Below, piece after piece: positions 1 through 64,000 of a stretch of 64,000 nt of DNA. Source of the stretch: an uncultured Flavobacteriales bacterium (GTDB lineage Bacteria > Bacteroidota > Bacteroidia > Flavobacteriales_G > Salibacteraceae); assembly GCA_937121175.1 (NCBI GenBank), contig CAKZKD010000006.1, positions 1 through 64,000 on the forward strand, in the 5' to 3' direction. Under the pieces are notes generated by a model that worked only from the letters and a program-made list of their open reading frames with translations, had not been told where the DNA came from and ran no database searches. Position numbers and translations under genes: made by a program. Within the stretch, counting starts at the first letter, position 1. Every line of letters starts with the position of its first letter.

Positions 1-84
1 CTTGTCACTTGTCACTTGTCACTTGTCACTTGTCACTTGTCACTTGTCACTTGTCACTTGTCACTTGTCACTTGTCACTTGTCA
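1..84. repeat. Heptanucleotide tandem repeat, 12 copies of CTTGTCA
   Basis: Twelve uninterrupted, identical copies of the 7-bp unit CTTGTCA run from the first base of the window, so the array may extend further left. It lies just beyond the 3' end of the TfoX-like gene. The unit resembles that of the second array at 1740-1788 (CAACTTT, i.e. CTTTCAA in another phase). Perfect copies suggest slipped-strand expansion or recent spread. A 7-bp unit is not a multiple of three, so any gene reading through it would shift frame when copy number changes. No coding role is visible here. Confidence 0.95.
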
Positions 85-93
85 ATGCAAACT

Positions 94-453
94 TTACTTC
101 TTTTTGCTCGACTTTGCCAGCGGATTAAAAGCTAAACACAAATCCAACCAATACGCCAAATCATCTTCTAGGTCAATTCCTTCTTCTTCTATGAAAATGT
201 AGCCTCGCATGGGTCTGCCGGTAAAGTCCATGGGTAGGGAGTATTCTTTTTTTATGGCTTCTGGATACACTTCCTCACCAATTCGAGCCATTAACAGACC
301 TGAGTTCGTTTTCTTAGAAATATGGGTTCCACAAAGCATTTTGTCTTCAACCATAAAACACATTCCACCCATCATTTTGCGTGCTTCAAAATTTACTTTT
401 TTAGATTCAAGATAATTTGAAATCCGTTCTGCGGTATATTCATCGTATGCCAT
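94..453 (-). CDS. TfoX/Sxy N-terminal domain family protein
   Basis: The 119-residue protein matches the small TfoX/Sxy N-terminal domain: an N-terminal helix (AERISNYLESKKVNFEARKMMGG) followed by the MMGGMCFMVEDKM strand and a sheet ending near GYIFIEEEGID, with a lysine-rich tail. In Gammaproteobacteria, TfoX/Sxy is a competence regulator, but free-standing N-terminal domains like this one are widespread and their function is mostly unknown. It starts 9 bp downstream of the Kunitz-domain lipoprotein gene on the same strand, so the two may be co-transcribed. I am confident of the family and make no claim about competence. Confidence 0.82.
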   Translation of the reverse strand: MAYDEYTAERISNYLESKKVNFEARKMMGGMCFMVEDKMLCGTHISKKTNSGLLMARIGEEVYPEAIKKEYSLPMDFTGRPMRGYIFIEEEGIDLEDDLAYWLDLCLAFNPLAKSSKKK

Positions 454-462
454 GCGATTATT

Positions 463-702
463 TTATTGACAAGCTTTGCATTCCTTCATAGAGTCAAATG
501 GGACTGTGCCTCCGCATCCGCCCCAAATAAATTCTTCGCAACGTTTGGTGTTTTGATTGTAAAAGTACTTAGGAATATACGATTCACAATTGCCTGGGTC
601 TGGAATTAGTGAGCAGCCAGGAACATTTTCATTATTCTTATTACAACTCATAAAAAAAGTTGATATAAAAAGTACGGTCGAAGCTTTCGAAATTGAATTC
701 AT
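463..702 (-). CDS. Kunitz/BPTI-domain lipoprotein
   Basis: This 79-residue protein has a short hydrophobic signal ending in a lipobox-like FFMSC (Cys20 would be lipidated), then one Kunitz/BPTI module. Six cysteines lie at 30, 39, 55, 63, 75 and 78, with spacing close to BPTI (8, 15, 7, 11, 2 intervening residues; the last two gaps are each one shorter). The YFYN segment and FIWGGCGG core are characteristic of the fold. The residue after the second cysteine, which is P1 in canonical inhibitors, is Glu40 rather than Lys/Arg, so classical trypsin inhibition is not expected. It probably sits on the outer membrane; a protease-inhibitor role is inferred from the fold. It lies directly upstream of the TfoX-like gene. 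Confidence 0.85.
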   Translation of the reverse strand: MNSISKASTVLFISTFFMSCNKNNENVPGCSLIPDPGNCESYIPKYFYNQNTKRCEEFIWGGCGGTVPFDSMKECKACQ

Positions 703-937
703 AATTTGTATTTGCTAAGTTTTAACGTTTAATTATCTGTTTGAAACTCGTCAAGTCAATTTTATCTTGAAGGTGAATTAACAAACTTCTTGAAAATTTA
801 TTGCTCCATTGGGTTCTGTTCAATTGCAAAATTTTTAACGGTTGAATTTTCATCTTTAACGTTATTCTTTGGTAATGTTTTTAATGATGTGTCTCTAAAG
901 TTTAAATTTAGGTTTCTGTTTAAATTCTTATTGCAAC

Positions 938-1726
938 ATGCGGGCATTTTTCCTTTTAGGACTTTCGTTATTCGTTTATTTCCAAACTGTAGCTCAATCC
1001 GAGTTGCGGTACACTTGGGAGGATGAATTTACCGAGGTTGAAAAGCAAAAAGTTCGAGCTTGGCTTTCTACAACATACAAAGCGGTTCAGTCAAAGATAG
1101 GTGAGTACCCATTTGATGTTTATGTACATATTCACCGCCGTGAGGGAAAAGAGGAACCTTGTCCTTGGGCAAATACATGGCGATATCCAAAGCAGCAAAT
1201 TTTCTTTCACATTGACCCGAATTATTCGCTTGAGGAATTTCTTGCAGACTGGACGGCTCCCCACGAAATGAGCCATTTGGCAATTCCTTATATCGGTGAA
1301 AAAGAGGCTTGGTTCTCAGAAGGGTTTGCTTCTTTTTTACAATACCAAGTGATGCTTGAAATGGGCGAGATGACCAAAATGAGCATTGACAGTGCATACA
1401 ATTCTAAATTTTCAGGAGTTCTGGAATATTACCGAAGTACTGAATCTGTAGGTGATATCGCAATTCAAAAAAGAAAGGAATCGAATTACAAAGCGATGTA
1501 TTGGGGTGGAGCGAATTTGTTCTACCAATGGAATCAACAATTGATTGAGAAGGAGAATCGAGAGTTCAGCTCATTGTTTCAAGAATATCTAAAATGTTGT
1601 AGAAAAACTTCTAGAGGTGTTGATGGTGTTGTGAAGGCCATAGATGAAGTTTACGGTGGGACTATTGGTCAAGATCTATTGTTTAAGTTTAGGAATGGGG
1701 AGAGTGGGGCGAATTTTAAATTTTGA
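938..1726 (+). CDS. Secreted gluzincin-type zinc peptidase-like protein
   Basis: 262 residues. A signal peptide (residues 1-20, ending VAQ) is followed by a domain with a zinc-peptidase HEMSH motif (His109, Glu110, His113) and WFSEGFASF downstream, where Glu128 fits the third zinc ligand of the gluzincin (M1-like / peptidase MA-like) clan. This spacing (HExxH then Glu 15 residues on) supports an intact metal site. The protein is probably periplasmic or exported. It is shorter than true M1 aminopeptidases and resembles the minimal MA-like domain. The substrate is unknown. It stands alone on the + strand, with a heptamer tandem repeat starting 13 bp after its stop. Confidence 0.75.
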   Translation: MRAFFLLGLSLFVYFQTVAQSELRYTWEDEFTEVEKQKVRAWLSTTYKAVQSKIGEYPFDVYVHIHRREGKEEPCPWANTWRYPKQQIFFHIDPNYSLEEFLADWTAPHEMSHLAIPYIGEKEAWFSEGFASFLQYQVMLEMGEMTKMSIDSAYNSKFSGVLEYYRSTESVGDIAIQKRKESNYKAMYWGGANLFYQWNQQLIEKENREFSSLFQEYLKCCRKTSRGVDGVVKAIDEVYGGTIGQDLLFKFRNGESGANFKF

Positions 1727-1739
1727 ATGCTTAATTTTT

Positions 1740-1788
1740 CAACTTTCAACTTTCAACTTTCAACTTTCAACTTTCAACTTTCAACTTT
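1740..1788. repeat. Heptanucleotide tandem repeat, 7 copies of CAACTTT
   Basis: Seven perfect copies of CAACTTT fill the gap between the peptidase-like gene and the YkgJ-family gene. Just 3' of the array is TATTTTTG (1796-1803), which matches the Bacteroidota -7 consensus TAnnTTTG, only 7 bp before the YkgJ start codon. The repeat therefore occupies the place where the -33 box of that promoter would lie. Its unit and length resemble those of the array at 1-84. Confidence 0.93.
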
Positions 1789-1795
1789 CAAATTG

Positions 1796-1803
1796 TATTT
1801 TTG
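1796..1803 (+). promoter_or_regulatory. Possible -7 promoter element for the YkgJ gene
   Basis: TATTTTTG fits TAnnTTTG exactly. If used, transcription would begin almost at the start codon at 1811, giving a near-leaderless message. No separate TTG -33 box is visible because the heptamer repeat fills that interval. Weak support on sequence alone. Confidence 0.35.
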
Positions 1804-1810
1804 AAACTGG

Positions 1811-2287
1811 ATGAATGAGAATTACCGAAAGTCTCTTGAGAAGGCAAAATCAAATAAGAAGCTTGTAAAACAGAAATTACAGCAGTTAGACACTTCAAAT
1901 TCTGGGGTATTGGACTTCACATTTCATAAACTTCATGAAGAGGTGTTTGCAAAAACCGATTGCTTAGACTGTGCGAATTGTTGCAAGACCACTAGTCCTA
2001 TTTTTGAGCAACAAGACATTGATCGCGTTGCAAAGCGGAAAAAAATAACTACAGGAGAATTTATTACAAAGTACTTGTATATGGATGAAGAAGGGGATTT
2101 TGTTCTTCAAAATGCTCCATGTTCTTTTTTAAATACAGATAACACGTGTGGTATTTATGACGTGCGGCCAAAAGCGTGCAGTGAATACCCTCACACCAAT
2201 CGAAAAAAAATGCACGAAATTTTAGATTTGACCTACGAGAACGCCTTTGTTTGTCCTGCGGTTAGCGAAATTATTCGAATGCTTTAA
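1811..2287 (+). CDS. YkgJ family cysteine cluster protein
   Basis: 158 residues with the YkgJ-type cysteine signature: CLDCANCC near residues 55-62, then a CSFL...CGIYDVRPKACSEYP block and a final FVCP. This family (formerly UPF0153) is thought to chelate zinc or an iron-sulphur centre through these cysteines, and its cellular role is not established. The N-terminus is a short basic, charged helix without a signal peptide, so it is cytoplasmic. The stop is 14 bp from the convergent receiver-domain gene. Confidence 0.88.
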   Translation: MNENYRKSLEKAKSNKKLVKQKLQQLDTSNSGVLDFTFHKLHEEVFAKTDCLDCANCCKTTSPIFEQQDIDRVAKRKKITTGEFITKYLYMDEEGDFVLQNAPCSFLNTDNTCGIYDVRPKACSEYPHTNRKKMHEILDLTYENAFVCPAVSEIIRML

Positions 2288-2301
2288 CCTAACTATTTCA
2301 A

Positions 2302-2676
2302 CTAATCCATTTCGTTTAAAAACCTCAGTTTTTCCATGGATAAGGGTTTGGTAATAAAACCTTGAACTAGACCGTGAGTCTGGGAACGCTTAATATCATC
2401 AGGACTAACGGAGGAGGTTAGCATGAAAATTTTAAGGCTATTATCGTTATTTTTTGCCGAAAGTGACTCTAGGAATTCCCACCCATCCATAATAGGCATA
2501 TTAATATCTAAAAAAATGATTTGGAGGGGAAGAGCATCTTGATGTATTTTCTCTAATGCTTCCTGTCCATTTCCAGCAATGATAAGCTCGGTGTTAGAAC
2601 TCATTTTCTTAATCATTTTAGAGTTGATTAAGTTTTGAATTGGGTCATCATCGATTAGTAAAATACGTTCTATCAT
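2302..2676 (-). CDS. Single-domain response regulator (CheY-like receiver)
   Basis: 124 residues forming a receiver domain and nothing else: acidic pocket IDDDP (residues 8-12), phospho-acceptor Asp57 in IIFLDINMP, Ser/Thr switch in FMLTSS and the conserved Lys in ITKPLS. There is no output domain, so it acts through protein contacts or as part of a phosphorelay. No histidine kinase is adjacent; the nearest are at 11.6-14.1 kb and its partner cannot be assigned. It ends convergently with the YkgJ gene. Confidence 0.9.
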   Translation of the reverse strand: MIERILLIDDDPIQNLINSKMIKKMSSNTELIIAGNGQEALEKIHQDALPLQIIFLDINMPIMDGWEFLESLSAKNNDNSLKIFMLTSSVSPDDIKRSQTHGLVQGFITKPLSMEKLRFLNEMD

Positions 2677-2768
2677 TCAGTCCATTTAGTTGCTGCAATT
2701 TCGGCCTTTAGAACGGGGAAAAAAAATAAAAGTTCCATTAATAACAATTATTTATTACTTCAATAGAG

Positions 2769-2776
2769 TAATTTTG
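2769..2776 (+). promoter_or_regulatory. Probable -7 element of the B12-uptake operon
   Basis: TAATTTTG matches the Bacteroidota -7 consensus exactly and lies about 9 bp before the start of the cobalamin riboswitch aptamer, which is where a promoter is expected. No clear TTG -33 box is seen 19-21 bp upstream in the A/T-rich stretch. Confidence 0.5.
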
Positions 2777-2779
2777 CAA

Positions 2780-2998
2780 AGTTGTTGGTTCTCAGACTGC
2801 AATTCAGCAGAATGAGTGAAAAGGGAATTCGGTGAAACCCCGAAACTGTTCCCGCAGCTGTAAGGTTTAGAAAAGGCTTTTGTCTGCAATCACTTCCGAG
2901 GAAAGGAGGGAAGATGCAAAAGTGAACCGAGTCAGAAGACCTGCCAATGGCTATTTTGTAAGGGCGTTCCGGGATAGGACAACCTTCTAACTATTTTT
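2780..2998 (+). promoter_or_regulatory. Cobalamin (B12) riboswitch
   Basis: The leader of the operon at 3013 carries the conserved cobalamin aptamer core: AAAAGGGAAT, GGTGAAACCCC, CTGTTCCCGCAGCTGTAA (2819-2865) and the B12 box GAGTCAGAAGACCTGCC (about 2930-2945). TTGGT at 2785 can pair with GCCAA at 2943 to close the P1 stem. Beyond the aptamer (ends about 2955), AAGG (2960) and CCTT (2983) with internal GTTCC/GGAC can form a second hairpin followed by CTATTTTTTA, a plausible expression platform. Adenosylcobalamin or a relative should repress the four downstream genes. The aptamer call is strong; the terminator-like platform is inferred. Confidence 0.93.
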
Positions 2999-3012
2999 TA
3001 TTTAACTCAGTA

Positions 3013-4527
3013 ATGAAAAAAAGAATTATTGGAGCATTCCTTTCTATGGGATTGGTATGTTCAATGCATGGTCAAACGGTTTCTAACTTTGAAAACGTAT
3101 TACAAGGTGGCGACACCACATGGAACGGCTCGGACGTAAGTGGCGGTTTTGTAAATGGAGCAGCGTTTTTTTTAAACGATTACAATATCCAATGGGGAAG
3201 TTGGAGTGGTTTTTCTGTTTCTAAAACTACAGATACCGTTACAGGAACTTGGTCCAATCAATATTCAAGTATTTCTGGAAATGGAGCAAATAGAAGCCCA
3301 AGTTATGGTGTAGTGTACAGTGATGCAACCGCTATGTTTACGCATTCACTCTCAGGAGATTCTATCTATGGTTTGTCGGTCAATAATTCCACTTATGCGT
3401 ATAAGACGATTCTAAATGGCGATAATTTCACGGAGAAATTTGGGGGTGCAACTGGAAATGACCCTGATTTTTTTAGCATTACATTTTACGGTTACAACGC
3501 AGATTTTGAACTTACAGATTCTGTAGAGTTTTTTCTTGCGGATTACCGTGATGCTAATAACTCCAACGATTACATCGTAAAAAATTGGACTTGGGTAAAT
3601 TTGAAAAGTTTGGGTAATATTCGTTATTTAGGCATTGAATTTAGTTCATCTGATGTTGGTCAATTTGGAATTAATACACCAACCTATGCTTGTGTTGATA
3701 GCTTAGTGTATAAAAACTCAAGTTCAGATTTTATGCCGATTGCCGCGTATATGGTTGAATCCTTGCCGTTTAATTCGAGTCCTAAAAATTACAACGTGGT
3801 GGAGTTTGCAATTAACCCTGGTAATACGGTTGACTCTTTGTCTGCAACCATGATTACGCAACCTACTAATGGAACCATGTCAGTTTTGAGCGATTCAATA
3901 GTTTCTTATGAGCCCAACATAGGGTTTAACGGAGTAGATACGGTCTGGGTTTTATTAACTAATCAAGCTGGTTTGACAGATACAGGTCTAATTCAAATAA
4001 CCGTAAATGACGCTCCTGTGGCAATGGTAGATACCATAACTCATGGAAGCGATGGTGTAGTTACCATTGATATTCTTGATAATGATTTGGATGAAGTTAA
4101 GTCGGATTTGAGAGTTAGTTTATTGGATACTGCCAAAAACGGAAACGCATCTATTGTTAGTAAGCAACTGGAGTATATCTCTAACACCGGATTTGAAGGA
4201 GCAGATACGGTTTCGTATCTTATTTGCGATTTGTATGGAGCATGCGATACCGGTTGGGTTTATATTACCATAAAAAATGCGACTGGAATTGAAGCGTATG
4301 TTAATTCAAAAGCTTCAGTATATCCCAATCCAACAAAAAATCAAGTTCAAGTTAAGGGTTTGACCAAAACCATAATTTCGGTTGATTTAATCTCAATAAC
4401 TGGGGAGCAAATACCAGTGGAAATAGTAGAAAACAAAATAGATTTATCAGAATTTGACTCCGGCATATATTTCCTTTCCATTTCAATGGAAACTGAAACG
4501 CAGATGGTTAAGGTAATTAAGCAATGA
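3013..4527 (+). CDS. DUF4465-domain surface protein with Ig-like region and T9SS sorting domain
   Basis: 504 residues. A signal peptide (1-20, ending MHGQ) is followed by a DUF4465-type domain (about 30-235) with diagnostic stretches such as NDPDFFSITFYGYNA and FLADYRDANNSNDYI, then cadherin/Big-like modules (about 245-420; DILDNDLDE) and a type A T9SS sorting domain (VYPNPTKN to the end). The protein should be secreted through the outer membrane and anchored there. As the first gene after the cobalamin riboswitch, and overlapping the next gene by ATGA, it probably helps capture corrinoids or their carriers at the surface. That role comes from context, not from a known activity. Confidence 0.85.
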   Translation: MKKRIIGAFLSMGLVCSMHGQTVSNFENVLQGGDTTWNGSDVSGGFVNGAAFFLNDYNIQWGSWSGFSVSKTTDTVTGTWSNQYSSISGNGANRSPSYGVVYSDATAMFTHSLSGDSIYGLSVNNSTYAYKTILNGDNFTEKFGGATGNDPDFFSITFYGYNADFELTDSVEFFLADYRDANNSNDYIVKNWTWVNLKSLGNIRYLGIEFSSSDVGQFGINTPTYACVDSLVYKNSSSDFMPIAAYMVESLPFNSSPKNYNVVEFAINPGNTVDSLSATMITQPTNGTMSVLSDSIVSYEPNIGFNGVDTVWVLLTNQAGLTDTGLIQITVNDAPVAMVDTITHGSDGVVTIDILDNDLDEVKSDLRVSLLDTAKNGNASIVSKQLEYISNTGFEGADTVSYLICDLYGACDTGWVYITIKNATGIEAYVNSKASVYPNPTKNQVQVKGLTKTIISVDLISITGEQIPVEIVENKIDLSEFDSGIYFLSISMETETQMVKVIKQ

Positions 4528-5522
4528 AATTCACACTAGTATTTGTTATAGGAGTGTTGGCCATGGACTTTGTCCACGGCCAAGGCTCTTATGCTCCAAA
4601 TGCAGAAATGGCTGGAACTGATGCTATCTATTTCGAAAGTGAGAAGTTCAAATCATGGGCTTCAGAAATCACCCTTGAACGTGGTTTTAAGGACATTGCC
4701 AACAAGTCGATAGGTTCTGTGAATTTTGGGACACCGAACGAAGCTTTGGGTATTAGTGACAAGTCGGCAGTAAGTTTTGGGGATAGTGGAGTAGCAGTAC
4801 TTTCCTTTAATGGTTGGATTACCAATGGGTCTGGACCCGATTTTGCTGTTTTTGAAAATAGCTTTAATAATGAGTTCCTCGAACTTGCCTTTGTTGAAGT
4901 AAGTAAAGACGGTACAAATTTCTTTCGATTTCCGGCTTACAGTGAAACACCTGTAAATGCTCAAATAAGTTCTTTCGATTTGTTAGATGCATCTAATATC
5001 AAAAACTTAGCAGGGAAGTATAAGGTGCAATATGGTACGCCGTTCGATTTGGATGATGTGGCCATCGATTCCGTTCGTTACGTAAGAATTGTTGATGTCG
5101 TTGGAAGTATTGATACCAATATAGCTTCTAAAGATGCTCAAGGGAGAATCATTAATGACCCGTACCCGACTGATTTTCAGAACAATGGATTTTATACTGG
5201 TGGTTTCGATTTGGATGCAATTGGGCTGATAAACTATGACGGGGAGATTTTTCTGAATAATGCAGAAGTAAACTCGCTGTCGTTGGAAATTTCCCTTTTT
5301 CCTAATCCGACAAAAACAAGTTTTTCAGTTTCAGGAATAGGTTCAGGAATAGGTTCAGGAACGGTTGAGATGTATTCTTTGAATGGAGAAAAAATACTTT
5401 CGCAAACTATTGATGAATCAAGCAAATCAGTAGTTGACGTTTCTGATTTACAACGTGGTATGTACTTAGTTTCTATTTCGTCCGAGGACTCACTAACAAT
5501 CACTAAAGTTGTTTTGCAGTAG
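4524..5522 (+). CDS. T9SS-sorted surface protein of the B12-uptake operon
   Basis: 332 residues with a signal peptide (about 1-19, ending VHGQ), a conserved globular domain containing GPDFAVFENSF and VQYGTPFDLDDVA, and a C-terminal type A sorting domain (FPNPTKTSFSV). A short tandem repeat (SGIG) precedes the second sorting-domain strand. Its start overlaps the previous stop (ATGA), which implies translational coupling. The central domain resembles a lectin-like or jelly-roll surface module often found beside TonB receptors, but I cannot name a characterised family. Riboswitch control and position suggest a role in corrinoid binding at the cell surface. Confidence 0.8.
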   Translation: MKFTLVFVIGVLAMDFVHGQGSYAPNAEMAGTDAIYFESEKFKSWASEITLERGFKDIANKSIGSVNFGTPNEALGISDKSAVSFGDSGVAVLSFNGWITNGSGPDFAVFENSFNNEFLELAFVEVSKDGTNFFRFPAYSETPVNAQISSFDLLDASNIKNLAGKYKVQYGTPFDLDDVAIDSVRYVRIVDVVGSIDTNIASKDAQGRIINDPYPTDFQNNGFYTGGFDLDAIGLINYDGEIFLNNAEVNSLSLEISLFPNPTKTSFSVSGIGSGIGSGTVEMYSLNGEKILSQTIDESSKSVVDVSDLQRGMYLVSISSEDSLTITKVVLQ

Positions 5523-7371
5523 ATTTTTTTGGGCTATGGTGTTTGTGCTGGTTTCAATGAACCTGAAAGCCCAACAAACCCTAGATTCGACTCAATCGCT
5601 AAAGGAGGTTGCGGTCGAAGCTGTCATTAAACCAGCCCCAGTATTTCGGATAGAAAAACTGGATAAAGCCCTATTGGAATCTCAACCCCAATTGTCGATT
5701 GACAATGCGCTTAAATTTCAAACCAATCTTATGGTGCGGGATTATGGCTCTGGAGCGCTCAGTTCAATCTCTTTTAGAGGTTATGGTTCTAGACATACAG
5801 CAGTATTCTGGGAAGATATGCCTGTAGTAAGTTCGATGAACAAAACATTTGATGGTTCCTTATTTCCAACCTTTATGGCTAATGAGGTTTCGGTACAATA
5901 CGGAGCCTCGGGAATGATAAACGGCACAGGCGGGCTAGGAGGAACCTTGGTGTTTCAATCGACACCATCATTTGAGGACACGTTGAAATTTGCACTTGAA
6001 CAAACTATTTCCTCTATAAACAATGGAGCCACTGGAATCAAAATCCAAAAAAGCAGTAAGCGATGGTTTAGTACTACACATTTCTTTTCTCGGTATGAGT
6101 CTAATGAGTTTAGGTACATGAATCCGATTGGAGATTCTATAGTTGAACAACGAATGAAAGGAGCAGGAAATCAAATCTTATCCGGGCAACAGAAGTTGGC
6201 ATATAAACTCAATGAAAAGAGTGTGTTAACATGGAATTTATTTTTACAGAGTGCCAGCAGGCGATTGCCACATTTAACATCACAGACGGGCGTATCAGAG
6301 TCGCAAAAAGACAATTCTCTGTTTACTAACTTGGTTTACACCACTTATTTGAAAAATGCTAAATTGAAGGTAGTTGGCGGGATGCGGACCAGCGGATTAC
6401 AGTATATCAATTCTGCTATAAACGTAAATGACGTAGGGCAAGAACGAACTGCTTTTGTACAAACCAGAATAAGTTACGTAATTGGAAAATTCGATTTGGA
6501 AAATGCACTGTTATATAACGAAGCGTTTGCAGTTCATCCAGAATATAATGGATGGAGACGGCAATGTGATGTTCAACACATCATGAGAGCAAGGTACAGC
6601 TGGAAACAATTTCTGTTTCACGGATTGATAAAGTCTCAAATCATAGATACGGTTATCCTTCCCTTATTGCCATCTGTAGGTGTTGCATGGAAGTCTCAAA
6701 CAGACTGGTTGCAGGTAAAGACAAATGCGGCATATCATGCAATGGCGCCTTCTCTAAACGATTTGTATTGGTCTGTTGGAGGAAACCCGAATTTGGTTCC
6801 AGAAAAAGGCTGGACAACTGAACTCAGTTTTGCTTCGGAACGAGATACGGGCCTAAACTATGAATTGACCGGTTTTTGGAGTAGAATAGAGGATAGAATT
6901 TTATGGCAACCCGAAGCCTTTGGTGTTTGGCAAGCGAGTAACATTAGCACAGTTACTAATTATGGGTTTGAGGCTACTGGTAGATATACCAACTATTTCA
7001 GCGCTAATGTCAAACTAAATTCTGTAGTCAATTATTCTTATAACGAGGCTTTTGATGCTAAGAATCAGCAATTGGCTTATTTGCCTAAACATCGCGTTTC
7101 GGTATTCAATGTGGTGGATATTAAAAAAATTCAGATTTCTTACGGCCATAGGTTCACCGGCTTACGCTATTTGAACAGTGGCAACACATCTTATTTACCT
7201 TCTTATTTCAATGCCACAGCAAGTGTTAATTATAAGCTAGAATTTGATTCAAAAAACAAGGTTACTCTTGGCGTTACCATTGAAAACTTATACAACGAGC
7301 CTTACCAAGAAGTTGCGAACCGGCCAATGCCAAATCGATATTTTTTATTTAATATAAAATACTTTAAATGA
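5509..7371 (+). CDS. btuB: BtuB-like TonB-dependent outer-membrane receptor
   Basis: 620 residues. A signal peptide (ending LKAQQ) precedes a TonB-box-like segment (SLKEVAVEAV), a plug domain (about 45-155; ISFRGYGSRHTAVFWEDMP, GTGGLGGTLVF) and a beta-barrel to the C-terminus (YFLFNIKYFK). The length matches BtuB-class receptors. Together with the riboswitch, this supports import of cobalamin across the outer membrane, powered by TonB-ExbBD encoded elsewhere. The start is uncertain: TTG at 5509 overlaps the upstream gene by 14 bp and gives a fuller signal peptide (MFCSRFF...), whereas ATG at 5536 gives a short one. The stop overlaps the next start (ATGA). Confidence 0.88.
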   Translation: MFCSRFFWAMVFVLVSMNLKAQQTLDSTQSLKEVAVEAVIKPAPVFRIEKLDKALLESQPQLSIDNALKFQTNLMVRDYGSGALSSISFRGYGSRHTAVFWEDMPVVSSMNKTFDGSLFPTFMANEVSVQYGASGMINGTGGLGGTLVFQSTPSFEDTLKFALEQTISSINNGATGIKIQKSSKRWFSTTHFFSRYESNEFRYMNPIGDSIVEQRMKGAGNQILSGQQKLAYKLNEKSVLTWNLFLQSASRRLPHLTSQTGVSESQKDNSLFTNLVYTTYLKNAKLKVVGGMRTSGLQYINSAINVNDVGQERTAFVQTRISYVIGKFDLENALLYNEAFAVHPEYNGWRRQCDVQHIMRARYSWKQFLFHGLIKSQIIDTVILPLLPSVGVAWKSQTDWLQVKTNAAYHAMAPSLNDLYWSVGGNPNLVPEKGWTTELSFASERDTGLNYELTGFWSRIEDRILWQPEAFGVWQASNISTVTNYGFEATGRYTNYFSANVKLNSVVNYSYNEAFDAKNQQLAYLPKHRVSVFNVVDIKKIQISYGHRFTGLRYLNSGNTSYLPSYFNATASVNYKLEFDSKNKVTLGVTIENLYNEPYQEVANRPMPNRYFLFNIKYFK

Positions 7372-8417
7372 AAAGATTAGGTGTTTTATCGATAGTAATA
7401 CTTTTGGTATTCGGGTGCAAAAAAGACAAACCCTTTTGGCCTCAATTTCCAGCACAAGAAGATGTAGTTTTAGATAGCTCCGCGACACACATTTTTATTC
7501 TTAACGAAGGCAATTTCACGTTCGAAAATGCTAGTATAACCGCACATGAAATTGAAACTGGAAATACGCGTCAGCAAGTGTTCGAGAAAGAAAACGGAAA
7601 ATCCCTTGGTGACGTAGCGCAATCCATGCTTGTGTCGGGTGATATTGGTTTCTTGGCTATCAATAATTCCAATCAAATAAAGAAAGTGAAACTTCCCTCG
7701 TTAAAAGAAATTACAACGAAAGCCGTTGAAACTCCTCGTTATTGTTTGCTTTCTAGCAAAGGTGAATTATGGGTTTCTTCGTTAAATGGTAAAGAGATAG
7801 TTGTGCTCGATACTGCTGATTTGTTGGTAGTTAGAACCGTAAAAACAACCAATTGGATAGAAGAAATGGAGGAGTCGGACAATCATATTTTTGCTTGTAA
7901 TGTAAAAGGCAATTCGGTTGATGTTTTTTCAGTTGTGGGAGCGTTTGTTCAAAGTATAGCTGTAGGCAAACAGCCGCAGAGTATTGTTGAAGATGAAAAT
8001 GGCTTTTTATGGGTGCTTTGCGACGGAGGATTTAATCCGAGAGATAGAGAAAACGCGACGTTGCATAAAATAGACCCTATTAAAAGAGCAGTTCTGTACA
8101 CCTACATTTTTGATGATATTGAGGCCTCACCAAGTCGATTGAATTATAACGCAAGTACAGGAAAACTCTACTTCATCAATCGTTCTGTTTTTGAGTTTAA
8201 TGTGCAAGGTGAAAAGGCCGAACCAACTGAATTATTCAAAATTGACGGCGCTAATTTTTATGGATTAGGGATAAATCAGTTAAACGACCAATTGATAGTT
8301 TGCGATGTCCGCGATTACGTGAAAAACGGAGTCGTTTATGTCCTTGACGAAACTGGAAAACAGTTAATCGAGTTTGAGGCGGGCGTTATTCCTCAAGAAG
8401 TCGTGGTTTACAAGTGA
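7368..8417 (+). CDS. BtuG-like surface lipoprotein, YncE/DUF5074-type beta-propeller
   Basis: 349 residues. A lipoprotein signal (VFGC, Cys17) is followed by KKDK and a predicted seven-bladed propeller of YncE/DUF5074 type, with blade-like repeats such as LWVSSLNGKEIVVLDT, IFACNVKGNSVDVFS and LWVLCDGGF. In Bacteroides, BtuG lipoproteins of this architecture cap BtuB and bind cobalamin very tightly; gene order (receptor then propeller lipoprotein, overlapping by ATGA) and riboswitch control match that arrangement. The BtuG assignment rests on fold and context, since the cobalamin-contacting residues were not checked. Confidence 0.82.
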   Translation: MKRLGVLSIVILLVFGCKKDKPFWPQFPAQEDVVLDSSATHIFILNEGNFTFENASITAHEIETGNTRQQVFEKENGKSLGDVAQSMLVSGDIGFLAINNSNQIKKVKLPSLKEITTKAVETPRYCLLSSKGELWVSSLNGKEIVVLDTADLLVVRTVKTTNWIEEMEESDNHIFACNVKGNSVDVFSVVGAFVQSIAVGKQPQSIVEDENGFLWVLCDGGFNPRDRENATLHKIDPIKRAVLYTYIFDDIEASPSRLNYNASTGKLYFINRSVFEFNVQGEKAEPTELFKIDGANFYGLGINQLNDQLIVCDVRDYVKNGVVYVLDETGKQLIEFEAGVIPQEVVVYK

Positions 8418-8505
8418 ATTAGTTTAACCTTTTGAAACGACAATTTCAACTGGTTAAACAATTCTAAACCTTTACACGCACTAAGTCTTAACGAAACAGA
8501 ATCCT

Positions 8506-8513
8506 TACTTTTG
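8506..8513 (+). promoter_or_regulatory. Probable -7 element of the thiolase gene
   Basis: TACTTTTG fits TAnnTTTG exactly and lies 20 bp before the thiolase start codon. No convincing TTG -33 box was found at the expected distance. Confidence 0.45.
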
Positions 8514-8533
8514 CAGGCTCAAAATCTAATAAT

Positions 8534-9709
8534 ATGAAAGAAGTATATATCGTATCAGCCGTACGAACGCCAATAGGAAGTTTTTTAGGAAGTTTAGCTT
8601 CTGTACCGGCACCAAAATTAGGTGCCGCTGCCATTAAAGGCGCTCTAGAAAAGGGTAAAGTTGACCCAAAAATTATCGATGAAGTATTTATGGGTAATGT
8701 AATGTCTGCGAACTTAGGTCAAGCACCTGCCAGGCAAGCTGCAATCTTCGCTGGATTAAGTAACGAGGTTCCTTGTACTACGGTAAACAAAGTATGTGCT
8801 TCAGGAATGAAGTCAATTGCCTTGGCTGCTCAGACCATTAAAGCTGGTGACAATGAAGTTGTTGTTGCAGGTGGAATGGAAAACATGAGTTCGGTTCCTC
8901 ACTATATGCAGGCCAGAAGTGCTGTAAAATTGGGTAATGTAAACATGATTGACGGTATGGTTAAAGATGGCCTTACTGACGTATATAACGATACGCATAT
9001 GGGCGTTTGTGCCGATATGTGTGCTAAGGAATATGGATTTTCAAGAGAAGACCAAGATAACTTCGCAATTGAATCGTACAATCGTTCAGCTGCTGCTTGG
9101 GAAGCTGGAAAGTTCAGCGATGAAATTGTACCGGTAGAAATTCCACAAAGAAGGGGAGAGCCTATCGTATTTGCACAAGATGAAGAATATAAAAATGTAA
9201 GAATGGACAAAATTCCAGCATTGCGTCCTGCATTTCAGAAAGAGGGTACAGTAACAGCTGCAAATGCTTCTACATTAAATGACGGTGCATCTGCTTTGAT
9301 TTTGGCCAGCGGCGAAGCGGTTGAAAAATACGGGTTGACTCCATTGGCAAAAATTACTTCTTATGCTGATGCTGCTCATGCACCAGAATGGTTTACAACT
9401 GCACCTTCAAAGGCAGTTCCAGTTGCACTAGGAAAAGCGGGTTTAAAAGCTGCCGATGTTGATTACTGGGAGCTTAACGAAGCTTTCTCAGTTGTGGGAA
9501 TGGCAAATACCAAAGAATTGGGACTTGACCCTTCTAAAGTTGACGTAAACGGTGGAGCGGTTTCTTTAGGTCATCCACTCGGCAATTCTGGTTCTAGAAT
9601 CATTGTAACCCTGATCAATGTACTGAAACAAAATAACGGTAAGTATGGCGGGGCCGGTATTTGCAACGGTGGAGGTGGAGCCTCTGCTATGATTATAGAG
9701 AACGTATAG
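8534..9709 (+). CDS. Acetyl-CoA C-acetyltransferase (thiolase)
   Basis: 391 residues, full length for a type II (biosynthetic/acetoacetyl-CoA) thiolase. The acyl-accepting Cys88 lies in NKVCASGMKS, His347 in GHPLGNSGSR and the proton-transferring Cys377 in CNGGGGASAM. It interconverts two acetyl-CoA and acetoacetyl-CoA plus CoA in the cytoplasm, serving ketone-body, amino-acid or fatty-acid degradation or precursor supply. It is monocistronic, with a -7 box upstream and a strong terminator downstream. AtoB/ThlA-like enzymes and broader-range thiolases are hard to separate by eye, so no symbol is given. Confidence 0.93.
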   Translation: MKEVYIVSAVRTPIGSFLGSLASVPAPKLGAAAIKGALEKGKVDPKIIDEVFMGNVMSANLGQAPARQAAIFAGLSNEVPCTTVNKVCASGMKSIALAAQTIKAGDNEVVVAGGMENMSSVPHYMQARSAVKLGNVNMIDGMVKDGLTDVYNDTHMGVCADMCAKEYGFSREDQDNFAIESYNRSAAAWEAGKFSDEIVPVEIPQRRGEPIVFAQDEEYKNVRMDKIPALRPAFQKEGTVTAANASTLNDGASALILASGEAVEKYGLTPLAKITSYADAAHAPEWFTTAPSKAVPVALGKAGLKAADVDYWELNEAFSVVGMANTKELGLDPSKVDVNGGAVSLGHPLGNSGSRIIVTLINVLKQNNGKYGGAGICNGGGGASAMIIENV

Positions 9710-9732
9710 TTTCAAGAGAAATATTTATACTT

Positions 9733-9776
9733 AAAGCCCTTTCCTGAGATTCAGATAAGGGCTTTTGGTTTTTAAT
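9733..9776 (+). terminator. Rho-independent terminator after the thiolase gene
   Basis: AAAGCCCTT (9733-9741) pairs perfectly with AAGGGCTTT (9757-9765) around a 15-nt loop and is followed by GGTTTTTAATTTTT. It starts 24 bp after the thiolase stop. Confidence 0.88.
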
Positions 9777-9839
9777 TTTTAGTGTATAAAAAACACATCT
9801 GTGCATTGAAACTTTCTATTTCTTTGAAAAAAATCACTC

Positions 9840-10889
9840 ATGTACACTCAAAGAAGATTTCCTTTTAAAAATTTGATACTCTGGACCAGACGAGAGCTCA
9901 TTTTCTTTTTTATAATCTCAATTGTTTTTACCCTATTGTACGAGGTTGTTGATGTTAAATGGTTACAGGTGCCATTAACTCCTGTAGGCCTTGTAGGTAC
10001 AGCAGTTGCTTTCATGATTGGTTTTCAGAACAATGCGGCCTATGACCGAATTTGGGAAGCCCGAAAAATTTGGGGCGGTATAGTTAACGCTTCGCGAACC
10101 TTGGTTATTAATGTTCGAGATAGCTTTTACTTGCATGATTCTAAAAACGGTAAGGACGAATCGGAAATAACTCAAATCATAGCGCACAGACATGTGGCAT
10201 GGTTAACCGCACTCAGATATGCGATGCGTACTAAGAAACCTTGGGAAGCTTCTTACCAGAAAATTCACAAGCAAAAGCATTTTGAATACCATATTCCAGA
10301 GTTTGAGGTTGAATTGGAGGATGAATTAAAACAACATTTATCGGTAGAAGAATTGAATCACGTAATGACTCAAGACCATAAACCCAATGCTATTATTTCA
10401 TTACAATCTAAGCACCTTAGAAAACTGACCGATGAGGGCAAAATTTGGGATTTTAGCTATTTGAACATGCAGCAGATTCTGCAAGAGTTAACAACGCTAC
10501 AGGGTAAGTCGGAGAGAATAAAAAACTTTCCGTACCCTAAGCAATACGGTAGCATTGGTTATCATTTTGTGCATTTGTTTATGTGGTTGTTACCGATGGC
10601 CATCATTCCTTCGTTTGCAAGTATGGGTATAACTGTAGCAGAAACAAATCCATTGGTCGGAAAGTTTTTTGTGTGGTTCAATATTCCTTTTACTGCATTG
10701 GTAATTTGGGTTTTTAATACCATGCTCCGTGTTGGATTGGCGGGTGAAAACCCATTTGAAGGTTCTCCGAACGATGTTCCTATATCAAATATTTCGAGGG
10801 GAATTACACGCGATATTTTGCAATTAGCAGAGGAGGAGCCTGGTAAAATTCCACCTGCGTTCGAAAACAAAAGTGACGTTCAGATGTAG
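9840..10889 (+). CDS. Bestrophin family membrane channel protein
   Basis: 349 residues with bestrophin (RFP-TM/YneE) hallmarks: two N-terminal membrane helices, then GFQNNAAYDRIWEARKIWGGIVNASR, and two further helices near 240-300 (LFMWLLPMAIIPSFAS, FNIPFTALVIWVFNTM), followed by AGENPFEGSPNDVP. Bacterial homologues form pentameric ion channels in the inner membrane; some are cation-selective, unlike the animal anion channels. A shorter paralogue lies at 31826-32737. The gene converges on the LytTR regulator with a 9-bp gap. Confidence 0.9.
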   Translation: MYTQRRFPFKNLILWTRRELIFFFIISIVFTLLYEVVDVKWLQVPLTPVGLVGTAVAFMIGFQNNAAYDRIWEARKIWGGIVNASRTLVINVRDSFYLHDSKNGKDESEITQIIAHRHVAWLTALRYAMRTKKPWEASYQKIHKQKHFEYHIPEFEVELEDELKQHLSVEELNHVMTQDHKPNAIISLQSKHLRKLTDEGKIWDFSYLNMQQILQELTTLQGKSERIKNFPYPKQYGSIGYHFVHLFMWLLPMAIIPSFASMGITVAETNPLVGKFFVWFNIPFTALVIWVFNTMLRVGLAGENPFEGSPNDVPISNISRGITRDILQLAEEEPGKIPPAFENKSDVQM

Positions 10890-10898
10890 GTTGGATTG

Positions 10899-11579
10899 TT
10901 AAATTAAAAATTTGCTCTTACGTTGGAAATGAGTTTTATAAGAGTCTGAAATTTTAAAAGACAACCCGTTTATCCAAACAAAGTTATTCTGAGCAATTTT
11001 ATCGACTTTTTTTAGGTTTATCATGTGAGACTTGTGAATTCTAATTAAATCCGAAGTACCGAGCATGATCTCAATCTCCCCAAAAGTAAGTAGGGTCATC
11101 ACTTTTTTATCTTCAGCGTGAATTCTTCGATAATCGCCCATGCCTTCAATGAACAAGATTTCATGAACAGGAAGAACTATTTTATTTCTGCCTTCAGGGA
11201 CAGTTATTGTTTTAGGAGTTTTTTTCGATACTGCCGACTGTATTTTAGTGATACTTTCACGAAACCGCTCAAAAGAGTAGGGTTTCAACAAATAATCCAC
11301 CACATTTAGGTCAAAACCTTTAACGGCATACTCACTAAATGCGGTGGAAATCACAAACTGAGTTTTATAGTGTGTTGCTTGAATTATTTCGATACCTGAC
11401 ATCTCATTCATTTCTATGTCGATAAAGCAAACGTTAACTTCATTTACTTTAAGATAGCTCAACCCCTTATCAGCGTTGATAAAACAAGCAAGTAGTTCCA
11501 ATTCAGGGCACTTAAGCGCAAATTGTTCAATTCGTTCTAGTGCCAGTGGCTCGTCTTCTATGATGATACATTTAATCAT
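10899..11579 (-). CDS. LytTR-family response regulator
   Basis: 226 residues: a receiver domain with acidic pocket IIIEDEP, phospho-acceptor Asp54 (CFIDIEMNEMSG) and switch Lys in DYLLKPY, then a LytTR DNA-binding domain (about 125-226; FIEGMGDYRRIHAEDKK, LIRIHKSHMINLKKVDKI). It starts directly after the stop of the histidine kinase at 11580-12608, so the two form one operon and a cognate pair. LytTR proteins bind direct repeats and usually control surface or extracellular functions. The target genes are not evident. Confidence 0.92.
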   Translation of the reverse strand: MIKCIIIEDEPLALERIEQFALKCPELELLACFINADKGLSYLKVNEVNVCFIDIEMNEMSGIEIIQATHYKTQFVISTAFSEYAVKGFDLNVVDYLLKPYSFERFRESITKIQSAVSKKTPKTITVPEGRNKIVLPVHEILFIEGMGDYRRIHAEDKKVMTLLTFGEIEIMLGTSDLIRIHKSHMINLKKVDKIAQNNFVWINGLSFKISDSYKTHFQRKSKFLI

Positions 11580-12608
11580 TTATAATTCAATTTTTAAGGT
11601 CACAGAATATTGGCGTTTTGAATTGTCAATAACTAAAGAATGTCGATTCGGGTACAATGAATTCAATCTGTTTTTGATAAGTTCATTTCCAATTTTGAAA
11701 TTGCCAAAAGTGTCGTTGTTCTGTTCATCATTTACAGCGTTTTTACAGATGAATAATAGTTCGTTTGAATTTGATTCTAGATTTATCTCAATTGCATTTT
11801 GTTTATGAAAGTTTTGCACATGTTTAACGGCATTTTCCACAAAGGGAATGAGCAAGTTTTTAGCAATTAGAACTCGTACATCTTCAACATGAAAGTTAGT
11901 CTTAATCGCACTAGCGGTAGTAGTTCTGATTAATTGTAAATCAATATATTTTATAAGGTAGTTGACTTCTTCTTTTAATTCTATTTGGTCATTTTCGTCT
12001 AGTAAAAATCGTAATATTCCCGATAGTTTTAATAAGTATTCACTGGCTTTTGACGGAGCTTTTTCGATTAGTATTTCTATGTTATTTATTGAATTGAATA
12101 AGAAGTGTGGGTTTGTTTTTGCGTTCAGTAATTGTTGTTCAAGAGCAATATTTTGATGTTGAATCTTGAGTTTTTCATTCAATTGCTTTCGCCAGTATAA
12201 AAAACCTGCTAGTACCCAGCCTAACATGAGTTGAAAACAACATAAAAAAGCTACGAAAATTAGCTTAAGCACTAAGTCGAGTGTAGAAGGGCCAAAGGAA
12301 AATTCGAAAGAAGTAAAAACAGCATGAAGCAATAATCCAAGTACGGGTGTAATAATAACCACAACAATAGAAAAGAGGAAGGCTGATTTGTTTTTTCCAC
12401 GTAATATGAATTTAGGAAAAACCCATTGGTTCATAGTGTAAAAGGAAAGTACTGCCGGAAAAAGTAAAACGCTGCAGAGTGCAGGAATTAATACGGCTAA
12501 ATTTGGGATGCCTTTCGCATTTGCTAACGTGAGGAACAGGACACATATTACTGCCATTGAACCAATCCAATAGGTACAGTGTATTAGGACTTGAAATGTA
12601 TTTTTCAT
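11580..12608 (-). CDS. LytS-like sensor histidine kinase (HisK_5TM-less, His_kinase family)
   Basis: 342 residues. Four predicted membrane helices lie in the first 140 residues (around 13-30, 37-57, 78-97 and 113-138), then a coiled coil and the His_kinase motif TNPHFLFNSINNIE with His168, followed by a GHKL ATPase domain (FVENAVKHV as the N-box, FICKNAVN, IGNELIKNRL). There is no extracytoplasmic sensor domain beyond the loops, so the signal is probably membrane-linked. It is immediately followed by its LytTR partner with no gap. Confidence 0.9.
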   Translation of the reverse strand: MKNTFQVLIHCTYWIGSMAVICVLFLTLANAKGIPNLAVLIPALCSVLLFPAVLSFYTMNQWVFPKFILRGKNKSAFLFSIVVVIITPVLGLLLHAVFTSFEFSFGPSTLDLVLKLIFVAFLCCFQLMLGWVLAGFLYWRKQLNEKLKIQHQNIALEQQLLNAKTNPHFLFNSINNIEILIEKAPSKASEYLLKLSGILRFLLDENDQIELKEEVNYLIKYIDLQLIRTTTASAIKTNFHVEDVRVLIAKNLLIPFVENAVKHVQNFHKQNAIEINLESNSNELLFICKNAVNDEQNNDTFGNFKIGNELIKNRLNSLYPNRHSLVIDNSKRQYSVTLKIEL

Positions 12609-12746
12609 AATTCGATTTTTAAAAGTTGATTCAAATGTGAATTAGACTTTCGTCTTTTTCAAAAAACAATCTGCAAAATCGAACTTTAATTCTGTGAATC
12701 GTATGGCGATTAAAAAATTGGTAAGAAGTTAGGTAGGATGTACCAA

Positions 12747-14108
12747 TTATGACAGTGGAATCTTCAATTCGAAACTGCTGCCAATTCCTATTTCCGATTC
12801 TACCGAAATGTCAATGTTTAAGTGCCTGGCCATTTTTTTAGACATGTACATACCTAGTCCGGTGCCAAGCTCATTGTGAGTTCCATCCTTTGAGTCGTTG
12901 ACTTTTGCGAACAATTTTTGACACTCTTCTGGTGACATTCCTTTTCCTTGGTCTCTGATAAACAAACGCAGCGTGTTGGAGTCAACCTTTTCTGAGATTG
13001 ATATTTCGCCACCGCTTTGCGAATACTTAATACTATTTGCAAGTATGTTTCTAATAATAATACTGAGCATATTTCTGTCAGTTATTATTGTTCGTTCAGT
13101 ATCAACATTCATTTCTATTGAAATAGACTTGTCTTTAGTATGCGACCTAATGCCACTATTCACAATTTCTAAAACATCACTTAAAGCTGTTTCTGCAAAA
13201 TTTGGTTTAAATCCATCCATTTGAGATTTCGCCCAATTTGTAAGGCTATAAAGCAAATGCGTAATTGAGCTTATTTTAAGATTAGTTTCTTTGAAAATGT
13301 ACTTTAAATCCTTGTCGGATAGCAGTTCACTGTCCTTTAACTCGATGGAGGAGTTCAGATTGGTCAATGGTCCAGTTATATCATGTGAAATAACCGATAA
13401 AAGCTCTAATTTGGCTTTATCGGCTGCTTCCAATTCCTTGTTTAATTCTCGAACTTTTTGTAAGCGATAAAACCCAATTCTCAGTTCACGTTCGTCAAGA
13501 AATGCAATTCCGGTTGCAATACCAAAATTCAATAAAATATTCACTAGATTAATTTGGTAACCAGCTTCATTATAGACAAATGCACCACCGAACATAAAGA
13601 GTATCATTCCTGCATTGGTTAATAGAGATTTGTTGAACGAAAGACCAAGCCCAATGGCAACAGCAAAAATGAGCAAAGGAACAGTGTTGCCAAGTGCGTA
13701 AGGTGGTACAATTTTTACATGGTGCATGTACGCCTGTAAGAACAGAATACAAAAAGAACCTCCCATAGCCAAATAAGTACTTTTGCTTCTGATTTTCTTC
13801 ATGAACGTTAGCCCTGAGAGAGAAACAAGAATTAATCCTTGCAAAGCCCGGAAGAATATTGATCGCTCATCGTGTGTCAATTCATAATCTCTAAACAAAA
13901 GAGCGAAACAGTAGAAAGAACTAATAAATCCCGTAAAACGTAACGATTTTACACCGCGTTTCTCAACATAACTAGAAAATTGATTTTCGAGTACATTATC
14001 AAAGCGCTTTAATTTAATTCCCTTCAAGAATACTGGATTTTCGTAAAAATCAAAAGTAATGGATTTTGTCCCTGAAAATAGTCGTTCAGCGATAAGGCCA
14101 GTTTTCAA
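12747..14108 (-). CDS. Membrane sensor histidine kinase (HisKA-HATPase)
   Basis: 453 residues. Residues 55-210 contain about six predicted membrane helices; residues 225-450 form the kinase core, with H-box VISHDITGPL (His242), N-box NILANSIKYS, G1 IRDQGKGMS and G2 GTGLGMYMSKKMA. No response regulator is adjacent: the upstream gene at 14116 is an unrelated nuclease 7 bp away on the same strand. It may signal to an orphan regulator such as the receiver at 2302. The membrane part could sense a membrane or redox cue, but nothing in the sequence identifies the ligand. Confidence 0.88.
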   Translation of the reverse strand: MKTGLIAERLFSGTKSITFDFYENPVFLKGIKLKRFDNVLENQFSSYVEKRGVKSLRFTGFISSFYCFALLFRDYELTHDERSIFFRALQGLILVSLSGLTFMKKIRSKSTYLAMGGSFCILFLQAYMHHVKIVPPYALGNTVPLLIFAVAIGLGLSFNKSLLTNAGMILFMFGGAFVYNEAGYQINLVNILLNFGIATGIAFLDERELRIGFYRLQKVRELNKELEAADKAKLELLSVISHDITGPLTNLNSSIELKDSELLSDKDLKYIFKETNLKISSITHLLYSLTNWAKSQMDGFKPNFAETALSDVLEIVNSGIRSHTKDKSISIEMNVDTERTIITDRNMLSIIIRNILANSIKYSQSGGEISISEKVDSNTLRLFIRDQGKGMSPEECQKLFAKVNDSKDGTHNELGTGLGMYMSKKMARHLNIDISVESEIGIGSSFELKIPLS

Positions 14109-14115
14109 AGGTCGG

Positions 14116-15513
14116 TTACACTGGCAATTGTAGCCTTAAATTTTTCTCTCTATCGAATTCGATAATTTGTGTCAATTTTTTATTTCGTAAGAAATTACCA
14201 ATAATTCCTCTAGAATCCTTATCGTCTTGCATGGTTTCGATACTATCCAATAACTCAATTAAAGAAGGGGTTTCGTCGCTAGAAAACTCTCCTATCCCTA
14301 GGTATTGGCCGTTCTCAATAGCGATTGCATATTTTAATTGCGGTGTTCTGCCTTGCTCAATAATTAATAAATTTCTATTAAGAAATCGAAGCCTTTCAAT
14401 GGCATTTCCAACTTTTAAATTGTAAGCATCTGCTTCTTCTGCGCAAATTGCTGCACCCTCACATTGTTGCGTGCCATAAAACACGCAACCTCGATTGCAC
14501 TTTTGAATACCAACCATTCCACGACACAATCCATAATCAAGAGCTATTTTATCCAAGAAGTTTTTTGTTTCTGCCAGTGAAGAAAAAGTGGATATTGGAG
14601 AGTGATGTGTTTCCAGTTTTACTGGTTTGAGCAGGTGATAACCAAACAAATCAAATTCTTCAATAATTCCGAAGGGGAAGGAGTTGCGCTTGAGCGCAAC
14701 ATTGTATTTAGGTTTTAGGTTTTTAATTTCTTGTGATTCCTTTAATAGAGCAACTATTTCTGAATTGGTAATTTCGTAAGAAATATCAGCCACCTCGGCA
14801 TGCATTTTTATCGCTTTTTGGGTTTTGGGTTGGCGTAGATGATTGAAAAGTCGAGTGCGCAAATTGGTGCTTTTACCAACGTAAATCACATCTTTATCTG
14901 AATTGTAGAGGTAATAAATTCCAATTTTTTTTGGTAACTCGAGTACTTTTTCCGTGTCCAATTCTGGGTGCAAATATTTGGATAACTGAACCTCAGGTTT
15001 AAGTTTAAGTCCAAATTCAGGGTCCTTAGAATACAATAACTCAAACAACTTAACGGTAGCTTTTGCATCGCCGGCTGCCCGGTGACGACCATCCAAAATA
15101 ATTCCTAATTCTTTACATAATTTGCCAAGTGAGTAGGAGCGATGTCCGGGCAGTAATACTCGACTTTGCTTCACTGTACACATTTTTTTTCGTTGAAATT
15201 TGTACCCCAGCCGCTCAAATTCTACTTGAATAAAACCAAAATCAAAATTGACATTATGCGCTACAAAAACGCAGTCCTCTGTTATTCGAATTACCTCCTT
15301 AGCAATCTCAAAGAATCGAGGTGCTCCAGCTACCATTTGATTAGTAATACCTGTTAAACGACTTATTTCGGCGGGAATAGTTGTTTCTGGATTTACAAGG
15401 CTTACAAACTCATCAATTACCGATTTTCCATTGTGTTTGTAAATAGCAATTTCAGTGATTTTGCCACGATATTTACTGACCCCAGTTGTTTCAATGTCAA
15501 TTATACACCACAC
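14116..15513 (-). CDS. DEDDh exonuclease / GIY-YIG endonuclease fusion protein
   Basis: 465 residues. An N-terminal DnaQ-like exonuclease (1-165) carries motif I IIDIETTG (Asp6, Glu8), motif II HNVNFDF (Asp91) and motif III HRAAGD (His144, Asp149). It is followed by a GIY-YIG domain (about 197-280; GIYYLYN, IYVGKSTNLRTRLFNHLR) and a C-terminal region with CNRGCVFYGTQQC cysteines. The layout is that of the DnaQ-UvrC/Cho-like proteins, in which a UvrC-type nuclease is joined to a 3'-5' exonuclease, suggesting DNA repair. Catalytic residues of both halves appear intact. It lies just upstream of the histidine kinase on the same strand, probably by chance. Confidence 0.9.
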   Translation of the reverse strand: MWCIIDIETTGVSKYRGKITEIAIYKHNGKSVIDEFVSLVNPETTIPAEISRLTGITNQMVAGAPRFFEIAKEVIRITEDCVFVAHNVNFDFGFIQVEFERLGYKFQRKKMCTVKQSRVLLPGHRSYSLGKLCKELGIILDGRHRAAGDAKATVKLFELLYSKDPEFGLKLKPEVQLSKYLHPELDTEKVLELPKKIGIYYLYNSDKDVIYVGKSTNLRTRLFNHLRQPKTQKAIKMHAEVADISYEITNSEIVALLKESQEIKNLKPKYNVALKRNSFPFGIIEEFDLFGYHLLKPVKLETHHSPISTFSSLAETKNFLDKIALDYGLCRGMVGIQKCNRGCVFYGTQQCEGAAICAEEADAYNLKVGNAIERLRFLNRNLLIIEQGRTPQLKYAIAIENGQYLGIGEFSSDETPSLIELLDSIETMQDDKDSRGIIGNFLRNKKLTQIIEFDREKNLRLQLPV

Positions 15514-15639
15514 GATTCAAAGTTAACCTTGATTCAATTGGTTCGTACTCATTAATGAGTATTTATTCTATTCGTATTTTTTGTTGTAATAAGTGTCTGA
15601 AAAATCGTTAATTTCCATGCTTACTATCACGGTTACTTT

Positions 15640-16152
15640 ATGAGGTATAGGATACTGATTACCAGCGGCTTGCGACTATTTATTTTGTCGTTAATTTTAG
15701 CTTCTTTTACTGCCAATGCACAGGAAGCTCGTTTAGAGGTGCTTTCGGCTGCTGGAGAAAGTGTTGAAAAAGCGGGCTACTCTTTGTCTTACACACTCGG
15801 TGAAACAGTAACTCCAACTCAAGGAAACCGGTTTTATTTCGCAACTCAAGGATTTCACCAAATCAGCTTTCAGGCCGTGGTAATATGGGAGTATGATGAA
15901 GGCCAAATTGACATTTCAGTATATCCAAACCCATACGTAAGAGGCCTTACCGTTGCTCTTCCTTCAAATGAAACTTTTGGGGACTACAGCTTTTCAGTTT
16001 ATGATTTAACCTTTAAATCAGTAGCGAATGGAGAGTTACTTTCAAATAAAAATCAATTGGAATTAGATCAATTACCAGCCGGAACTTATCTACTCAATAT
16101 TGCCAAAGAAAACAGACTTATAAAAACTTTTAGAATCGTCAAATCACACTAA
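15640..16152 (+). CDS. Small secreted protein with T9SS sorting domain
   Basis: 170 residues: signal peptide (about 1-27, ending ANAQ), a short strand-rich domain with YSLSYTLGET and FYFATQGFHQ, and a type A sorting domain (VYPNPYVRGL ... LPAGTYLLNIAKENRLIKTFRIV). This mini-protein type often sits just before large tail-fibre-like adhesin genes in Bacteroidota and may be a surface-attached partner or helper. It ends 4 bp before the 2252-residue adhesin, so the two are almost certainly co-transcribed. Function unknown. Confidence 0.85.
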   Translation: MRYRILITSGLRLFILSLILASFTANAQEARLEVLSAAGESVEKAGYSLSYTLGETVTPTQGNRFYFATQGFHQISFQAVVIWEYDEGQIDISVYPNPYVRGLTVALPSNETFGDYSFSVYDLTFKSVANGELLSNKNQLELDQLPAGTYLLNIAKENRLIKTFRIVKSH

Positions 16153-16156
16153 CATT

Positions 16157-19100
16157 ATGAATAAATTCTTTAATCGAATAGCAAAAGCTGCACTAGGTGC
16201 TGCTTTTATTTTAGTAGCAGGAGTAACTTTTGCCCAATCTGCGTATGAGGGTATTCGATACCAAGCTGTTCTTAGAAATTCTAGCGGGGTTGTGGTAGCT
16301 TCGCAGCCAGTAAATCTGAGGTTTACCATTTATCAAAAAGGCGATTTAGGCAGTGGTTACATAGAATCTCATTCAACTAATACCAACGTTATGGGGTTAG
16401 TAAATTTAACTATTGGAGATGGTACTGCCGAGCAAAACACGTTTTCTTCCATAGATTGGGGAAAAGATCCAGGTAACCCTTACTTCTTAAAAGTGGAGTT
16501 CAGCGATAATGGGGGTTCTACTTACTTAACATTTGGCGAGTCGCAACTGCGTTCTGTACCTTATGCCATGTACGCCAAGAATGTGGAGAATGCTGATGAT
16601 GCCGATGCAGATCCAGAGAATGAAATTCAGGATCTGCTACTCACTGGAAATATTCTCGAAATTACCAATAACGGAAGCCCTTCTCTCATTGACTTAACAA
16701 AATATTTAGACAATACAGATGCTCAGTTATTGTCGATTGATAACGATACACTAAAACTTACCAATGGTGGTCAGGTTTATGTAGGATACTTTGACCAAAG
16801 TGGAGAATTAACTTCATTAGAAGCTAAAGTTCGTGCGGATAGCATTTTTTTAAGTAATAGAATTGATGGGATTGCCAATGGCCTTTCTACTCGGATTGAA
16901 AACGATAGTATTTTGCTTAACACACTTTCAAGTAATGTAGCCGCTGGAGCTTTTAAAGATTCCAGTTCAACAAATGAGCTAAATACGAGTGTATTACTTT
17001 CTGGAACAGATTTGAATGTAACTGATGCGGGAGGAACCGAGACAGCAGACTTGAGTAGCTTAGAAGAAAGCCAGGCGATAATAGATACAGCTACAAACTT
17101 ACGTTCTGACCTAGCTACAAAACAAGCTCTTGGTGATACCGCTCAAGTGTTAAGAGATTTAATCAATAATAAACCTGCGAAGGGAATAGATTCTGTACTG
17201 GCCAACGGGAATGATGCTGCCGATCAAAGTATTGTAAATCTAAAAGAACTACGGATTGGTACCTCTGGTCAAAGCGGAAATACAGTTTCTATAGTCGATT
17301 CGACCCGAGTGGTTGTTGGTAGGCAAACCGCAGTTAATGTTCGTTCGCTAGGTACAACTACTAGTACTGCAGGCCAAATAGGTATTCGAAGTGAAATTTC
17401 CGGTACAAATGGGGAAAATGTGAGTATTGAAGGGGTCTCCAATGGAACTTCTTCAGGAAGCAACGCAGGAGTAGGTGGTTATGCAAGCAATGCCGACACT
17501 AACCAAGCAGTGAAAGCAGATGCTACTGGAGGTGTCAAAGCAATTGGTGTTGATGCAAAAGCAACAGGAGGAACAGCACAAAACGTAGGACTTAAAGGAA
17601 CAGCTTTGAATGGTGGAGGTGCTTTAAATCATGGTGTTCAAGGCGTAGCACAAGGAGGTGCAGTTCAAAATATTGGTGTGGAAGGTAGAGTGATAGATAA
17701 TAATACATCGGTGGGAAACCGTGGTGTTTTTGGCTGGATTACAACCACGGGAAGTTGGAATGAAGGTGTGGCTGGATTCGCTGATGGAGCTAGCACCAAT
17801 TCCAACACTGGCGTTTACGGTCAAGGAACGAATAGTACAGGAGTTAATAGGGGAACTCACGGAACCGCAACTGTACCAACCTCCGGAATTAATATTGGTG
17901 CAGGTGGTAATGCAAGTTTTGGGACAAGTCAAACCATTGGATTGCGTGGAACTGCAAGTGGAAATGCAGGCTCAAATATAGTTTATGGTGTTTATGGGCA
18001 AGTAGATTCTTCGGGAAATATAAAGCGGGGTGTTGTCGGAAATCTCATAGGCCCAGTTGATAATAGCGATGCAGCGATTTATGGAATTGCTCAAGGTCAA
18101 GGTACAAATACTGCTATTTATGGTAGAGCCAATAACACGAACAATACTTCTGATACAAACATTGCAATAGTTGGACAAGCAGTAAACGCAATGGTTAACA
18201 TTTCCGGTTGGTTCAAAGAAGGTAATGTGTTTATTGACGATACATTATTCCTAAAAGAAGGAGCTCAACAAAACTATGTACTTACGGCAGTAGGCTCAGA
18301 TGGTAGAGCAGAGTGGATGCCTGCCCAATCGGACGATGATGCAGATTCTACAAACGAATTAATTACTTCTTTTACCTTATCGAACGACACTCTTAGAATT
18401 ACAGAAGCTGGAGTTACAAGTGAGGTTGTATTTAGTCGGTTTGTAGATACGACCACGTTCAACAATTACAAAACTCAATTGGCTCAACAAATGCAAGGGT
18501 TGGACAGTAGAATAGTGGCGGACAGCAATCGCTTAGTGACTCTCACAGATGATGTAAACACTGGAGCCTATAAAGATTCTAGTTCAACAAACGAATTGAA
18601 TACTGGAGTGAACCTAACTGGAACAGACCTGAATATCATTGACGCAGGAGGAACTCAAACAGTAGATCTATCATCATTGGACCAGTCTTCTTCAATTACA
18701 GGATTAGACACTCGAATTGAAAACGACAGTATTCGATTGAATGGTTATGATGCTAGAATACTAGCAGATAGCAATCGCCTAGTGACTCTCACAGATGATG
18801 TAAACACTGGAGCTTATAAAGATTCTAGCTCAACAAACGAATTGAATACTGGAGCTAACCTAACTGGAACAGACCTGAATATCATTGACGCAGGAGGCAC
18901 GCAAACAGTAGATTTGTCACCACTGGACCAGTCTTCTTCCATTACAGGATTAGGCACTCGAATTATAAACGACAGCAATCGATTGAATGGAATAGATGCT
19001 CGAATAGTAGCCGATAGTAACCGTGTAAATGGATTTGACTCACGGATTGTAACGGATAGCAATCGATTGAATGGAATAGACACTCGAATTGTAGCCGACA

Positions 19101-22100
19101 GCAATCGCTTAGTTACCTTGACAGATGATATAAACACAGGAGCTTACAAAGACTCTAGTTCCACAAACGAATTGAATACCGGAATGAACCTAACTGGAAC
19201 AAACCTTAATATCATTGACGCAGGAGGAACACAAACAGCAGATTTATCCTCATTAGACCAGTCTTCTTCTGTTACAGGATTAGACAATCGAATTATAAAC
19301 GACAGTCTTCGATTGAATGGGATTGAAGCTCGAATCGTAGCCGATAGCAATCGTGTTAATGGGTTTGATTCACGCATTGTAGCAGATAGCAATCGCTTGG
19401 ACGACACAGCAGCGGCTATTCGTGCTGCAATTCCAGAAGCACTTTGGTCAGAAAACGGGGATACCATTTACGTAGATAACGGCGAAAAGGTTGGAATCGG
19501 AACTGATGCTCCTGATCACAACTTAACAATTAATGTCACGGACTCTGTTGGAGTTGGAGTCTTCGTTAATGCAGACACAAAATCATCGGGCGTCGCAACA
19601 GGTGTGTTCTCAGAAATAGATGGAGGAGCATCAGGCACGTTAGAGAAGAGGGCAGGTGAGTTTTCTGCCGTTGGAACTGCAGCGAACAACATAGGTATAT
19701 TCGGATCTGCATCTGGAGCCGATACTAATTATGCCGGTTATTTTGAAGATGGAAATGTGGCTATAGAAAACCGTTTAATTGTTGGCGGTGATAATGTAGG
19801 GCTAGATTCTTCTCTTAATGTCGAAGGTGGAATAAATACGGATTATTTAAGAATTACTGAAGGAAATCCGCAATCTGGAAAAGTTTTAACCGCTGTTGAT
19901 ACAGATGGTAAAGCTACTTGGCAAGCACCAGCTGCCGGGTACACCACAAAAGGAATTGATTCTGTTTTGGTTGCAGGAAGTGACGCAGCAGGAGACTCCA
20001 TCGTAAATTTGGGTGCATTAGGTATAGGAACCACAACACCCGCATCTGCTCTTGAAATTGAATCTTCTTCGTTAGAAAATACCACATTTACAGGATCTGC
20101 TTCGAAAGGAACTTTCCTGAATATCCGTAACACAGCCGGAGGAACGGCATATAAAATTATTTCTACAGGTTCAGGGAATTTCGAAGGAGCCAAAAAACTA
20201 ATATTTGGAGTGGGATCTTCTTTAAATAGTAATAATGTTCATTCATTGGTAATCGATAGCAATAAAATTGGTATTGGTACTTTTAACCCTTCTGAGTTAC
20301 TTGATGTTAATGGAAAAGCCCACATTGACACCCTAAATATAAATGGTAAGTACGATTTACCATATGATGTTGGTAATGTTGGGGAAGTACTTACACTTCA
20401 ATCAGGAGGTGTCTCTACTTGGAAACCTATCTCGGTTAGTCAAGACGATTCAACTCGTATTGCATTTGGAACGAGTAAAATCTCCCTTTCTTCTTCACCA
20501 GGCAGAATTGACTTTTTTCACGACGATACTTCGTATTTCTACATGGATAAAGGAAGATTGCATACTGCAAACAACGGCAGAAGTGTATTTATTGGTTTCA
20601 ATGCTGGAATAAATGACGATTATAGTGCCAATCAAAACGTGTTTATTGGATATGATGCAGGTGGTGAAAATACTGTCGGAAGCAATAATGCCGCAGTTGG
20701 TGCTTTTTCTTTTAACTCTAATGTAGGAGGTGGTAATAATGCCGCATTCGGATTTAATTCGTTAAGTGAAAACACTAACGGAGATTTTAATAGTGCTTTT
20801 GGCTCCAGAGCACTACAGGAAAACATTGGTGGTGGATCAAATTCTGCATTTGGTATGAACGCGTTACGCTTTAATACAACTGGAAACGACAATTCAGCAT
20901 TTGGATTTGGATCCTTACTACAAAATACATCAGGTTCTGACAATGTAGCTATTGGTAAATATAGTATGCGTTTAGATTCCACAGGAAGTAACAATATAGC
21001 AATTGGTTCAGAGGCTATGTACGAACACAAAACTGGAAATAACAACATTGCGATCGGTACAAATTCACTGTATAACAATGAAACTGGATCTGACAATATT
21101 GTGATAGGTAATAATGCGGCATCCAACGAATTGGGTTCCGATAAACTTTACATCGAAAATTCAAATTCACCAACTCCATTAATCTACGGTGATTTTGCAA
21201 GCGATTCGTTACGCTTTAATGGTGCTGTTTCAATAAAAGATGGATTCTTTGTAGATGATGCGAACAAAGGTGATGGTAAAGTTTTAACTTCTGACGCTAA
21301 CGGAAAAGCAACATGGCAGGCCGTATCTTCTGATACCGCCTTAGTGTTGGCAGATTCTTCAAGGTCTTCATATTCATTATTCGACAACGATACATTCCGT
21401 TTGTTTTCAAACAACTCAGAGTGGTTTACAATTAAAAATGGTAGGGTAGGTATTAACATGAATAATCCGGTTGCTAGATTATGTTTATGGGATACTGTAT
21501 CAAGTGCCGGAGGTAAAGTCGGTATCAATGCTCAAGTCCATTCGATAAATGCGCAAGATACTGCAGTAGGTATTCAGTCCTATGTTACAGGAGATGCAAC
21601 CAACAAATACGGAATTTACTCTAAAGTGTACGGAGGACCAACCTCTTCTAGGTACTACGGCTTCTTTGGAGACGTAGTTTCTAATGGTTCAAATTCAATA
21701 AGTTACGGGTCGTTTAATCGTTCTAAAGGTGCTGGGTCATTCAGTGTATTTTATGGAAGTTATAATGAAGCAAATGGAACAAATGTAACCACTGCTATAA
21801 ACTATGGTATTTATGCAACGGCTTTTGGAGGATTAAACAATTACGCAGGTTACTTTGACAAGGGTAACGTTCGTATTGGAGATAGTTTGGCAATCGGAAA
21901 GGTAGATCCAGCAAGAAGACTTGATGTGGTTGGTGATGCATATGTCGATTCATTATGGACAGATTCTATTGTTATCGGTTCAGGTTCCAATCAGTTTGGT
22001 ATTGGATCTACTTCCGGTTCGAACGGAGATGTTCTTACTTATAATGGAGGTGTAGCGAATTGGTCAACACCATCCTCAATATGGGATACCAATTCCACCA

Positions 22101-22915
22101 CTGCATTTCAGTCTATAAACAAAAACCTGCAGGTTGGTGTTGGAGATTCAGCGCTTAGTTCTTTGCAAATCGATAGTAATTTTCACTTCGGAAGCTTTAA
22201 CATAGGCGGAAATCCGTTTTCATACATAACTCAGAATATATATTTCGACCCCGGTACTGGCTATAAATTATCAAACGATGGAATGGGTTATCTTATGCAG
22301 TTTGCTCCTGATGGGATAGAATTTGGAATTGTTGATAGTGCTGCCGCTGGTTCTAGTATTAGCGATGTCGATTATGGGTTCTCGTTTAGCGATGAAGGGT
22401 TAGAAATCGATGGGCCGCTGATTTTAAATGACACAACAGGAACTCAGTTGAAAATTTCTACGCCTGACTCAATAAAAGGATCGGGCTATACAATTTCTTT
22501 TCCAGATACAATAGGAACTTCAGGTCAAGTACTAGGAACTTCAGGAAGTGGCCAATTGGTATGGATGAACGATACTTTAGTTTGCCCAACTAGTATGGAA
22601 AAAGTAAACGACAACTACTGTATAGATAAAGTGGAACGTACTGCAGCCATTTGGTTTGTTGCCGATAGTATTTGTGTTGATGCTGGTTACGAATTAGCTT
22701 CTTATTCCGATTGGTATGGTGCTGCAACTCAAGCTGCTGCAGGTAATATTACCCTTACGAATATGGAAAATAATTTCGAGTGGACTTCTAATATTTCCCA
22801 GAACAACGTAATGGTGGTTGGTGATCCCTCGGGTGGTGGTTTAGGAAGACGTCAACGAGCGTTTAGAGATCCAGAGGTTGGAATTGCTACTTATCGTTGT
22901 GTTTATAGAAAATAA
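16157..22915 (+). CDS. Giant tail-fibre/trimeric-adhesin-like secreted protein
   Basis: 2252 residues. Signal peptide 1-26 (TFAQ), then an N-terminal domain common in Bacteroidota surface proteins (IRYQAVLRNSSGVVV ... RSVPYAMYAK, about 30-135). Residues 210-1100 hold coiled-coil-like repeats (ADSNRLNGIDARI type) and glycine-rich segments (GVYGQ, GIGGNA). Residues 1475-1655 are YadA-head-like repeats (SAFGFGSLLQNTSGSDN, NIAIGTNSLYNNETGSDN) and further GIGT/GNV repeats follow. The C-terminus (about 2145-2252) is a distinct four-cysteine domain with NYCIDKVERTAAIWF and SYSDWYGAA, resembling formylglycine-enzyme or lectin-like folds. No S74 chaperone or T9SS type A domain is seen. A trimeric surface fibre used for attachment is the best inference. 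Confidence 0.78.
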   Translation: MNKFFNRIAKAALGAAFILVAGVTFAQSAYEGIRYQAVLRNSSGVVVASQPVNLRFTIYQKGDLGSGYIESHSTNTNVMGLVNLTIGDGTAEQNTFSSIDWGKDPGNPYFLKVEFSDNGGSTYLTFGESQLRSVPYAMYAKNVENADDADADPENEIQDLLLTGNILEITNNGSPSLIDLTKYLDNTDAQLLSIDNDTLKLTNGGQVYVGYFDQSGELTSLEAKVRADSIFLSNRIDGIANGLSTRIENDSILLNTLSSNVAAGAFKDSSSTNELNTSVLLSGTDLNVTDAGGTETADLSSLEESQAIIDTATNLRSDLATKQALGDTAQVLRDLINNKPAKGIDSVLANGNDAADQSIVNLKELRIGTSGQSGNTVSIVDSTRVVVGRQTAVNVRSLGTTTSTAGQIGIRSEISGTNGENVSIEGVSNGTSSGSNAGVGGYASNADTNQAVKADATGGVKAIGVDAKATGGTAQNVGLKGTALNGGGALNHGVQGVAQGGAVQNIGVEGRVIDNNTSVGNRGVFGWITTTGSWNEGVAGFADGASTNSNTGVYGQGTNSTGVNRGTHGTATVPTSGINIGAGGNASFGTSQTIGLRGTASGNAGSNIVYGVYGQVDSSGNIKRGVVGNLIGPVDNSDAAIYGIAQGQGTNTAIYGRANNTNNTSDTNIAIVGQAVNAMVNISGWFKEGNVFIDDTLFLKEGAQQNYVLTAVGSDGRAEWMPAQSDDDADSTNELITSFTLSNDTLRITEAGVTSEVVFSRFVDTTTFNNYKTQLAQQMQGLDSRIVADSNRLVTLTDDVNTGAYKDSSSTNELNTGVNLTGTDLNIIDAGGTQTVDLSSLDQSSSITGLDTRIENDSIRLNGYDARILADSNRLVTLTDDVNTGAYKDSSSTNELNTGANLTGTDLNIIDAGGTQTVDLSPLDQSSSITGLGTRIINDSNRLNGIDARIVADSNRVNGFDSRIVTDSNRLNGIDTRIVADSNRLVTLTDDINTGAYKDSSSTNELNTGMNLTGTNLNIIDAGGTQTADLSSLDQSSSVTGLDNRIINDSLRLNGIEARIVADSNRVNGFDSRIVADSNRLDDTAAAIRAAIPEALWSENGDTIYVDNGEKVGIGTDAPDHNLTINVTDSVGVGVFVNADTKSSGVATGVFSEIDGGASGTLEKRAGEFSAVGTAANNIGIFGSASGADTNYAGYFEDGNVAIENRLIVGGDNVGLDSSLNVEGGINTDYLRITEGNPQSGKVLTAVDTDGKATWQAPAAGYTTKGIDSVLVAGSDAAGDSIVNLGALGIGTTTPASALEIESSSLENTTFTGSASKGTFLNIRNTAGGTAYKIISTGSGNFEGAKKLIFGVGSSLNSNNVHSLVIDSNKIGIGTFNPSELLDVNGKAHIDTLNINGKYDLPYDVGNVGEVLTLQSGGVSTWKPISVSQDDSTRIAFGTSKISLSSSPGRIDFFHDDTSYFYMDKGRLHTANNGRSVFIGFNAGINDDYSANQNVFIGYDAGGENTVGSNNAAVGAFSFNSNVGGGNNAAFGFNSLSENTNGDFNSAFGSRALQENIGGGSNSAFGMNALRFNTTGNDNSAFGFGSLLQNTSGSDNVAIGKYSMRLDSTGSNNIAIGSEAMYEHKTGNNNIAIGTNSLYNNETGSDNIVIGNNAASNELGSDKLYIENSNSPTPLIYGDFASDSLRFNGAVSIKDGFFVDDANKGDGKVLTSDANGKATWQAVSSDTALVLADSSRSSYSLFDNDTFRLFSNNSEWFTIKNGRVGINMNNPVARLCLWDTVSSAGGKVGINAQVHSINAQDTAVGIQSYVTGDATNKYGIYSKVYGGPTSSRYYGFFGDVVSNGSNSISYGSFNRSKGAGSFSVFYGSYNEANGTNVTTAINYGIYATAFGGLNNYAGYFDKGNVRIGDSLAIGKVDPARRLDVVGDAYVDSLWTDSIVIGSGSNQFGIGSTSGSNGDVLTYNGGVANWSTPSSIWDTNSTTAFQSINKNLQVGVGDSALSSLQIDSNFHFGSFNIGGNPFSYITQNIYFDPGTGYKLSNDGMGYLMQFAPDGIEFGIVDSAAAGSSISDVDYGFSFSDEGLEIDGPLILNDTTGTQLKISTPDSIKGSGYTISFPDTIGTSGQVLGTSGSGQLVWMNDTLVCPTSMEKVNDNYCIDKVERTAAIWFVADSICVDAGYELASYSDWYGAATQAAAGNITLTNMENNFEWTSNISQNNVMVVGDPSGGGLGRRQRAFRDPEVGIATYRCVYRK
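18523..19400 (+). repeat. Near-identical internal repeats in the giant adhesin gene
   Basis: Three long coding copies start near 18523, 18769 and 19099. Each reads LVTLTDD(V/I)NTGAYKDSSSTNELNTG..LTGT(D/N)LNIIDAGGTQT(V/A)DLS.LDQSSS, followed by a variable number of 15-residue (RI)VADSNRxNGxD units. They differ at only scattered bases, so in-frame gain or loss of units by recombination is likely. Confidence 0.85.
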
Positions 22916-22928
22916 AAAAGGAGGAATT

Positions 22929-25724
22929 TTGAATTGTTTAAAGCACATTTTTTTAACTGTCATTGTCTTGGTTGCCTATTGCAGTAAAGGCTACGCGCAA
23001 GATGTACTCATTAATCAAAATGGAGGAATACCGGATGGGTCAGCGGCTCTTGAGGTACAATCAAACTCCAAAGGGTTTTTACCTCCTCGGCTCACGACAG
23101 TGCAAGCTAATGCGATTTCCAGCCCAGCAGATGGTCTTCTAATTTTTAATTTGGATAGTGCTTGTTATTGCTATTTCAACGGTTCTAGCTGGGTAACGCT
23201 AGTAAATTCTGGAGATACGCTTTCTACAATTTCTGACAACGATGGAGACACTCGAATTGAAACCGAACCGGGTGTTGATGGCGATTCTATTGCGCTTTAT
23301 ACCCAAGGAAATCAAGTAATGCACCTTAGCGATATTGGAACAGTAGGTTTTGGAAGATCTGCTCCTACAAATGCAGATAATCGTTTAGAAATTTATCGTC
23401 CTACATCTAACACTGAGTTGCAATTAACAACAGGGGGAAATAATGACGTCCGAGTCAATTTCACAAGTTTATTCCAAGAATACTCTATTGGTCAATTTGA
23501 TAACCCTAAAACGTTCAGAATTTTTGACGGAACCAAAAATGCATCTCGATTTACAATTGATACATCGGGTAATGTTGGTATTGGAACAACCTCGCCCGAA
23601 GAGTTTGTGCATATCAAGAAAGACTATTCCAACCTTCTCTTTGAGGGCTTATCGCCACATGCTGTAATGTCTCACGGTTCATTGATATTAGATATTGACG
23701 AAAATTCCAATTCAACAACGGATAAATTAATAGTGAGAACAGATAGTACTACGGAGTTGATGGTCGTTCAAGAAGATGGAAATGTTGGTATAGGCACAAC
23801 TTCTCCTCTCAGTAAACTGCACCTACAAGGACAGGATAACGCTAGTAATACAACTGCTATAACGATAAGATCAACTGCAACAACCAAAGCATCAAGTATT
23901 CGATTTGATAAGGCAAGTAATGGAGAAACTGTGATTGGTCCAAATCATAACCTGGGAACCGTAGGGGCAAGCGGATATGATGGAAGTGCTTATCAATCTT
24001 CCTCTAGTATTATTTTTTCTGCCGATGGTACCATAGGAACTAATGACGTACCCGGTAGAATTGAATTTGCAACCAGACCTTCGGGTGGTACAGCTACAGT
24101 TGAACGCATGCGCATTGATAATGCCGGTAATGTAGGTATTGGAACAACGGCTCCCGCTACGGATCTGCATGTTGCACCTGGGGCATCGGGACAAACGTTT
24201 TCAAATATTTCTGGATTGGCCATTGAAAATGATGGTACAAGTAATTCCTTTTATGTGTTTCAAACTGCCACCTCAGGAGGTGGAAAGTCCTTTTCTATTA
24301 CTAATGCGGGAAATGTAGGTATTGGAACTGATGCTCCTGCTGCACCCGTACACATAGTTGGTGCTTATCCTGCAAACGCTAATACAGGTCAACTGCACAT
24401 TGCTGGGCCAACCGCTGCCGATAATATGCTTATTGGTAGAACTGCCACTTATGGGTTCGTTCAGACTCAATCTGCAGAACCATTAGTTTTAAATCCAATT
24501 TCGAATAGTGTAGGTATTGGAACTACTTCACCTACTGCTAAATTGCAAATTGATGGAACCGATGATTTGTCTCTTACCAACGATGGACTTGTTCTAATTG
24601 GGCGAAAAAATGCAAGTAATATTGTTATTGACGGCAATGAGATCATGGCCCGAAATAATGGTACTAAGTCTAGATTGTTCCTTCAAAATAGTGGGGGGGA
24701 TTTTAGTGTTGGAAATACCAAATTCTATTTAACTGATGCGGGTAGTTTAGGTTTGGGTAGTTCTGCTCCAACCAATGAGTTACACATTGTTGGATCTGAT
24801 ACCAGAACTGATGGGCGATTTGGGGTTTTTATTGACATCCAAAATAAAGCTGGATTTGTATCTTCTACTGGAAACATCACATCCGGAATTCGGTTTAAAA
24901 ACGTTACTGGGAACTTTGAAAACGCATATACTCATGCAGGAATACTGTTTCAAACAACGGCAGCCGACGGATATGGAAATTTGGTTTTGGCCAATAAAAA
25001 CACTGGAACAGGTTTCCCTGTTGATGTTGCGGACGGAGATTTAGTAATAACACCAGCAGGGGATATAGGTATTGGAACTGCTGCTCCGGGATACAAACTT
25101 CACGTTTCTGAGAATAATTCTGCTGGACATGTTGCAACTATTGAAAATACTAATACGGGTACAAATGCAGATGGATTAAGAATTGTTTTGGGGCAGGCGA
25201 GCCCTGGAACATCAAATAATTACTTAACATTTTACCGTTCTGGAGGAACTATTGCTGGTCAAATAGAAGGCAACGGAAATGCCGTATCTTACAATACCAC
25301 TTCTGATAGACGTTTAAAAACTAACATCAAAAATTTCAATTCTGGTTTAAATCTTTTATCTGACATTCAGCCGAGATCTTATGAACGAAAAACAACATTA
25401 GGAAAAGTTGAAATTGGTTTTATTGCGCAGGAATTAAAGCAGGTATTTCCACAAATGGTTAGTGGTGATTCAACTTTAGATGTTCAAACTGCCCCAATGA
25501 TGGTAAGTTATTCGGATCTGACACCTGTCCTTGCTGCTGCAATTAAAGAGCTGCATGAATTGGTTAAGAATCAACAATTTAAAATTGAAAGATTAGAATC
25601 GGAGAATTCTGTTTTAAAGTCAGAATTGATTGAGATAGAAGATTTAAAAACGAATCAGAAAGAGCTTCAAGAACAACTGAAGTTGATTCATCAAAGAATA
25701 AATACTGGTGTTACTAAACAGTAA
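22929..25724 (+). CDS. Tail-fibre-domain surface protein with S74 intramolecular chaperone
   Basis: About 931 residues from TTG at 22929, chosen because AGGAGG (22919-22924) precedes it and it gives the signal peptide MNCLKHIFLT...GYAQ; an upstream in-frame start at 22878 would overlap the previous gene. The N-terminal domain (LINQNGGIPDGSAALEVQSNSKGFLPPRLT) is shared with the next gene. The centre is made of beta-helix-like GNVGIGTTSP repeats. The C-terminus has a Peptidase_S74 autoprocessing chaperone (SDRRLKTNIKNFNSG near residue 792, IGFIAQELKQVFP) and a terminal coiled coil. S74 domains trimerise phage spikes and then cleave themselves off at the Ser of SDRR. Probable trimeric surface fibre. 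Confidence 0.82.
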   Translation: MNCLKHIFLTVIVLVAYCSKGYAQDVLINQNGGIPDGSAALEVQSNSKGFLPPRLTTVQANAISSPADGLLIFNLDSACYCYFNGSSWVTLVNSGDTLSTISDNDGDTRIETEPGVDGDSIALYTQGNQVMHLSDIGTVGFGRSAPTNADNRLEIYRPTSNTELQLTTGGNNDVRVNFTSLFQEYSIGQFDNPKTFRIFDGTKNASRFTIDTSGNVGIGTTSPEEFVHIKKDYSNLLFEGLSPHAVMSHGSLILDIDENSNSTTDKLIVRTDSTTELMVVQEDGNVGIGTTSPLSKLHLQGQDNASNTTAITIRSTATTKASSIRFDKASNGETVIGPNHNLGTVGASGYDGSAYQSSSSIIFSADGTIGTNDVPGRIEFATRPSGGTATVERMRIDNAGNVGIGTTAPATDLHVAPGASGQTFSNISGLAIENDGTSNSFYVFQTATSGGGKSFSITNAGNVGIGTDAPAAPVHIVGAYPANANTGQLHIAGPTAADNMLIGRTATYGFVQTQSAEPLVLNPISNSVGIGTTSPTAKLQIDGTDDLSLTNDGLVLIGRKNASNIVIDGNEIMARNNGTKSRLFLQNSGGDFSVGNTKFYLTDAGSLGLGSSAPTNELHIVGSDTRTDGRFGVFIDIQNKAGFVSSTGNITSGIRFKNVTGNFENAYTHAGILFQTTAADGYGNLVLANKNTGTGFPVDVADGDLVITPAGDIGIGTAAPGYKLHVSENNSAGHVATIENTNTGTNADGLRIVLGQASPGTSNNYLTFYRSGGTIAGQIEGNGNAVSYNTTSDRRLKTNIKNFNSGLNLLSDIQPRSYERKTTLGKVEIGFIAQELKQVFPQMVSGDSTLDVQTAPMMVSYSDLTPVLAAAIKELHELVKNQQFKIERLESENSVLKSELIEIEDLKTNQKELQEQLKLIHQRINTGVTKQ

Positions 25725-25730
25725 TTGATT

Positions 25731-28700
25731 ATGAAAATATTAAAAGTTACCCTCTTATTCCTTTTGGCACTTGGAACTTATATTCCAGCTGACGCTCAGT
25801 GGATGCTAATAAACCAAGATGGCGGCACGCCTGACCCTACTGCAGCTTTAGAACTCCGTGATACCACTAAAGGTTTCCTGCCTCCAAGGCTCACCACCAC
25901 ACAAATGAACGCCATAAGTGGCCCTGCTGCAGGATTGCTCATTTACAATACCGATAGTTCTTGCTATTGCTCTTACGATGGAACAAAATGGGATAATGTT
26001 GCGAATTCTGCAACCGACACCACGGCCAATATACCCGTAGGAACCATAATTGCATTTGGTGGCGATACCAACAATATTCCAGCTGGGTTTTTATTGTGCG
26101 ACGGTGCTTCGTTGGCACAATCGGCTTATTCAGAATTGTTCGCCGCTATTGGCGCAGCATGGGGTGGTGATGCCGCTAATTTTAATTTACCCGATTTACG
26201 TGGGCGTTTTTTAAGGGGTGTAGCCAACGGCTCAACCAACGACCCAGATAGAGCAAGCAGAATCGCTAGTTCAACTGGTGGAAATACTGGGGATAAGGTA
26301 GGGGCTGTTCAAGGAGATGCATTTCAAAGTCACGGGCATTTAAGCACTTTGAGTAATAGTTCCGGTGATGCAGCTGGTGGTACAGCAAGGAATACAATTG
26401 CAACAACTGGAGGTGGAATAGTTAACGATAGGGTTTTAAATCCAACCACGTTGGGATCGTTTGGTACTCCGAGAGTCTCTACAGAAACCCGCCCAATAAA
26501 CGCCAATGTAAACTACATTATTTGCTACAGCAGTAGCATTCCAACAACGAGCTCGGGCAGTACTGCTTTTCAAGGAACAGTAAGTGCCAGTAATTTACCG
26601 GCAAGTGCTTTTGAAGACAGCACTCGAATTACTGATGCAGCAGGCAATACTAAAATTGAAATCAACGGTTCAAACAACACCATTTTTTCCAATGGCGGAA
26701 GTGAAAGTGCACGTTTTACTTCTAGTGGGTTTTTGGGTCTGAACAACAACAACCCTCAAGCAGTATTAGATGTTGGTGGCACAGCCATTATTGATTCTTT
26801 GCGGATTTATAATGCGTATTCTTTTCCTGGATATGATGGTACAAATGGGCAAGTATTACAAACCGACGGAAGTGGAGAAGTGACATGGCAGCCAGCGCCT
26901 TCTTCACCATGGACGGTGTCAGGAAGCAATGTTTATCGTTCGTCTGGAAGGGTTGGTATTGGGACTTCTAATCCAAGGACCACATTACATCTTCATACAG
27001 CTGCTTCTGTAGGACATTACGTAGAAATAACGAACGGCACTTCATTGTCTAGAGGTCTTCAACTTGGAATCAATAATGCTGGCATTGCATACATACTTCA
27101 AAAGGAGAATTTTGACCTTAAGATAAGAACTAATGATATAGATAGAATAACTGTACAGGCTGGTGGAAACGTAGGTATTGGAACAGTCACTCCAACGGTG
27201 GAATTAGATGTGAATGGAGATGCTAAAATCTCAGGAAAAACTACTACTGGAACTTTCCAGTTAACTTCAGGAAGTAGTTTAAATGGAAAAGTACTCACTT
27301 CAGATGGTTCAGGTAATGGCACTTGGCAACCAGCGCCTTCTGGAGCAGATGGAGATGGGATTTACGATGGTTCTGGAAACCTGACATCTAATACTACAGT
27401 GACAATGGCTGCCCATCAAATGGTTTACAATCTTACTGGTGCTGGTGATTTCTTTATCCGAGATAATGGCACTAACGTTTTTCGGGTAAACGATAATGGA
27501 GATGTTGAAATAGACCAAGGAAGCTTGTTTGTTGATGCCGATGTAAATAACGTTGGAATTGGTACTTCCAGCCCTCAAGTTCCATTGCACCTAACCGGTG
27601 GCAACGATGCTTCATTGAATGCCACCAACGGCTATATGGTAATTGGCAATACTAATAGCAATAATTTGGTATTTGACAACAATGAAATATTAGCCAGAGA
27701 CAATGGTGCAACCTCGTTTTTAGCTTTAAATGCAAATGGTGGGGCAATCAGTATGCATGCCGGAATAAATGATGTAAACCGTTGGGGAGTATTCTTGGAT
27801 GATGGCAACTTTATATTAGGTGACACACTAACCGCAAACCGTACAAAACTTCGTGTTGCGGGAAAAGTATTGGCAGATACGTTGGCTGTGCTAAATGGAG
27901 TTCAGTTTCCTTTAGATAAGGGTACAAATGGACAAGTACTAACCTCAAATGGTTCCGGGTTAGCGACTTGGCAACCAGTTCCAAGTAGCGCGGATAATTT
28001 AGGAAATCACACAGCTACGCAACGCATTCAACTGAATGGGAATAAAATATCGAATGACGGAGGAAACGAGGGACTATCTATAGCCGACAATGGTGAGGTT
28101 ACTGCAACGCCTGCAACACAAGGCGCTGGTAATAAGGCGATGTCAACCAATGGTGATTTTTTTACCAACGGGCAAGGAACGGGTATTTATTTTTCTACCT
28201 ACGACATTGGCATTGATGGAAACGATGGTAACTCAGGAGCATTGAGGCTCAAAACAGGTTCTGGTACTCCTCGTTTAACCATAAGTAATACGGGTGCAGC
28301 AAGCTTTTCTAGTACGTTAGCGGTAAGCGGAACAACAACCCTAAATAATGATGTATATGTTACTGGCTCAGATGATTATGTAGGTATTGGTACGAGTTCT
28401 CCAACCAGTCAACTTACCATTTTTGGAGATTCTTCAAGTGCATTTACCTTAAAATCTACGGACAACACTAAAAACCACGGAATCGCATTTCAAAACTCTG
28501 GAAACGCGTACAGTTGGGTAATTAGACGAGAAAACAGCTCTACAGCAAATAACCCCGATTTTGTAATTGCTGGAGGCGATGTAAATTCTGATATTACAAG
28601 TTTGGATGAACGGTTTAGAATTACTAATGATGGAAATGTTGGTATCGGAACAGCAAATCCAACTGCAGACCTTACCATAGCGAGCACTAGTACTGCAGCT

Positions 28701-30422
28701 GTAAGATTAAATACTTATGGCTCAACTTTAAACGAAGCCTCCATTTTATATCTAACAAAAGCTCGGGGAACAGAAAGCTCTCCGACCGCAGTTGTTAATG
28801 GAGATAATATAGCAAGAATTAATGCTGTAGGCTATGACGGCTCCACGTATCAATCGGCTGCAAGAATTCGCATGTCAGTGGATGGTACTCCGGGAACTAA
28901 TGATATGCCAGGTAGAATTCAGTTTTTTACTACCGCGGATGGAAGTGCTACCAATACAGAACGCATGAGAATTACTAACAGCGGAAATATTGGAATAGGA
29001 ACTACTGCACCAGCCACTAACCTTCACGTAACAGGAACTGCTCCTGCAAATGCCGCCACTGGCCAATTGCAAATTGATGAATCAGGTGGAAATTCACTTA
29101 TGCTTGGCCGAACTGCTACCTATGGCTATGCTCAAACTCAAAATTCGGAACCTTTTGTTATTAATCCACTTTCGAATAATGTGGGTATTGGTACAACGGC
29201 TCCAACTTCTGTTTTGCATGTTGACGGAAAAACAACTATTGATCAATCGGCGACTTCAGGTATTGGTATTCAAGTTCGAAGAAGTGATGATTTATCCAAT
29301 GTTTTTAGAGTATTTACTGGTACAGGAAATAATGGTAATATCGCGATTCACAATGCCTCTAATACAACTACAGTAAAGATAGCAAGTGGTACCGATGATT
29401 CCTATTTTAATACCACGGGTAATTTTGGTTTAGGAACAAACAGCCCTTCTTCAAGACTTCATGTTTCCTCAACGTCATCAGGTTTGGCTACTTTTGAAAA
29501 TACCGGCGGACATTCTTACACCAACCAAGTAGCCTCCACCAATAATAAGGCGTATACCTTGTATAAAGAAGGTACAAACACATGGGGTTCTGTTGGTATG
29601 GAAGGGTCGGACAATTCGTTTAGAATTTACCACGGCACCACTTCGGGTAACCCGGTTTTTATGGCTAAAACGGACTTGTTAGTTGGTGTTGGTACAACAA
29701 ATCCGCAAGCCCAATTTCATGTTTCCGGTGGAGATATTTTGGTGGACAATACCAAGGCTTTAGACGGTGAGCTAACTTCTGGAGCTGCCGTTAACTTAAT
29801 ACGAGTTTCTTCTGCGAATCATGTCCAAATCGGGGATAATGCCGTTAATGATGTTCGTATAAACGTTGGGTCTACATTGAATGCTTTAGTTGTAGAAGAT
29901 GGAGGACAAGTTGGAATTGGAACAGTGAACCCTTCTTATGATTTGGATGTCGTTGGGAATATTAATGCCTCACTAACTGTCCGAGCAGCTGGCGTTGCAC
30001 TTGTTTCGGATAGGAGATATAAAACCAACATTCTTCCATTAGAGGGCGCATTAGCTTCTCTTAAACTGCTTTCGGGGGTTTATCATAATTGGGATACGAT
30101 TAATTTCCCTAAAGAACAATTTCCTAAGGGCAAGGCAATTGGTGTAATTGCTCAGGATATGCAAAAAATTTATCCCGAACTGGTTTATGAAAACAATGAT
30201 GGATATTTGGCCGTAGATTATGCAAAATTCTCTACAGTTTTGCTCGAAGCAATCAAAGAACAACAAAAACAAATAGAATTGTTGCAAGTCTCTAACGCTG
30301 CTAAACAAGACGAAAATGGCGAATTAAAATCTGAGCTTAACGGATATGAAAAACGTCTGAAACGATTGGAGTTTCTAATTGAACAAAATCAGTCCAATGC
30401 TACGGAAGTGGGCAGAAATTAA
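25731..30422 (+). CDS. Giant tail-fibre-like surface protein with collar and S74 domains
   Basis: About 1563 residues from ATG 25731 (a TTG at 25725 is less likely). Signal peptide ending PADAQ, the same N-terminal domain as the preceding protein (FLPPRLTTTQMNAI), a phage tail-collar domain (about 98-260; GTIIAFGG, GFLLCDG, FNLPDLRGRFLRG), long GNVGIGT repeats, a Peptidase_S74 chaperone (SDRRYKTNILPLEG, AIGVIAQDMQKIYPEL) and a C-terminal coiled coil. The collar-fibre-chaperone order is that of phage tail fibres, but the signal peptide and lack of other phage genes point to a cell-surface adhesin. It is 6 bp after the previous gene. Confidence 0.83.
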   Translation: MKILKVTLLFLLALGTYIPADAQWMLINQDGGTPDPTAALELRDTTKGFLPPRLTTTQMNAISGPAAGLLIYNTDSSCYCSYDGTKWDNVANSATDTTANIPVGTIIAFGGDTNNIPAGFLLCDGASLAQSAYSELFAAIGAAWGGDAANFNLPDLRGRFLRGVANGSTNDPDRASRIASSTGGNTGDKVGAVQGDAFQSHGHLSTLSNSSGDAAGGTARNTIATTGGGIVNDRVLNPTTLGSFGTPRVSTETRPINANVNYIICYSSSIPTTSSGSTAFQGTVSASNLPASAFEDSTRITDAAGNTKIEINGSNNTIFSNGGSESARFTSSGFLGLNNNNPQAVLDVGGTAIIDSLRIYNAYSFPGYDGTNGQVLQTDGSGEVTWQPAPSSPWTVSGSNVYRSSGRVGIGTSNPRTTLHLHTAASVGHYVEITNGTSLSRGLQLGINNAGIAYILQKENFDLKIRTNDIDRITVQAGGNVGIGTVTPTVELDVNGDAKISGKTTTGTFQLTSGSSLNGKVLTSDGSGNGTWQPAPSGADGDGIYDGSGNLTSNTTVTMAAHQMVYNLTGAGDFFIRDNGTNVFRVNDNGDVEIDQGSLFVDADVNNVGIGTSSPQVPLHLTGGNDASLNATNGYMVIGNTNSNNLVFDNNEILARDNGATSFLALNANGGAISMHAGINDVNRWGVFLDDGNFILGDTLTANRTKLRVAGKVLADTLAVLNGVQFPLDKGTNGQVLTSNGSGLATWQPVPSSADNLGNHTATQRIQLNGNKISNDGGNEGLSIADNGEVTATPATQGAGNKAMSTNGDFFTNGQGTGIYFSTYDIGIDGNDGNSGALRLKTGSGTPRLTISNTGAASFSSTLAVSGTTTLNNDVYVTGSDDYVGIGTSSPTSQLTIFGDSSSAFTLKSTDNTKNHGIAFQNSGNAYSWVIRRENSSTANNPDFVIAGGDVNSDITSLDERFRITNDGNVGIGTANPTADLTIASTSTAAVRLNTYGSTLNEASILYLTKARGTESSPTAVVNGDNIARINAVGYDGSTYQSAARIRMSVDGTPGTNDMPGRIQFFTTADGSATNTERMRITNSGNIGIGTTAPATNLHVTGTAPANAATGQLQIDESGGNSLMLGRTATYGYAQTQNSEPFVINPLSNNVGIGTTAPTSVLHVDGKTTIDQSATSGIGIQVRRSDDLSNVFRVFTGTGNNGNIAIHNASNTTTVKIASGTDDSYFNTTGNFGLGTNSPSSRLHVSSTSSGLATFENTGGHSYTNQVASTNNKAYTLYKEGTNTWGSVGMEGSDNSFRIYHGTTSGNPVFMAKTDLLVGVGTTNPQAQFHVSGGDILVDNTKALDGELTSGAAVNLIRVSSANHVQIGDNAVNDVRINVGSTLNALVVEDGGQVGIGTVNPSYDLDVVGNINASLTVRAAGVALVSDRRYKTNILPLEGALASLKLLSGVYHNWDTINFPKEQFPKGKAIGVIAQDMQKIYPELVYENNDGYLAVDYAKFSTVLLEAIKEQQKQIELLQVSNAAKQDENGELKSELNGYEKRLKRLEFLIEQNQSNATEVGRN

Positions 30423-30425
30423 TAC

Positions 30426-31700
30426 ATGAAAAACATACCAGAACAAGGCGCAAGAAAACGAATTGTAATTGTAGGAGCAGGTTTTGCTGGCGTTAAACTG
30501 GCTTTATCTCTTTCTGCAAAGCAATTTCAGGTGGTTTTGTTAGACAAAAACAACTATCACCAGTTTCAACCTTTGTTTTATCAAGTAGCAACTTCGGGTT
30601 TGGAGCCTAGCTCCATTTCTTTTCCAATTCGGAAGATTTTACAAAACAAAAAGAACGTTCATTTTAGAGTAGCTGAATTGCGTGAAGTAAAATCAGAAGA
30701 AAAAGCCATTGAAACCAATATTGGTTCACTTCACTACGATGAATTGGTGTTGGCGTTAGGGGCAACTACTAACTTTTTTGGAAACCCAAATTTGGAGAGA
30801 TACGCTGTGCCAATGAAGTCGGTTTCTGAGGCATTGTACCTCCGAAATTGTATTCTAGATAATTACGAAAATGCGCTGAATACGGCGGATAGCAGTGAGC
30901 AAGAAGCATTAATGAATATTGTAATTACGGGTGGTGGACCAACAGGGGTAGAGCTAGCTGGCGCATTGGCCGAAATGCGCAAATTCGTTTTGCCAAAAGA
31001 TTATCCCGAATTGGATTTCACTAAAATGACCATCTCATTGTTAGAGGGTTCGCCAAGGCTGTTGAATGGAATGTCTGAGTTTGCAGGTAAGCAAAGTCTC
31101 AAATACCTTCAAAAATTAGGAGTAGAAGTTCGATTGAATTGTTTGGTTGAAGATTATGATAGTCAAACCGTTTCCTTAAAAGGAGGGGAGACGCTCAATT
31201 CTAAAACCTTGCTCTGGGCTGCAGGAATTAAAGCCAATTCGGTTATAGGGTTTCCAGACATCTCCATTGGGCCTGCAGGGCGAATTTTAGTTAACGAATT
31301 CTCCCAAACGAACTTCAACGAGAACATTTATATAGTTGGTGACCAAGCCTTAATGATAACCGAACAAAATCCAAAAGGAGACCCACAAGTTGCACAAGTG
31401 GCTATTCAGCAGGCACAAAATGTAGCCAAGAACTTGAACAACAAACGTTTACAAAAACCACTAAAATCTTTCAAGTATTTTGATAAAGGTTCGATGGCTA
31501 CCGTTGGTAGGAATTTAGCGGTATGTGATTTATCGGTTGGAAGTCTAAAAGGAATTATAGCCTGGTTGATGTGGTTGTTTGTGCATCTAATGGCCATATT
31601 AGGTACTAAGAATAAGGTATTTGTTTTTCTGAACTGGACTTGGAGTTATCTTACATACGATCAGTCGCTTAGATTGATGATAAAACCAAGAGAGAAGTAG
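30426..31700 (+). CDS. Type II NADH dehydrogenase-like FAD oxidoreductase
   Basis: 424 residues. FAD-binding Rossmann motif IVGAGFAG (15-22), NAD(H)-binding motif GGGPTG (169-174), the YHQFQPLFYQVAT segment and the conserved IYIVGDQA and FKYFDKGSMATVGR blocks, followed by C-terminal membrane-associating helices (LMWLFVHLMAILG). NDH-2 enzymes pass electrons from NADH to quinone at the inner membrane without pumping ions. It begins 3 bp after the stop of the last fibre gene, which suggests read-through transcription, though no functional link to adhesins is known. Function call is strong. Confidence 0.9.
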   Translation: MKNIPEQGARKRIVIVGAGFAGVKLALSLSAKQFQVVLLDKNNYHQFQPLFYQVATSGLEPSSISFPIRKILQNKKNVHFRVAELREVKSEEKAIETNIGSLHYDELVLALGATTNFFGNPNLERYAVPMKSVSEALYLRNCILDNYENALNTADSSEQEALMNIVITGGGPTGVELAGALAEMRKFVLPKDYPELDFTKMTISLLEGSPRLLNGMSEFAGKQSLKYLQKLGVEVRLNCLVEDYDSQTVSLKGGETLNSKTLLWAAGIKANSVIGFPDISIGPAGRILVNEFSQTNFNENIYIVGDQALMITEQNPKGDPQVAQVAIQQAQNVAKNLNNKRLQKPLKSFKYFDKGSMATVGRNLAVCDLSVGSLKGIIAWLMWLFVHLMAILGTKNKVFVFLNWTWSYLTYDQSLRLMIKPREK

Positions 31701-31718
31701 GGTTACCTATAGCCAGAT

Positions 31719-31791
31719 CGGTCATGCTGAATTTATTTCAGCATCTCCAATTTTACAAGTTATGAAATTCTGAAACAAGTTCAGAATGACA
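31719..31791. repeat. REP-like intergenic palindromic element
   Basis: Two hairpins lie between the NADH dehydrogenase and bestrophin genes: TGCTGAA..TTTCAGCA (31724-31743) and TTCTGAA..TTCAGAA (31768-31786). The outer sequences GTCAT (31721) and ATGAC (31787) are also complementary, so the whole forms a larger cruciform. The form GTCATGCTGAA...TTCAGAATGAC is typical of short dispersed intergenic repeats in Bacteroidota. It may also act as a transcription terminator. Confidence 0.65.
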
Positions 31792-31825
31792 GAAGGATAT
31801 AATAATTACTAATTACTTTCGAAAC

Positions 31826-32737
31826 ATGATAATCCAATTTTCCGAAAACAGATTTCAACGACTGGTTGGAATTATTAGATACAACTACAAGGCAATTTTA
31901 ATTTTTTTGGTAGTGGATTTTTTGGTGTACTACCTTCACAAGCACATGTTGTTCAATATTCATTTGCCTGCTGTGCCAGTAAGTATTTTAGGTGGTGCTT
32001 TGGCCATCTTTCTTGGTTTTAGAAATAATTCGGCTTACGATAGATGGTGGGAGGCTCGCAAAATATGGGGCGGTATAGTAAATGTTAGTCGTTCTTTTTC
32101 TTTTGAAATATTGGCAATGCTGGGCAAGAGTGAAATCTCTAAAAGGTTGGTTTATCGTCATTTGGCTTGGATAAATTCGGTCAGAATTCAACTAAGGAAA
32201 GAAACAAACACAATTGAGTTGGAACAATTTCTAGATGAAAGTGAATTCTCCAAACTTGAAAGCTGGGCAAATCCAGCAACCCAATTATTGACCATTCAAG
32301 CATCGGGAATTGCTAATCTAAAGAAGGCCAAGGAACTGTCGGATATTGAGCAAAAGCAAATTATGGAGTCCATTAAAACCATGATGGACTTACAGGGTAT
32401 GGCCGAACGAATTAAAGGAACAGTTTTTCCGTATTACTACGTGTATTTTACGCAAGTTTTTTTGTGGGTTTTCATTTTGATATTGCCCATGATATTGGTT
32501 GAAGAAATGGGAATTGCATCTGTTCCAATGGCCATGGCAATTTCATTTGTGTTTTACATTCTTGATAAATCCGGACACATTACGGAAGACCCTTTCGAAA
32601 ATCGAGCAGCCGATACTCCTATGAGCGCTATATGTAGGGTAATTGAAATTGATTTGAGGCAAATGCTAGGTGAAGAAAATTTGCCGCAAAGATTACCAAG
32701 TGAATTTACCAGTTTTCATGTCGAATACCTTAAATAA
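31826..32737 (+). CDS. Bestrophin family membrane channel protein (second paralogue)
   Basis: 303 residues with the same signature as the 9840 gene: GFRNNSAYDRWWEARKIWGGIVNVSRS, two N-terminal helices (ILIFLVVDFLVYYL; VSILGGALAIFLGF) and two later ones (TQVFLWVFILILPMIL; SVPMAMAISFVFYI), then EDPFENRAADTPMSAICR. It lacks about 45 residues compared with the first paralogue, mainly in the loop between the helix pairs. Probably a pentameric inner-membrane ion channel. It stands alone on the + strand. Confidence 0.9.
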   Translation: MIIQFSENRFQRLVGIIRYNYKAILIFLVVDFLVYYLHKHMLFNIHLPAVPVSILGGALAIFLGFRNNSAYDRWWEARKIWGGIVNVSRSFSFEILAMLGKSEISKRLVYRHLAWINSVRIQLRKETNTIELEQFLDESEFSKLESWANPATQLLTIQASGIANLKKAKELSDIEQKQIMESIKTMMDLQGMAERIKGTVFPYYYVYFTQVFLWVFILILPMILVEEMGIASVPMAMAISFVFYILDKSGHITEDPFENRAADTPMSAICRVIEIDLRQMLGEENLPQRLPSEFTSFHVEYLK

Positions 32738-32789
32738 AAGGTGGGGCAAAACTGCTGCACAAATGGGTGAACGCAGATACAAGTTACCG

Positions 32790-32797
32790 TAGCTTTG
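32790..32797 (+). promoter_or_regulatory. Probable -7 element of the lipoprotein gene at 32823
   Basis: TAGCTTTG matches TAnnTTTG exactly and lies 25 bp before the start codon. No clear -33 box. Confidence 0.4.
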
Positions 32798-32822
32798 TCG
32801 CAACTTATTAAAAACAAGAAAC

Positions 32823-33623
32823 ATGCAAATCAAATCGATATTATTTGTAGTTATTACAGTGACTCTATTTTCTAGTTGTAGAAAAGAAGGATGCATGAAT
32901 CCTACGGCAATCAATTTTGATGAAAAAGCTAAAGTTTCTGACGGTTCTTGTGAGTTTGATACCGAACCCGAAAATAATAAGGCAGTTGTAAGTCTCGTAA
33001 AACCTGTAATTGACCACAATAGAGTGGATGATATAGAAATAGAGGAACTACTAAATGTGGAGATTGCTGTAGAGGATGAATCGAACGAGGTGGGTATAGA
33101 ATTTACTATGTCTTCGGAAGAACATGGAGAATATTACAGTTCTGTTCGGGGGTCAAACGAAGTGTATTCGCCACGAATGTCCTGGTGGGTAAATTTGCCC
33201 GATTTATATTTATTTGACCAAATAAATTACCTCTCGTTTAAGGTGACTGACTATAATGGATTGGTTACTTATTACACACGAGAGTTTGAATTTAAGGATA
33301 CCAAAGTCCCAGAAATACAACCAAGTGATTTTTCTGGCGACATCAATCGATTCGAGACTTCAAGTATTAAATATGCCTTGAAGGATTTTGGGGGAATAAA
33401 GGAAATAAGCGTTAAATGGTACCAATATAACAATTCAATAAACGATTTTGAAGAGGCGGGAATGGGAGAAAGTTACACCTTTAGTAAAAACGAATACCAA
33501 ACTGAATTTAATCTAGAATCGTTTCAGGCTTTTAACCAATATATCGACTATAAAGTAGTTTGTAAGGTAACTGATTTTAATGACAATGTGAATACTATCC
33601 AAAATTCTGGAAAAGTAAAGTAG
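32823..33623 (+). CDS. Surface lipoprotein with a GCxxPTAxNF...DGSC motif
   Basis: 266 residues. Lipobox LFSSC (Cys19), then a motif of the type GCMNPTAINFDE...VSDGSCEF (23-45), a short cysteine-paired module frequent in Bacteroidota extracellular proteins. The rest is strand-rich with Ig-like character (VNLPDLYLFDQINYLSFKVTDYNG; IDYKVVCKVTDFNDN). It probably sits in the outer membrane. No enzymatic motif is visible and no neighbour explains it. It converges with the gene at 33651. Confidence 0.75.
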   Translation: MQIKSILFVVITVTLFSSCRKEGCMNPTAINFDEKAKVSDGSCEFDTEPENNKAVVSLVKPVIDHNRVDDIEIEELLNVEIAVEDESNEVGIEFTMSSEEHGEYYSSVRGSNEVYSPRMSWWVNLPDLYLFDQINYLSFKVTDYNGLVTYYTREFEFKDTKVPEIQPSDFSGDINRFETSSIKYALKDFGGIKEISVKWYQYNNSINDFEEAGMGESYTFSKNEYQTEFNLESFQAFNQYIDYKVVCKVTDFNDNVNTIQNSGKVK

Positions 33624-33650
33624 CTCCCAACTGAAACCGGAGTATTTATT

Positions 33651-35105
33651 CTAAAACTCCATCTTTAGCATAAGTGGAGAGGAGCGTTTGTTCCCTTTAT
33701 ACAGTTTTTCAACTCCCAGCATCATATAGTCGGGTGTCCATAACCAACCTCCATCATGAGCATTTCTGCAGTGTTTAGGGAATCGTTCGTATTTAATAAT
33801 GTTTCCGTTTTCGGGATTAATTCGTCGGTAAACTAAATTGTTTGATTTTTCAGTAAAGTCACTGCTCACCATTTCTATACTTTTTGATTTAGGATTATAG
33901 TAAGTTCTGAAAGCTGATAAGGAACCGTAATTAAACCTCAATAGAATGGTTGTCCATGATTGTGTGCCGTCAGCTTCAAACTTTGTAATCAAACCATCTT
34001 CTAAATGTGATTCTGTATTTCCTTCAGCATCTGTATCTGTTTTTAATTTACCAGCTGAAATATAAACACTTCCGTTCTCATCTACCGAAACATCCTCTAT
34101 TCTAAATTTCTTGAACTTACCTGGTCCTTTTCTTGGCGCTTCAGCCCAATGGACTGATTTTTCGGGAACCTCACTAAACCATTTTTGAATTCTAGTTTTA
34201 TCAATTAAATTTCCTGCTGCGCTGTATGTTTTTTTGTCAATTATATTAAACCTATACACGTCGAACCCTTGACATTCGCCTTCTTTAGCACCTATCATAC
34301 AGGCTATGTATAAGTTATCATTCTTCAATCTTAACTGAAAATCAACATAACTTCTATTGAGCATTTCTTTAGCACCATCAATTGTGTAAATCAACAAATC
34401 TTCTTCATATACATTAATTTTTAAGTTTTTTTCGGAAGGACTATGCAAGACAACAATTAAATTCCCATTGTCACTTATGGTAGTATGGAGTGGATAATAC
34501 TTTTTAGGCAACATAACACTAGTGTTGGTTAAAACATTTAATTCACTGTCAATAACCATTCGAGCATTTCCATCCTTATTCTTATCCGGTTTGGTATTTC
34601 GGTTGATCACCACGTATTTCTGATTATTACTTTTTTGTACGTAATAATTAGATTCTTTATCCTGAAACAGTACTTTTTTAGAAAGCTCCTTTCCGGTTGT
34701 TCTATCCACGACAATACCAATTAGTGAGGCGGATTTTTTTCCGAACCACCAAGAAGAGATAAAAAAAGTTACCGTGTTTTTTTCTCTATCGTTTAATACT
34801 TCTTGTAATTCTACAACCTGCTTTTCACCGTATGTATGCAAGTATTCCCATTTTATTTTCAAATCCTTGGTAATACATCGCACTTTTAGTTTTGAATTCG
34901 GAGGGTTTTTAATTTCTGAAAGCGTATATAGTTCTTCATCGAGCCCAAAAAAGTAATAATCACCTTTCGATATTTTGGTGCCATCTTCATTATAGGGTTC
35001 AGACCAGAGTGAGGTTCCATAACTAAAGGTTTGAGCATTGGTAAAAGATAGCGTGAATATTGCTAAAATACTAAGGACGTAATTCGTTTTGCTGAGCTTA
35101 AACAT
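33651..35105 (-). CDS. Secreted protein of unknown function
   Basis: 484 residues from ATG 35105, which gives a clean signal peptide (MFKLSKTNYVLSILAIFTLSFTNAQ); an in-frame ATG 54 bp upstream would bury it. The mature part is strand-rich with repeated patterns suggestive of a beta-propeller (GNLIVVLHSP, NLYIACMIGAKEG, GSVYISAGKL), and is rich in lysine. No T9SS sorting domain, lipobox or catalytic motif is seen, so it is probably periplasmic or released. I do not recognise a named family. Confidence 0.65.
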   Translation of the reverse strand: MFKLSKTNYVLSILAIFTLSFTNAQTFSYGTSLWSEPYNEDGTKISKGDYYFFGLDEELYTLSEIKNPPNSKLKVRCITKDLKIKWEYLHTYGEKQVVELQEVLNDREKNTVTFFISSWWFGKKSASLIGIVVDRTTGKELSKKVLFQDKESNYYVQKSNNQKYVVINRNTKPDKNKDGNARMVIDSELNVLTNTSVMLPKKYYPLHTTISDNGNLIVVLHSPSEKNLKINVYEEDLLIYTIDGAKEMLNRSYVDFQLRLKNDNLYIACMIGAKEGECQGFDVYRFNIIDKKTYSAAGNLIDKTRIQKWFSEVPEKSVHWAEAPRKGPGKFKKFRIEDVSVDENGSVYISAGKLKTDTDAEGNTESHLEDGLITKFEADGTQSWTTILLRFNYGSLSAFRTYYNPKSKSIEMVSSDFTEKSNNLVYRRINPENGNIIKYERFPKHCRNAHDGGWLWTPDYMMLGVEKLYKGNKRSSPLMLKMEF

Positions 35106-35168
35106 TAATAAGAAATTTAGTTTTATAAAATTATGAATTCGAATAAGTTGGTAGTCCAAGAAACAAAA

Positions 35169-35954
35169 TCATTTCCGCTTGTTAAACGCCTTTTCAATAC
35201 TTTCTGGAAGTCGTTCAGCATCTTTTGCACCTTTTCTATGACCCATTCCTTGAACTTCTACATCAAACTGGGTTTCATAGTCGTATTCTGGCATTAGGCG
35301 TTGTCCAATAGGCTCAATCAAGCCCCTATGGTTTTCTTTTCCCGATTTCATTTCAGCAGAAACAGGATAAGCGTTCATCAGTTCGTTGATATTATTTTGA
35401 AGAATTTCACTTGCATTTGCAATAGGTTGATTAGTGTTCAGCCAGTTTGAATGTTCGTTTGGGTGTAAAACTATAGGGGAGCGGTGATGCCCTATTCGAT
35501 GCATTACTTTACCGGGAGATGTAGTTAAAATAGCAAACGTTCTTCGAATTTCGCCTTGTATTTCTTGGTCTCGGTAAATACCAGCAAAACCAAACGGACG
35601 AATTTTATTCTTTAAGTACACCAAATAGGGTTTGCTCAATTTCTCTTTGGTTGGGCCTTCGTAGAAACAATCAGCAGGAACAATACACCGGTTATTGGAG
35701 AATGCTTTTCGCCATTCTGAATTGGTAAGCAGTTTTTCGCTGCGCGCATTAATTAGCAACTGTTTGATGTTGTATGACGGTACATAACCGAACCGCCCTT
35801 CAACTAACGCTTTGGTATCATCTGAGCAAATAATAGGTGACTTATGCGCCGCACCAATATTGTATGAAGGTGCGACATCATCCAAGGTTGACGTTACGTT
35901 AAAAACCTTTTCGATTTTAGCGACTTTGCTTACCAAAACATATCTTCCGCACAT
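35169..35954 (-). CDS. SRAP-family abasic-site DNA-protein crosslink protein (YedK/HMCES)
   Basis: 261 residues beginning MCGRYV. Cys2 becomes the N-terminus after Met removal and forms the covalent link to abasic sites in single-stranded DNA. Other active-site residues fit: Asn69 and Arg71 (INARSEK), Glu99 (CFYEGP) and His156 (HHRSPIVL). The family protects abasic sites in ssDNA from strand breakage and error-prone repair; it is often called SOS response-associated peptidase. The 33651 gene lies downstream on the same strand. High confidence. Confidence 0.93.
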   Translation of the reverse strand: MCGRYVLVSKVAKIEKVFNVTSTLDDVAPSYNIGAAHKSPIICSDDTKALVEGRFGYVPSYNIKQLLINARSEKLLTNSEWRKAFSNNRCIVPADCFYEGPTKEKLSKPYLVYLKNKIRPFGFAGIYRDQEIQGEIRRTFAILTTSPGKVMHRIGHHRSPIVLHPNEHSNWLNTNQPIANASEILQNNINELMNAYPVSAEMKSGKENHRGLIEPIGQRLMPEYDYETQFDVEVQGMGHRKGAKDAERLPESIEKAFNKRK

Positions 35955-36113
35955 TGGACTAAGGTATTACAATCAGCTTATTCAAGTGAAGTACACTATC
36001 AATTTTTTTTAATGTGAACAATACCTAAAAGGACATTTGGAAAAGATAATTCCAATTTCTTTGCAACGAAAATTAAAAAATGTCATTCGCCCGAATTCAT
36101 TCAAATTAAGACT

Positions 36114-36638
36114 ATGAAAATTATCGCATTTGCAGGAAGCACAAGTTCCACATCCATAAATAGACAATTAGTGAGTTATGCGGCTTCGTTATTCAATGAA
36201 TCAGAATCCGAAGTTTTAGACTTGAATGATTACGAAGTGGCTATCTACAGTCAAGACAAAGAGCAGCAAGAGGGAATTCCAAATTCGATAGTAAGTCTTG
36301 CTGCTAAAACTGATGCGGCAGATTTGATTCTGATTTCTTTGGCAGAACACAATGGAAGTTATTCAGCGGCTTTTAAAAATACATACGATTGGTTGAGCCG
36401 AATTCCGAACCGAAAAGTTTTTGGTGAAACTCCTGTTTTCCTAATGGCTACATCGCCAGGCGGCAGAGGTGGTGCTGGTGTGCTTGAGGCTGCTCAAGGA
36501 AGGATTCCAAGAGATGGTAGCGAATTGGTTGGTGTGTTTTCGTTACCTTCATTTGGTGCTAACTTTTTGGAAGGAAAAATCGCGAACGAAGAGAAAGATA
36601 CGGAACTAAAGCAACTCGTTCAAAAAATAAAGGGGTAA
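36114..36638 (+). CDS. NADPH-dependent FMN reductase family protein
   Basis: 174 residues with a flavodoxin-like fold: phosphate-binding loop AGSTSSTSINRQL at the N-terminus, AEHNGSYSAAFKNTYDWLSR in the middle (flavin-ring contact) and MATSPGGRGGAGVLEAA near 120. Members reduce FMN, quinones, azo compounds or chromate with NAD(P)H in the cytoplasm; the substrate here is unknown. It stands between divergent and convergent neighbours and is probably monocistronic. Confidence 0.88.
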   Translation: MKIIAFAGSTSSTSINRQLVSYAASLFNESESEVLDLNDYEVAIYSQDKEQQEGIPNSIVSLAAKTDAADLILISLAEHNGSYSAAFKNTYDWLSRIPNRKVFGETPVFLMATSPGGRGGAGVLEAAQGRIPRDGSELVGVFSLPSFGANFLEGKIANEEKDTELKQLVQKIKG

Positions 36639-36651
36639 GCGTTTACCATTA

Positions 36652-38886
36652 TTATTTCTGAACTACTATTTTTTGGATAGTGGAATACCCAATAGGGCTT
36701 GTTATTTCTACGAAGTAGATTCCAGATTCTTCTACAATTATATCTGTTTGATAACCGGTCACCTTCTCCGTTAAAACTATTGAACCTGTTACATCTAGTA
36801 ACCTGAGTGTTGAATTAATCGCTGAGTTACTTTTTGATACTTCAATTCTGATGTGGCCTTTAGAAGGGTTTGGATAAACCAAGTAGTTTATCTCACCTGC
36901 GGTTTCTAAACCAACCCCAACCGGTTGAGAAGTATCCTGAGGTGCTTCATACAAAAGCATCTGGTAAGCGTTTACTCTTCCATACCCATTTTCATTGTTC
37001 GGAGTGGGTGTTCCAGTCAAACTGTCGTTATCTGCTGTTGAGTGCAAAGCATCCAATACCTCGGCGTAGTTAGCTTGTGGATTTTTCTCTAAATACAAGG
37101 CAATAATTCCTGCGACGGCAGGCGAGGAGAAGCTAGTGCCGTCTGTAACACTATGTTGTCCGCCGAGATATAAGGAGTTTCTTCCGGACACTGCTTTTTC
37201 TGCCAAAACCTGAGACGGTTGAGCGGTGATAATTCGTTGACCAGGGCCAGTAATGTCGGGCTTTATTACTCCAACACGATTAGGGCCAATACTGCTGAAA
37301 CTAGCTCGTTCTAGAGGTGTATAACCAAAAAACTGGCGGTTTGAATCCACGTCACGCATTTCTGTGCGTACAGAATAAGCTCCAACTGTCACTACTTTTT
37401 CAGAACTGGCATAGGCGGTACCAATATTTTGCAGTTGGTCTGGTTCTGCGTAGCGACCTAATTTTCGAGTTTGTTCTGGAGTTCCTAGAACAGGTTTAGG
37501 AAGGAAATCAGAGTTGCACGATCTTCTACTTAATGGACCCGACCAACCGTCTAATGTGCCAGTTCCTTTAAATTGCATGCGCCAAAATCGACTCATTTCT
37601 TGACTTTTTATTTCTACAAAGACTCCATAAGAGTTTCCAATTTTCTCCGCATACAACGTAGAAATACTAATGGAACTGCTACTGGTTTTAAAGGTGTCAA
37701 TTTTAGGTGAGCCAATAAGTGAGAACAAATTCACAAAACCCGTCTCGTCATCAGCGGTACAACATGGCGTTCGATTTTCGGCGGCTACGTTTATACTCAA
37801 GTTTCTAAAATCGTCTTCATCGCCATAGAAGCTCATATATGCGCCGCTATCACGTTTACATAAACTCGTATTTGAAAACAAACTGCGGTACCAAGTAAAC
37901 ATGGTGTCGTTGTTCATAGTATATCGAACGTGATGATATACTTGACCAGCGTTTCCTGCACTAGTCACCAATACGCGCCCAGCCTTTTCATCTAGCATTT
38001 TTTCAATCATTTGAGAAGGTAAATCTTCGCCATCGTGGCTACCTTCAATACCTCCCAGACTTATATTTATTACCGCTGGTTTACCTGCAGCTTCTGCAAC
38101 TTTAAAAATGTAATTAATGCCATCTACAATTTGTAACGTATGCGGCACCCTGTCGGTGTAATCGAGTGTGGAAGGGCGAATACCAACAACAACTATGTCT
38201 GCTTCTGGCGCCATTCCTTTAACATCTAATCTAACTTTTCCGCCACCCGCAGCAACTCCGGTAACAGCAGTTCCATGGCCATCGTAGGTTGTGTCTAAAT
38301 AGTTTGACATCGCGCCAGCATCTATATCTGTTTTGGTGTATGCTGTACCGTAACCATAAGGGGCGAACGTGCCTGAAAAATCGTTCTGGTCCCAAAAACC
38401 AAGAATTCGAGTGGTGCCATCGTCGTTTTTAAAATCGGGGTGGGTTGGGTCAATTCCGCTGTCAATAATTCCAACAACAACACCGCTACCGTTGTAGGCC
38501 CGTTGAAGAGTACCGCCACCGGCATGCACCTCATCCACATTCGTCTGCTCAATTGCTGTGGCATCCTGAACGGAGATAGGGGATTGGTGAATTTCAATTT
38601 TTTCAACACCAGTTACTTTGGCAAAACTTCCTAAATCAGCTAATGGTAGTCGGACTGAAAAAATATCATCGATATGGTATTTTACAGCTCCAGAATTATG
38701 CAGAAAGTAGTTTTCGATGGCTTGATGACTTCCTTTAACTATTACATGAACTAGTTGTGTTGAACTTATTGATTGTAAGTTGTTTTTATTTGATTCAATA
38801 AGTTTGTGAGCTTCAAAGGAAAGTGTTGATTGTTGTGCAAAAGAGCTAAACGGAAGTACTAAAAAAAGAAGAAAATAATATTTCAT
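36652..38886 (-). CDS. Secreted subtilisin-like (S8) protease with T9SS sorting domain
   Basis: 744 residues. Signal peptide (ending SFAQ), propeptide-like region to about 130, then the S8 catalytic triad: Asp142 (IIDSGIDPTHPDF), His204 (DGHGTAVTG) and Ser585 (DGTSFSSPAVAG). The gap between His and Ser is long and contains a protease-associated-like beta insert (about 330-450) with four or more cysteines. The C-terminus is a type A sorting domain (VYPNPSKGHIRIEV). The triad is intact, so it should be an active extracellular or surface protease. It is divergent from the propeller kinase at 38932 with only 45 bp between starts. Confidence 0.92.
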   Translation of the reverse strand: MKYYFLLFLVLPFSSFAQQSTLSFEAHKLIESNKNNLQSISSTQLVHVIVKGSHQAIENYFLHNSGAVKYHIDDIFSVRLPLADLGSFAKVTGVEKIEIHQSPISVQDATAIEQTNVDEVHAGGGTLQRAYNGSGVVVGIIDSGIDPTHPDFKNDDGTTRILGFWDQNDFSGTFAPYGYGTAYTKTDIDAGAMSNYLDTTYDGHGTAVTGVAAGGGKVRLDVKGMAPEADIVVVGIRPSTLDYTDRVPHTLQIVDGINYIFKVAEAAGKPAVINISLGGIEGSHDGEDLPSQMIEKMLDEKAGRVLVTSAGNAGQVYHHVRYTMNNDTMFTWYRSLFSNTSLCKRDSGAYMSFYGDEDDFRNLSINVAAENRTPCCTADDETGFVNLFSLIGSPKIDTFKTSSSSISISTLYAEKIGNSYGVFVEIKSQEMSRFWRMQFKGTGTLDGWSGPLSRRSCNSDFLPKPVLGTPEQTRKLGRYAEPDQLQNIGTAYASSEKVVTVGAYSVRTEMRDVDSNRQFFGYTPLERASFSSIGPNRVGVIKPDITGPGQRIITAQPSQVLAEKAVSGRNSLYLGGQHSVTDGTSFSSPAVAGIIALYLEKNPQANYAEVLDALHSTADNDSLTGTPTPNNENGYGRVNAYQMLLYEAPQDTSQPVGVGLETAGEINYLVYPNPSKGHIRIEVSKSNSAINSTLRLLDVTGSIVLTEKVTGYQTDIIVEESGIYFVEITSPIGYSTIQKIVVQK

Positions 38887-38931
38887 TTCGTATTAATTGA
38901 GGCATAAAAATAACGGTATTTTGCGCTCGGA

Positions 38932-41900
38932 ATGAGAACGGTACATCCATTTATACAAATTCGGTTCGGTGCAAAGACATCAGTTAAATGTAAGAACTGG
39001 TGGTTGTACTTAATACTCAGCGTTTGTTCAATTATTCCAAACGATTTCAGTACGATTCGAGCGCAATCGCTTGCGCACTGGAATATAACCAACGAAGAAG
39101 GCTTGCCCAGTATGACTGTGTACTCTATCATTCAAGATTCGACTGGATATATTTGGTTTGGAACTGCCAATGGAATAGCAAGATACGACGGAAGCACGTT
39201 TAAATCCTACAAAATTCCAGGTGCTTATAATTCGGATATTTCCTACTTGAATCAAGATGCATTGGGTAGAATATGGGGTATTAATTTTTCGGGTGGATTG
39301 TTTTTTATAGAGCATGATAGCATGCGATTATTCAACAATTCTGCAGAGCAGCGCATCATTGATTATTACCTTACAGCTGATTCTATTTATTATTTCTCCA
39401 ATAAGTTAATCCAGGCAAATTCTTTGAAACAACTCAATGATTCAGCTAAAATATACGGTCACATTCGTCTTGATAACACCAATAATAGCATAGCTGGTAA
39501 AATTGATAATAAATTACTAATCAGTACAGGAAAAAACCTTTTTGCGGCTTCTCTTAGCTCAAAGTCAATTGACACTATGAGCTTCAAATACTTTCGAAGT
39601 ACAAAATCTATAGAAGGTCAACTTTATTTCTGGAATTTGTTTCCATCAAACACAATTGGGATTTGGAGCGCTAAAAACGGAACTAAAGAATTTAGGATTA
39701 CTGGAGCTGAAAAGCGTTTAGAAATCACCAAGGTTATTGAATATGAAGGTTTTATATATATCACAGCGAAATCAGGCTTGTTCAAAGCAATTGTGATTGA
39801 TAATGAAATTAGGATTCAAAAACACTATTTCAAAGGCCAATTTCTGACTAACATACTTTTTGATACAGAAAATAGTCTTTGGATAACAACTTTGAGAAAT
39901 GGGGTGAAATTGATTCCTGATATTAACACAGAACGCTCTAATGAAAACTCTGTTTTCGGTTTTGAGCGCGTTACTCAGATTTTACCGGCTGATTCATTTT
40001 TGTTTTTAGGTGGAGAGCGGGGTAGTGTTCGTCGGTTGAATATAATTACTAAGGAACTTATATCCTATAACCCTGTTGGTCTAGAGGATATAAGAGATTT
40101 AGAATACGCTGCTAAATCTCAGACCTTGTTTGCAATTGACAACAATATCGGAGTGTTTAAAGGTTCATCTACGAATCTAGTAGCTCAACAAAAAAATTAC
40201 CCCTGTAAAGACCTAGATTTCTTGTCAGACAGTGCATTGATAGTCGGTGCATCAGTAGCTTCGTTTGCAGTCCGTAAGAATGCCTTGTCTCAGAATTGGA
40301 AATTACCCAGTCAACCAACTGAACTAGATGTTGTGATGCCTGATAAAATTGATTCCGTCAAAGTTTTGCGAAAAAGGAGGGTGCTTAAAGTGCTGCACGA
40401 AAACAAAAAGACCCTAGTTGGATATGACGATAAATTGGTATTGTACACGCAGAGCGGGAATCAGTCAATCCAATTTCAAAGCGAAGAAATCATTGTGCGA
40501 CAAATGGAGTTCAACCCTTATCGCAATTGTTATGCTGTGCTTTCATTCAATCTTGGATTGTTAGAAATACGTATCGAGAATGGCATTCCCACAACTACAC
40601 GAGTACTTGAAACTTCAACAATATTTTCGGTCTTTGAATTTGACGAACAAGGGTATTTTTTAGGTTCTGGAAATAAGCTGTTCAGTGCAAATTATAAATC
40701 AACAACATTGAATGAACTTCGATTTTGGGGTGGCTTAGAACCGGGTGAAATTTATGCTCTTGGACGACAAGGGAAGCATCTTTGGATAGGTACAAGCAAA
40801 GGACTATTGAAGCGAAATGATATTTACAGCATAAAAAAAAATGAAACACCACCTAAAGTACTTATCCAAGAGGTGCGAGTGAATGGAAAGACTGTGGGTT
40901 TATCGAATGCACCCTATAAATACGATGAAAATAAATGGGAGTTTAGAATTGCTGGAATCGCATATAAAAGCAAAGGACAATATCGTATTAAGTACCGTTT
41001 AAAAGGTCTTTCAGAGGTTTGGAGTTATAGTCCAACAGGTTCGAGAGAACTTGAATTTAGCTCTTTACCGGCAGGAAATTTTACGTTGGAAGTAGTTGCA
41101 ATTAACGAGTCTGATGTTGGGTCCAAAGTTCCAGCCACCTATTCATTCGAAATCGCTTCTCCATATTGGTTGCGCTGGTGGTTCATTGCATTAATCGCAA
41201 TTGCCATAGTTGTAATTACAACTTTCATTGTAGCTCGATTCTCTTCTATAAAAATTAGGCACCAAAACGAACAACTAGTTAGATCACAAACCGAAAGACA
41301 ACTGCGCCAGTCGCAATTAGCAGCGGTTAAATCTCAGATGAATCCACATTTTATTTTTAACGCCTTGAATTCTATTCAGGATTACATTCTTAAAAATGAA
41401 AAGCGATTGGCGAATAATTATTTGGGAATGTTTGCAGATTTGATGCGTAAAACACTGGAGTTGAGTAATGAGGAAATGGTAAGCTTAAAAGAAGAACTGG
41501 ACTTGTTACGCATTTACATAGAATTGGAGGCGTTGCGTTTTGAGGAGAATGATTTTAAACATTCCATAAACATCGCTTCGAATGTCGATGTAAATAAAAC
41601 TAAGGTACCACCATTATTGCTACAACCGTATGTGGAAAATGCCATCAAACATGGACTATTTCATAAAAGCAATGAAAAGCGATTGACTATTAACGTTGAA
41701 AATAGCGATACGCATCTAAGAGTTATTATTGAAGATAATGGAGTAGGCAGAGCTTATTCTCAGGAGCTAAACAATAAGCGAACGGTTACGCACAAGTCGT
41801 TTTCTACTCAAGCTAATGAGCAACGGTTAGATTTAATAAATTTTGGGCGCGTGAATAAAGTGGAACTCAAATTTGAAGATTTACATTTGGGTGAGCTCGG

Positions 41901-41943
41901 TACACGAGTCATTTTGTTAATACCAAAGGAATTAAATAATTGA
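38932..41943 (+). CDS. Propeller-type sensor histidine kinase (Reg_prop, Y_Y_Y, LytS-like)
   Basis: 1003 residues. An N-terminal signal/membrane segment precedes a large extracytoplasmic beta-propeller of two-component-regulator type (about 50-660; GLPSMTVYSIIQDSTGYIWFGT is the canonical blade), a Y_Y_Y domain (about 675-745; IKYRLKGLSEVWSYSPTGSRELEFSSLPAGNFTLEV), a membrane helix (about 747-768) and a cytoplasmic His_kinase domain with NPHFIFNALNSIQ (His806), ending in a GHKL ATPase. Such sensors in Bacteroidota usually detect extracellular compounds or surface state. Its stop overlaps the TTG start of its LytTR partner (TTGA). Confidence 0.93.
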   Translation: MRTVHPFIQIRFGAKTSVKCKNWWLYLILSVCSIIPNDFSTIRAQSLAHWNITNEEGLPSMTVYSIIQDSTGYIWFGTANGIARYDGSTFKSYKIPGAYNSDISYLNQDALGRIWGINFSGGLFFIEHDSMRLFNNSAEQRIIDYYLTADSIYYFSNKLIQANSLKQLNDSAKIYGHIRLDNTNNSIAGKIDNKLLISTGKNLFAASLSSKSIDTMSFKYFRSTKSIEGQLYFWNLFPSNTIGIWSAKNGTKEFRITGAEKRLEITKVIEYEGFIYITAKSGLFKAIVIDNEIRIQKHYFKGQFLTNILFDTENSLWITTLRNGVKLIPDINTERSNENSVFGFERVTQILPADSFLFLGGERGSVRRLNIITKELISYNPVGLEDIRDLEYAAKSQTLFAIDNNIGVFKGSSTNLVAQQKNYPCKDLDFLSDSALIVGASVASFAVRKNALSQNWKLPSQPTELDVVMPDKIDSVKVLRKRRVLKVLHENKKTLVGYDDKLVLYTQSGNQSIQFQSEEIIVRQMEFNPYRNCYAVLSFNLGLLEIRIENGIPTTTRVLETSTIFSVFEFDEQGYFLGSGNKLFSANYKSTTLNELRFWGGLEPGEIYALGRQGKHLWIGTSKGLLKRNDIYSIKKNETPPKVLIQEVRVNGKTVGLSNAPYKYDENKWEFRIAGIAYKSKGQYRIKYRLKGLSEVWSYSPTGSRELEFSSLPAGNFTLEVVAINESDVGSKVPATYSFEIASPYWLRWWFIALIAIAIVVITTFIVARFSSIKIRHQNEQLVRSQTERQLRQSQLAAVKSQMNPHFIFNALNSIQDYILKNEKRLANNYLGMFADLMRKTLELSNEEMVSLKEELDLLRIYIELEALRFEENDFKHSINIASNVDVNKTKVPPLLLQPYVENAIKHGLFHKSNEKRLTINVENSDTHLRVIIEDNGVGRAYSQELNNKRTVTHKSFSTQANEQRLDLINFGRVNKVELKFEDLHLGELGTRVILLIPKELNN

Positions 41944-42698
41944 AAATAAAGACCTTAGTAGTAGATGATGAGCCCAAAGCACGGCGAATAATTACCTCCC
42001 TGTTAGAGGAATATTGCCAACCTATTGAGGTAGTTGCTCAGGTTGAAAGTGTGCGTGATGCAGTTGTTGCAATAAATACACATCAACCCGATTTGGTGTT
42101 TTTGGACATTGAAATGCCCGAAAAGAGTGGATTTGCCTTGTTTGATAGTTTTCCGAACCCAAAGTTTAAAACGGTATTTGTAACTGCGTATGATCAATAT
42201 GCTATTCAGGCTTTTAAGGTGGCGGCGTTTGGCTACATTTTAAAGCCTGTAAAAATTGACGACTTAGAACAAACTGTGCAACGTGTTCGGCAAGAACTGA
42301 ATGATGGAATTTCCGACTCTATTGCTGACCTTCTGAAAACCTTATCGCCGAATGCAACGGAACAAACAACCGTGCGCAGTCGATTGGCACTGCCTTCGCG
42401 CACAGGAATTGAGTTTGTTGAGCAAAAAGACATTGAGCACCTCAAAGCAGATGGTTCTTACACCGAAGTGTATTGCACTGATGGGAGTAAAAAACTAGTT
42501 TCTAAAAAAATGGGGGAGTTAGAGCCGCTTCTTAAACCCGAACTGTTTTTTAGAACTCACCGTTCCATTATTGTCAACCTAGATTGCATAGACCGCTATG
42601 TTTATGAAGGAGGCGGATACCTCGTTACCACTAACGAGCATACGCTTGCCGTAAGCCGAGATAAAAAAGAAGAACTGCTCAGCTTACTGAAAGGTTAA
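41940..42698 (+). CDS. LytTR-family response regulator (partner of the propeller kinase)
   Basis: 252 residues: receiver with acidic pocket VVDDEPKA (Asp9, Asp10), phospho-acceptor Asp56 (LVFLDIEMPEKSG) and switch Lys in GYILKPVK, then LytTR DNA-binding domain (about 145-250; IEHLKADGSYTEVYC, FFRTHRSIIVNLDCIDRYV). It starts at TTG overlapping the kinase stop codon, so the pair is translationally coupled. The 42798 secreted protein or other surface genes are possible targets. Confidence 0.92.
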   Translation: MKIKTLVVDDEPKARRIITSLLEEYCQPIEVVAQVESVRDAVVAINTHQPDLVFLDIEMPEKSGFALFDSFPNPKFKTVFVTAYDQYAIQAFKVAAFGYILKPVKIDDLEQTVQRVRQELNDGISDSIADLLKTLSPNATEQTTVRSRLALPSRTGIEFVEQKDIEHLKADGSYTEVYCTDGSKKLVSKKMGELEPLLKPELFFRTHRSIIVNLDCIDRYVYEGGGYLVTTNEHTLAVSRDKKEELLSLLKG

Positions 42699-42797
42699 AA
42701 GAAATTACACTTCATGGGCTCACAATTGCAGTTCATGGGAAAGCAAAATCTCAAGGCTAATAACCAACTCACATTTGTTGCATAAAAATTTTGCGAC

Positions 42798-44666
42798 ATG
42801 AAAAAAACAGTATTACTTATGGGGGCTTTGGCAGCCTTGAGTTTCAGCTCTAAAAGTCAAAATGTAGTATACAAACAAGCAATGTATGGCGACTGCCAAA
42901 TAAACAGAATCGGCTTGTGTATTGATAATAATGACAATGCTTATCTGATGGGGTCATTTAATAGAGCCTCTTACAACAGAGTTTTAGTTGGAAATCGATC
43001 AATTGCTATTGGTAATGAACGCCATCGTTTTGTGATGGCAAAATATAATAGCTCCGGTAGTTATGTTCGAAACCATTCGGAAGCCTCTATCAACTTTGGT
43101 CAATTGCTGGATATTGGTTACAATGCCAGAGCTAACCGATTGTTCGCAGTAGGGGGTAACCAAGAGTTTTCCGCACGGCAGAAAGGAGTTTACGTGAATT
43201 TTAATATGAGTTTGGGAGATAGAAAATACCAAGCCTTCACTAAAAGTAGTGATTATGTTTTCTACAATTCAATAGTGAATTCTAGTGGAACTGTTTACGC
43301 ATTTGGAAGCATTTTTGGAAATAGGACAACTTCAGCGCTAAGAATTATAGCTGGTAAAAGCACGGAGGTTTTATTTAACTCTACCAAGAATATCACTTTG
43401 CATCAAGCTGGATTTGATGCTAATGAAGATATTTGGGTTGGTGGCCATTTTAATGGTGCCTTTGGTAATTACTCGGATAGCACTGATAATTACAAAGGGC
43501 TTATCATGAAATTGAATTCAAATGGCTCTCAGGATACAAGTTTCCTAGTGATGGGAAATGATATTCGTATAACTGGCTTGGATGTGTACAACGATAAAAT
43601 AATTTGCGTCGGTTGGTTCAAAGGAAGCGTGAGCATTGATGGTAAATCACTTGCGGGCTCACAAACTCAGTTTAACGGCTTTGTAATGAGTATGAATAGC
43701 GATGGAAGTGTAAACTGGTTAAATAAAATAGCATCACCGTATTCTGTTAATACACAAAGGGTTGCTGTAAATAACTGTGGTAAAATTGCTGTTACCGGCT
43801 ACTACACAAACGAAATGAGTTATGATGGACAATCGGTAGTAAACACCACCAATACTAACGAAACTGCGTTTGTAATGCTGCTTAATGAAAACGGTAAAGT
43901 GGATTGGCTAAAAACAGCAGAAGCTAGTGGAGGTTCATCTAGCAGAGGCGTGCGAGTGGCGTTCAAAAACAATGGCCCATTGGTGGTCGCAGGAAATTTT
44001 AAGCAACGTATGATTTTTGATACCGATAGCTTAAACGGAAGAACCGGAAACCCAGCAGCAAATACTGCAAATGTTTTTATGTACGAATTTGGAGTGAATC
44101 AAGGACCTACAAGTCTTGCTGTTTCTAATAATAGTGTAGAAGAGGAACTGACTGCAAAAACTTTTGTAGGCACGTTATCTTCTGCCGATTGTGCAGGAAG
44201 CACCATTTTCAATTATGCTTTAGTTGCAGGCTCGGGCGACACCGATAATGGAATGTTCGAAGTATCAAACGATTCGTTGTATGCCACCTCAAAATTCGAT
44301 TTTGAAACCAGTACTCAAGCAAATATTCGTGTTCGAGTTGTAAGTGTTGGCGATGCATACGAAAAAGCAGTAGTGATAAATATTGGTGATATTGAGGATA
44401 CCGATGAACCAAGCTCAACTATGGATGAAAATGAATTAACTCAGGTGCGTATTTATCCCAATCCAACAAATGCAAGTATTAATATTAAAGGTTCAGAAAT
44501 AAGCTCAATCGAGGTGTACTCAATTAGCGGAGAGTTGATGTTACAGTCAAACCAACATAATGAAAACGCAGTAGCGATTGATTTAACTGAAATGGAAAGT
44601 GGCATATACTTCCTAAACGTTTTAAGTTCAGGGCAACGCGGTATATATAGGGTTGTAAAACTCTAA
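42798..44666 (+). CDS. T9SS-sorted surface protein with propeller-like and cadherin-like domains
   Basis: 622 residues. Signal peptide (1-20, FSSKSQ), a propeller-like region (about 25-430) with repeated GNF/GHFNG-type blades (VGGHFNGAFG, CVGWFKGSVSI, VAGNFKQRMIF), a cadherin-like domain (about 435-545; SLAVSNNSVEEELTAKTFVGTLSS) and a type A sorting domain (IYPNPTNASINIKG ... GIYFLNVLSSGQRG). A secreted, surface-attached protein of unknown function, similar in layout to SBBP-repeat proteins. It is monocistronic, ending with a strong terminator. Confidence 0.85.
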   Translation: MKKTVLLMGALAALSFSSKSQNVVYKQAMYGDCQINRIGLCIDNNDNAYLMGSFNRASYNRVLVGNRSIAIGNERHRFVMAKYNSSGSYVRNHSEASINFGQLLDIGYNARANRLFAVGGNQEFSARQKGVYVNFNMSLGDRKYQAFTKSSDYVFYNSIVNSSGTVYAFGSIFGNRTTSALRIIAGKSTEVLFNSTKNITLHQAGFDANEDIWVGGHFNGAFGNYSDSTDNYKGLIMKLNSNGSQDTSFLVMGNDIRITGLDVYNDKIICVGWFKGSVSIDGKSLAGSQTQFNGFVMSMNSDGSVNWLNKIASPYSVNTQRVAVNNCGKIAVTGYYTNEMSYDGQSVVNTTNTNETAFVMLLNENGKVDWLKTAEASGGSSSRGVRVAFKNNGPLVVAGNFKQRMIFDTDSLNGRTGNPAANTANVFMYEFGVNQGPTSLAVSNNSVEEELTAKTFVGTLSSADCAGSTIFNYALVAGSGDTDNGMFEVSNDSLYATSKFDFETSTQANIRVRVVSVGDAYEKAVVINIGDIEDTDEPSSTMDENELTQVRIYPNPTNASINIKGSEISSIEVYSISGELMLQSNQHNENAVAIDLTEMESGIYFLNVLSSGQRGIYRVVKL

Positions 44667-44700
44667 GCATTGTCGCAAATTATATTCTGCGTTCCTATAA

Positions 44701-44734
44701 AAAAAGCGGCTCCGAAAGGGGTCGCTTTTTTTTT
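44701..44734 (+). terminator. Rho-independent terminator after the 42798 gene
   Basis: AAAAAGCGGCTCC (44701-44713) pairs with GGGGTCGCTTTTT (44718-44730), using two G-U pairs, around a GAAA tetraloop and followed by further Ts. It lies 34 bp after the stop. The A-rich 5' arm and T-rich 3' arm could also serve the convergent gene at 44764. Confidence 0.92.
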
Positions 44735-44763
44735 GCTTTTAAGTAGCTTGCTAATCGATAGAG

Positions 44764-45885
44764 TTAATCTTCCACCTTTTGGTCAAAACGATTCTTTAAA
44801 TCAAGGGCAAACTCATAAATTGAATCTGGTCTGTAATGGCTGGCACCATTCATTAGTTTTTGGTCATAACGCACTTTGTAAGTGGCGGTATCTTTGTTTC
44901 TCAATCTGTTTGCCCTTAGGCCTCTCAGTCTATCCCAACCATTAGGTGATTTACTAATATCTGGAATGCTATCCACAACCCGGCCGCCATCGATGTACGT
45001 GTACCAATACCATTTACCAGAAGGCTCGCCGTTTTTGTTTTGACCCGTTGAGAAAACAAAGCCATTGTAGTGGTATTCCATTGTTGGCCCTTCACCATAG
45101 CTTTCACGCTTCGGCATTCCCTTTTCATCAAATGAAATAGAATAGTTGGTTTTCACATAGTCTTGTCCTATCTTCAAACGTCGATTCCAATGAATCATTT
45201 CGACATTTCCATTTTCATAGTACGATACACGTGGAAAATCTTCTGGGAAATCTTTATTCTCATAGTATTTCAACTTTCCGTTTTTATGATACTCTAAGCG
45301 TTCTCCAATTTCATCATAACCTTTATGAGTATTTTTTGATTTTACTATTGTTTTTGCCTCATCATAATACATGTAATCGGTTGCTTTGAAATCGTGCTTA
45401 CTTTTTATTCCAATTGAAAGTCCAATAGGCTTTACAAATAGCCCAACTAGTATAATGCTATAAAGTACCCCCGAAACAATGGTCTGAAGCCCATGAGCTT
45501 TATGTTTTTGCAGTAAAAAAAGAACTACTCCAAACGCATTGAACAACAGGAAAGTATTGTAAAATTGACGCTCGTGAGAACTCATTTCTCCAATGGTCAA
45601 CCAAAAAATTAAACTTGAAAAAAAGAGTCCAAAAATTGATATAAATACATGGTTTTTTGGAATTAGTTTAATTGTAGCTACGGACCAGACAAACAAATTA
45701 AAACCTACTGGAAAATAAACGAGTGTATTCGATATTTCTGAGAATCGCCCATAGCCACCTACCTTAGGTTCGCCATATATAATCAAAGAAAAAATGGCCA
45801 CCATACAAAACAGAATTTGAATGGACTTTTCGCCAAATGAACCCAGGGTTTGATACGTACTTTTTAATTTTTTCAATCCGTACAA
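44764..45885 (-). CDS. Membrane protein with YwqK/MORN-like repeats (copy 2)
   Basis: 373 residues. Five or so predicted membrane helices lie in the first 160 residues, followed by a soluble tail with YwqK/MORN-like repeats (GERLEYHKNGKLKYYEN, VSYYENGNVEMIHW, MEYHYNGFVFS, GKWYWYTYIDG). The family is sometimes annotated as a toxin-antitoxin YwqK antitoxin, but no toxin partner is present here. It is a clear paralogue of the gene immediately upstream (45931-47031); the C-terminal NRLRNKDTATYKVRYDQKLMNG tract matches almost residue for residue. Function unknown. Confidence 0.75.
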   Translation of the reverse strand: MYGLKKLKSTYQTLGSFGEKSIQILFCMVAIFSLIIYGEPKVGGYGRFSEISNTLVYFPVGFNLFVWSVATIKLIPKNHVFISIFGLFFSSLIFWLTIGEMSSHERQFYNTFLLFNAFGVVLFLLQKHKAHGLQTIVSGVLYSIILVGLFVKPIGLSIGIKSKHDFKATDYMYYDEAKTIVKSKNTHKGYDEIGERLEYHKNGKLKYYENKDFPEDFPRVSYYENGNVEMIHWNRRLKIGQDYVKTNYSISFDEKGMPKRESYGEGPTMEYHYNGFVFSTGQNKNGEPSGKWYWYTYIDGGRVVDSIPDISKSPNGWDRLRGLRANRLRNKDTATYKVRYDQKLMNGASHYRPDSIYEFALDLKNRFDQKVED

Positions 45886-45930
45886 TTATTTATTCCGCAA
45901 AATCAGGTGGAACCTTTGTGTTAAATGTAC

Positions 45931-47031
45931 TTATTCATTCAACTGTTGATCGAAACGTTCCTTTAATTCCAATGCAAATTCATAGAGCGAATCTGGCTTG
46001 TAGTGACGAACACCTTCCATAAGTTTTTGGTCGTAACGCGTAGAGTAGGTGGTGCTATCTTTTTCTCGATACCGATTAGTTTTAAGGTCGTTTCTCTGAT
46101 ACCAATCGTGTTTTTGCTTTTTAGTATGGTCAACACTGTCTACCACACTACCGTCCTGGTACGAATAGAAATACCATTTACCTATTGGTTTTCCAGCCCA
46201 GCTATAACCCGAATAGAATACATATCCATTGTAGTGGTATTGTAGCACCTGTCCGTGACTAAACGCTTCTCGCATTATAAGTCCTTTATCGTCAAAGTGA
46301 ACACCGTATAGCTCCTTGACTTGTTCATCATCTTTATAGTTCATAAAGTAACCAGTAATAGAATATACTTTTCCGTCTTTATGGTATTCAATCCAAGGTT
46401 TGCCGACTGGAGTTTCATAGTCTTCGTAGAATTTAAGTTTTCCATTTTCATGGAATTCCAAGCGCTCTCCTAATTTTTTATAGCCCTTTTTAGTCTCTTT
46501 AGATGCGATGATGGTATGTGCTTCGTCATGATACATGATATGTTCTTCAACATAATCATGCTCAGTTCTAAATCCCGTAGTTAAGGCCAAATTTTTGCTC
46601 ATGAAACTCACTAAAATCAGTAGAACTAACGTTGAGAATACACCTAGCTCCAATTTTTTTTGATTCAATCTTTTGGAAATTACGAGCAGTATTCCAAAGA
46701 CATTAAAAATCAGGAAAGCATTAAAAAACTGATGCCAATGAGTCGGTTTAATTAGGGTGCTTCGTCCAAACCAACAAAGCATACCAGCTATGGTAAGCAT
46801 AATAATGACGGTATAGTACTTCTGTTTGGGAACCCACCTAAAGGCAGATAGCCCAACGATTAAAAGCGTAAATCCTTTAATGATATCATGTATGCCATTT
46901 TCAATTCCTGAAGCCCTTCCGTGGGATACTGGACCCTCTGAGTACACCATTAACCAAAGCAACACCACGAATGAAAAGAGGATGTACATCGACCATTTAT
47001 TGACGAATATTGCGATTTTAGTGGTGTTCAT
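45931..47031 (-). CDS. Membrane protein with YwqK/MORN-like repeats (copy 1)
   Basis: 366 residues with the same layout as the gene 45 bp downstream: N-terminal hydrophobic helices (about 10-160), then YwqK/MORN-like repeats (GERLEFHENGKLKFYED, IEYHKDGKVYSITGY, LQYHYNGYVFYSGY, GKWYFYSYQDG) and the shared tail ending YDQKLMEGVRHYKPDSLYEFALELKERFDQQ. The tandem pair clearly arose by duplication and then diverged mainly in the membrane part. No enzymatic motif is visible. Confidence 0.75.
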   Translation of the reverse strand: MNTTKIAIFVNKWSMYILFSFVVLLWLMVYSEGPVSHGRASGIENGIHDIIKGFTLLIVGLSAFRWVPKQKYYTVIIMLTIAGMLCWFGRSTLIKPTHWHQFFNAFLIFNVFGILLVISKRLNQKKLELGVFSTLVLLILVSFMSKNLALTTGFRTEHDYVEEHIMYHDEAHTIIASKETKKGYKKLGERLEFHENGKLKFYEDYETPVGKPWIEYHKDGKVYSITGYFMNYKDDEQVKELYGVHFDDKGLIMREAFSHGQVLQYHYNGYVFYSGYSWAGKPIGKWYFYSYQDGSVVDSVDHTKKQKHDWYQRNDLKTNRYREKDSTTYSTRYDQKLMEGVRHYKPDSLYEFALELKERFDQQLNE

Positions 47032-47112
47032 TAGTGGTGTTTTATCCTGTGCTAAAATAGTTCTTTATCAAAGTGGATAAGCGATGGTATATTCGTCCAA
47101 ACAAAAACGCTT

Positions 47113-47664
47113 ATGGCACTTGTAGAATCAAACATGATGGAATTAGGCACCTCTGCACCGTCATTTAACTTATTGGACACCGTTTCGGGAGAAATGAGAT
47201 GCCTTGAAGACCTCACATCAGATAAGGCTACTGTCATACTATTTATCTGTAACCATTGCCCGTTTGTAATTCACATCAATGACAAGTTGGTTGACGTAGC
47301 CAATGCCTAACAAGCAAAAGGCATTCAATTTATCGCAATAAGTAGTAACGATGTACATACCCATCCGCAAGATGGCCCTGACGAAATGAAGGAACACGCG
47401 AAGTATGAAGGCTATCCATTTCCGTATTTGTACGATGAAAATCAAACGGTAGCAAAAGCCTACGGTGCAGAATGTACTCCAGATATTTTTGTATTTGGTT
47501 CAGATTTAAAATGCGTTTACCGAGGAAGGTTTGACGCTACTCGACCAGGCGGTGAATCGCCTACTGGTAAAGACCTATCAGAAGCATTGGATGCGTTGCT
47601 AAGTGGAGAATTGGTTGACTCTAATCAGTTTCCAAGCATTGGATGTAATATCAAATGGAAATAG
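47113..47664 (+). pseudogene. Thioredoxin/peroxiredoxin-like gene broken by an in-frame stop
   Basis: The reading frame runs MALVESNMMELG...ICNHCPFVIHINDKLVDVANA, then TAA at 47308-47310, then continues without a frame change as QAKGIQFIAISSNDVH ... TPDIFVFGSD ... PSIGCNIKWK to 47664. Both halves belong to one AhpC/TSA-thioredoxin-like family with the CNHCP motif, and in relatives the stop position holds Tyr (DYQ.KG), so TAT/TAC has probably become TAA. A downstream fragment could restart at 47386, but it would lack the cysteine motif. Either a recent pseudogene or a sequence error. Confidence 0.88.
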
Positions 47665-47700
47665 CTACTTGTGTATTGAATCGATACCAAAATAGGGTTC

Positions 47701-48405
47701 CTAATTCGGTTCAATCACGCTAAAATGACGCTTTAATCTTGGAATGAAGACTGATTCTTCAAACCATTCATGTAATTCAATATCTTCTTTAAAAGAAATC
47801 AACTGATCCTTTATTATGTTTAGGTACATACTGATGTCTGGAGAAGTAGTGGTTAACTCTAGGCATTTGGAAATGAGTTCGTAATACTGATTGCTGTTTA
47901 TGGAATCGTGCTGTACCGAATGTTGTTCAACAAACTCAAAACGATTCAGAATTTCGTTTTTCGTTTCAAAGGTTTTTGGTTTTTCTGCAATTGAGGCCAA
48001 AGGGAATAAGTGCAATTCTTCTTCTTCAAAATGCTCGACGAGGTGCTGAGTATATTCGTCGAAATAATGCAAGGCAGCGATCAAGTTTTTTTGATGACTT
48101 AAAGTCGCATTAATCAGGTTACAAATTCGTTGATTGAGTTCTGGAATTTTCTTAGACCGGTAATAATTATGAGAGCGTCCAAGAAAATCAACCAATTCCA
48201 ACAGGCTAAACTGACGAAAATCTTCGGCACTGCATTTTTCAATCTCTGTCAACTGTTCGCAAAGACGAACTAATAGATCAGCGCAATCCAAATGTTCATT
48301 AATTGGATGATTCGAGGTAGAATCAATTTGGTATCTAACGAAAAGAGTTTCTAAAGCTGGATTTATTTGAATAATTTGACTTGGACTTTGAAGTATTGAA
48401 AACAT
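47701..48405 (-). CDS. Hemerythrin-like / RIC-type iron-sulphur repair protein
   Basis: 234 residues from ATG 48405. The C-terminal part is a hemerythrin-like four-helix bundle (SHNYYRSKKIPEL; HLVEHFEEEELHLFPL; HDSINSNQYYEL; LHEWFEESVFIPRL), where His and Glu residues would bind a di-iron centre, as in the RIC/YtfE/ScdA family that repairs iron-sulphur clusters after nitrosative stress. The typical N-terminal DUF542 Cys motif is not evident. A longer start at 48459 exists, but a TTG-N20-TTACTTTG promoter-like pair upstream (-7 at 48429-48436) favours 48405. Family moderately sure, exact function not. Confidence 0.7.
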   Translation of the reverse strand: MFSILQSPSQIIQINPALETLFVRYQIDSTSNHPINEHLDCADLLVRLCEQLTEIEKCSAEDFRQFSLLELVDFLGRSHNYYRSKKIPELNQRICNLINATLSHQKNLIAALHYFDEYTQHLVEHFEEEELHLFPLASIAEKPKTFETKNEILNRFEFVEQHSVQHDSINSNQYYELISKCLELTTTSPDISMYLNIIKDQLISFKEDIELHEWFEESVFIPRLKRHFSVIEPN

Positions 48406-48428
48406 ATCTGAATATTTTATGTGCTCTT

Positions 48429-48436
48429 CAAAGTAA
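48429..48436 (-). promoter_or_regulatory. Possible -7 element of the hemerythrin-like gene
   Basis: On the minus strand TTACTTTG (one mismatch to TAnnTTTG) lies 20 bp from an upstream TTG, the spacing expected for Bacteroidota promoters. It would start transcription roughly 17 bp before ATG 48405 and so argues against the upstream start at 48459. Confidence 0.4.
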
Positions 48437-48748
48437 CCTTCTTTCTTCCTGGAAATCAATACCTAATGCTAGGTATTTACGGTGTTTTGACCGATTAGTT
48501 ATTAACCGAAATAAACTTAAAACCTAATCTACGGGCATTAATTTAGGCTGCTTTTCAACTCAAATGCGCATATTTTGTCTTTTAATAGATGGGTTTGCCC
48601 ATGTATGTTCGAATAAATTTAGCTTGGTGAAAATCATTGATGACTATTTTATTTAAAAAATTCAATACAACGAAATTATGAGTCCATTAGTCGTGGTAAA
48701 AATTCTGGATCAATGTTGCACAATAACTTTACCAGTTCTTAAATAAAA

Positions 48749-50692
48749 ATGAACGTTTACTTTAAAACTATTCTAGCACAACTGTTGTTGTGTTTTCTTG
48801 CAGATTGCAGCCTACTGGCCCAAAGCCCGGGAAATGTTTCTGGAAGCCTCGAAACTTGGTACAAAACCAACACTGGTACAAGCTCATCATCCAATGGAGT
48901 AAATTTAACCTTTTGGAATGATGCTACATCAAACAATCACGACCTGAATAGTGTTACTTCTGATCCACAATTTCAAACCAACCGTATCAACTTTAATCCA
49001 GTGGTTGACTTTGATGGAAATGATGCCTTTACAGACGATGATGGTGAAAATTACATCAATGGAATATCAGCAATCACCGTTTTTTCAGTAACACAATCTG
49101 ATGGCAATAATGAAGACAGAGCCTGGTTTGATACAGAAAACTCGGACGGGTCAGATGATGTTTTTTCATTACGATATGATAATTCAGGTATAAATGGTGG
49201 TTGAACGAGATGTCTTAAAACTGGTGTTAGTACAAGTGGAGGTAGTGCAAATTGGGAAAGTCAAAGTAATATTCAAACAACAAATCCGCAATTATTAACA
49301 TCTCAGTGGGTTAGTGGTAGTAATATGAGTTGGCGTGTCGATGGTGCTAGTACAACAAATACCGCTAATTCTGGAACGGTAGCAGGTACATTGAATAATG
49401 CAAATCGTGTTCTTGTAGGCGACGGTACTAAAAATAACTGGAATGGAAAGATTGCGGAAATTGTAGTTTACAGTGGAAATATTATTGGCACGGATAGGCA
49501 AAAGATTGAAACTTATTTAGCCCTCAAGTACGGAATTACTCAAGACAATACAAACGGTGGAATAGAGGCAGATTATTTGAGCTCGGCTGGAACAACACTT
49601 TGGGATGCATCTGCAAATAGTAATTACCACAACGATGTTGCTGGAATTGGAAGAGACGATTCGACCTACTTGGATCAGCGCCAATCGATGAGTGAAAATG
49701 CTGATGCAATATTAACCATCGGTAATTCAACCATTGCGGCAAGTAATGGGGCTAATGCAAGTAGCTTTTCTGCGAATAATTCTTTTTTGATTTGGGGTAA
49801 CGATGACGAACCGATACATTCATTTAAAATTACAGATTTACCTGCAACTATTGAAGCTAGGGTAGCACGTGTTTGGAAGGCTGAAGAAACGGGGACTATT
49901 GGCACGGTAAAGCTTCGGTTTGATTTAAGTGGAATTACAGGGCCAGATAATGACTTAAATTTTGTTCGACTGCTGGTTGATGCAGACGGGGTTTTCGGTT
50001 CAGGAGCAACTATCGTAAACTCAAGTGCACTCAACAACACGACCAAGGTTATTGAGTTTGACCATAATTTTACTGTTGGCACTGGTTTTTTCTTTTCCAT
50101 TGGGTCAACGGATATAGATCAAGCACCATTGCCAATCGAATTGGTGAACTTTACAGCAAAGGAATCGAACGGAAAAGTTCGTGTTGCTTGGAGAACAAAT
50201 TCAGAGATTAATAACGATTACTTTATAGTTGAGCAAAGCAACGACGGAATTGAATGAAGAGAAGTTTTAGTTCAGAGTGGAGCTGGAACTATTAATATTC
50301 GGCAGGACTATTCTGGCTGGGATGTAGAACCATCGGAAGGCTTAAATTACTACCGTTTAAAACAAGTTGATTTTGATGGGAAAACGACCATACATCCAAC
50401 GCTTCAGGTTCATTTGAGGCAAGAGCAATTCATAGCTAACCGGCATTTATTTCCAAGCCTCGCGAAGCCAGGCGCAACATTGACCTTTGTTGTGGAAGAG
50501 GAAATTACGAGGAATCCTAAAATTCAAATAACGGACATGAAAGGAGTTGTTGTCTTTGATAGCATTTCAATTGTAAACTTAACAACTCAAGAAACTAAAT
50601 TTGAACTTCCTTCAACAATTCATCCGGGTACATATATTATTCGAATTCAACATGAAACAATTGTGTACCAGCAAAAAATTGTTGTAGAGTAG
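48749..50692 (+). pseudogene. T9SS-sorted LamG-like surface protein broken by two in-frame TGA codons
   Basis: One reading frame spans the region but is cut by TGA at 49202-49204 and 50255-50257. The pieces join as a signal peptide (SLLAQ), a LamG/concanavalin-like domain (LETWYKTNTG..., VVDFDGNDAF, KIAEIVVYSG), a long strand-rich domain (DDSTYLDQRQSMSENA, FLIWGNDDEP), the usual LPIELVNFTAKESNGKVRVAW linker and a C-terminal sorting domain (LFPSLAKPGAT ... GTYIIRI). At the second stop, relatives read NDGIEWREV, so TGG(Trp) has become TGA; the first (GGxT) also fits Trp. Without the stops it would encode about 645 residues. Either recent decay or sequence error. Confidence 0.88.
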
Positions 50693-50713
50693 GTGACTAT
50701 AAGAGTTTTTTTT

Positions 50714-51793
50714 TCATTTCATTAACCGAAACAAACCATAGATTTCATGACCTACATTCTTATCAGGGTTAAGCTTAATAAGATTTGTATGCTGATACCA
50801 AACCACCAATCGTGTAATGAATTTTAAGTTGGTTTTTAAATACCACTTATTGAGAATGTCAACTTTTGGTGCAGACTCAGTTTCCGGCAAAGTTTTGTTG
50901 ATGAACTCGTCACTACTTTTCTTTGTTGAAATGGCGGCCATTAATTTATTGGCGACTTTCCATCCTTTTCCTCTGCGGTAGTGCTTTAGTTTGTAAGTGT
51001 AGTATTCGATTTCATTGAACGAATTCCTGTTCAATAAGGACCGTAAGCCATGCCCATCAAAGTAATTTACATGATTAATCAACAGCTCTGATGGTTCGTT
51101 TTTCAAGATAAAGGCCAGATGGTGCTTCCAAACATCTTCATGCCCATTAGGCGTAATAAAATGTAGATAACCACCGGAATTAAGATAGGTTCTAAAGTTT
51201 TTTAGCACAGCAGAAATATCAATTACATGTTCCAATATATCTCTGGCGATAATGAGGTCAAATTTATTTTCAAAATCAGCAAGCGTGGTTTCAAGTTCCG
51301 ATAGAATGGTGTGGTAACCGTGCTCGTGTTTGTTAAATTCTAAAACTTTAGGATTTACGTCCATTACCGTTACTTCAACAGATGTGAAAACGGCCTTTAT
51401 TCCTTGACAGAAATACCCAGAACCAGGGCCAGTTTCTAATATATGTTTGGGTTGGATGCCTCTGGAATTCAGGGACTGAGCAAATAAGTAGCCCCTTCGG
51501 TAATTACGAACATGGTTTTTCTGCTCTTCGCGTTTGGATGTGCGCCCAGACTCTTCAATGTAATAGGCCAAACAGCCCTTGGCAGTTTCTTCGCTAGTTA
51601 GCATGGGGTCGAGTTGGGTCAATTTACAAGCTGTGCATTGTACTACATTACTTTGTTTTATGTCCCAATAATCTACTTTACCAATTTGAATAGCTTCATT
51701 TTTACCACATGAAGTACACGCTTGGGTGCGTTCTATCAATTCTCCTGTAAAAGGTTTTGCCTTGCCGAACATCTTGTTTTTCTTAATCTTCAA
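50714..51793 (-). CDS. Zinc-ribbon class I SAM-dependent methyltransferase
   Basis: 359 residues. An N-terminal zinc-ribbon (Cys26, Cys29, Cys53, Cys56: CTSCG ... CTACK) precedes a class I methyltransferase domain with SAM-binding ETGPGSG (120-126), an acidic VTVMDVNP strand end and DLIIARDILEHV. The tail HGLRSLLNRNSFNEIEYYTYKL is typical of the C-methyltransferase/methyltransf_11-13 type found in cell-surface sugar pathways. The substrate is unknown. A start at Met8 (MFGKAKP) is also possible. No glycan genes neighbour it. Confidence 0.82.
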   Translation of the reverse strand: MKIKKNKMFGKAKPFTGELIERTQACTSCGKNEAIQIGKVDYWDIKQSNVVQCTACKLTQLDPMLTSEETAKGCLAYYIEESGRTSKREEQKNHVRNYRRGYLFAQSLNSRGIQPKHILETGPGSGYFCQGIKAVFTSVEVTVMDVNPKVLEFNKHEHGYHTILSELETTLADFENKFDLIIARDILEHVIDISAVLKNFRTYLNSGGYLHFITPNGHEDVWKHHLAFILKNEPSELLINHVNYFDGHGLRSLLNRNSFNEIEYYTYKLKHYRRGKGWKVANKLMAAISTKKSSDEFINKTLPETESAPKVDILNKWYLKTNLKFITRLVVWYQHTNLIKLNPDKNVGHEIYGLFRLMK

Positions 51794-51855
51794 ATTTATT
51801 ATTTGTTTGTTACGGCTAGTGTCAAATCAATTGGAATTACCAGTAATTTCGCGGC

Positions 51856-53031
51856 ATGTTAAAATCCTTTGCAGTACTCGCATTCTTTTCACTGAATACT
51901 ATTTTTACACACGCGCAAAACCTGAGTAGCCTCTCATTCGGAACAGACTCTACCTTCGAAATAGCAACTTGGAACATTGAGTGGTTTCCAAAAAATGGTC
52001 AGACTTCTGTGTCGGCTGTTGGTGAAATCATTGGCGCATTGGATGTAGATATTTGGGCCTTGCAAGAAATCAAAGATTCTAGTGATCTAAAGTCTGCTAT
52101 TGGCAATCTAAATACCTATAAAGTTGACTTCGGAACTGTGCAGTTTAGAGGTTTAGCTTATGTCTATAATACCGAAACCATTAAGAATGTAAAAACCTAT
52201 CACTTATTTTCTGAAAGCCAATATAGAAGCCCCTTGCCAAGAGCTCCATTTGTAATTGAGTTTGAATACAAGGACACCTTAATGCGAATTGTCGATAACC
52301 ACTACAAATGCTGCGGAAATGGACGTTGGGATAAAACGGATGCAGGAGATGAGGAAAATAGACGATATACTGGCCATCGATTAATAATTGACTACATGGA
52401 TTCAGTTTGGGCCAACGAACGGGTTTTTGTTGTTGGGGACCTAAACGATATATTGACGGATAGTAGAGAAAACAACATCTTCCAAAATGAACTGACCGAT
52501 TCGCAGAATTACAAGTTTGTGGATCTGTACGTCGAGCAATCGCAAAGTAACAATTGGTCTTACCCAAGTTGGCCTTCACACTTGGATCATATTCTAATAA
52601 ACAAACCCTTGCTAGCCGATTATTCACGGGCAACAACCATTACAAAATGCATTAAAGTAGAAGAGAAGTTACAAGGTGGCTGGAGTGAGTACGATAGAGA
52701 TATTTCTGACCACAGACCAGTGGTGTATCAATTCAGTTTTGATAACCCAGACTTAGAAGACGAAAAAGATACCACAACCAGTATTGCCAATGAAAAACCA
52801 ATGGAAAGTGTCGTTATTTACCCCAATCCAAGCGACTCGAATATTCGACTTACAGGTTTGGATAAAACCGAAATAAAGGCAGTGACCATTCTTGATGTTC
52901 AGGGCAGAAAAGTGAAAGACATAAGTGGAGATGTTGACGAGATTAATGTCAGTGATTTAGATGCTGGAAACTACATTCTACGAATCGAAACTTCAGCCGA
53001 AATCATAAAGCAACAATTTCAAGTTAAGTAG
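51856..53031 (+). CDS. Secreted endonuclease/exonuclease/phosphatase-family protein with T9SS sorting domain
   Basis: 391 residues. Signal peptide (ending THAQ), then an EEP (DNase I-like) fold: ATWNIEWFP, WALQEIKDS (metal Glu), DNHYKCCGNG, VVGDLNDI and SDHRPVVYQF (catalytic Asp/His), followed by a type A T9SS sorting domain (IYPNPSDSNIRLTG). All catalytic stretches are present, so it should be an active extracellular nuclease or phosphatase, perhaps for DNA or phosphate scavenging. Monocistronic. Confidence 0.9.
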   Translation: MLKSFAVLAFFSLNTIFTHAQNLSSLSFGTDSTFEIATWNIEWFPKNGQTSVSAVGEIIGALDVDIWALQEIKDSSDLKSAIGNLNTYKVDFGTVQFRGLAYVYNTETIKNVKTYHLFSESQYRSPLPRAPFVIEFEYKDTLMRIVDNHYKCCGNGRWDKTDAGDEENRRYTGHRLIIDYMDSVWANERVFVVGDLNDILTDSRENNIFQNELTDSQNYKFVDLYVEQSQSNNWSYPSWPSHLDHILINKPLLADYSRATTITKCIKVEEKLQGGWSEYDRDISDHRPVVYQFSFDNPDLEDEKDTTTSIANEKPMESVVIYPNPSDSNIRLTGLDKTEIKAVTILDVQGRKVKDISGDVDEINVSDLDAGNYILRIETSAEIIKQQFQVK

Positions 53032-53072
53032 CTCTGTTGTTTGCTGCAGTGCTGGTTGAATGTTGTGTAATA

Positions 53073-53101
53073 CGTCATTCCTGCGCAGGCAGGAATCTAT
53101 T
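53073..53101. repeat. REP-like palindrome in the gap after the nuclease gene
   Basis: The sequence CATTCCTGCGCAGGCAGGAATC (from 53075) forms a hairpin: ATTCCTGC pairs with GCAGGAAT. GTCATTCCTGC...GCAGGAATC is a widely seen dispersed intergenic palindrome. It lies between the nuclease (stop 53031) and the amidohydrolase (stop 53173), two convergent genes, and may help to terminate transcription from both sides. Confidence 0.65.
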
Positions 53102-53172
53102 ACGAAGCCGCTAGAATGAAGGTTTACTTAACTAGAAGTAAGAACCCGTAATATTCCAAACATTCCGATTTT

Positions 53173-54564
53173 CTAGTAACTTATTCTAGAAATTAATTTC
53201 CCATTTTTAATAATTAAGCTGGGAGATTCTAAAGTGGTCAGGTCTTCAATAGGATTTCTATCGAGTAGAATTAGATTGGCCTTATGACCAACTTTAACCG
53301 AACCAAAATCTGGAGATTTCAAAAATAAATTAGCATTCGTGGTCGTTGCCGCCTTCAGGATTTCGAAATTAGAAAGTCCGTATTCTTTGAGTAATTCTAA
53401 TTCTTGTAAATATGTACTTCCAGCATAAGTGCCGGGCAAATTACTATCCGTACCAACGGCAATTACAGCGCCCGCTTCTAGTAACAATCTGAAATTTTGT
53501 TTCCAGTACTTTTTGTTTTCCGCCGCCGATTCAAAAAAGGCATTCATCACCTCTTGGTTGTGCACATGTTTGCCATTTTCACCTAGAACCGGACTTAATA
53601 TTTCGTGTGGTACAACAATCGAGTCGAGGCGAGTAGGAGTGTAGTCTCCGTGGTGAATGTGTGTAATGTTCTCAAACCCTGAAAGAGTATAAATAAGCGG
53701 AACTTTCGACCGAGCAATGAATTCAGCTTGTTCTTTGGTGAGTTGGCCTCTCCAAACCCCATGAGCTAACACATCCGCACCTGCTTTAATGGCGTTCACA
53801 GCATTCTCAGGGCTACCAATATGAACGAATACCTTTTTCTTGTTTTTGTGGGCAGCAGAAATCAAAGCTTTCATTTGTTCATACGTCATCTGTGGAGAAC
53901 CGGGTGGAATTTGGTCACAAATCAATTTTACAAAATCCACTTCGTTTTCCAAATAATCGGCTATTAAATCATCGGCTTCATCCACAGCTTCTATTGTCGG
54001 ACTTATGGTATTCACCATTGTCTTTAATGGCCACGGCAACATAATTTCGGTTAATGGAATAGGGTGACTGTTTTTAACAGTTATAGGAATATGGGTATGA
54101 AAAATATCGGGTCCAACGAGTGTTTGCTCTTTAACTTTCTCCGTAAGTTCTTCAAGCCCTTTCGATAAGCCTCCCAAATCGTAAACGGTGGTTATTCCCG
54201 TGTGTAAATATGCCTGAAGGTTATAACTTTCGTTTGCTCGATAATTATCCCACGGAACGGCACCGCTACCCGATAAATGGACATGTGCATCAATTAAGCC
54301 CGGTATTATGGTTTTACCAAAACCATTAATGGTGTGCGCGCTCAATCCAACCGTATCGGGTAGGTTGGTGGTTATGCTTTTTATGATTCCACCTTCTAGC
54401 AACAGGTATTGATTCGCAGTAAGCACAGAGTCTTCGCCGTCGAATACATCTACATTGGTAATTAGAATATTTTCTGCAGTGGGGGTTGATTCTATTAATT
54501 GGCGTTCTTCAATAGAATTACAGCCAAAGAGCATCAAAGGCATTAGTAAATAGTAAATTTTCAT
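53173..54564 (-). CDS. Amidohydrolase-family lipoprotein
   Basis: 463 residues. Lipobox LFGC (Cys15), then an amidohydrolase superfamily TIM barrel with metal-binding DAHVHLSG near 93-100, KVFVHIGS, a DVLAHGVW His, and GTDSNLPG for the metal-site Asp. The flanking beta domain includes the start (NVDVFDGEDSVLTANQYLLLEGG) and end (KVGHKANLILLDRNPIEDL). It probably hydrolyses a cyclic amide, dipeptide or lactone in the periplasm or on the surface. It is divergent from a TetR regulator, with palindromic operators between, so the regulator probably controls it. The substrate is unknown. Confidence 0.88.
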   Translation of the reverse strand: MKIYYLLMPLMLFGCNSIEERQLIESTPTAENILITNVDVFDGEDSVLTANQYLLLEGGIIKSITTNLPDTVGLSAHTINGFGKTIIPGLIDAHVHLSGSGAVPWDNYRANESYNLQAYLHTGITTVYDLGGLSKGLEELTEKVKEQTLVGPDIFHTHIPITVKNSHPIPLTEIMLPWPLKTMVNTISPTIEAVDEADDLIADYLENEVDFVKLICDQIPPGSPQMTYEQMKALISAAHKNKKKVFVHIGSPENAVNAIKAGADVLAHGVWRGQLTKEQAEFIARSKVPLIYTLSGFENITHIHHGDYTPTRLDSIVVPHEILSPVLGENGKHVHNQEVMNAFFESAAENKKYWKQNFRLLLEAGAVIAVGTDSNLPGTYAGSTYLQELELLKEYGLSNFEILKAATTTNANLFLKSPDFGSVKVGHKANLILLDRNPIEDLTTLESPSLIIKNGKLISRISY

Positions 54565-54568
54565 TTTT

Positions 54569-54582
54569 AGTTCATTTGAGCT
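54569..54582. promoter_or_regulatory. Candidate TetR operator 1
   Basis: AGTTCATTTGAGCT is a 14-bp inverted repeat with one mismatch (AGTTCA-TT-TGAGCT), 4 bp upstream of the amidohydrolase start codon. It matches a second copy 43 bp away (54612). Two similar palindromes between divergent genes, one of them a TetR gene, are the usual arrangement for an autoregulated operator pair. Confidence 0.65.
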
Positions 54583-54611
54583 ATTATTGTGCTGCGAAAT
54601 TAACTGATTTT

Positions 54612-54625
54612 AGGTCATTTGAACT
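54612..54625. promoter_or_regulatory. Candidate TetR operator 2
   Basis: AGGTCATTTGAACT is the second copy of the 14-bp palindrome (consensus AGTTCA-TT-TGAACT), ending 1 bp before the TetR start codon at 54627. The centre-to-centre distance of 43 bp is close to four helical turns, compatible with cooperative binding. Wider identity (TTTTAG.TCATTTGA.CT) makes the two sites direct repeats as well. Confidence 0.65.
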
Positions 54626-54626
54626 A

Positions 54627-55235
54627 ATGAATACAAAAGAAAAAATTTTAAAAGAGGCCTTAAAGCAATTCAATGCTAGCGGAGTAGAGCAGGTAACTAC
54701 ACGACATATTGCCAAAGGTCTGAGTATGAGCCAAGGCAATTTACATTACCATTTTCCTAATAAAGATGAATTGATAGAGGCTTTGTATCAAAATTTCACG
54801 GACCAAATCGTTAGCGTTAGTCGCCAATCTACTGCTGTGGTATTCGAAAAGGAAGAAGTATTACTTTCTATGCAAGACAGTTTTCGGGTGATGTATGCGT
54901 ATCGTTTTTTGTTCCGCGACAATGAAGCCGTTTGGAGGCGACTTCCAAATTTAAAGCGCGCTACTTTGGCTTTGTTGAATCGTAAAAAAGAGGAGATTCG
55001 GGCACTTATTGAAACCTATAAAAAACGCAAGATTTTTAGAGCAGACATAAGCGATGCTCAACTAGACTATTTGGCCAACCAATTCTTGTTTACCATAGCC
55101 ACTTGGCTCAATGCCTCTGAGTATTTGGACATACCTGCCAAAAGAGTAGACTATTTTTCTAGATTTATTTTTAGACAATGGTTGCCGTACCTTATCCCTA
55201 AAGAAATGGCGAGTTGGGAACAATTGCTTAAGTAG
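54627..55235 (+). CDS. TetR-family transcriptional regulator
   Basis: 202 residues from ATG 54627; an in-frame ATG at 54576 would begin inside the operator region and adds a non-typical 17-residue leader. The N-terminal HTH reads QVTTRHIAKGLSMSQGNLHYHFPNKDELIEAL, a textbook TetR signature; the remainder is a helical ligand-binding and dimerisation domain. It is divergent from the amidohydrolase lipoprotein and is flanked by two palindromic operator candidates, so autoregulation and control of that gene are likely. The ligand is unknown. Confidence 0.92.
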   Translation: MNTKEKILKEALKQFNASGVEQVTTRHIAKGLSMSQGNLHYHFPNKDELIEALYQNFTDQIVSVSRQSTAVVFEKEEVLLSMQDSFRVMYAYRFLFRDNEAVWRRLPNLKRATLALLNRKKEEIRALIETYKKRKIFRADISDAQLDYLANQFLFTIATWLNASEYLDIPAKRVDYFSRFIFRQWLPYLIPKEMASWEQLLK

Positions 55236-55288
55236 GCAGCTTCATAGCCCTCCTTGTGCCATTAATTGCCAATTCACAACCACTTACC

Positions 55289-55325
55289 CCGTATTACCAC
55301 GGAAATTTCTACGTAGTACTACGTA
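55289..55325. promoter_or_regulatory. Double-palindrome element, copy 1
   Basis: The copy reads CCGTATTACCACGG (55289-55302, imperfect 14-bp palindrome), AAATTT, then CTACGTAGTACTACGTA (55309-55325, 17 of the 18 bases of a perfect palindrome). It shares this structure with copies at 59856 and 63915. It lies 54 bp after the TetR stop and 53 bp before the 37-residue membrane peptide. TAATTAGC at 55355 sits 46 bp from the second palindrome, the position of the -7-like box at copies 2 and 3. It is probably an operator, although a REP-like or terminator role is possible. Confidence 0.7.
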
Positions 55326-55377
55326 AAACTATCAAATGCAATGGGTTTTGGGTTTAATTAGCCACCTAAAACCTAGA

Positions 55378-55491
55378 ATGATAGACTCAAACAAAACTCC
55401 TAAACAACTCGAAATTCCTAAACTGGTTAGGATTGGCCTCTTGGTTTTGTTGCTGGCTATTGTTGGTGTGAGGATTGGAATGGGGTGGTGA
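55378..55491 (+). CDS. Unannotated 37-residue single-pass membrane peptide
   Basis: ATG 55378 to TGA 55491 encodes MIDSNKTPKQLEIPKLVRIG followed by LLVLLLAIVGVRIGMGW: a short charged head and a hydrophobic helix of about 16-18 residues ending in GW. It starts 53 bp downstream of double-palindrome copy 1, the only ORF in a position analogous to the gene behind copy 2. Its small size means coding cannot be proved from sequence alone; no strong ribosome binding site is visible. It could be a small regulatory or toxin-like membrane peptide. The rest of the 55236-55672 gap holds no other convincing gene. Confidence 0.5.
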   Translation: MIDSNKTPKQLEIPKLVRIGLLVLLLAIVGVRIGMGW

Positions 55492-55672
55492 GGGTTTATG
55501 TTAAGTACTTCCATAGGATGATCTTTTGATTTAAAAGAAGTCAGTGGAAATAGCCAATCTACATAATTCGTTTAAAAGTAGATAAGAGAAATTTAGTTGA
55601 AAATATTCAGATTAAGAATATAAATACAGGCAGGTTGATGACACGAGTTGAGTGCAGTGTAAAAATAGAGTT

Positions 55673-56299
55673 ATGCCCATAGAAGATTATAATGGAAACA
55701 CCTTTGTAGCCTTTACTGATATTTCAGGATTCAAAGAATTGATGAAGAATGATAGTCTGGCCTTGGAAGCTATTAGTCATTTCTATCAAACAGGATTTAA
55801 TGTTTTAAGAGAATCCGAAAATGTGGAAGGTTTTTTTGTTTCAGACTGCGGAATTCTATTCGCCAGAAATGGTAGTAATGAATCTAAACTACAAGACTTG
55901 CTTCGTATTATTAAAAAAATCAATGAAAGAATGTTATCCGAGAATTATATGCTAACTACATCAATAGCATATGGGCGTTTTGATTATCAAGGAAAAATTG
56001 AATTCCAAGGTATTGAAAAAAATGCCATTTACGGAGGGGCATATGTTAAGGCTTTTATGGATAATGAAACAGGCAAGCCAATTATACAACCCGGCCAATG
56101 CAGAATTGTAAAAGATAATTTACCCCAATTAGAACGTACTCATTTCCCTCTTGTGCTAGATAGAGTAAGAGACAAAGGGCACTTCTATTATTATTGGAAT
56201 TTAAGAGACCCAGAAAATGCACAAACCTTTGAGAATAAATATAAAGACAGTTATTCACTGAAATATGCAGGTATGATAAACGCATTAAAAAATAGTTAA
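55673..56299 (+). CDS. Class III nucleotidyl cyclase-like protein
   Basis: 208 residues from ATG 55673 (a GTG at 55652 would add seven residues). It has the class III cyclase pattern: FVAFTDISGFKEL with Asp16 and FFVSDCGILF with Asp58 are spaced 42 residues apart like the two metal-binding Asp residues, and TTSIAYGRF and YGGAYVKAFMDNE align with the later core strands. The Lys/Glu that set adenine or guanine specificity is not recognisable (Phe54 at the expected place), and the Asn/Arg catalytic pair aligns with Lys126/Asp130, so it may be divergent or inactive. First gene of a four-gene cassette (ParB-like, Dam, macro-like). Confidence 0.65.
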   Translation: MPIEDYNGNTFVAFTDISGFKELMKNDSLALEAISHFYQTGFNVLRESENVEGFFVSDCGILFARNGSNESKLQDLLRIIKKINERMLSENYMLTTSIAYGRFDYQGKIEFQGIEKNAIYGGAYVKAFMDNETGKPIIQPGQCRIVKDNLPQLERTHFPLVLDRVRDKGHFYYYWNLRDPENAQTFENKYKDSYSLKYAGMINALKNS

Positions 56300-56301
56300 C
56301 T

Positions 56302-57657
56302 ATGGCTTACGAACGAACACTAATAGATATAACTGACTTAAATATTAATATTGAAAATCCAAGGTTTGAGATGGTCGGAAATCAAAGGGCGGCAATCAAG
56401 ACTATGATTGAGGATCAAGGGGATAAATTATTCAAATTGGCTGATGATATTACCAATGAAGGACTTAACCCAGGCGACCCCATATTTATAACAAAACACG
56501 AAAAACAGACAAGCCATTTTAATGTTTTAGAAGGCAATCGAAGAGTCACAGCACTCAAGTTGCTTGAAAATCCTGACCTAATACCAGAAACAAATAAATC
56601 CCTTCTGAATAAGTTCAAGAAACTAACTGAACAATACTCAAAAAAACCATTAGAAAAGGTACCTTGTATCCTTTTTGACGAAGAAAAAGAAGCCGAACAT
56701 TGGATTGAATTAAAACATACTGGACAAAATGATGGGGTTGGAACGGTCGTTTGGGATGCCCAACAAAAGGCACGTTATGATGAACGTGTTAAAGGAACTT
56801 CAAGCTATGCCCTTCAAATTATTGATTTTTTGCAAAAGGAAGATTCAGTGAACTCAGAGTTAAAACAGAAGCTAAATAAATTAAAGTCTTCTTCATTACA
56901 ACGATTAGCAACGGACCCCGATTTTAGACGTGTTTCAGGAATTGATATTAAGGATGGGAAAGTAATTACAAGGTTCGAACCAGCTGAAGTAGCTAAACCT
57001 TTAAGTAAAGCTGCCAGTGATTTATTAAGAAAAGAATTTACAGTAAAAAACATATACTACAAGGATGATCGACTTACTTATCTTGAAACTTTTAAAAAAT
57101 CTGACTTACCTGATAAAACACAAGAACTCACTGCAAATTGGGAACTAATTAGCACAACAAGACCCGAAAAAGCCGACCCGAAAAAGTCTATACCTAAAGG
57201 TAAAAAAAGTAAAACCATAATTTCTAAACGGCACACAATAATTCCTAAGAGCACAATAATTCCAATAAGTCAGCCAAGAGTTAATAAGATATATCACGAA
57301 CTAAAAGATCTTGATTTAAGAGATTTCGAGAACTCGGGAGCCATTGCGTTCAGAGTGTTTATTGAGTTGTCAATGGATAGTTTCATAGAAAAAAACCCTA
57401 TGGCAGGAGTTAACAATAACAGCAAGTTAAGCCACAAACTTAAATCAGTTGCTTCCAACTTAGAGGGTAATGGAATCCTTGACAAAAACAAGCTGAAAGG
57501 AGCTTACACTGCCTCAACTATGAAGGATAGTATTTTTTCAATAGATACATTCAACGCATTTGTTCATAACAAAGATTTTTACCCTGAAGCTGAACAGCTG
57601 AAGAAAAATTGGGATAATTTAGAAATATTTTTCGTAAAACTATGGGAATTAATTTAA
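56302..57657 (+). CDS. ParB/Srx N-terminal-domain protein
   Basis: 451 residues. The N-terminal 150 residues form a ParB/Srx-like nuclease or CTPase-type fold, with LNINIENPRFE at the start and the signature VLEGNRRVTALKLL (Glu77-Arg81). A basic linker (KKSIPKGKKSKTIISKRH, about 285-305) leads to a helical C-terminal domain ending in FNAFVHNKDFYPEAEQL...WDNLEIFFVKLW. It starts 2 bp after the cyclase-like stop and overlaps the methylase by 16 bp, so all three are one operon. Proteins of this type accompany DNA methylases on mobile elements and defence islands. Its activity is unknown. Confidence 0.75.
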   Translation: MAYERTLIDITDLNINIENPRFEMVGNQRAAIKTMIEDQGDKLFKLADDITNEGLNPGDPIFITKHEKQTSHFNVLEGNRRVTALKLLENPDLIPETNKSLLNKFKKLTEQYSKKPLEKVPCILFDEEKEAEHWIELKHTGQNDGVGTVVWDAQQKARYDERVKGTSSYALQIIDFLQKEDSVNSELKQKLNKLKSSSLQRLATDPDFRRVSGIDIKDGKVITRFEPAEVAKPLSKAASDLLRKEFTVKNIYYKDDRLTYLETFKKSDLPDKTQELTANWELISTTRPEKADPKKSIPKGKKSKTIISKRHTIIPKSTIIPISQPRVNKIYHELKDLDLRDFENSGAIAFRVFIELSMDSFIEKNPMAGVNNNSKLSHKLKSVASNLEGNGILDKNKLKGAYTASTMKDSIFSIDTFNAFVHNKDFYPEAEQLKKNWDNLEIFFVKLWELI

Positions 57658-58601
57658 GAACAAACTTCTATTCCCCACTCCGGTACCCGGGTGGTAAAGG
57701 AAAGTTATCGCATTATGTTCAATTACTTATTGACTATAATTTAATAACCGATGGTCATTACGTTGAGCCATATGCAGGTGGAGCTTCAGTCGCCCTTACC
57801 TTATTATTCAATGAGTACGTTAGTAGAATCCATATTAACGATTATGACCTAAGAATTTATGCGTTTTGGGATTGCGTATTAAACAAGACTGACGAACTGT
57901 GCGAGATAATATTGCAGACTGAAGTTACTGTCAAAAATTGGGAGAAGCAGAAAGAAGTTCAGAAAAACCCAAACGACTATAGCAATCTTGAAATCGGTTT
58001 TTCTACCTTTTTCCTTAATAGAACCAATAGGTCAGGAATATTAAAAGCAGGGGTAATTGGAGGTAAAAATCAAGGTGGTAATTGGAAAATGGACGCTCGC
58101 TTTAATAAAGAAGATTTAATAAAGCGAATTAGAAAAATTAGTCGGTACAAAAACCGGATTTCTTTGTACAATTTAGATGCAGTTGAATTAACACAAAAAT
58201 TAGATAAGGAACTACCTCAAAAAACACTATTTTATTTCGACCCACCTTATTATAATAAAGGCAAAGATCTTTACATAAATTTCTACGAACACGCAGACCA
58301 CCAGCAGATTTCACAGTTGATTGCCCAATTGAAAAACAGATATTGGCTGGTATCTTATGATAATGATTTAAATATCAGAAACCTATATCAACCATTTCTA
58401 CAAAGGACTTACGAATTGAATTATCACGCAGCTAGTGCTTCAAAAGGAACAGAAATAATGATTTATTCGCATAATCTAATTGTTCCCGAAATTCACAATC
58501 CCACAAGTAAAATTGAGATTAAAAAAATTGACACACTTGGTTTAAAGGCCAATTGGATAGTAAAAAGAGGCAACATTGTGCCCTGCAAGGTGTACAAGTA
58601 A
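57642..58601 (+). CDS. Dam-type (D12) N6-adenine DNA methyltransferase
   Basis: 319 residues. The N-terminal YPGGKGKL (SAM-contacting loop) and EPYAGGASV (42-50, motif I) and the catalytic DPPY motif (Asp200-Tyr203, FYFDPPYYNKG) define a D12/Dam-class enzyme methylating adenine N6 in a short recognition site, which cannot be predicted here. It overlaps the ParB-like gene by 16 bp. No restriction endonuclease is adjacent, so it may protect, mark or regulate DNA in concert with the ParB-like protein and the cyclase-like protein. Intact motifs suggest activity. Confidence 0.9.
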   Translation: MGINLRTNFYSPLRYPGGKGKLSHYVQLLIDYNLITDGHYVEPYAGGASVALTLLFNEYVSRIHINDYDLRIYAFWDCVLNKTDELCEIILQTEVTVKNWEKQKEVQKNPNDYSNLEIGFSTFFLNRTNRSGILKAGVIGGKNQGGNWKMDARFNKEDLIKRIRKISRYKNRISLYNLDAVELTQKLDKELPQKTLFYFDPPYYNKGKDLYINFYEHADHQQISQLIAQLKNRYWLVSYDNDLNIRNLYQPFLQRTYELNYHAASASKGTEIMIYSHNLIVPEIHNPTSKIEIKKIDTLGLKANWIVKRGNIVPCKVYK

Positions 58602-58663
58602 AAAACCTTCAGAATGCAATGCCAGTTTAAATTTACCATTCGACACAATATTGAAAATTTAGA

Positions 58664-59785
58664 ATGATTGATTTAAAAAGAATCTTGTTTTTGATAATTA
58701 CGATTGCTGTGGTACTAATCTCCATTCTAACAATGGTAAACAAGGTATATCTATGTCCTATCGTATATAAGAATCCATCTGGAAATAAGCTATACACATT
58801 AGGGAAAACTACCGTAATGTATGAAAAAGGAGATTTGTTTTCATTTAAAAAGGGACTAAAAAATAGTGAAGCGCGGGGTATAGCTATTTCAGTAAAATGT
58901 GATTTAAGACATCCACATCACGATAACCCAGGAAGTCAATCATTAGATTTTCAACTTAGAAAGAAGCTTAAGAATGACTCAATCAAACTTTACGATGCAC
59001 TTGAAAAACTAAAACACAAACACAGTTGTAATGGGTTATTTGATAATTGGGTTGATGAAATAGAAAATATTCAATTAAACTCAAACAGAATATTCGTGTT
59101 GGCTGGAATAGATGCTATACCTGATAATGAGGAAGAAATAGAATTATTAAGAAGTAGAAAGGATGAAATAATATTTAAAGGAATTTCTGAGCTATGCAAA
59201 ATTAGTGATGATAAAAAAATCAAGCATTTAGCAATACCAATAATCGGGACTGGCGCAGGAGGAGTTAATGAGAACGAAGCAATGCACTCGATTCTTAGGG
59301 GAATAAATCGCTCAGCATATAAAAAACACGCACCTGAAACAATATCTCTCTTTTTCTGGCCAAAAGGAAATGATGAAAAAGAGAAGAATGCTTGGTATTC
59401 GAAAAGAGTTAGAATGATGAATTCCTTTGTGAATAATGAAATCCAAAATGGTAAAAATGGTAAAGACTATAATATTTGGGATTATGAATATCCAATAAAA
59501 TCTACAATACAAATTTTAGTTTTACTTATGGCTGTATGTATCAGTGGACTTATATACACTTACAAAGAAGGAGGAAATAACACGTTAACAATGACAGTGA
59601 TACTTGGGAATACTTTGAAATGGATAATCTTGACCACGGGTATATTTACGTTTAGTACAGGTTCTTTTTCACTTCCAAAACCTCTTGATTTTAGTGCATT
59701 ATTCATTCTCTTCGTAGTAATAATTTTTATGTCACTTTGGGAATGGTATAAGCTTGGGGATATTCCAAAAAATAATGCGAACTAA
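58664..59785 (+). CDS. Membrane-anchored macro-like domain protein
   Basis: 373 residues. An N-terminal membrane helix (about 7-27) precedes a soluble domain (about 45-235) with the macro-like pattern GIAISVKCDL, IFVLAGIDAIPD and LAIPIIGTGAGGVNENEA (the loop that binds the ADP-ribose phosphates in macro domains, residues 189-206). Three predicted helices (about 281-299, 311-330, 344-360) follow. The usual early ADP-ribose Asn/Asp motif is not apparent. A macro domain tethered by four helices is unusual and fits a membrane effector sensing a nucleotide. It is 62 bp after the methylase and probably in the same cassette. Function is inference. Confidence 0.65.
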   Translation: MIDLKRILFLIITIAVVLISILTMVNKVYLCPIVYKNPSGNKLYTLGKTTVMYEKGDLFSFKKGLKNSEARGIAISVKCDLRHPHHDNPGSQSLDFQLRKKLKNDSIKLYDALEKLKHKHSCNGLFDNWVDEIENIQLNSNRIFVLAGIDAIPDNEEEIELLRSRKDEIIFKGISELCKISDDKKIKHLAIPIIGTGAGGVNENEAMHSILRGINRSAYKKHAPETISLFFWPKGNDEKEKNAWYSKRVRMMNSFVNNEIQNGKNGKDYNIWDYEYPIKSTIQILVLLMAVCISGLIYTYKEGGNNTLTMTVILGNTLKWIILTTGIFTFSTGSFSLPKPLDFSALFILFVVIIFMSLWEWYKLGDIPKNNAN

Positions 59786-59855
59786 AAATGTCATTGAATT
59801 CTACACAAGAGACCAAGGCACGTGAGATGTAATATTTTTGTAGCCCAATCCCCCT

Positions 59856-59888
59856 CCGTAGTACTACGGAAATTTCTACGTAGTAACG
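59856..59888. promoter_or_regulatory. Double-palindrome element, copy 2
   Basis: CCGTAGTACTACGG (59856-59869) is a perfect 14-bp palindrome; AAATTT follows; then CTACGTAGTAACG (59876-59888), a damaged copy of the 18-bp palindrome. It lies 70 bp after the macro-like gene and 66 bp before the frameshifted gene at 59955. TACATTCG (59922-59929), similar to the -7 consensus, starts 46 bp after the beginning of the second palindrome, matching copy 3. Confidence 0.75.
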
Positions 59889-59921
59889 CCTAGATAATCA
59901 AATCCTTAAGGTATATCAATT

Positions 59922-59929
59922 TACATTCG
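59922..59929 (+). promoter_or_regulatory. -7-like element behind copy 2 of the palindrome
   Basis: TACATTCG differs at one base from TAnnTTTG and is identical to the octamer behind copy 3 (63980). Predicted transcription would start near 59936, about 20 bp before the start codon at 59955. Confidence 0.45.
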
Positions 59930-59954
59930 GTGTTGAACAAAAAATTCAATACAA

Positions 59955-60391
59955 ATGCCCGTACTACAACTCACAGAAGAACAATGGAGTCAAATAAAAC
60001 GAGATGCCGAAGGCTCTCGGTTATTGAATGATTCAGAAATAGAACGCATTGCCAAAAAACTGCAAGTTGAGCGAAACTTGCCTTTTTTGAACGAAGACAA
60101 AGAGCTTATCGTTTTCGTGAAAATAGTTCGAAAATTAGATGAACTTCTTTACAGCAATTTGCCCAACGAAATTTACCTATCGGTTCGCGACTTAGAAGGA
60201 GGATTGGATAATTCCGAAAAGAATCGACTTATTGGTTCGCTGACTAAGTTTTTGAACAAAAAAATAGACATTCCTTATTTACCTGAAATCGCGGAGCGAT
60301 TCGTCATCAAGGGTTTTTACACATTGTGGTTGGTGCAATGCTGAAAGGGAAAAACGTAGAAACGGCATTGGAAGATGCAATTCCAGGATAA
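59955..60391 (+). pseudogene. Small cytoplasmic protein with a likely single-base frameshift
   Basis: The open frame gives 129 residues (MPVLQLTEEQWSQIKRDAEG ... AERFVIKGFYTLWLVQC), ending early at 60344. Inserting one T into the T5 tract at 60314-60318 instead gives ...KGFLHIVVGAMLKGKNVETALEDAIPG and a stop at 60391, for 145 residues. The restored end reads like protein and stops 16 bp before the patatin start, as expected in an operon. The protein is helical and charged; I do not recognise a family. It is the first gene behind palindrome copy 2. The shift could be phase variation, decay or a homopolymer sequencing error. Confidence 0.6.
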
Positions 60392-60407
60392 TCAAAAAAT
60401 CAAAATT

Positions 60408-61421
60408 ATGTCTTCAGAAAACAATAATAAAGTTAGAATACTTTCTATCGACGGCGGTGGAATACGAGGAGTTATTCCCGGTCAGGTGCTAGTTTATGTG
60501 GAACAAAAAATCCAAGAACTGACTGGTAATCAAGAAGCTAGGATTGCCGATTATTTCGACTTTATCGCCGGAACAAGCACTGGCGGGATATTGTCCTGTG
60601 CGTATTTAGCACCAGATAGTAGTAAACGGCCAAAATTTACTGCGCAAGAAGTGGTCAATTTATACATGGAAAGGGGAGATGATATTTTTGATATCCCGCT
60701 TTTTCATAAGCTAAGAACTGCCGGAGGATTAACTGATGAAAAGTATCCCTCTGCTGGAATAGAAGAGGCGTTGGAGGATTATTTTGGTGACGTTAAATTG
60801 AGTGAATTGTTAAAGCCATGCCTTGTGACCGCTTACGATATAAAACGAAGAGAGGCAAAGTTTTTTAGACAACACGACACAAGAGGTAAGTCCCGCGACT
60901 TTTATGTTAGAGATGTTGCTCGTGCTACAGGAGCTGCCCCAACGTATTTTGAATGCGCTAGAATCAAATCAATGACCAACGTAGTTTATCCATTGATTGA
61001 CGGAGGTTTGTTTGCCAACAATCCTGCTTTGTGCGCGTACTCAGATGTTCGCAAATTTGATAAAAAGCCTACAGCAAAAAGCATGGCTATTCTTTCGTTA
61101 GGCACTGGCTATGCAAAGAAGTCTTATTCTTACTCAGAGGCAAAGGACTTTGGTATGATAGATTGGATAGTTCCAAGTCTTGATATTATGATGTCGGGAG
61201 TTTCAGAAACTGTTCATTACCAATTAAAGCAGATTTATGAAACGACACAAAACCCGAATCAATACCTGCGAATTAATACTGCGCTACCACAAGATGTAAA
61301 TGCTCAAATGGACGATGCTTCACCTGAGAATCTTCAAGCTCTTAAAGAGTTAGGGACCGAGCTCTCAGAGGTAAAACGTACTGATTTAGATGCTTTTATA
61401 AAAAATTATTTGATTCGATAA
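60408..61421 (+). CDS. Patatin-like phospholipase
   Basis: 337 residues from ATG 60408 (MSSENNNKVRIL; an in-frame ATG at 60375 overlaps the preceding gene's end). Anion-hole loop DGGGIRG (15-21), nucleophile Ser57 in GTSTGG and catalytic Asp198 in IDGGLFANNPA form a complete Ser-Asp dyad. Patatins degrade membrane phospholipids; in bacteria they occur as effectors (for example CapV in CBASS) and toxins. No CD-NTase is present here, so CBASS is not supported. It is followed at 10 bp by the membrane protein, in one operon with the 59955 gene. Confidence 0.92.
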   Translation: MSSENNNKVRILSIDGGGIRGVIPGQVLVYVEQKIQELTGNQEARIADYFDFIAGTSTGGILSCAYLAPDSSKRPKFTAQEVVNLYMERGDDIFDIPLFHKLRTAGGLTDEKYPSAGIEEALEDYFGDVKLSELLKPCLVTAYDIKRREAKFFRQHDTRGKSRDFYVRDVARATGAAPTYFECARIKSMTNVVYPLIDGGLFANNPALCAYSDVRKFDKKPTAKSMAILSLGTGYAKKSYSYSEAKDFGMIDWIVPSLDIMMSGVSETVHYQLKQIYETTQNPNQYLRINTALPQDVNAQMDDASPENLQALKELGTELSEVKRTDLDAFIKNYLIR

Positions 61422-61431
61422 AATCAAGGGA

Positions 61432-63051
61432 ATGAAAGAATCCGCGGAAAAGGGGATATCAGCGCAAGGATTGGAATTCATTATTTACCTAATTCTAGGG
61501 ATTTCATCCTTTGGATTAGTCAATTACATTATTCTTGAATCTCTCCTTGAATTTGATTTTGAAAATATAGGAATAACGTTTTCCATTTTTAAATTTCTCT
61601 ATTTCTGTTTACCTGTTTTGCTGTGCTTTCTATGGTTCTTTTACCCAAAGAATAGAGCGGTACTTTCATTAAAAATATTAGCTGGAGAGTCTACAAAATG
61701 GAAAAGAGTGATACTTTTTTTAGGCTCAGGAACAGGTGCTTTTTATTTAATTGCATTCTACCTTTTATTTTTTGAATACAGTGAAAGTTCAAATGTTCTT
61801 TTGTTGTGGAGTGCCGTTTTAATTGGTTGCAGCGTCTTAGTTGGATTTTTTTTAGTCCTCAGGTTATCTACAACTAAGTTGGTAAAGAAACGATTGAACT
61901 ACAAGAAAAGTACGTATAGCTTTATTCTAAATTATTCCTGCTGGGAATTTATAACAGTTTTTTGGTTCGTTTTAATATTAGTGGTTTTTGCACTACTAAA
62001 AATGCACAATGAATGTGTTGCGGTTGACCAATCCGGATTGAAATTTTTGAAGGTCAGACTTGAACTTCAAAAAGAAATTGAACGAAATAAAGGTACTATC
62101 AGTTGGCTGAAAACCGCAGCTAGAGCTACTAAATCTTCATCTGATTCTATTACGAAAAACTCAGATTACCAGATTTTACAGGACTTAATGTACAACTATC
62201 AGTTGAGCAAAAACACAGATGATATTTCCTTTCAAAAAATATCCAACTACTTTAAGGACTTAATGGCACAAAAAGACGCACTCAAATCAGACAGCTTGAG
62301 TCGAGTTACATGGTTGACAGAATTAGACTCGCGCAACAAAAGGGAATTAAATCTACTTAAAGCCTATGAAGATAACTTTGGAGAAGCATGGCGCAAATTA
62401 ATGATGAAAACTAATTTTTCGGGGCTAATTATTTTAGCTTTTACCTTGTTATTATTTATGTGTATTTGGTATTACATCCATTTGCAAAAATTACTTCCCA
62501 AAGGGCAATTTATTGCATCAAATCATAGACAACAACTTGCCAAAGAGCATTCGATTTTTTTAAATAAAACCACAATATTTTACCCATTAACTCTACAAAA
62601 GGAAGTACGAGCGTTATTATATTTTATTTCCATTATTATTTTGCCAACGCTTATGCCGGCGGAGTTTTTATCCTTTGATATAAATCATCCATTTACCCCA
62701 AATCCATTTTCTGATTCAGAACCTAGCAAAATCAGCAACACTAATTTACATTTCGAATCGACCAACATTATTTTAGAAGAACAAAATAATTTACTGGATT
62801 CTATTAAGTTCATGCTTTATGGTAGAGACACCATAGTAGTAAAAAGCTTTGTTCAAGTTTCTTCAGATAGCGATTCACTTACACATATTATTTCCAAGCT
62901 CAAAGAAAATCAGGTAACCATAAACAAGAACATCAATTCTCTTGGTAATTCTGTTGTTCTAGAATCACGTAGGACATTAGATTCTGCATCTATTAAGAAG
63001 CTGATAGACTTGTATTATGTAAAACCAATTCATAATCCCTTACCAGAATGA
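61432..63051 (+). CDS. Multi-pass membrane protein with a coiled-coil loop
   Basis: 539 residues with about seven predicted helices: five at 14-35, 51-71, 93-113, 121-144 and 170-189; a helix near 332-348; one near 393-410. Residues 200-320 form a charged, coiled-coil-like loop (KVRLELQKEIERN, DLMAQKDALKSD), and the C-terminal third is polar with a second heptad-like stretch (VVVKSFVQVSS, HIISKLKENQVTI). No known catalytic motif. It lies between the patatin and the secreted protein, whose start overlaps its stop (ATGA). It may anchor or sense for the system; the family is unrecognised. Confidence 0.7.
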   Translation: MKESAEKGISAQGLEFIIYLILGISSFGLVNYIILESLLEFDFENIGITFSIFKFLYFCLPVLLCFLWFFYPKNRAVLSLKILAGESTKWKRVILFLGSGTGAFYLIAFYLLFFEYSESSNVLLLWSAVLIGCSVLVGFFLVLRLSTTKLVKKRLNYKKSTYSFILNYSCWEFITVFWFVLILVVFALLKMHNECVAVDQSGLKFLKVRLELQKEIERNKGTISWLKTAARATKSSSDSITKNSDYQILQDLMYNYQLSKNTDDISFQKISNYFKDLMAQKDALKSDSLSRVTWLTELDSRNKRELNLLKAYEDNFGEAWRKLMMKTNFSGLIILAFTLLLFMCIWYYIHLQKLLPKGQFIASNHRQQLAKEHSIFLNKTTIFYPLTLQKEVRALLYFISIIILPTLMPAEFLSFDINHPFTPNPFSDSEPSKISNTNLHFESTNIILEEQNNLLDSIKFMLYGRDTIVVKSFVQVSSDSDSLTHIISKLKENQVTINKNINSLGNSVVLESRRTLDSASIKKLIDLYYVKPIHNPLPE

Positions 63052-63899
63052 AGGTTAAATTTTATTTTTCGATAGGTCTCATTTTTCTGATCATCCTGAA
63101 AGTAAATGCACAAGATAGTTGTAGTACTGAATTGCTTTCTACAACAATTTTCTCCACTGAAAAATTAACATCCAAATTATCCTCCGCAGATACGGCAGGA
63201 AGATATATGGAGATTGAATACCTGAAGGAGTTATTAAACACAGTTGAAAACTGTAATTGTTTGACATTCGGTGACTCAATTCTGGTGGAAAAGAAACATT
63301 TATTCTCAGAATTTGATATGGTTAAAAAAGGAAATCACTCAGCTTCTGCCATGACCGTTGAACTGAACAGATTAGCAGGGATATTATGGAACAGACGCGC
63401 ATCTATGCTAAGAGAACAAAGCTCTCTTGAACGCAAAGTGAATCAAGATTCCTTATTAGGCTATTTAAACATTCTTGAAAGAAATATTGAAGCATCTAAT
63501 TCTAAGATTGATTCGGTAATAACAGTACTGAATCGAAAAGAGCCTAAATTGAAGAAAACTCTTCCTTTATACCTTCTAGGAGGGTATTATTCGAGTAATA
63601 GTATGGCAATTGGCTTCTCCATGAATCCTTTTAATAAATATCGCTGGGTCTTCGTTCATGGTTCGCTTACAAATAGAGAGCTTACCAAGTTTGGTGGTAT
63701 TGTCGGGGGTGGCTTCACAATTAAATCAAAGTACACTGCGGCTATTGTATATTCAATTGTCGAGAATCCAATTATAAATTTAAAATCTCCTAATGGAGTA
63801 GGCCTTTTGTTTTCATACCGCTTAAATAAATTTAGTATTCAAACAGGCTACGAAACAAACTTAGGGCTGGGGCTTGCGCTAGGCTTTAAAATCGAATAA
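63048..63899 (+). CDS. Secreted protein with a C-terminal barrel-like domain
   Basis: 283 residues. Signal peptide (about 1-21, KVNAQ), a helical coiled-coil region (about 60-170; LERNIEASNSKIDSV) and a C-terminal strand-rich region with alternating hydrophobic residues (PLYLLGGYYSSNSMAIGFSM ... LGLGLALGFKIE) ending in a Phe-rich pattern typical of outer-membrane beta-barrels. It overlaps the upstream membrane protein by ATGA. Together the two could span inner membrane, periplasm and outer membrane. No T9SS or lipobox. Family unrecognised. Confidence 0.65.
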   Translation: MKVKFYFSIGLIFLIILKVNAQDSCSTELLSTTIFSTEKLTSKLSSADTAGRYMEIEYLKELLNTVENCNCLTFGDSILVEKKHLFSEFDMVKKGNHSASAMTVELNRLAGILWNRRASMLREQSSLERKVNQDSLLGYLNILERNIEASNSKIDSVITVLNRKEPKLKKTLPLYLLGGYYSSNSMAIGFSMNPFNKYRWVFVHGSLTNRELTKFGGIVGGGFTIKSKYTAAIVYSIVENPIINLKSPNGVGLLFSYRLNKFSIQTGYETNLGLGLALGFKIE

Positions 63900-63914
63900 T
63901 CCAATCCTCTCTCT

Positions 63915-63952
63915 CCGTACTACCACGGAAATTTCTACGTAGTACTACGTAG
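63915..63952. promoter_or_regulatory. Double-palindrome element, copy 3
   Basis: CCGTACTACCACGG (63915-63928, imperfect palindrome), AAATTT, then CTACGTAGTACTACGTAG (63935-63952), a perfect 18-bp palindrome. It lies 15 bp after the barrel-like gene stop and heads into DNA beyond the window. TACATTCG (63980-63987) starts 45 bp from the second palindrome, matching copy 2. Confidence 0.75.
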
Positions 63953-63979
63953 AAACATTAAACCACGCTAATCTAGCTC

Positions 63980-63987
63980 TACATTCG
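63980..63987 (+). promoter_or_regulatory. -7-like element behind copy 3 of the palindrome
   Basis: TACATTCG is identical to the octamer at 59922 and at nearly the same distance from the palindrome. Any gene it drives begins outside the window. Confidence 0.4.
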
Positions 63988-64000
63988 AAGTATCGATAAT

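Follow-up and report, generated by a model that had tools for sequence, protein, structure and literature searches.

A phage-tail-like surface fibre of Bacteroidota and the small T9SS-tagged neighbour that probably carries or anchors it

How could a giant fibre built partly like a phage tail fibre, and bearing no T9SS sorting signal of its own, be placed on a bacterial surface? The question is raised by five consecutive forward-strand genes in a window of 64,000 nucleotides (positions 1 to 64,000 of contig CAKZKD010000006.1, from an uncultured bacterium of the Salibacteraceae). An earlier note on this DNA had listed a T9SS-tagged mini-protein of 170 aa (15640..16152), three fibres of 2252 (16157..22915), 931 (22929..25724) and 1563 aa (25731..30422) and a type II NADH dehydrogenase (NDH-2), and the open reading frames confirm this inventory. 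Only 4 bp separate the mini-gene stop from the start of the 2252-aa fibre, the 931-aa frame opens with TTG behind a GGAGG, and a promoter scan 5' of the operon returned no candidate above chance. The signal peptides of the locus proteins, including those that the note had placed on the fibres, can be recognised by eye, each terminating in ...AQ. What the note overlooked is the start of the 2252-aa protein, which is like that of mosaic adhesive trimer (MAT) fibres, and the recurrence of the mini-protein/fibre pair: in many Bacteroidota, a tag-less phage-tail-like fibre is probably carried to, or anchored at, the surface by a small tagged neighbour.

The sequence of the 2252-aa protein marks it as a relative, in Bacteroidota, of the MAT fibres: an N-domain at the base, a shaft that is long and repetitive, and a tip that varies. 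Like the MAT superfamily of Bdellovibrio bacteriovorus (Caulton et al. 2024, PMC10769870), the Bacteroidota fibres have a homologous N-domain behind the signal peptide and a long fibre, and both groups have exchangeable tips with and without S74. In the 2252-aa fibre, the N-domain (16184..16678, including the end of the signal peptide) was delimited with a model from own-genome copies, and it matches Bdello_MAT_N (NCBIfam NF053851) at 39.4 bits (E 5e-10); because this lies under the curated cut-off of 60 bits, we regard it as a MAT relative rather than a curated member. None of the 18 matches among the own-genome MAT copies exceeds that cut-off, and 76 of 80 fibres match the model at E <= 0.001. 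The conserved, beta-rich domain of ~130 aa stands right after the signal peptide, is all-beta in the predicted structure of a related fibre and shares about 41-49% identity with the N-domains of other Bacteroidota. PDB sequence searches with it, and with the N-domain (ND) of the mini-protein, gave chance-level matches only.

The shaft of the 2252-aa fibre contains tandem DNA repeats (18508..19399; units of 246/330 bp, 83-89% matches) and, further on, nine 'GSNNxAIG'-type repeats spaced about 17 aa apart (20678..21106), picked out by eye and lacking a Pfam match. To the eye the latter resemble YadA heads, as in trimeric autotransporter adhesins, but unlike those adhesins none of the three fibres matches a YadA-type membrane anchor at E <= 1 (Pfam and NCBIfam), and the YadA-type domain PF05658 occurs in 1 of 80 relatives. 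The C-terminal tip (22574..22912) closes with RAF.DP...YRCVY, an ending similar in family members; sequence searches with it yielded no fold assignment, and Pfam finds no S74 domain in this fibre. Across the family, variable tips sit on one type of N-domain and some end in S74: among 80 fibres (79 of the 85 complete MAT proteins from named loci, plus the 2252-aa protein), Pfam identifies Collagen in 29, Lcl_C in 24, Fib_succ_major in 16 and S74 in 5, and Collar, C1q and others occur as further tip domains. Tips of the C-type-lectin class occur in Bdellovibrio MAT and Bacteroidota fibres alike, here as Lcl_C or Fib_succ_major. The collagen-like shafts (29/80) suggest, indirectly, that the fibres are trimers. 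Such shafts set the Bacteroidota fibres apart from Bdellovibrio MAT, as do scores under the subfamily cut-off and the pairing with a T9SS-tagged partner gene.

This partner is a small protein with an ND of ~50 aa and a T9SS signal. In the mini-protein, which opens with a signal peptide, the ND (about 15736-15873) matches its model at E 1.8e-16, the model being partly built from the same sequence, and the type A sorting domain (CTD; about 15919-16125) exceeds the curated cut-offs of both Por_Secre_tail (PF18962; 40.3 bits vs 27) and TIGR04183 (35.2 vs 23) and aligns with T9SS CTD structures. Por_Secre_tail is present in 72 of 72 mini-proteins. Three partner proteins exchange this domain for a type B signal behind an ND-like start, and two of these adjoin PorP/SprF. 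According to the T9SS literature consulted (PMC10994853, PMC12618676), substrates of type A and type B go with PorV or PorP/SprF as carriers; the mini-protein shares the type A CTD and the variants resemble type B substrates. The own genome also encodes the translocon protein SprA (SprA_N E 2.9e-158, open frame of 2536 aa). Substrates carry their own CTD in that literature, so far as consulted; here, unlike them, the large fibre is CTD-less (Pfam and NCBIfam profile searches), the signal resides on a separate small protein, and our own CTD model detects no CTD in 183 MAT proteins.

The earlier note had the operon begin with the mini-protein, which is not incidental but proves to be the most constant neighbour of the fibre. 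In the own genome, a small protein with ND and T9SS signal stands beside the MAT fibre at 6/6 loci. In 20 related genomes a T9SS-tagged partner adjoins the fibre in 46 of 49 informative operons, and at 79 named loci in 74 of 85 (70 directly upstream; median gap 5 bp), against 2 of 531 ORFs in the control for the latter count. Operons were set aside because the contig stopped beside the fibre (6/91 at named loci, 6/55 in relatives), and the phylum sample took in 20 of 21 non-own MAT loci, leaving out G043. No T9SS-tagged neighbour was found in 3/49 and 8/85 informative operons, respectively, nor detected at loci L126, L136 and L140. The linkage runs both ways: a search of 61 whole genomes gave 19 ND matches, every one next to a MAT-like fibre gene, with the proviso that some of the sequences recovered had also gone into building the ND model. 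SprA was found in 14/14 MAT genomes, and MAT in 0/14 SprA-less genomes, the latter mostly from one family. The partnership of mini-protein and fibre is well supported.

How the partnership works is a matter of inference. On balance we think that the two form a two-component surface-fibre module with passengers, in which contact between the ND and the fibre lets the mini-protein take the CTD-less fibre to the cell surface or keep it in place there. The 2252-aa fibre, with a Sec signal and no T9SS signal, would gain the missing signal from the mini-protein, whose CTD would be its ticket for the translocon and whose ND would bind the fibre N-domain, so that the mini-protein would take the fibre to the surface or anchor it there. 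At the least, the mini-protein would be a surface-linked fibre base after CTD removal; the downstream 931- and 1563-aa fibres probably share this base or assemble into mixed fibres. More tentatively, and short of a reading that we would hold to firmly, the T9SS may export the CTD-less fibre in trans on its ND-docked partner, which possibly lends a beta strand, making the pair a general Bacteroidota adhesin platform with exchangeable tips. Strand lending is suggested by just one of two AlphaFold runs on joined pairs, and we do not claim it; in both runs the ND is poorly modelled (pTM 0.51, 0.45), and their contacts disagree; Foldseek with the pair model returned generic Ig/FN3-type matches only.

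Export in trans has no precedent in the literature searched, because no published CTD-less T9SS substrate was found there. This favours a rather unlikely arrangement in which the mini-protein exits by the T9SS only as a surface base, the fibre crossing the outer membrane independently of the T9SS and then docking; the genomic linkage data fit it too, but no other outer-membrane export gene recurs in the operons examined and MAT was found only in SprA-bearing genomes. It is improbable that the two proteins are simply co-expressed from one promoter as separate surface or periplasmic factors, the mini-protein being for example a folding helper that makes no lasting contact. Operon structure by itself is no proof of contact, and the predicted contact is inconsistent between models; against this, the linkage is one-to-one and two-way across the phylum despite changes in gene order (the mini-gene lies before or after the fibre gene), the signal class can switch from type A to type B, and the co-variation of the ND with the fibre N-domain goes beyond the CTD, though it is inflated by shared ancestry and the margin is small.

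If the two-component reading is true, a widespread CTD-less fibre family with its signal on a dedicated partner gene would extend the T9SS export rules, and the base partner absent for MAT fibres would be named for the Bacteroidota branch. Attachment of phage-like MAT fibres to the bacterial surface is left open in the discussion of PMC10769870, and the pair would offer a testable answer to how such fibres stay there. For cataloguing putative Bacteroidota adhesins, it provides a genomic rule: to locate the ND mini-gene is to locate the adhesin. A search covering few subscription journals and no bioRxiv preprints found no literature that links MAT or tail-fibre adhesins to the T9SS.

The earlier note supposed that the fibres may be surface trimers captured from phage modules, and putative fibre-type surface proteins with phage-type pieces are indeed supported by the domain matches. 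Both downstream fibres combine a 'GFLPPRLT' N-domain (22929-23240 in the 931-aa fibre) with a C-terminal S74 domain (Pfam; 25302-25460, 52 bits, and 30006-30188, 42.1 bits, cut-off 22), and the 1563-aa fibre also has a Collar domain (about 26040-26213; 68.6 bits, cut-off 24), as the note had proposed. The SDxxxK motif of the putatively self-cleaving S74 domain is intact in both (SDRRLK, residue 792 of the 931-aa fibre; SDRRYK, residue 1426 of the 1563-aa fibre). S74, Collar and repetitive shafts are shared with phage tail fibres, and 333 phage records match the 931-aa fibre, all at <60% identity. Capture from phages would extend at most to the shaft and to the S74 and Collar pieces. By its distribution, the N-domain at the base of the 2252-aa fibre is bacterial and not phage: bacterial genomes contain 535 or more relatives, against 1 locus among 2.9 million viral contigs and none among 50,697 phage records. 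That the locus is a prophage remnant or tailocin, with phage tail genes inside a bacterial genome, is very hard to credit, and we rejected it: the ten flanking genes include no phage-type gene (two lack any Pfam match), and, unlike phage tail fibres, these have signal peptides and a T9SS partner. The prophage reading is contradicted for the unit overall; the S74 and Collar pieces may still have counterparts in phages.

The last gene, NDH-2 (30426..31700, 424 aa; Pyr_redox_2 and NDH2_C by Pfam), starts 3 bp behind the stop codon of the 1563-aa fibre. The note had suggested checking whether it stays linked to the fibres in relatives; adjacency holds for only 1 of 11 copies, and we rejected NDH-2 as a functional part of the module. 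The adjacent copy, from the same genus, lies directly behind a fibre, another is on a fibre contig about 33 kb off, and the remaining copies either sit on a different contig from the fibre or belong to genomes that lack a MAT-like fibre.

The earlier note placed five genes in this part of the window, and open reading frames are found at those places on the forward strand: a 170-residue mini-protein (15640-16152), fibres of 2252 (16157-22915), 931 (22929-25724) and 1563 residues (25731-30422), and a type II NADH dehydrogenase (NDH-2; 30426-31700). Pfam bears out the T9SS sorting domain (CTD) of the mini-protein, S74 on the two shorter fibres, the Collar domain of the 1563-residue one and the NDH-2 identity; the signal peptides were read by eye. 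The SDxxxK motif, which PMC10769870 gives for S74, is unbroken in both S74 fibres. For the 2252-residue fibre Pfam yields nothing at E ≤ 0.001, but NCBIfam detects the N-domain of the Bdellovibrio mosaic adhesive trimers (MATs; E 5e-10, 39.4 bits for a cut-off of 60). No T9SS sorting domain was found in any of the three fibres by Pfam or NCBIfam. Tandem repeats of 246 and 330 bp (83-89% matches) inside the 2252-residue fibre gene, at 18508-19399, suggest a recent change in shaft length.

The MAT-like fibres are tightly linked to mini-genes. Scanning genome contigs with five N-domains gave at least 535 relatives, and the best 80 of these fall into 79 loci. Every title but one names Bacteroidota or a taxon inside that phylum; the exception (L208), from a MAG titled Rhizobium, carries a Bacteroidota-type MAT gene and is probably a mis-binned contig. 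These best-scoring loci hold 91 fibre operons, 85 of them informative once six at a contig edge are left out. A protein with the N-terminal domain of the mini-protein (ND) lies near the fibre in 74 of the 85: directly upstream, on the same strand and within 300 bp in 70 (69 with a CTD by our own model), downstream in one (L164), one gene further away in two (L166, L169) and in a broken frame in one (L191). Three of the 11 operons left over are later units of a cluster (L150) adjoining other CTD proteins; at eight of the 85, neither ND nor another CTD protein was found. The gap from ND gene to fibre gene has a median of 5 bp (≤15 bp in 57/70), while in the control an ND protein lies upstream of 2 of 531 other ORFs (≥150 residues), both within fibre operons. 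At L164 (11326-20360), an ORF of more than 3000 residues, open at the locus end and starting with ND downstream of the MAT fibre, is possibly a giant ND-bearing surface protein.

Because selection by score was to be avoided, 20 relatives were sampled by threshold, taking every MAT match at E ≤ 1e-8 (54 regions; 55 operons, 49 after removal of six ending at a contig edge). ND is adjacent in 42 of the 49 and elsewhere in the operon in four more (46/49); per gene, in both directions, it adjoins 42/56 MAT genes versus 20/366 other ORFs, and in 14 of those 20 the ND itself also touches a MAT gene. A phylum sample of 61 genomes yields 33 matches to the MAT N-domain, spread over 14 of the genomes; at the 20 fetched loci outside the window's own genome, a profile finds an adjacent mini-type protein in 15, weakly at L124 (E 0.0033), with the one at L134 judged by eye and none found at L126, L136 and L140. 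Conversely, an ND-only model (37 rows, partly the same sequences as those later found) gave 19 matches in the 61 genomes, all 19 beside a MAT gene by coordinate comparison, and none in the 47 genomes without MAT.

The window's own genome repeats the pattern: ten genes at six loci carry the MAT-like N-domain, and the mini-protein query has matches that include its N-terminal half at five further places, one per other MAT locus, all other matches up to E 1 being confined to the sorting domain. Gene maps put each mini-gene immediately upstream or downstream of fibre genes, whose ends vary (S74, Collar, Lcl_C or none recognised). One locus (L058; contig C2, about 416-425 kb) is a small adhesin repertoire: five tandem MAT-like fibres differ at their ends but hardly in their N-domains, and a single ND mini-gene closes the row. 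Contig C34 carries two further S74 fibres with another N-domain, then a 421-residue protein that overlaps by 4 bp and whose sorting domain scores at the cut-off.

Sorting signals are confined to one side of the pair: Por_Secre_tail matches 72/72 mini-proteins, and our CTD model matches 0/183 MAT proteins. SprA_N is present in 47/61 genomes, including all 14 with MAT, and MAT in 0/14 SprA-less genomes (Fisher p 0.026), a weak test because a single family supplies most of the SprA-less genomes; SprA is found in 21/21 relatives, own genome counted. In P. gingivalis, type A proteins are cut and then linked to A-LPS, with which one passage of PMC5445135 is consistent. As passages of PMC10994853 describe, T9SS substrates exit SprA by a PorV-bound CTD, and type B substrates do so together with other carriers, which serve as their anchors. 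From this background we infer that the CTD would export its own mini-protein and that ND would be a foot on which the fibre N-domain is seated; the fibre would either cross SprA together with the mini-protein or join it outside. We lean towards the mini-protein being a physical surface partner of the fibre, as carrier or anchor, preferably carrier; fibre export in trans is a more tentative proposal, held at somewhat under even chances. Beside MAT genes at L124, L134 and L135, proteins combine a type B sorting domain (TIGR04131) with an ND-like start (profile match at L135, E 5e-5; weak at L124; by eye at L134), and thus the ND-like part appears to be kept while the export class changes. A PorP/SprF gene adjoins the type B protein at L134 and L135, joined to an OmpA-like domain at L134. 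A literature search with few subscription journals and without bioRxiv preprints found nothing joining T9SS with MAT or tail-fibre adhesins.

A physical partnership is consistent with co-variation over 126 pairs, in which fibre N-domain distances follow ND distances (Spearman 0.826) slightly better than CTD distances (0.789). The bootstrap difference is a small margin (0.037, 95% range 0.006-0.067) and the partial correlation given CTD is 0.52 (permutation p 0.001), shared ancestry inflating the values. AlphaFold models of two natural in-frame mini-fibre pairs, the stop read as glycine, are confident for CTD and fibre N-domain and poor for ND (pTM 0.51 and 0.45). Among known structures, the modelled CTD can be superposed on those of T9SS substrates, 8qb1 (Z 9.0, rmsd 2.1, 75 aligned) and 8glk (Z 8.5, rmsd 2.5, 74 aligned). 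In the first model, alignments with GH2 Ig-like domains, such as 3gm8 (Z 8.4, rmsd 2.9, 97 aligned), run from residue 33 in ND to 286 in the fibre N-domain; the second gives no such alignments, and contact between ND and the fibre N-domain is therefore unproven.

As to a phage origin, the MAT N-domain has 0 matches in 50,697 phage records and one locus in viral contigs, at a contig end. The 931-residue fibre matches 333 phage records, all below 60% identity, as expected of S74 fibres. The flanking genes encode two bestrophins, a LytTR regulator, two kinase-type proteins, an exonuclease, SRAP, an FMN reductase and two proteins without assignment. Bestrophin_2 genes stand on both sides of the region (9840-10889 and 31826-32737), the second also 3' of NDH-2 in a same-genus genome.

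That genome has, in this order, exonuclease, mini-gene, MAT fibre (1586 residues), NDH-2 and bestrophin, and lacks the two S74 fibres; two family members have mini-gene and MAT fibre (1941 and 2318 residues, with ends resembling that of the 2252-residue fibre), and downstream of these come three and four fibres, respectively, that carry the 'GFLPPRLT' N-domain also present in both S74 fibres of the window. Judged from these gene orders, mini-gene and MAT fibre are thus the constant core of the operon, while the S74 fibres look like passengers. The lasting link between NDH-2 and fibres raised by the earlier note does not hold, only one of 11 NDH-2 copies in relatives being adjacent. The 'GFLPPRLT' domain also occurs within some MAT fibres, and certain fibres starting with it adjoin larger CTD proteins, perhaps a second kind of partner; such pairs share a strand at L054 (8302-14542), L328, L330, L331, L332, L334, L335 and L336. 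In the own genome (L326; contig C5, 341-360 kb), where no T9SS partner was seen at the locus, about six clustered 'GFLPPRLT'-type proteins of 314-343 residues share a C-terminal motif of the 'ENRPPYY.LAYIMR' type.
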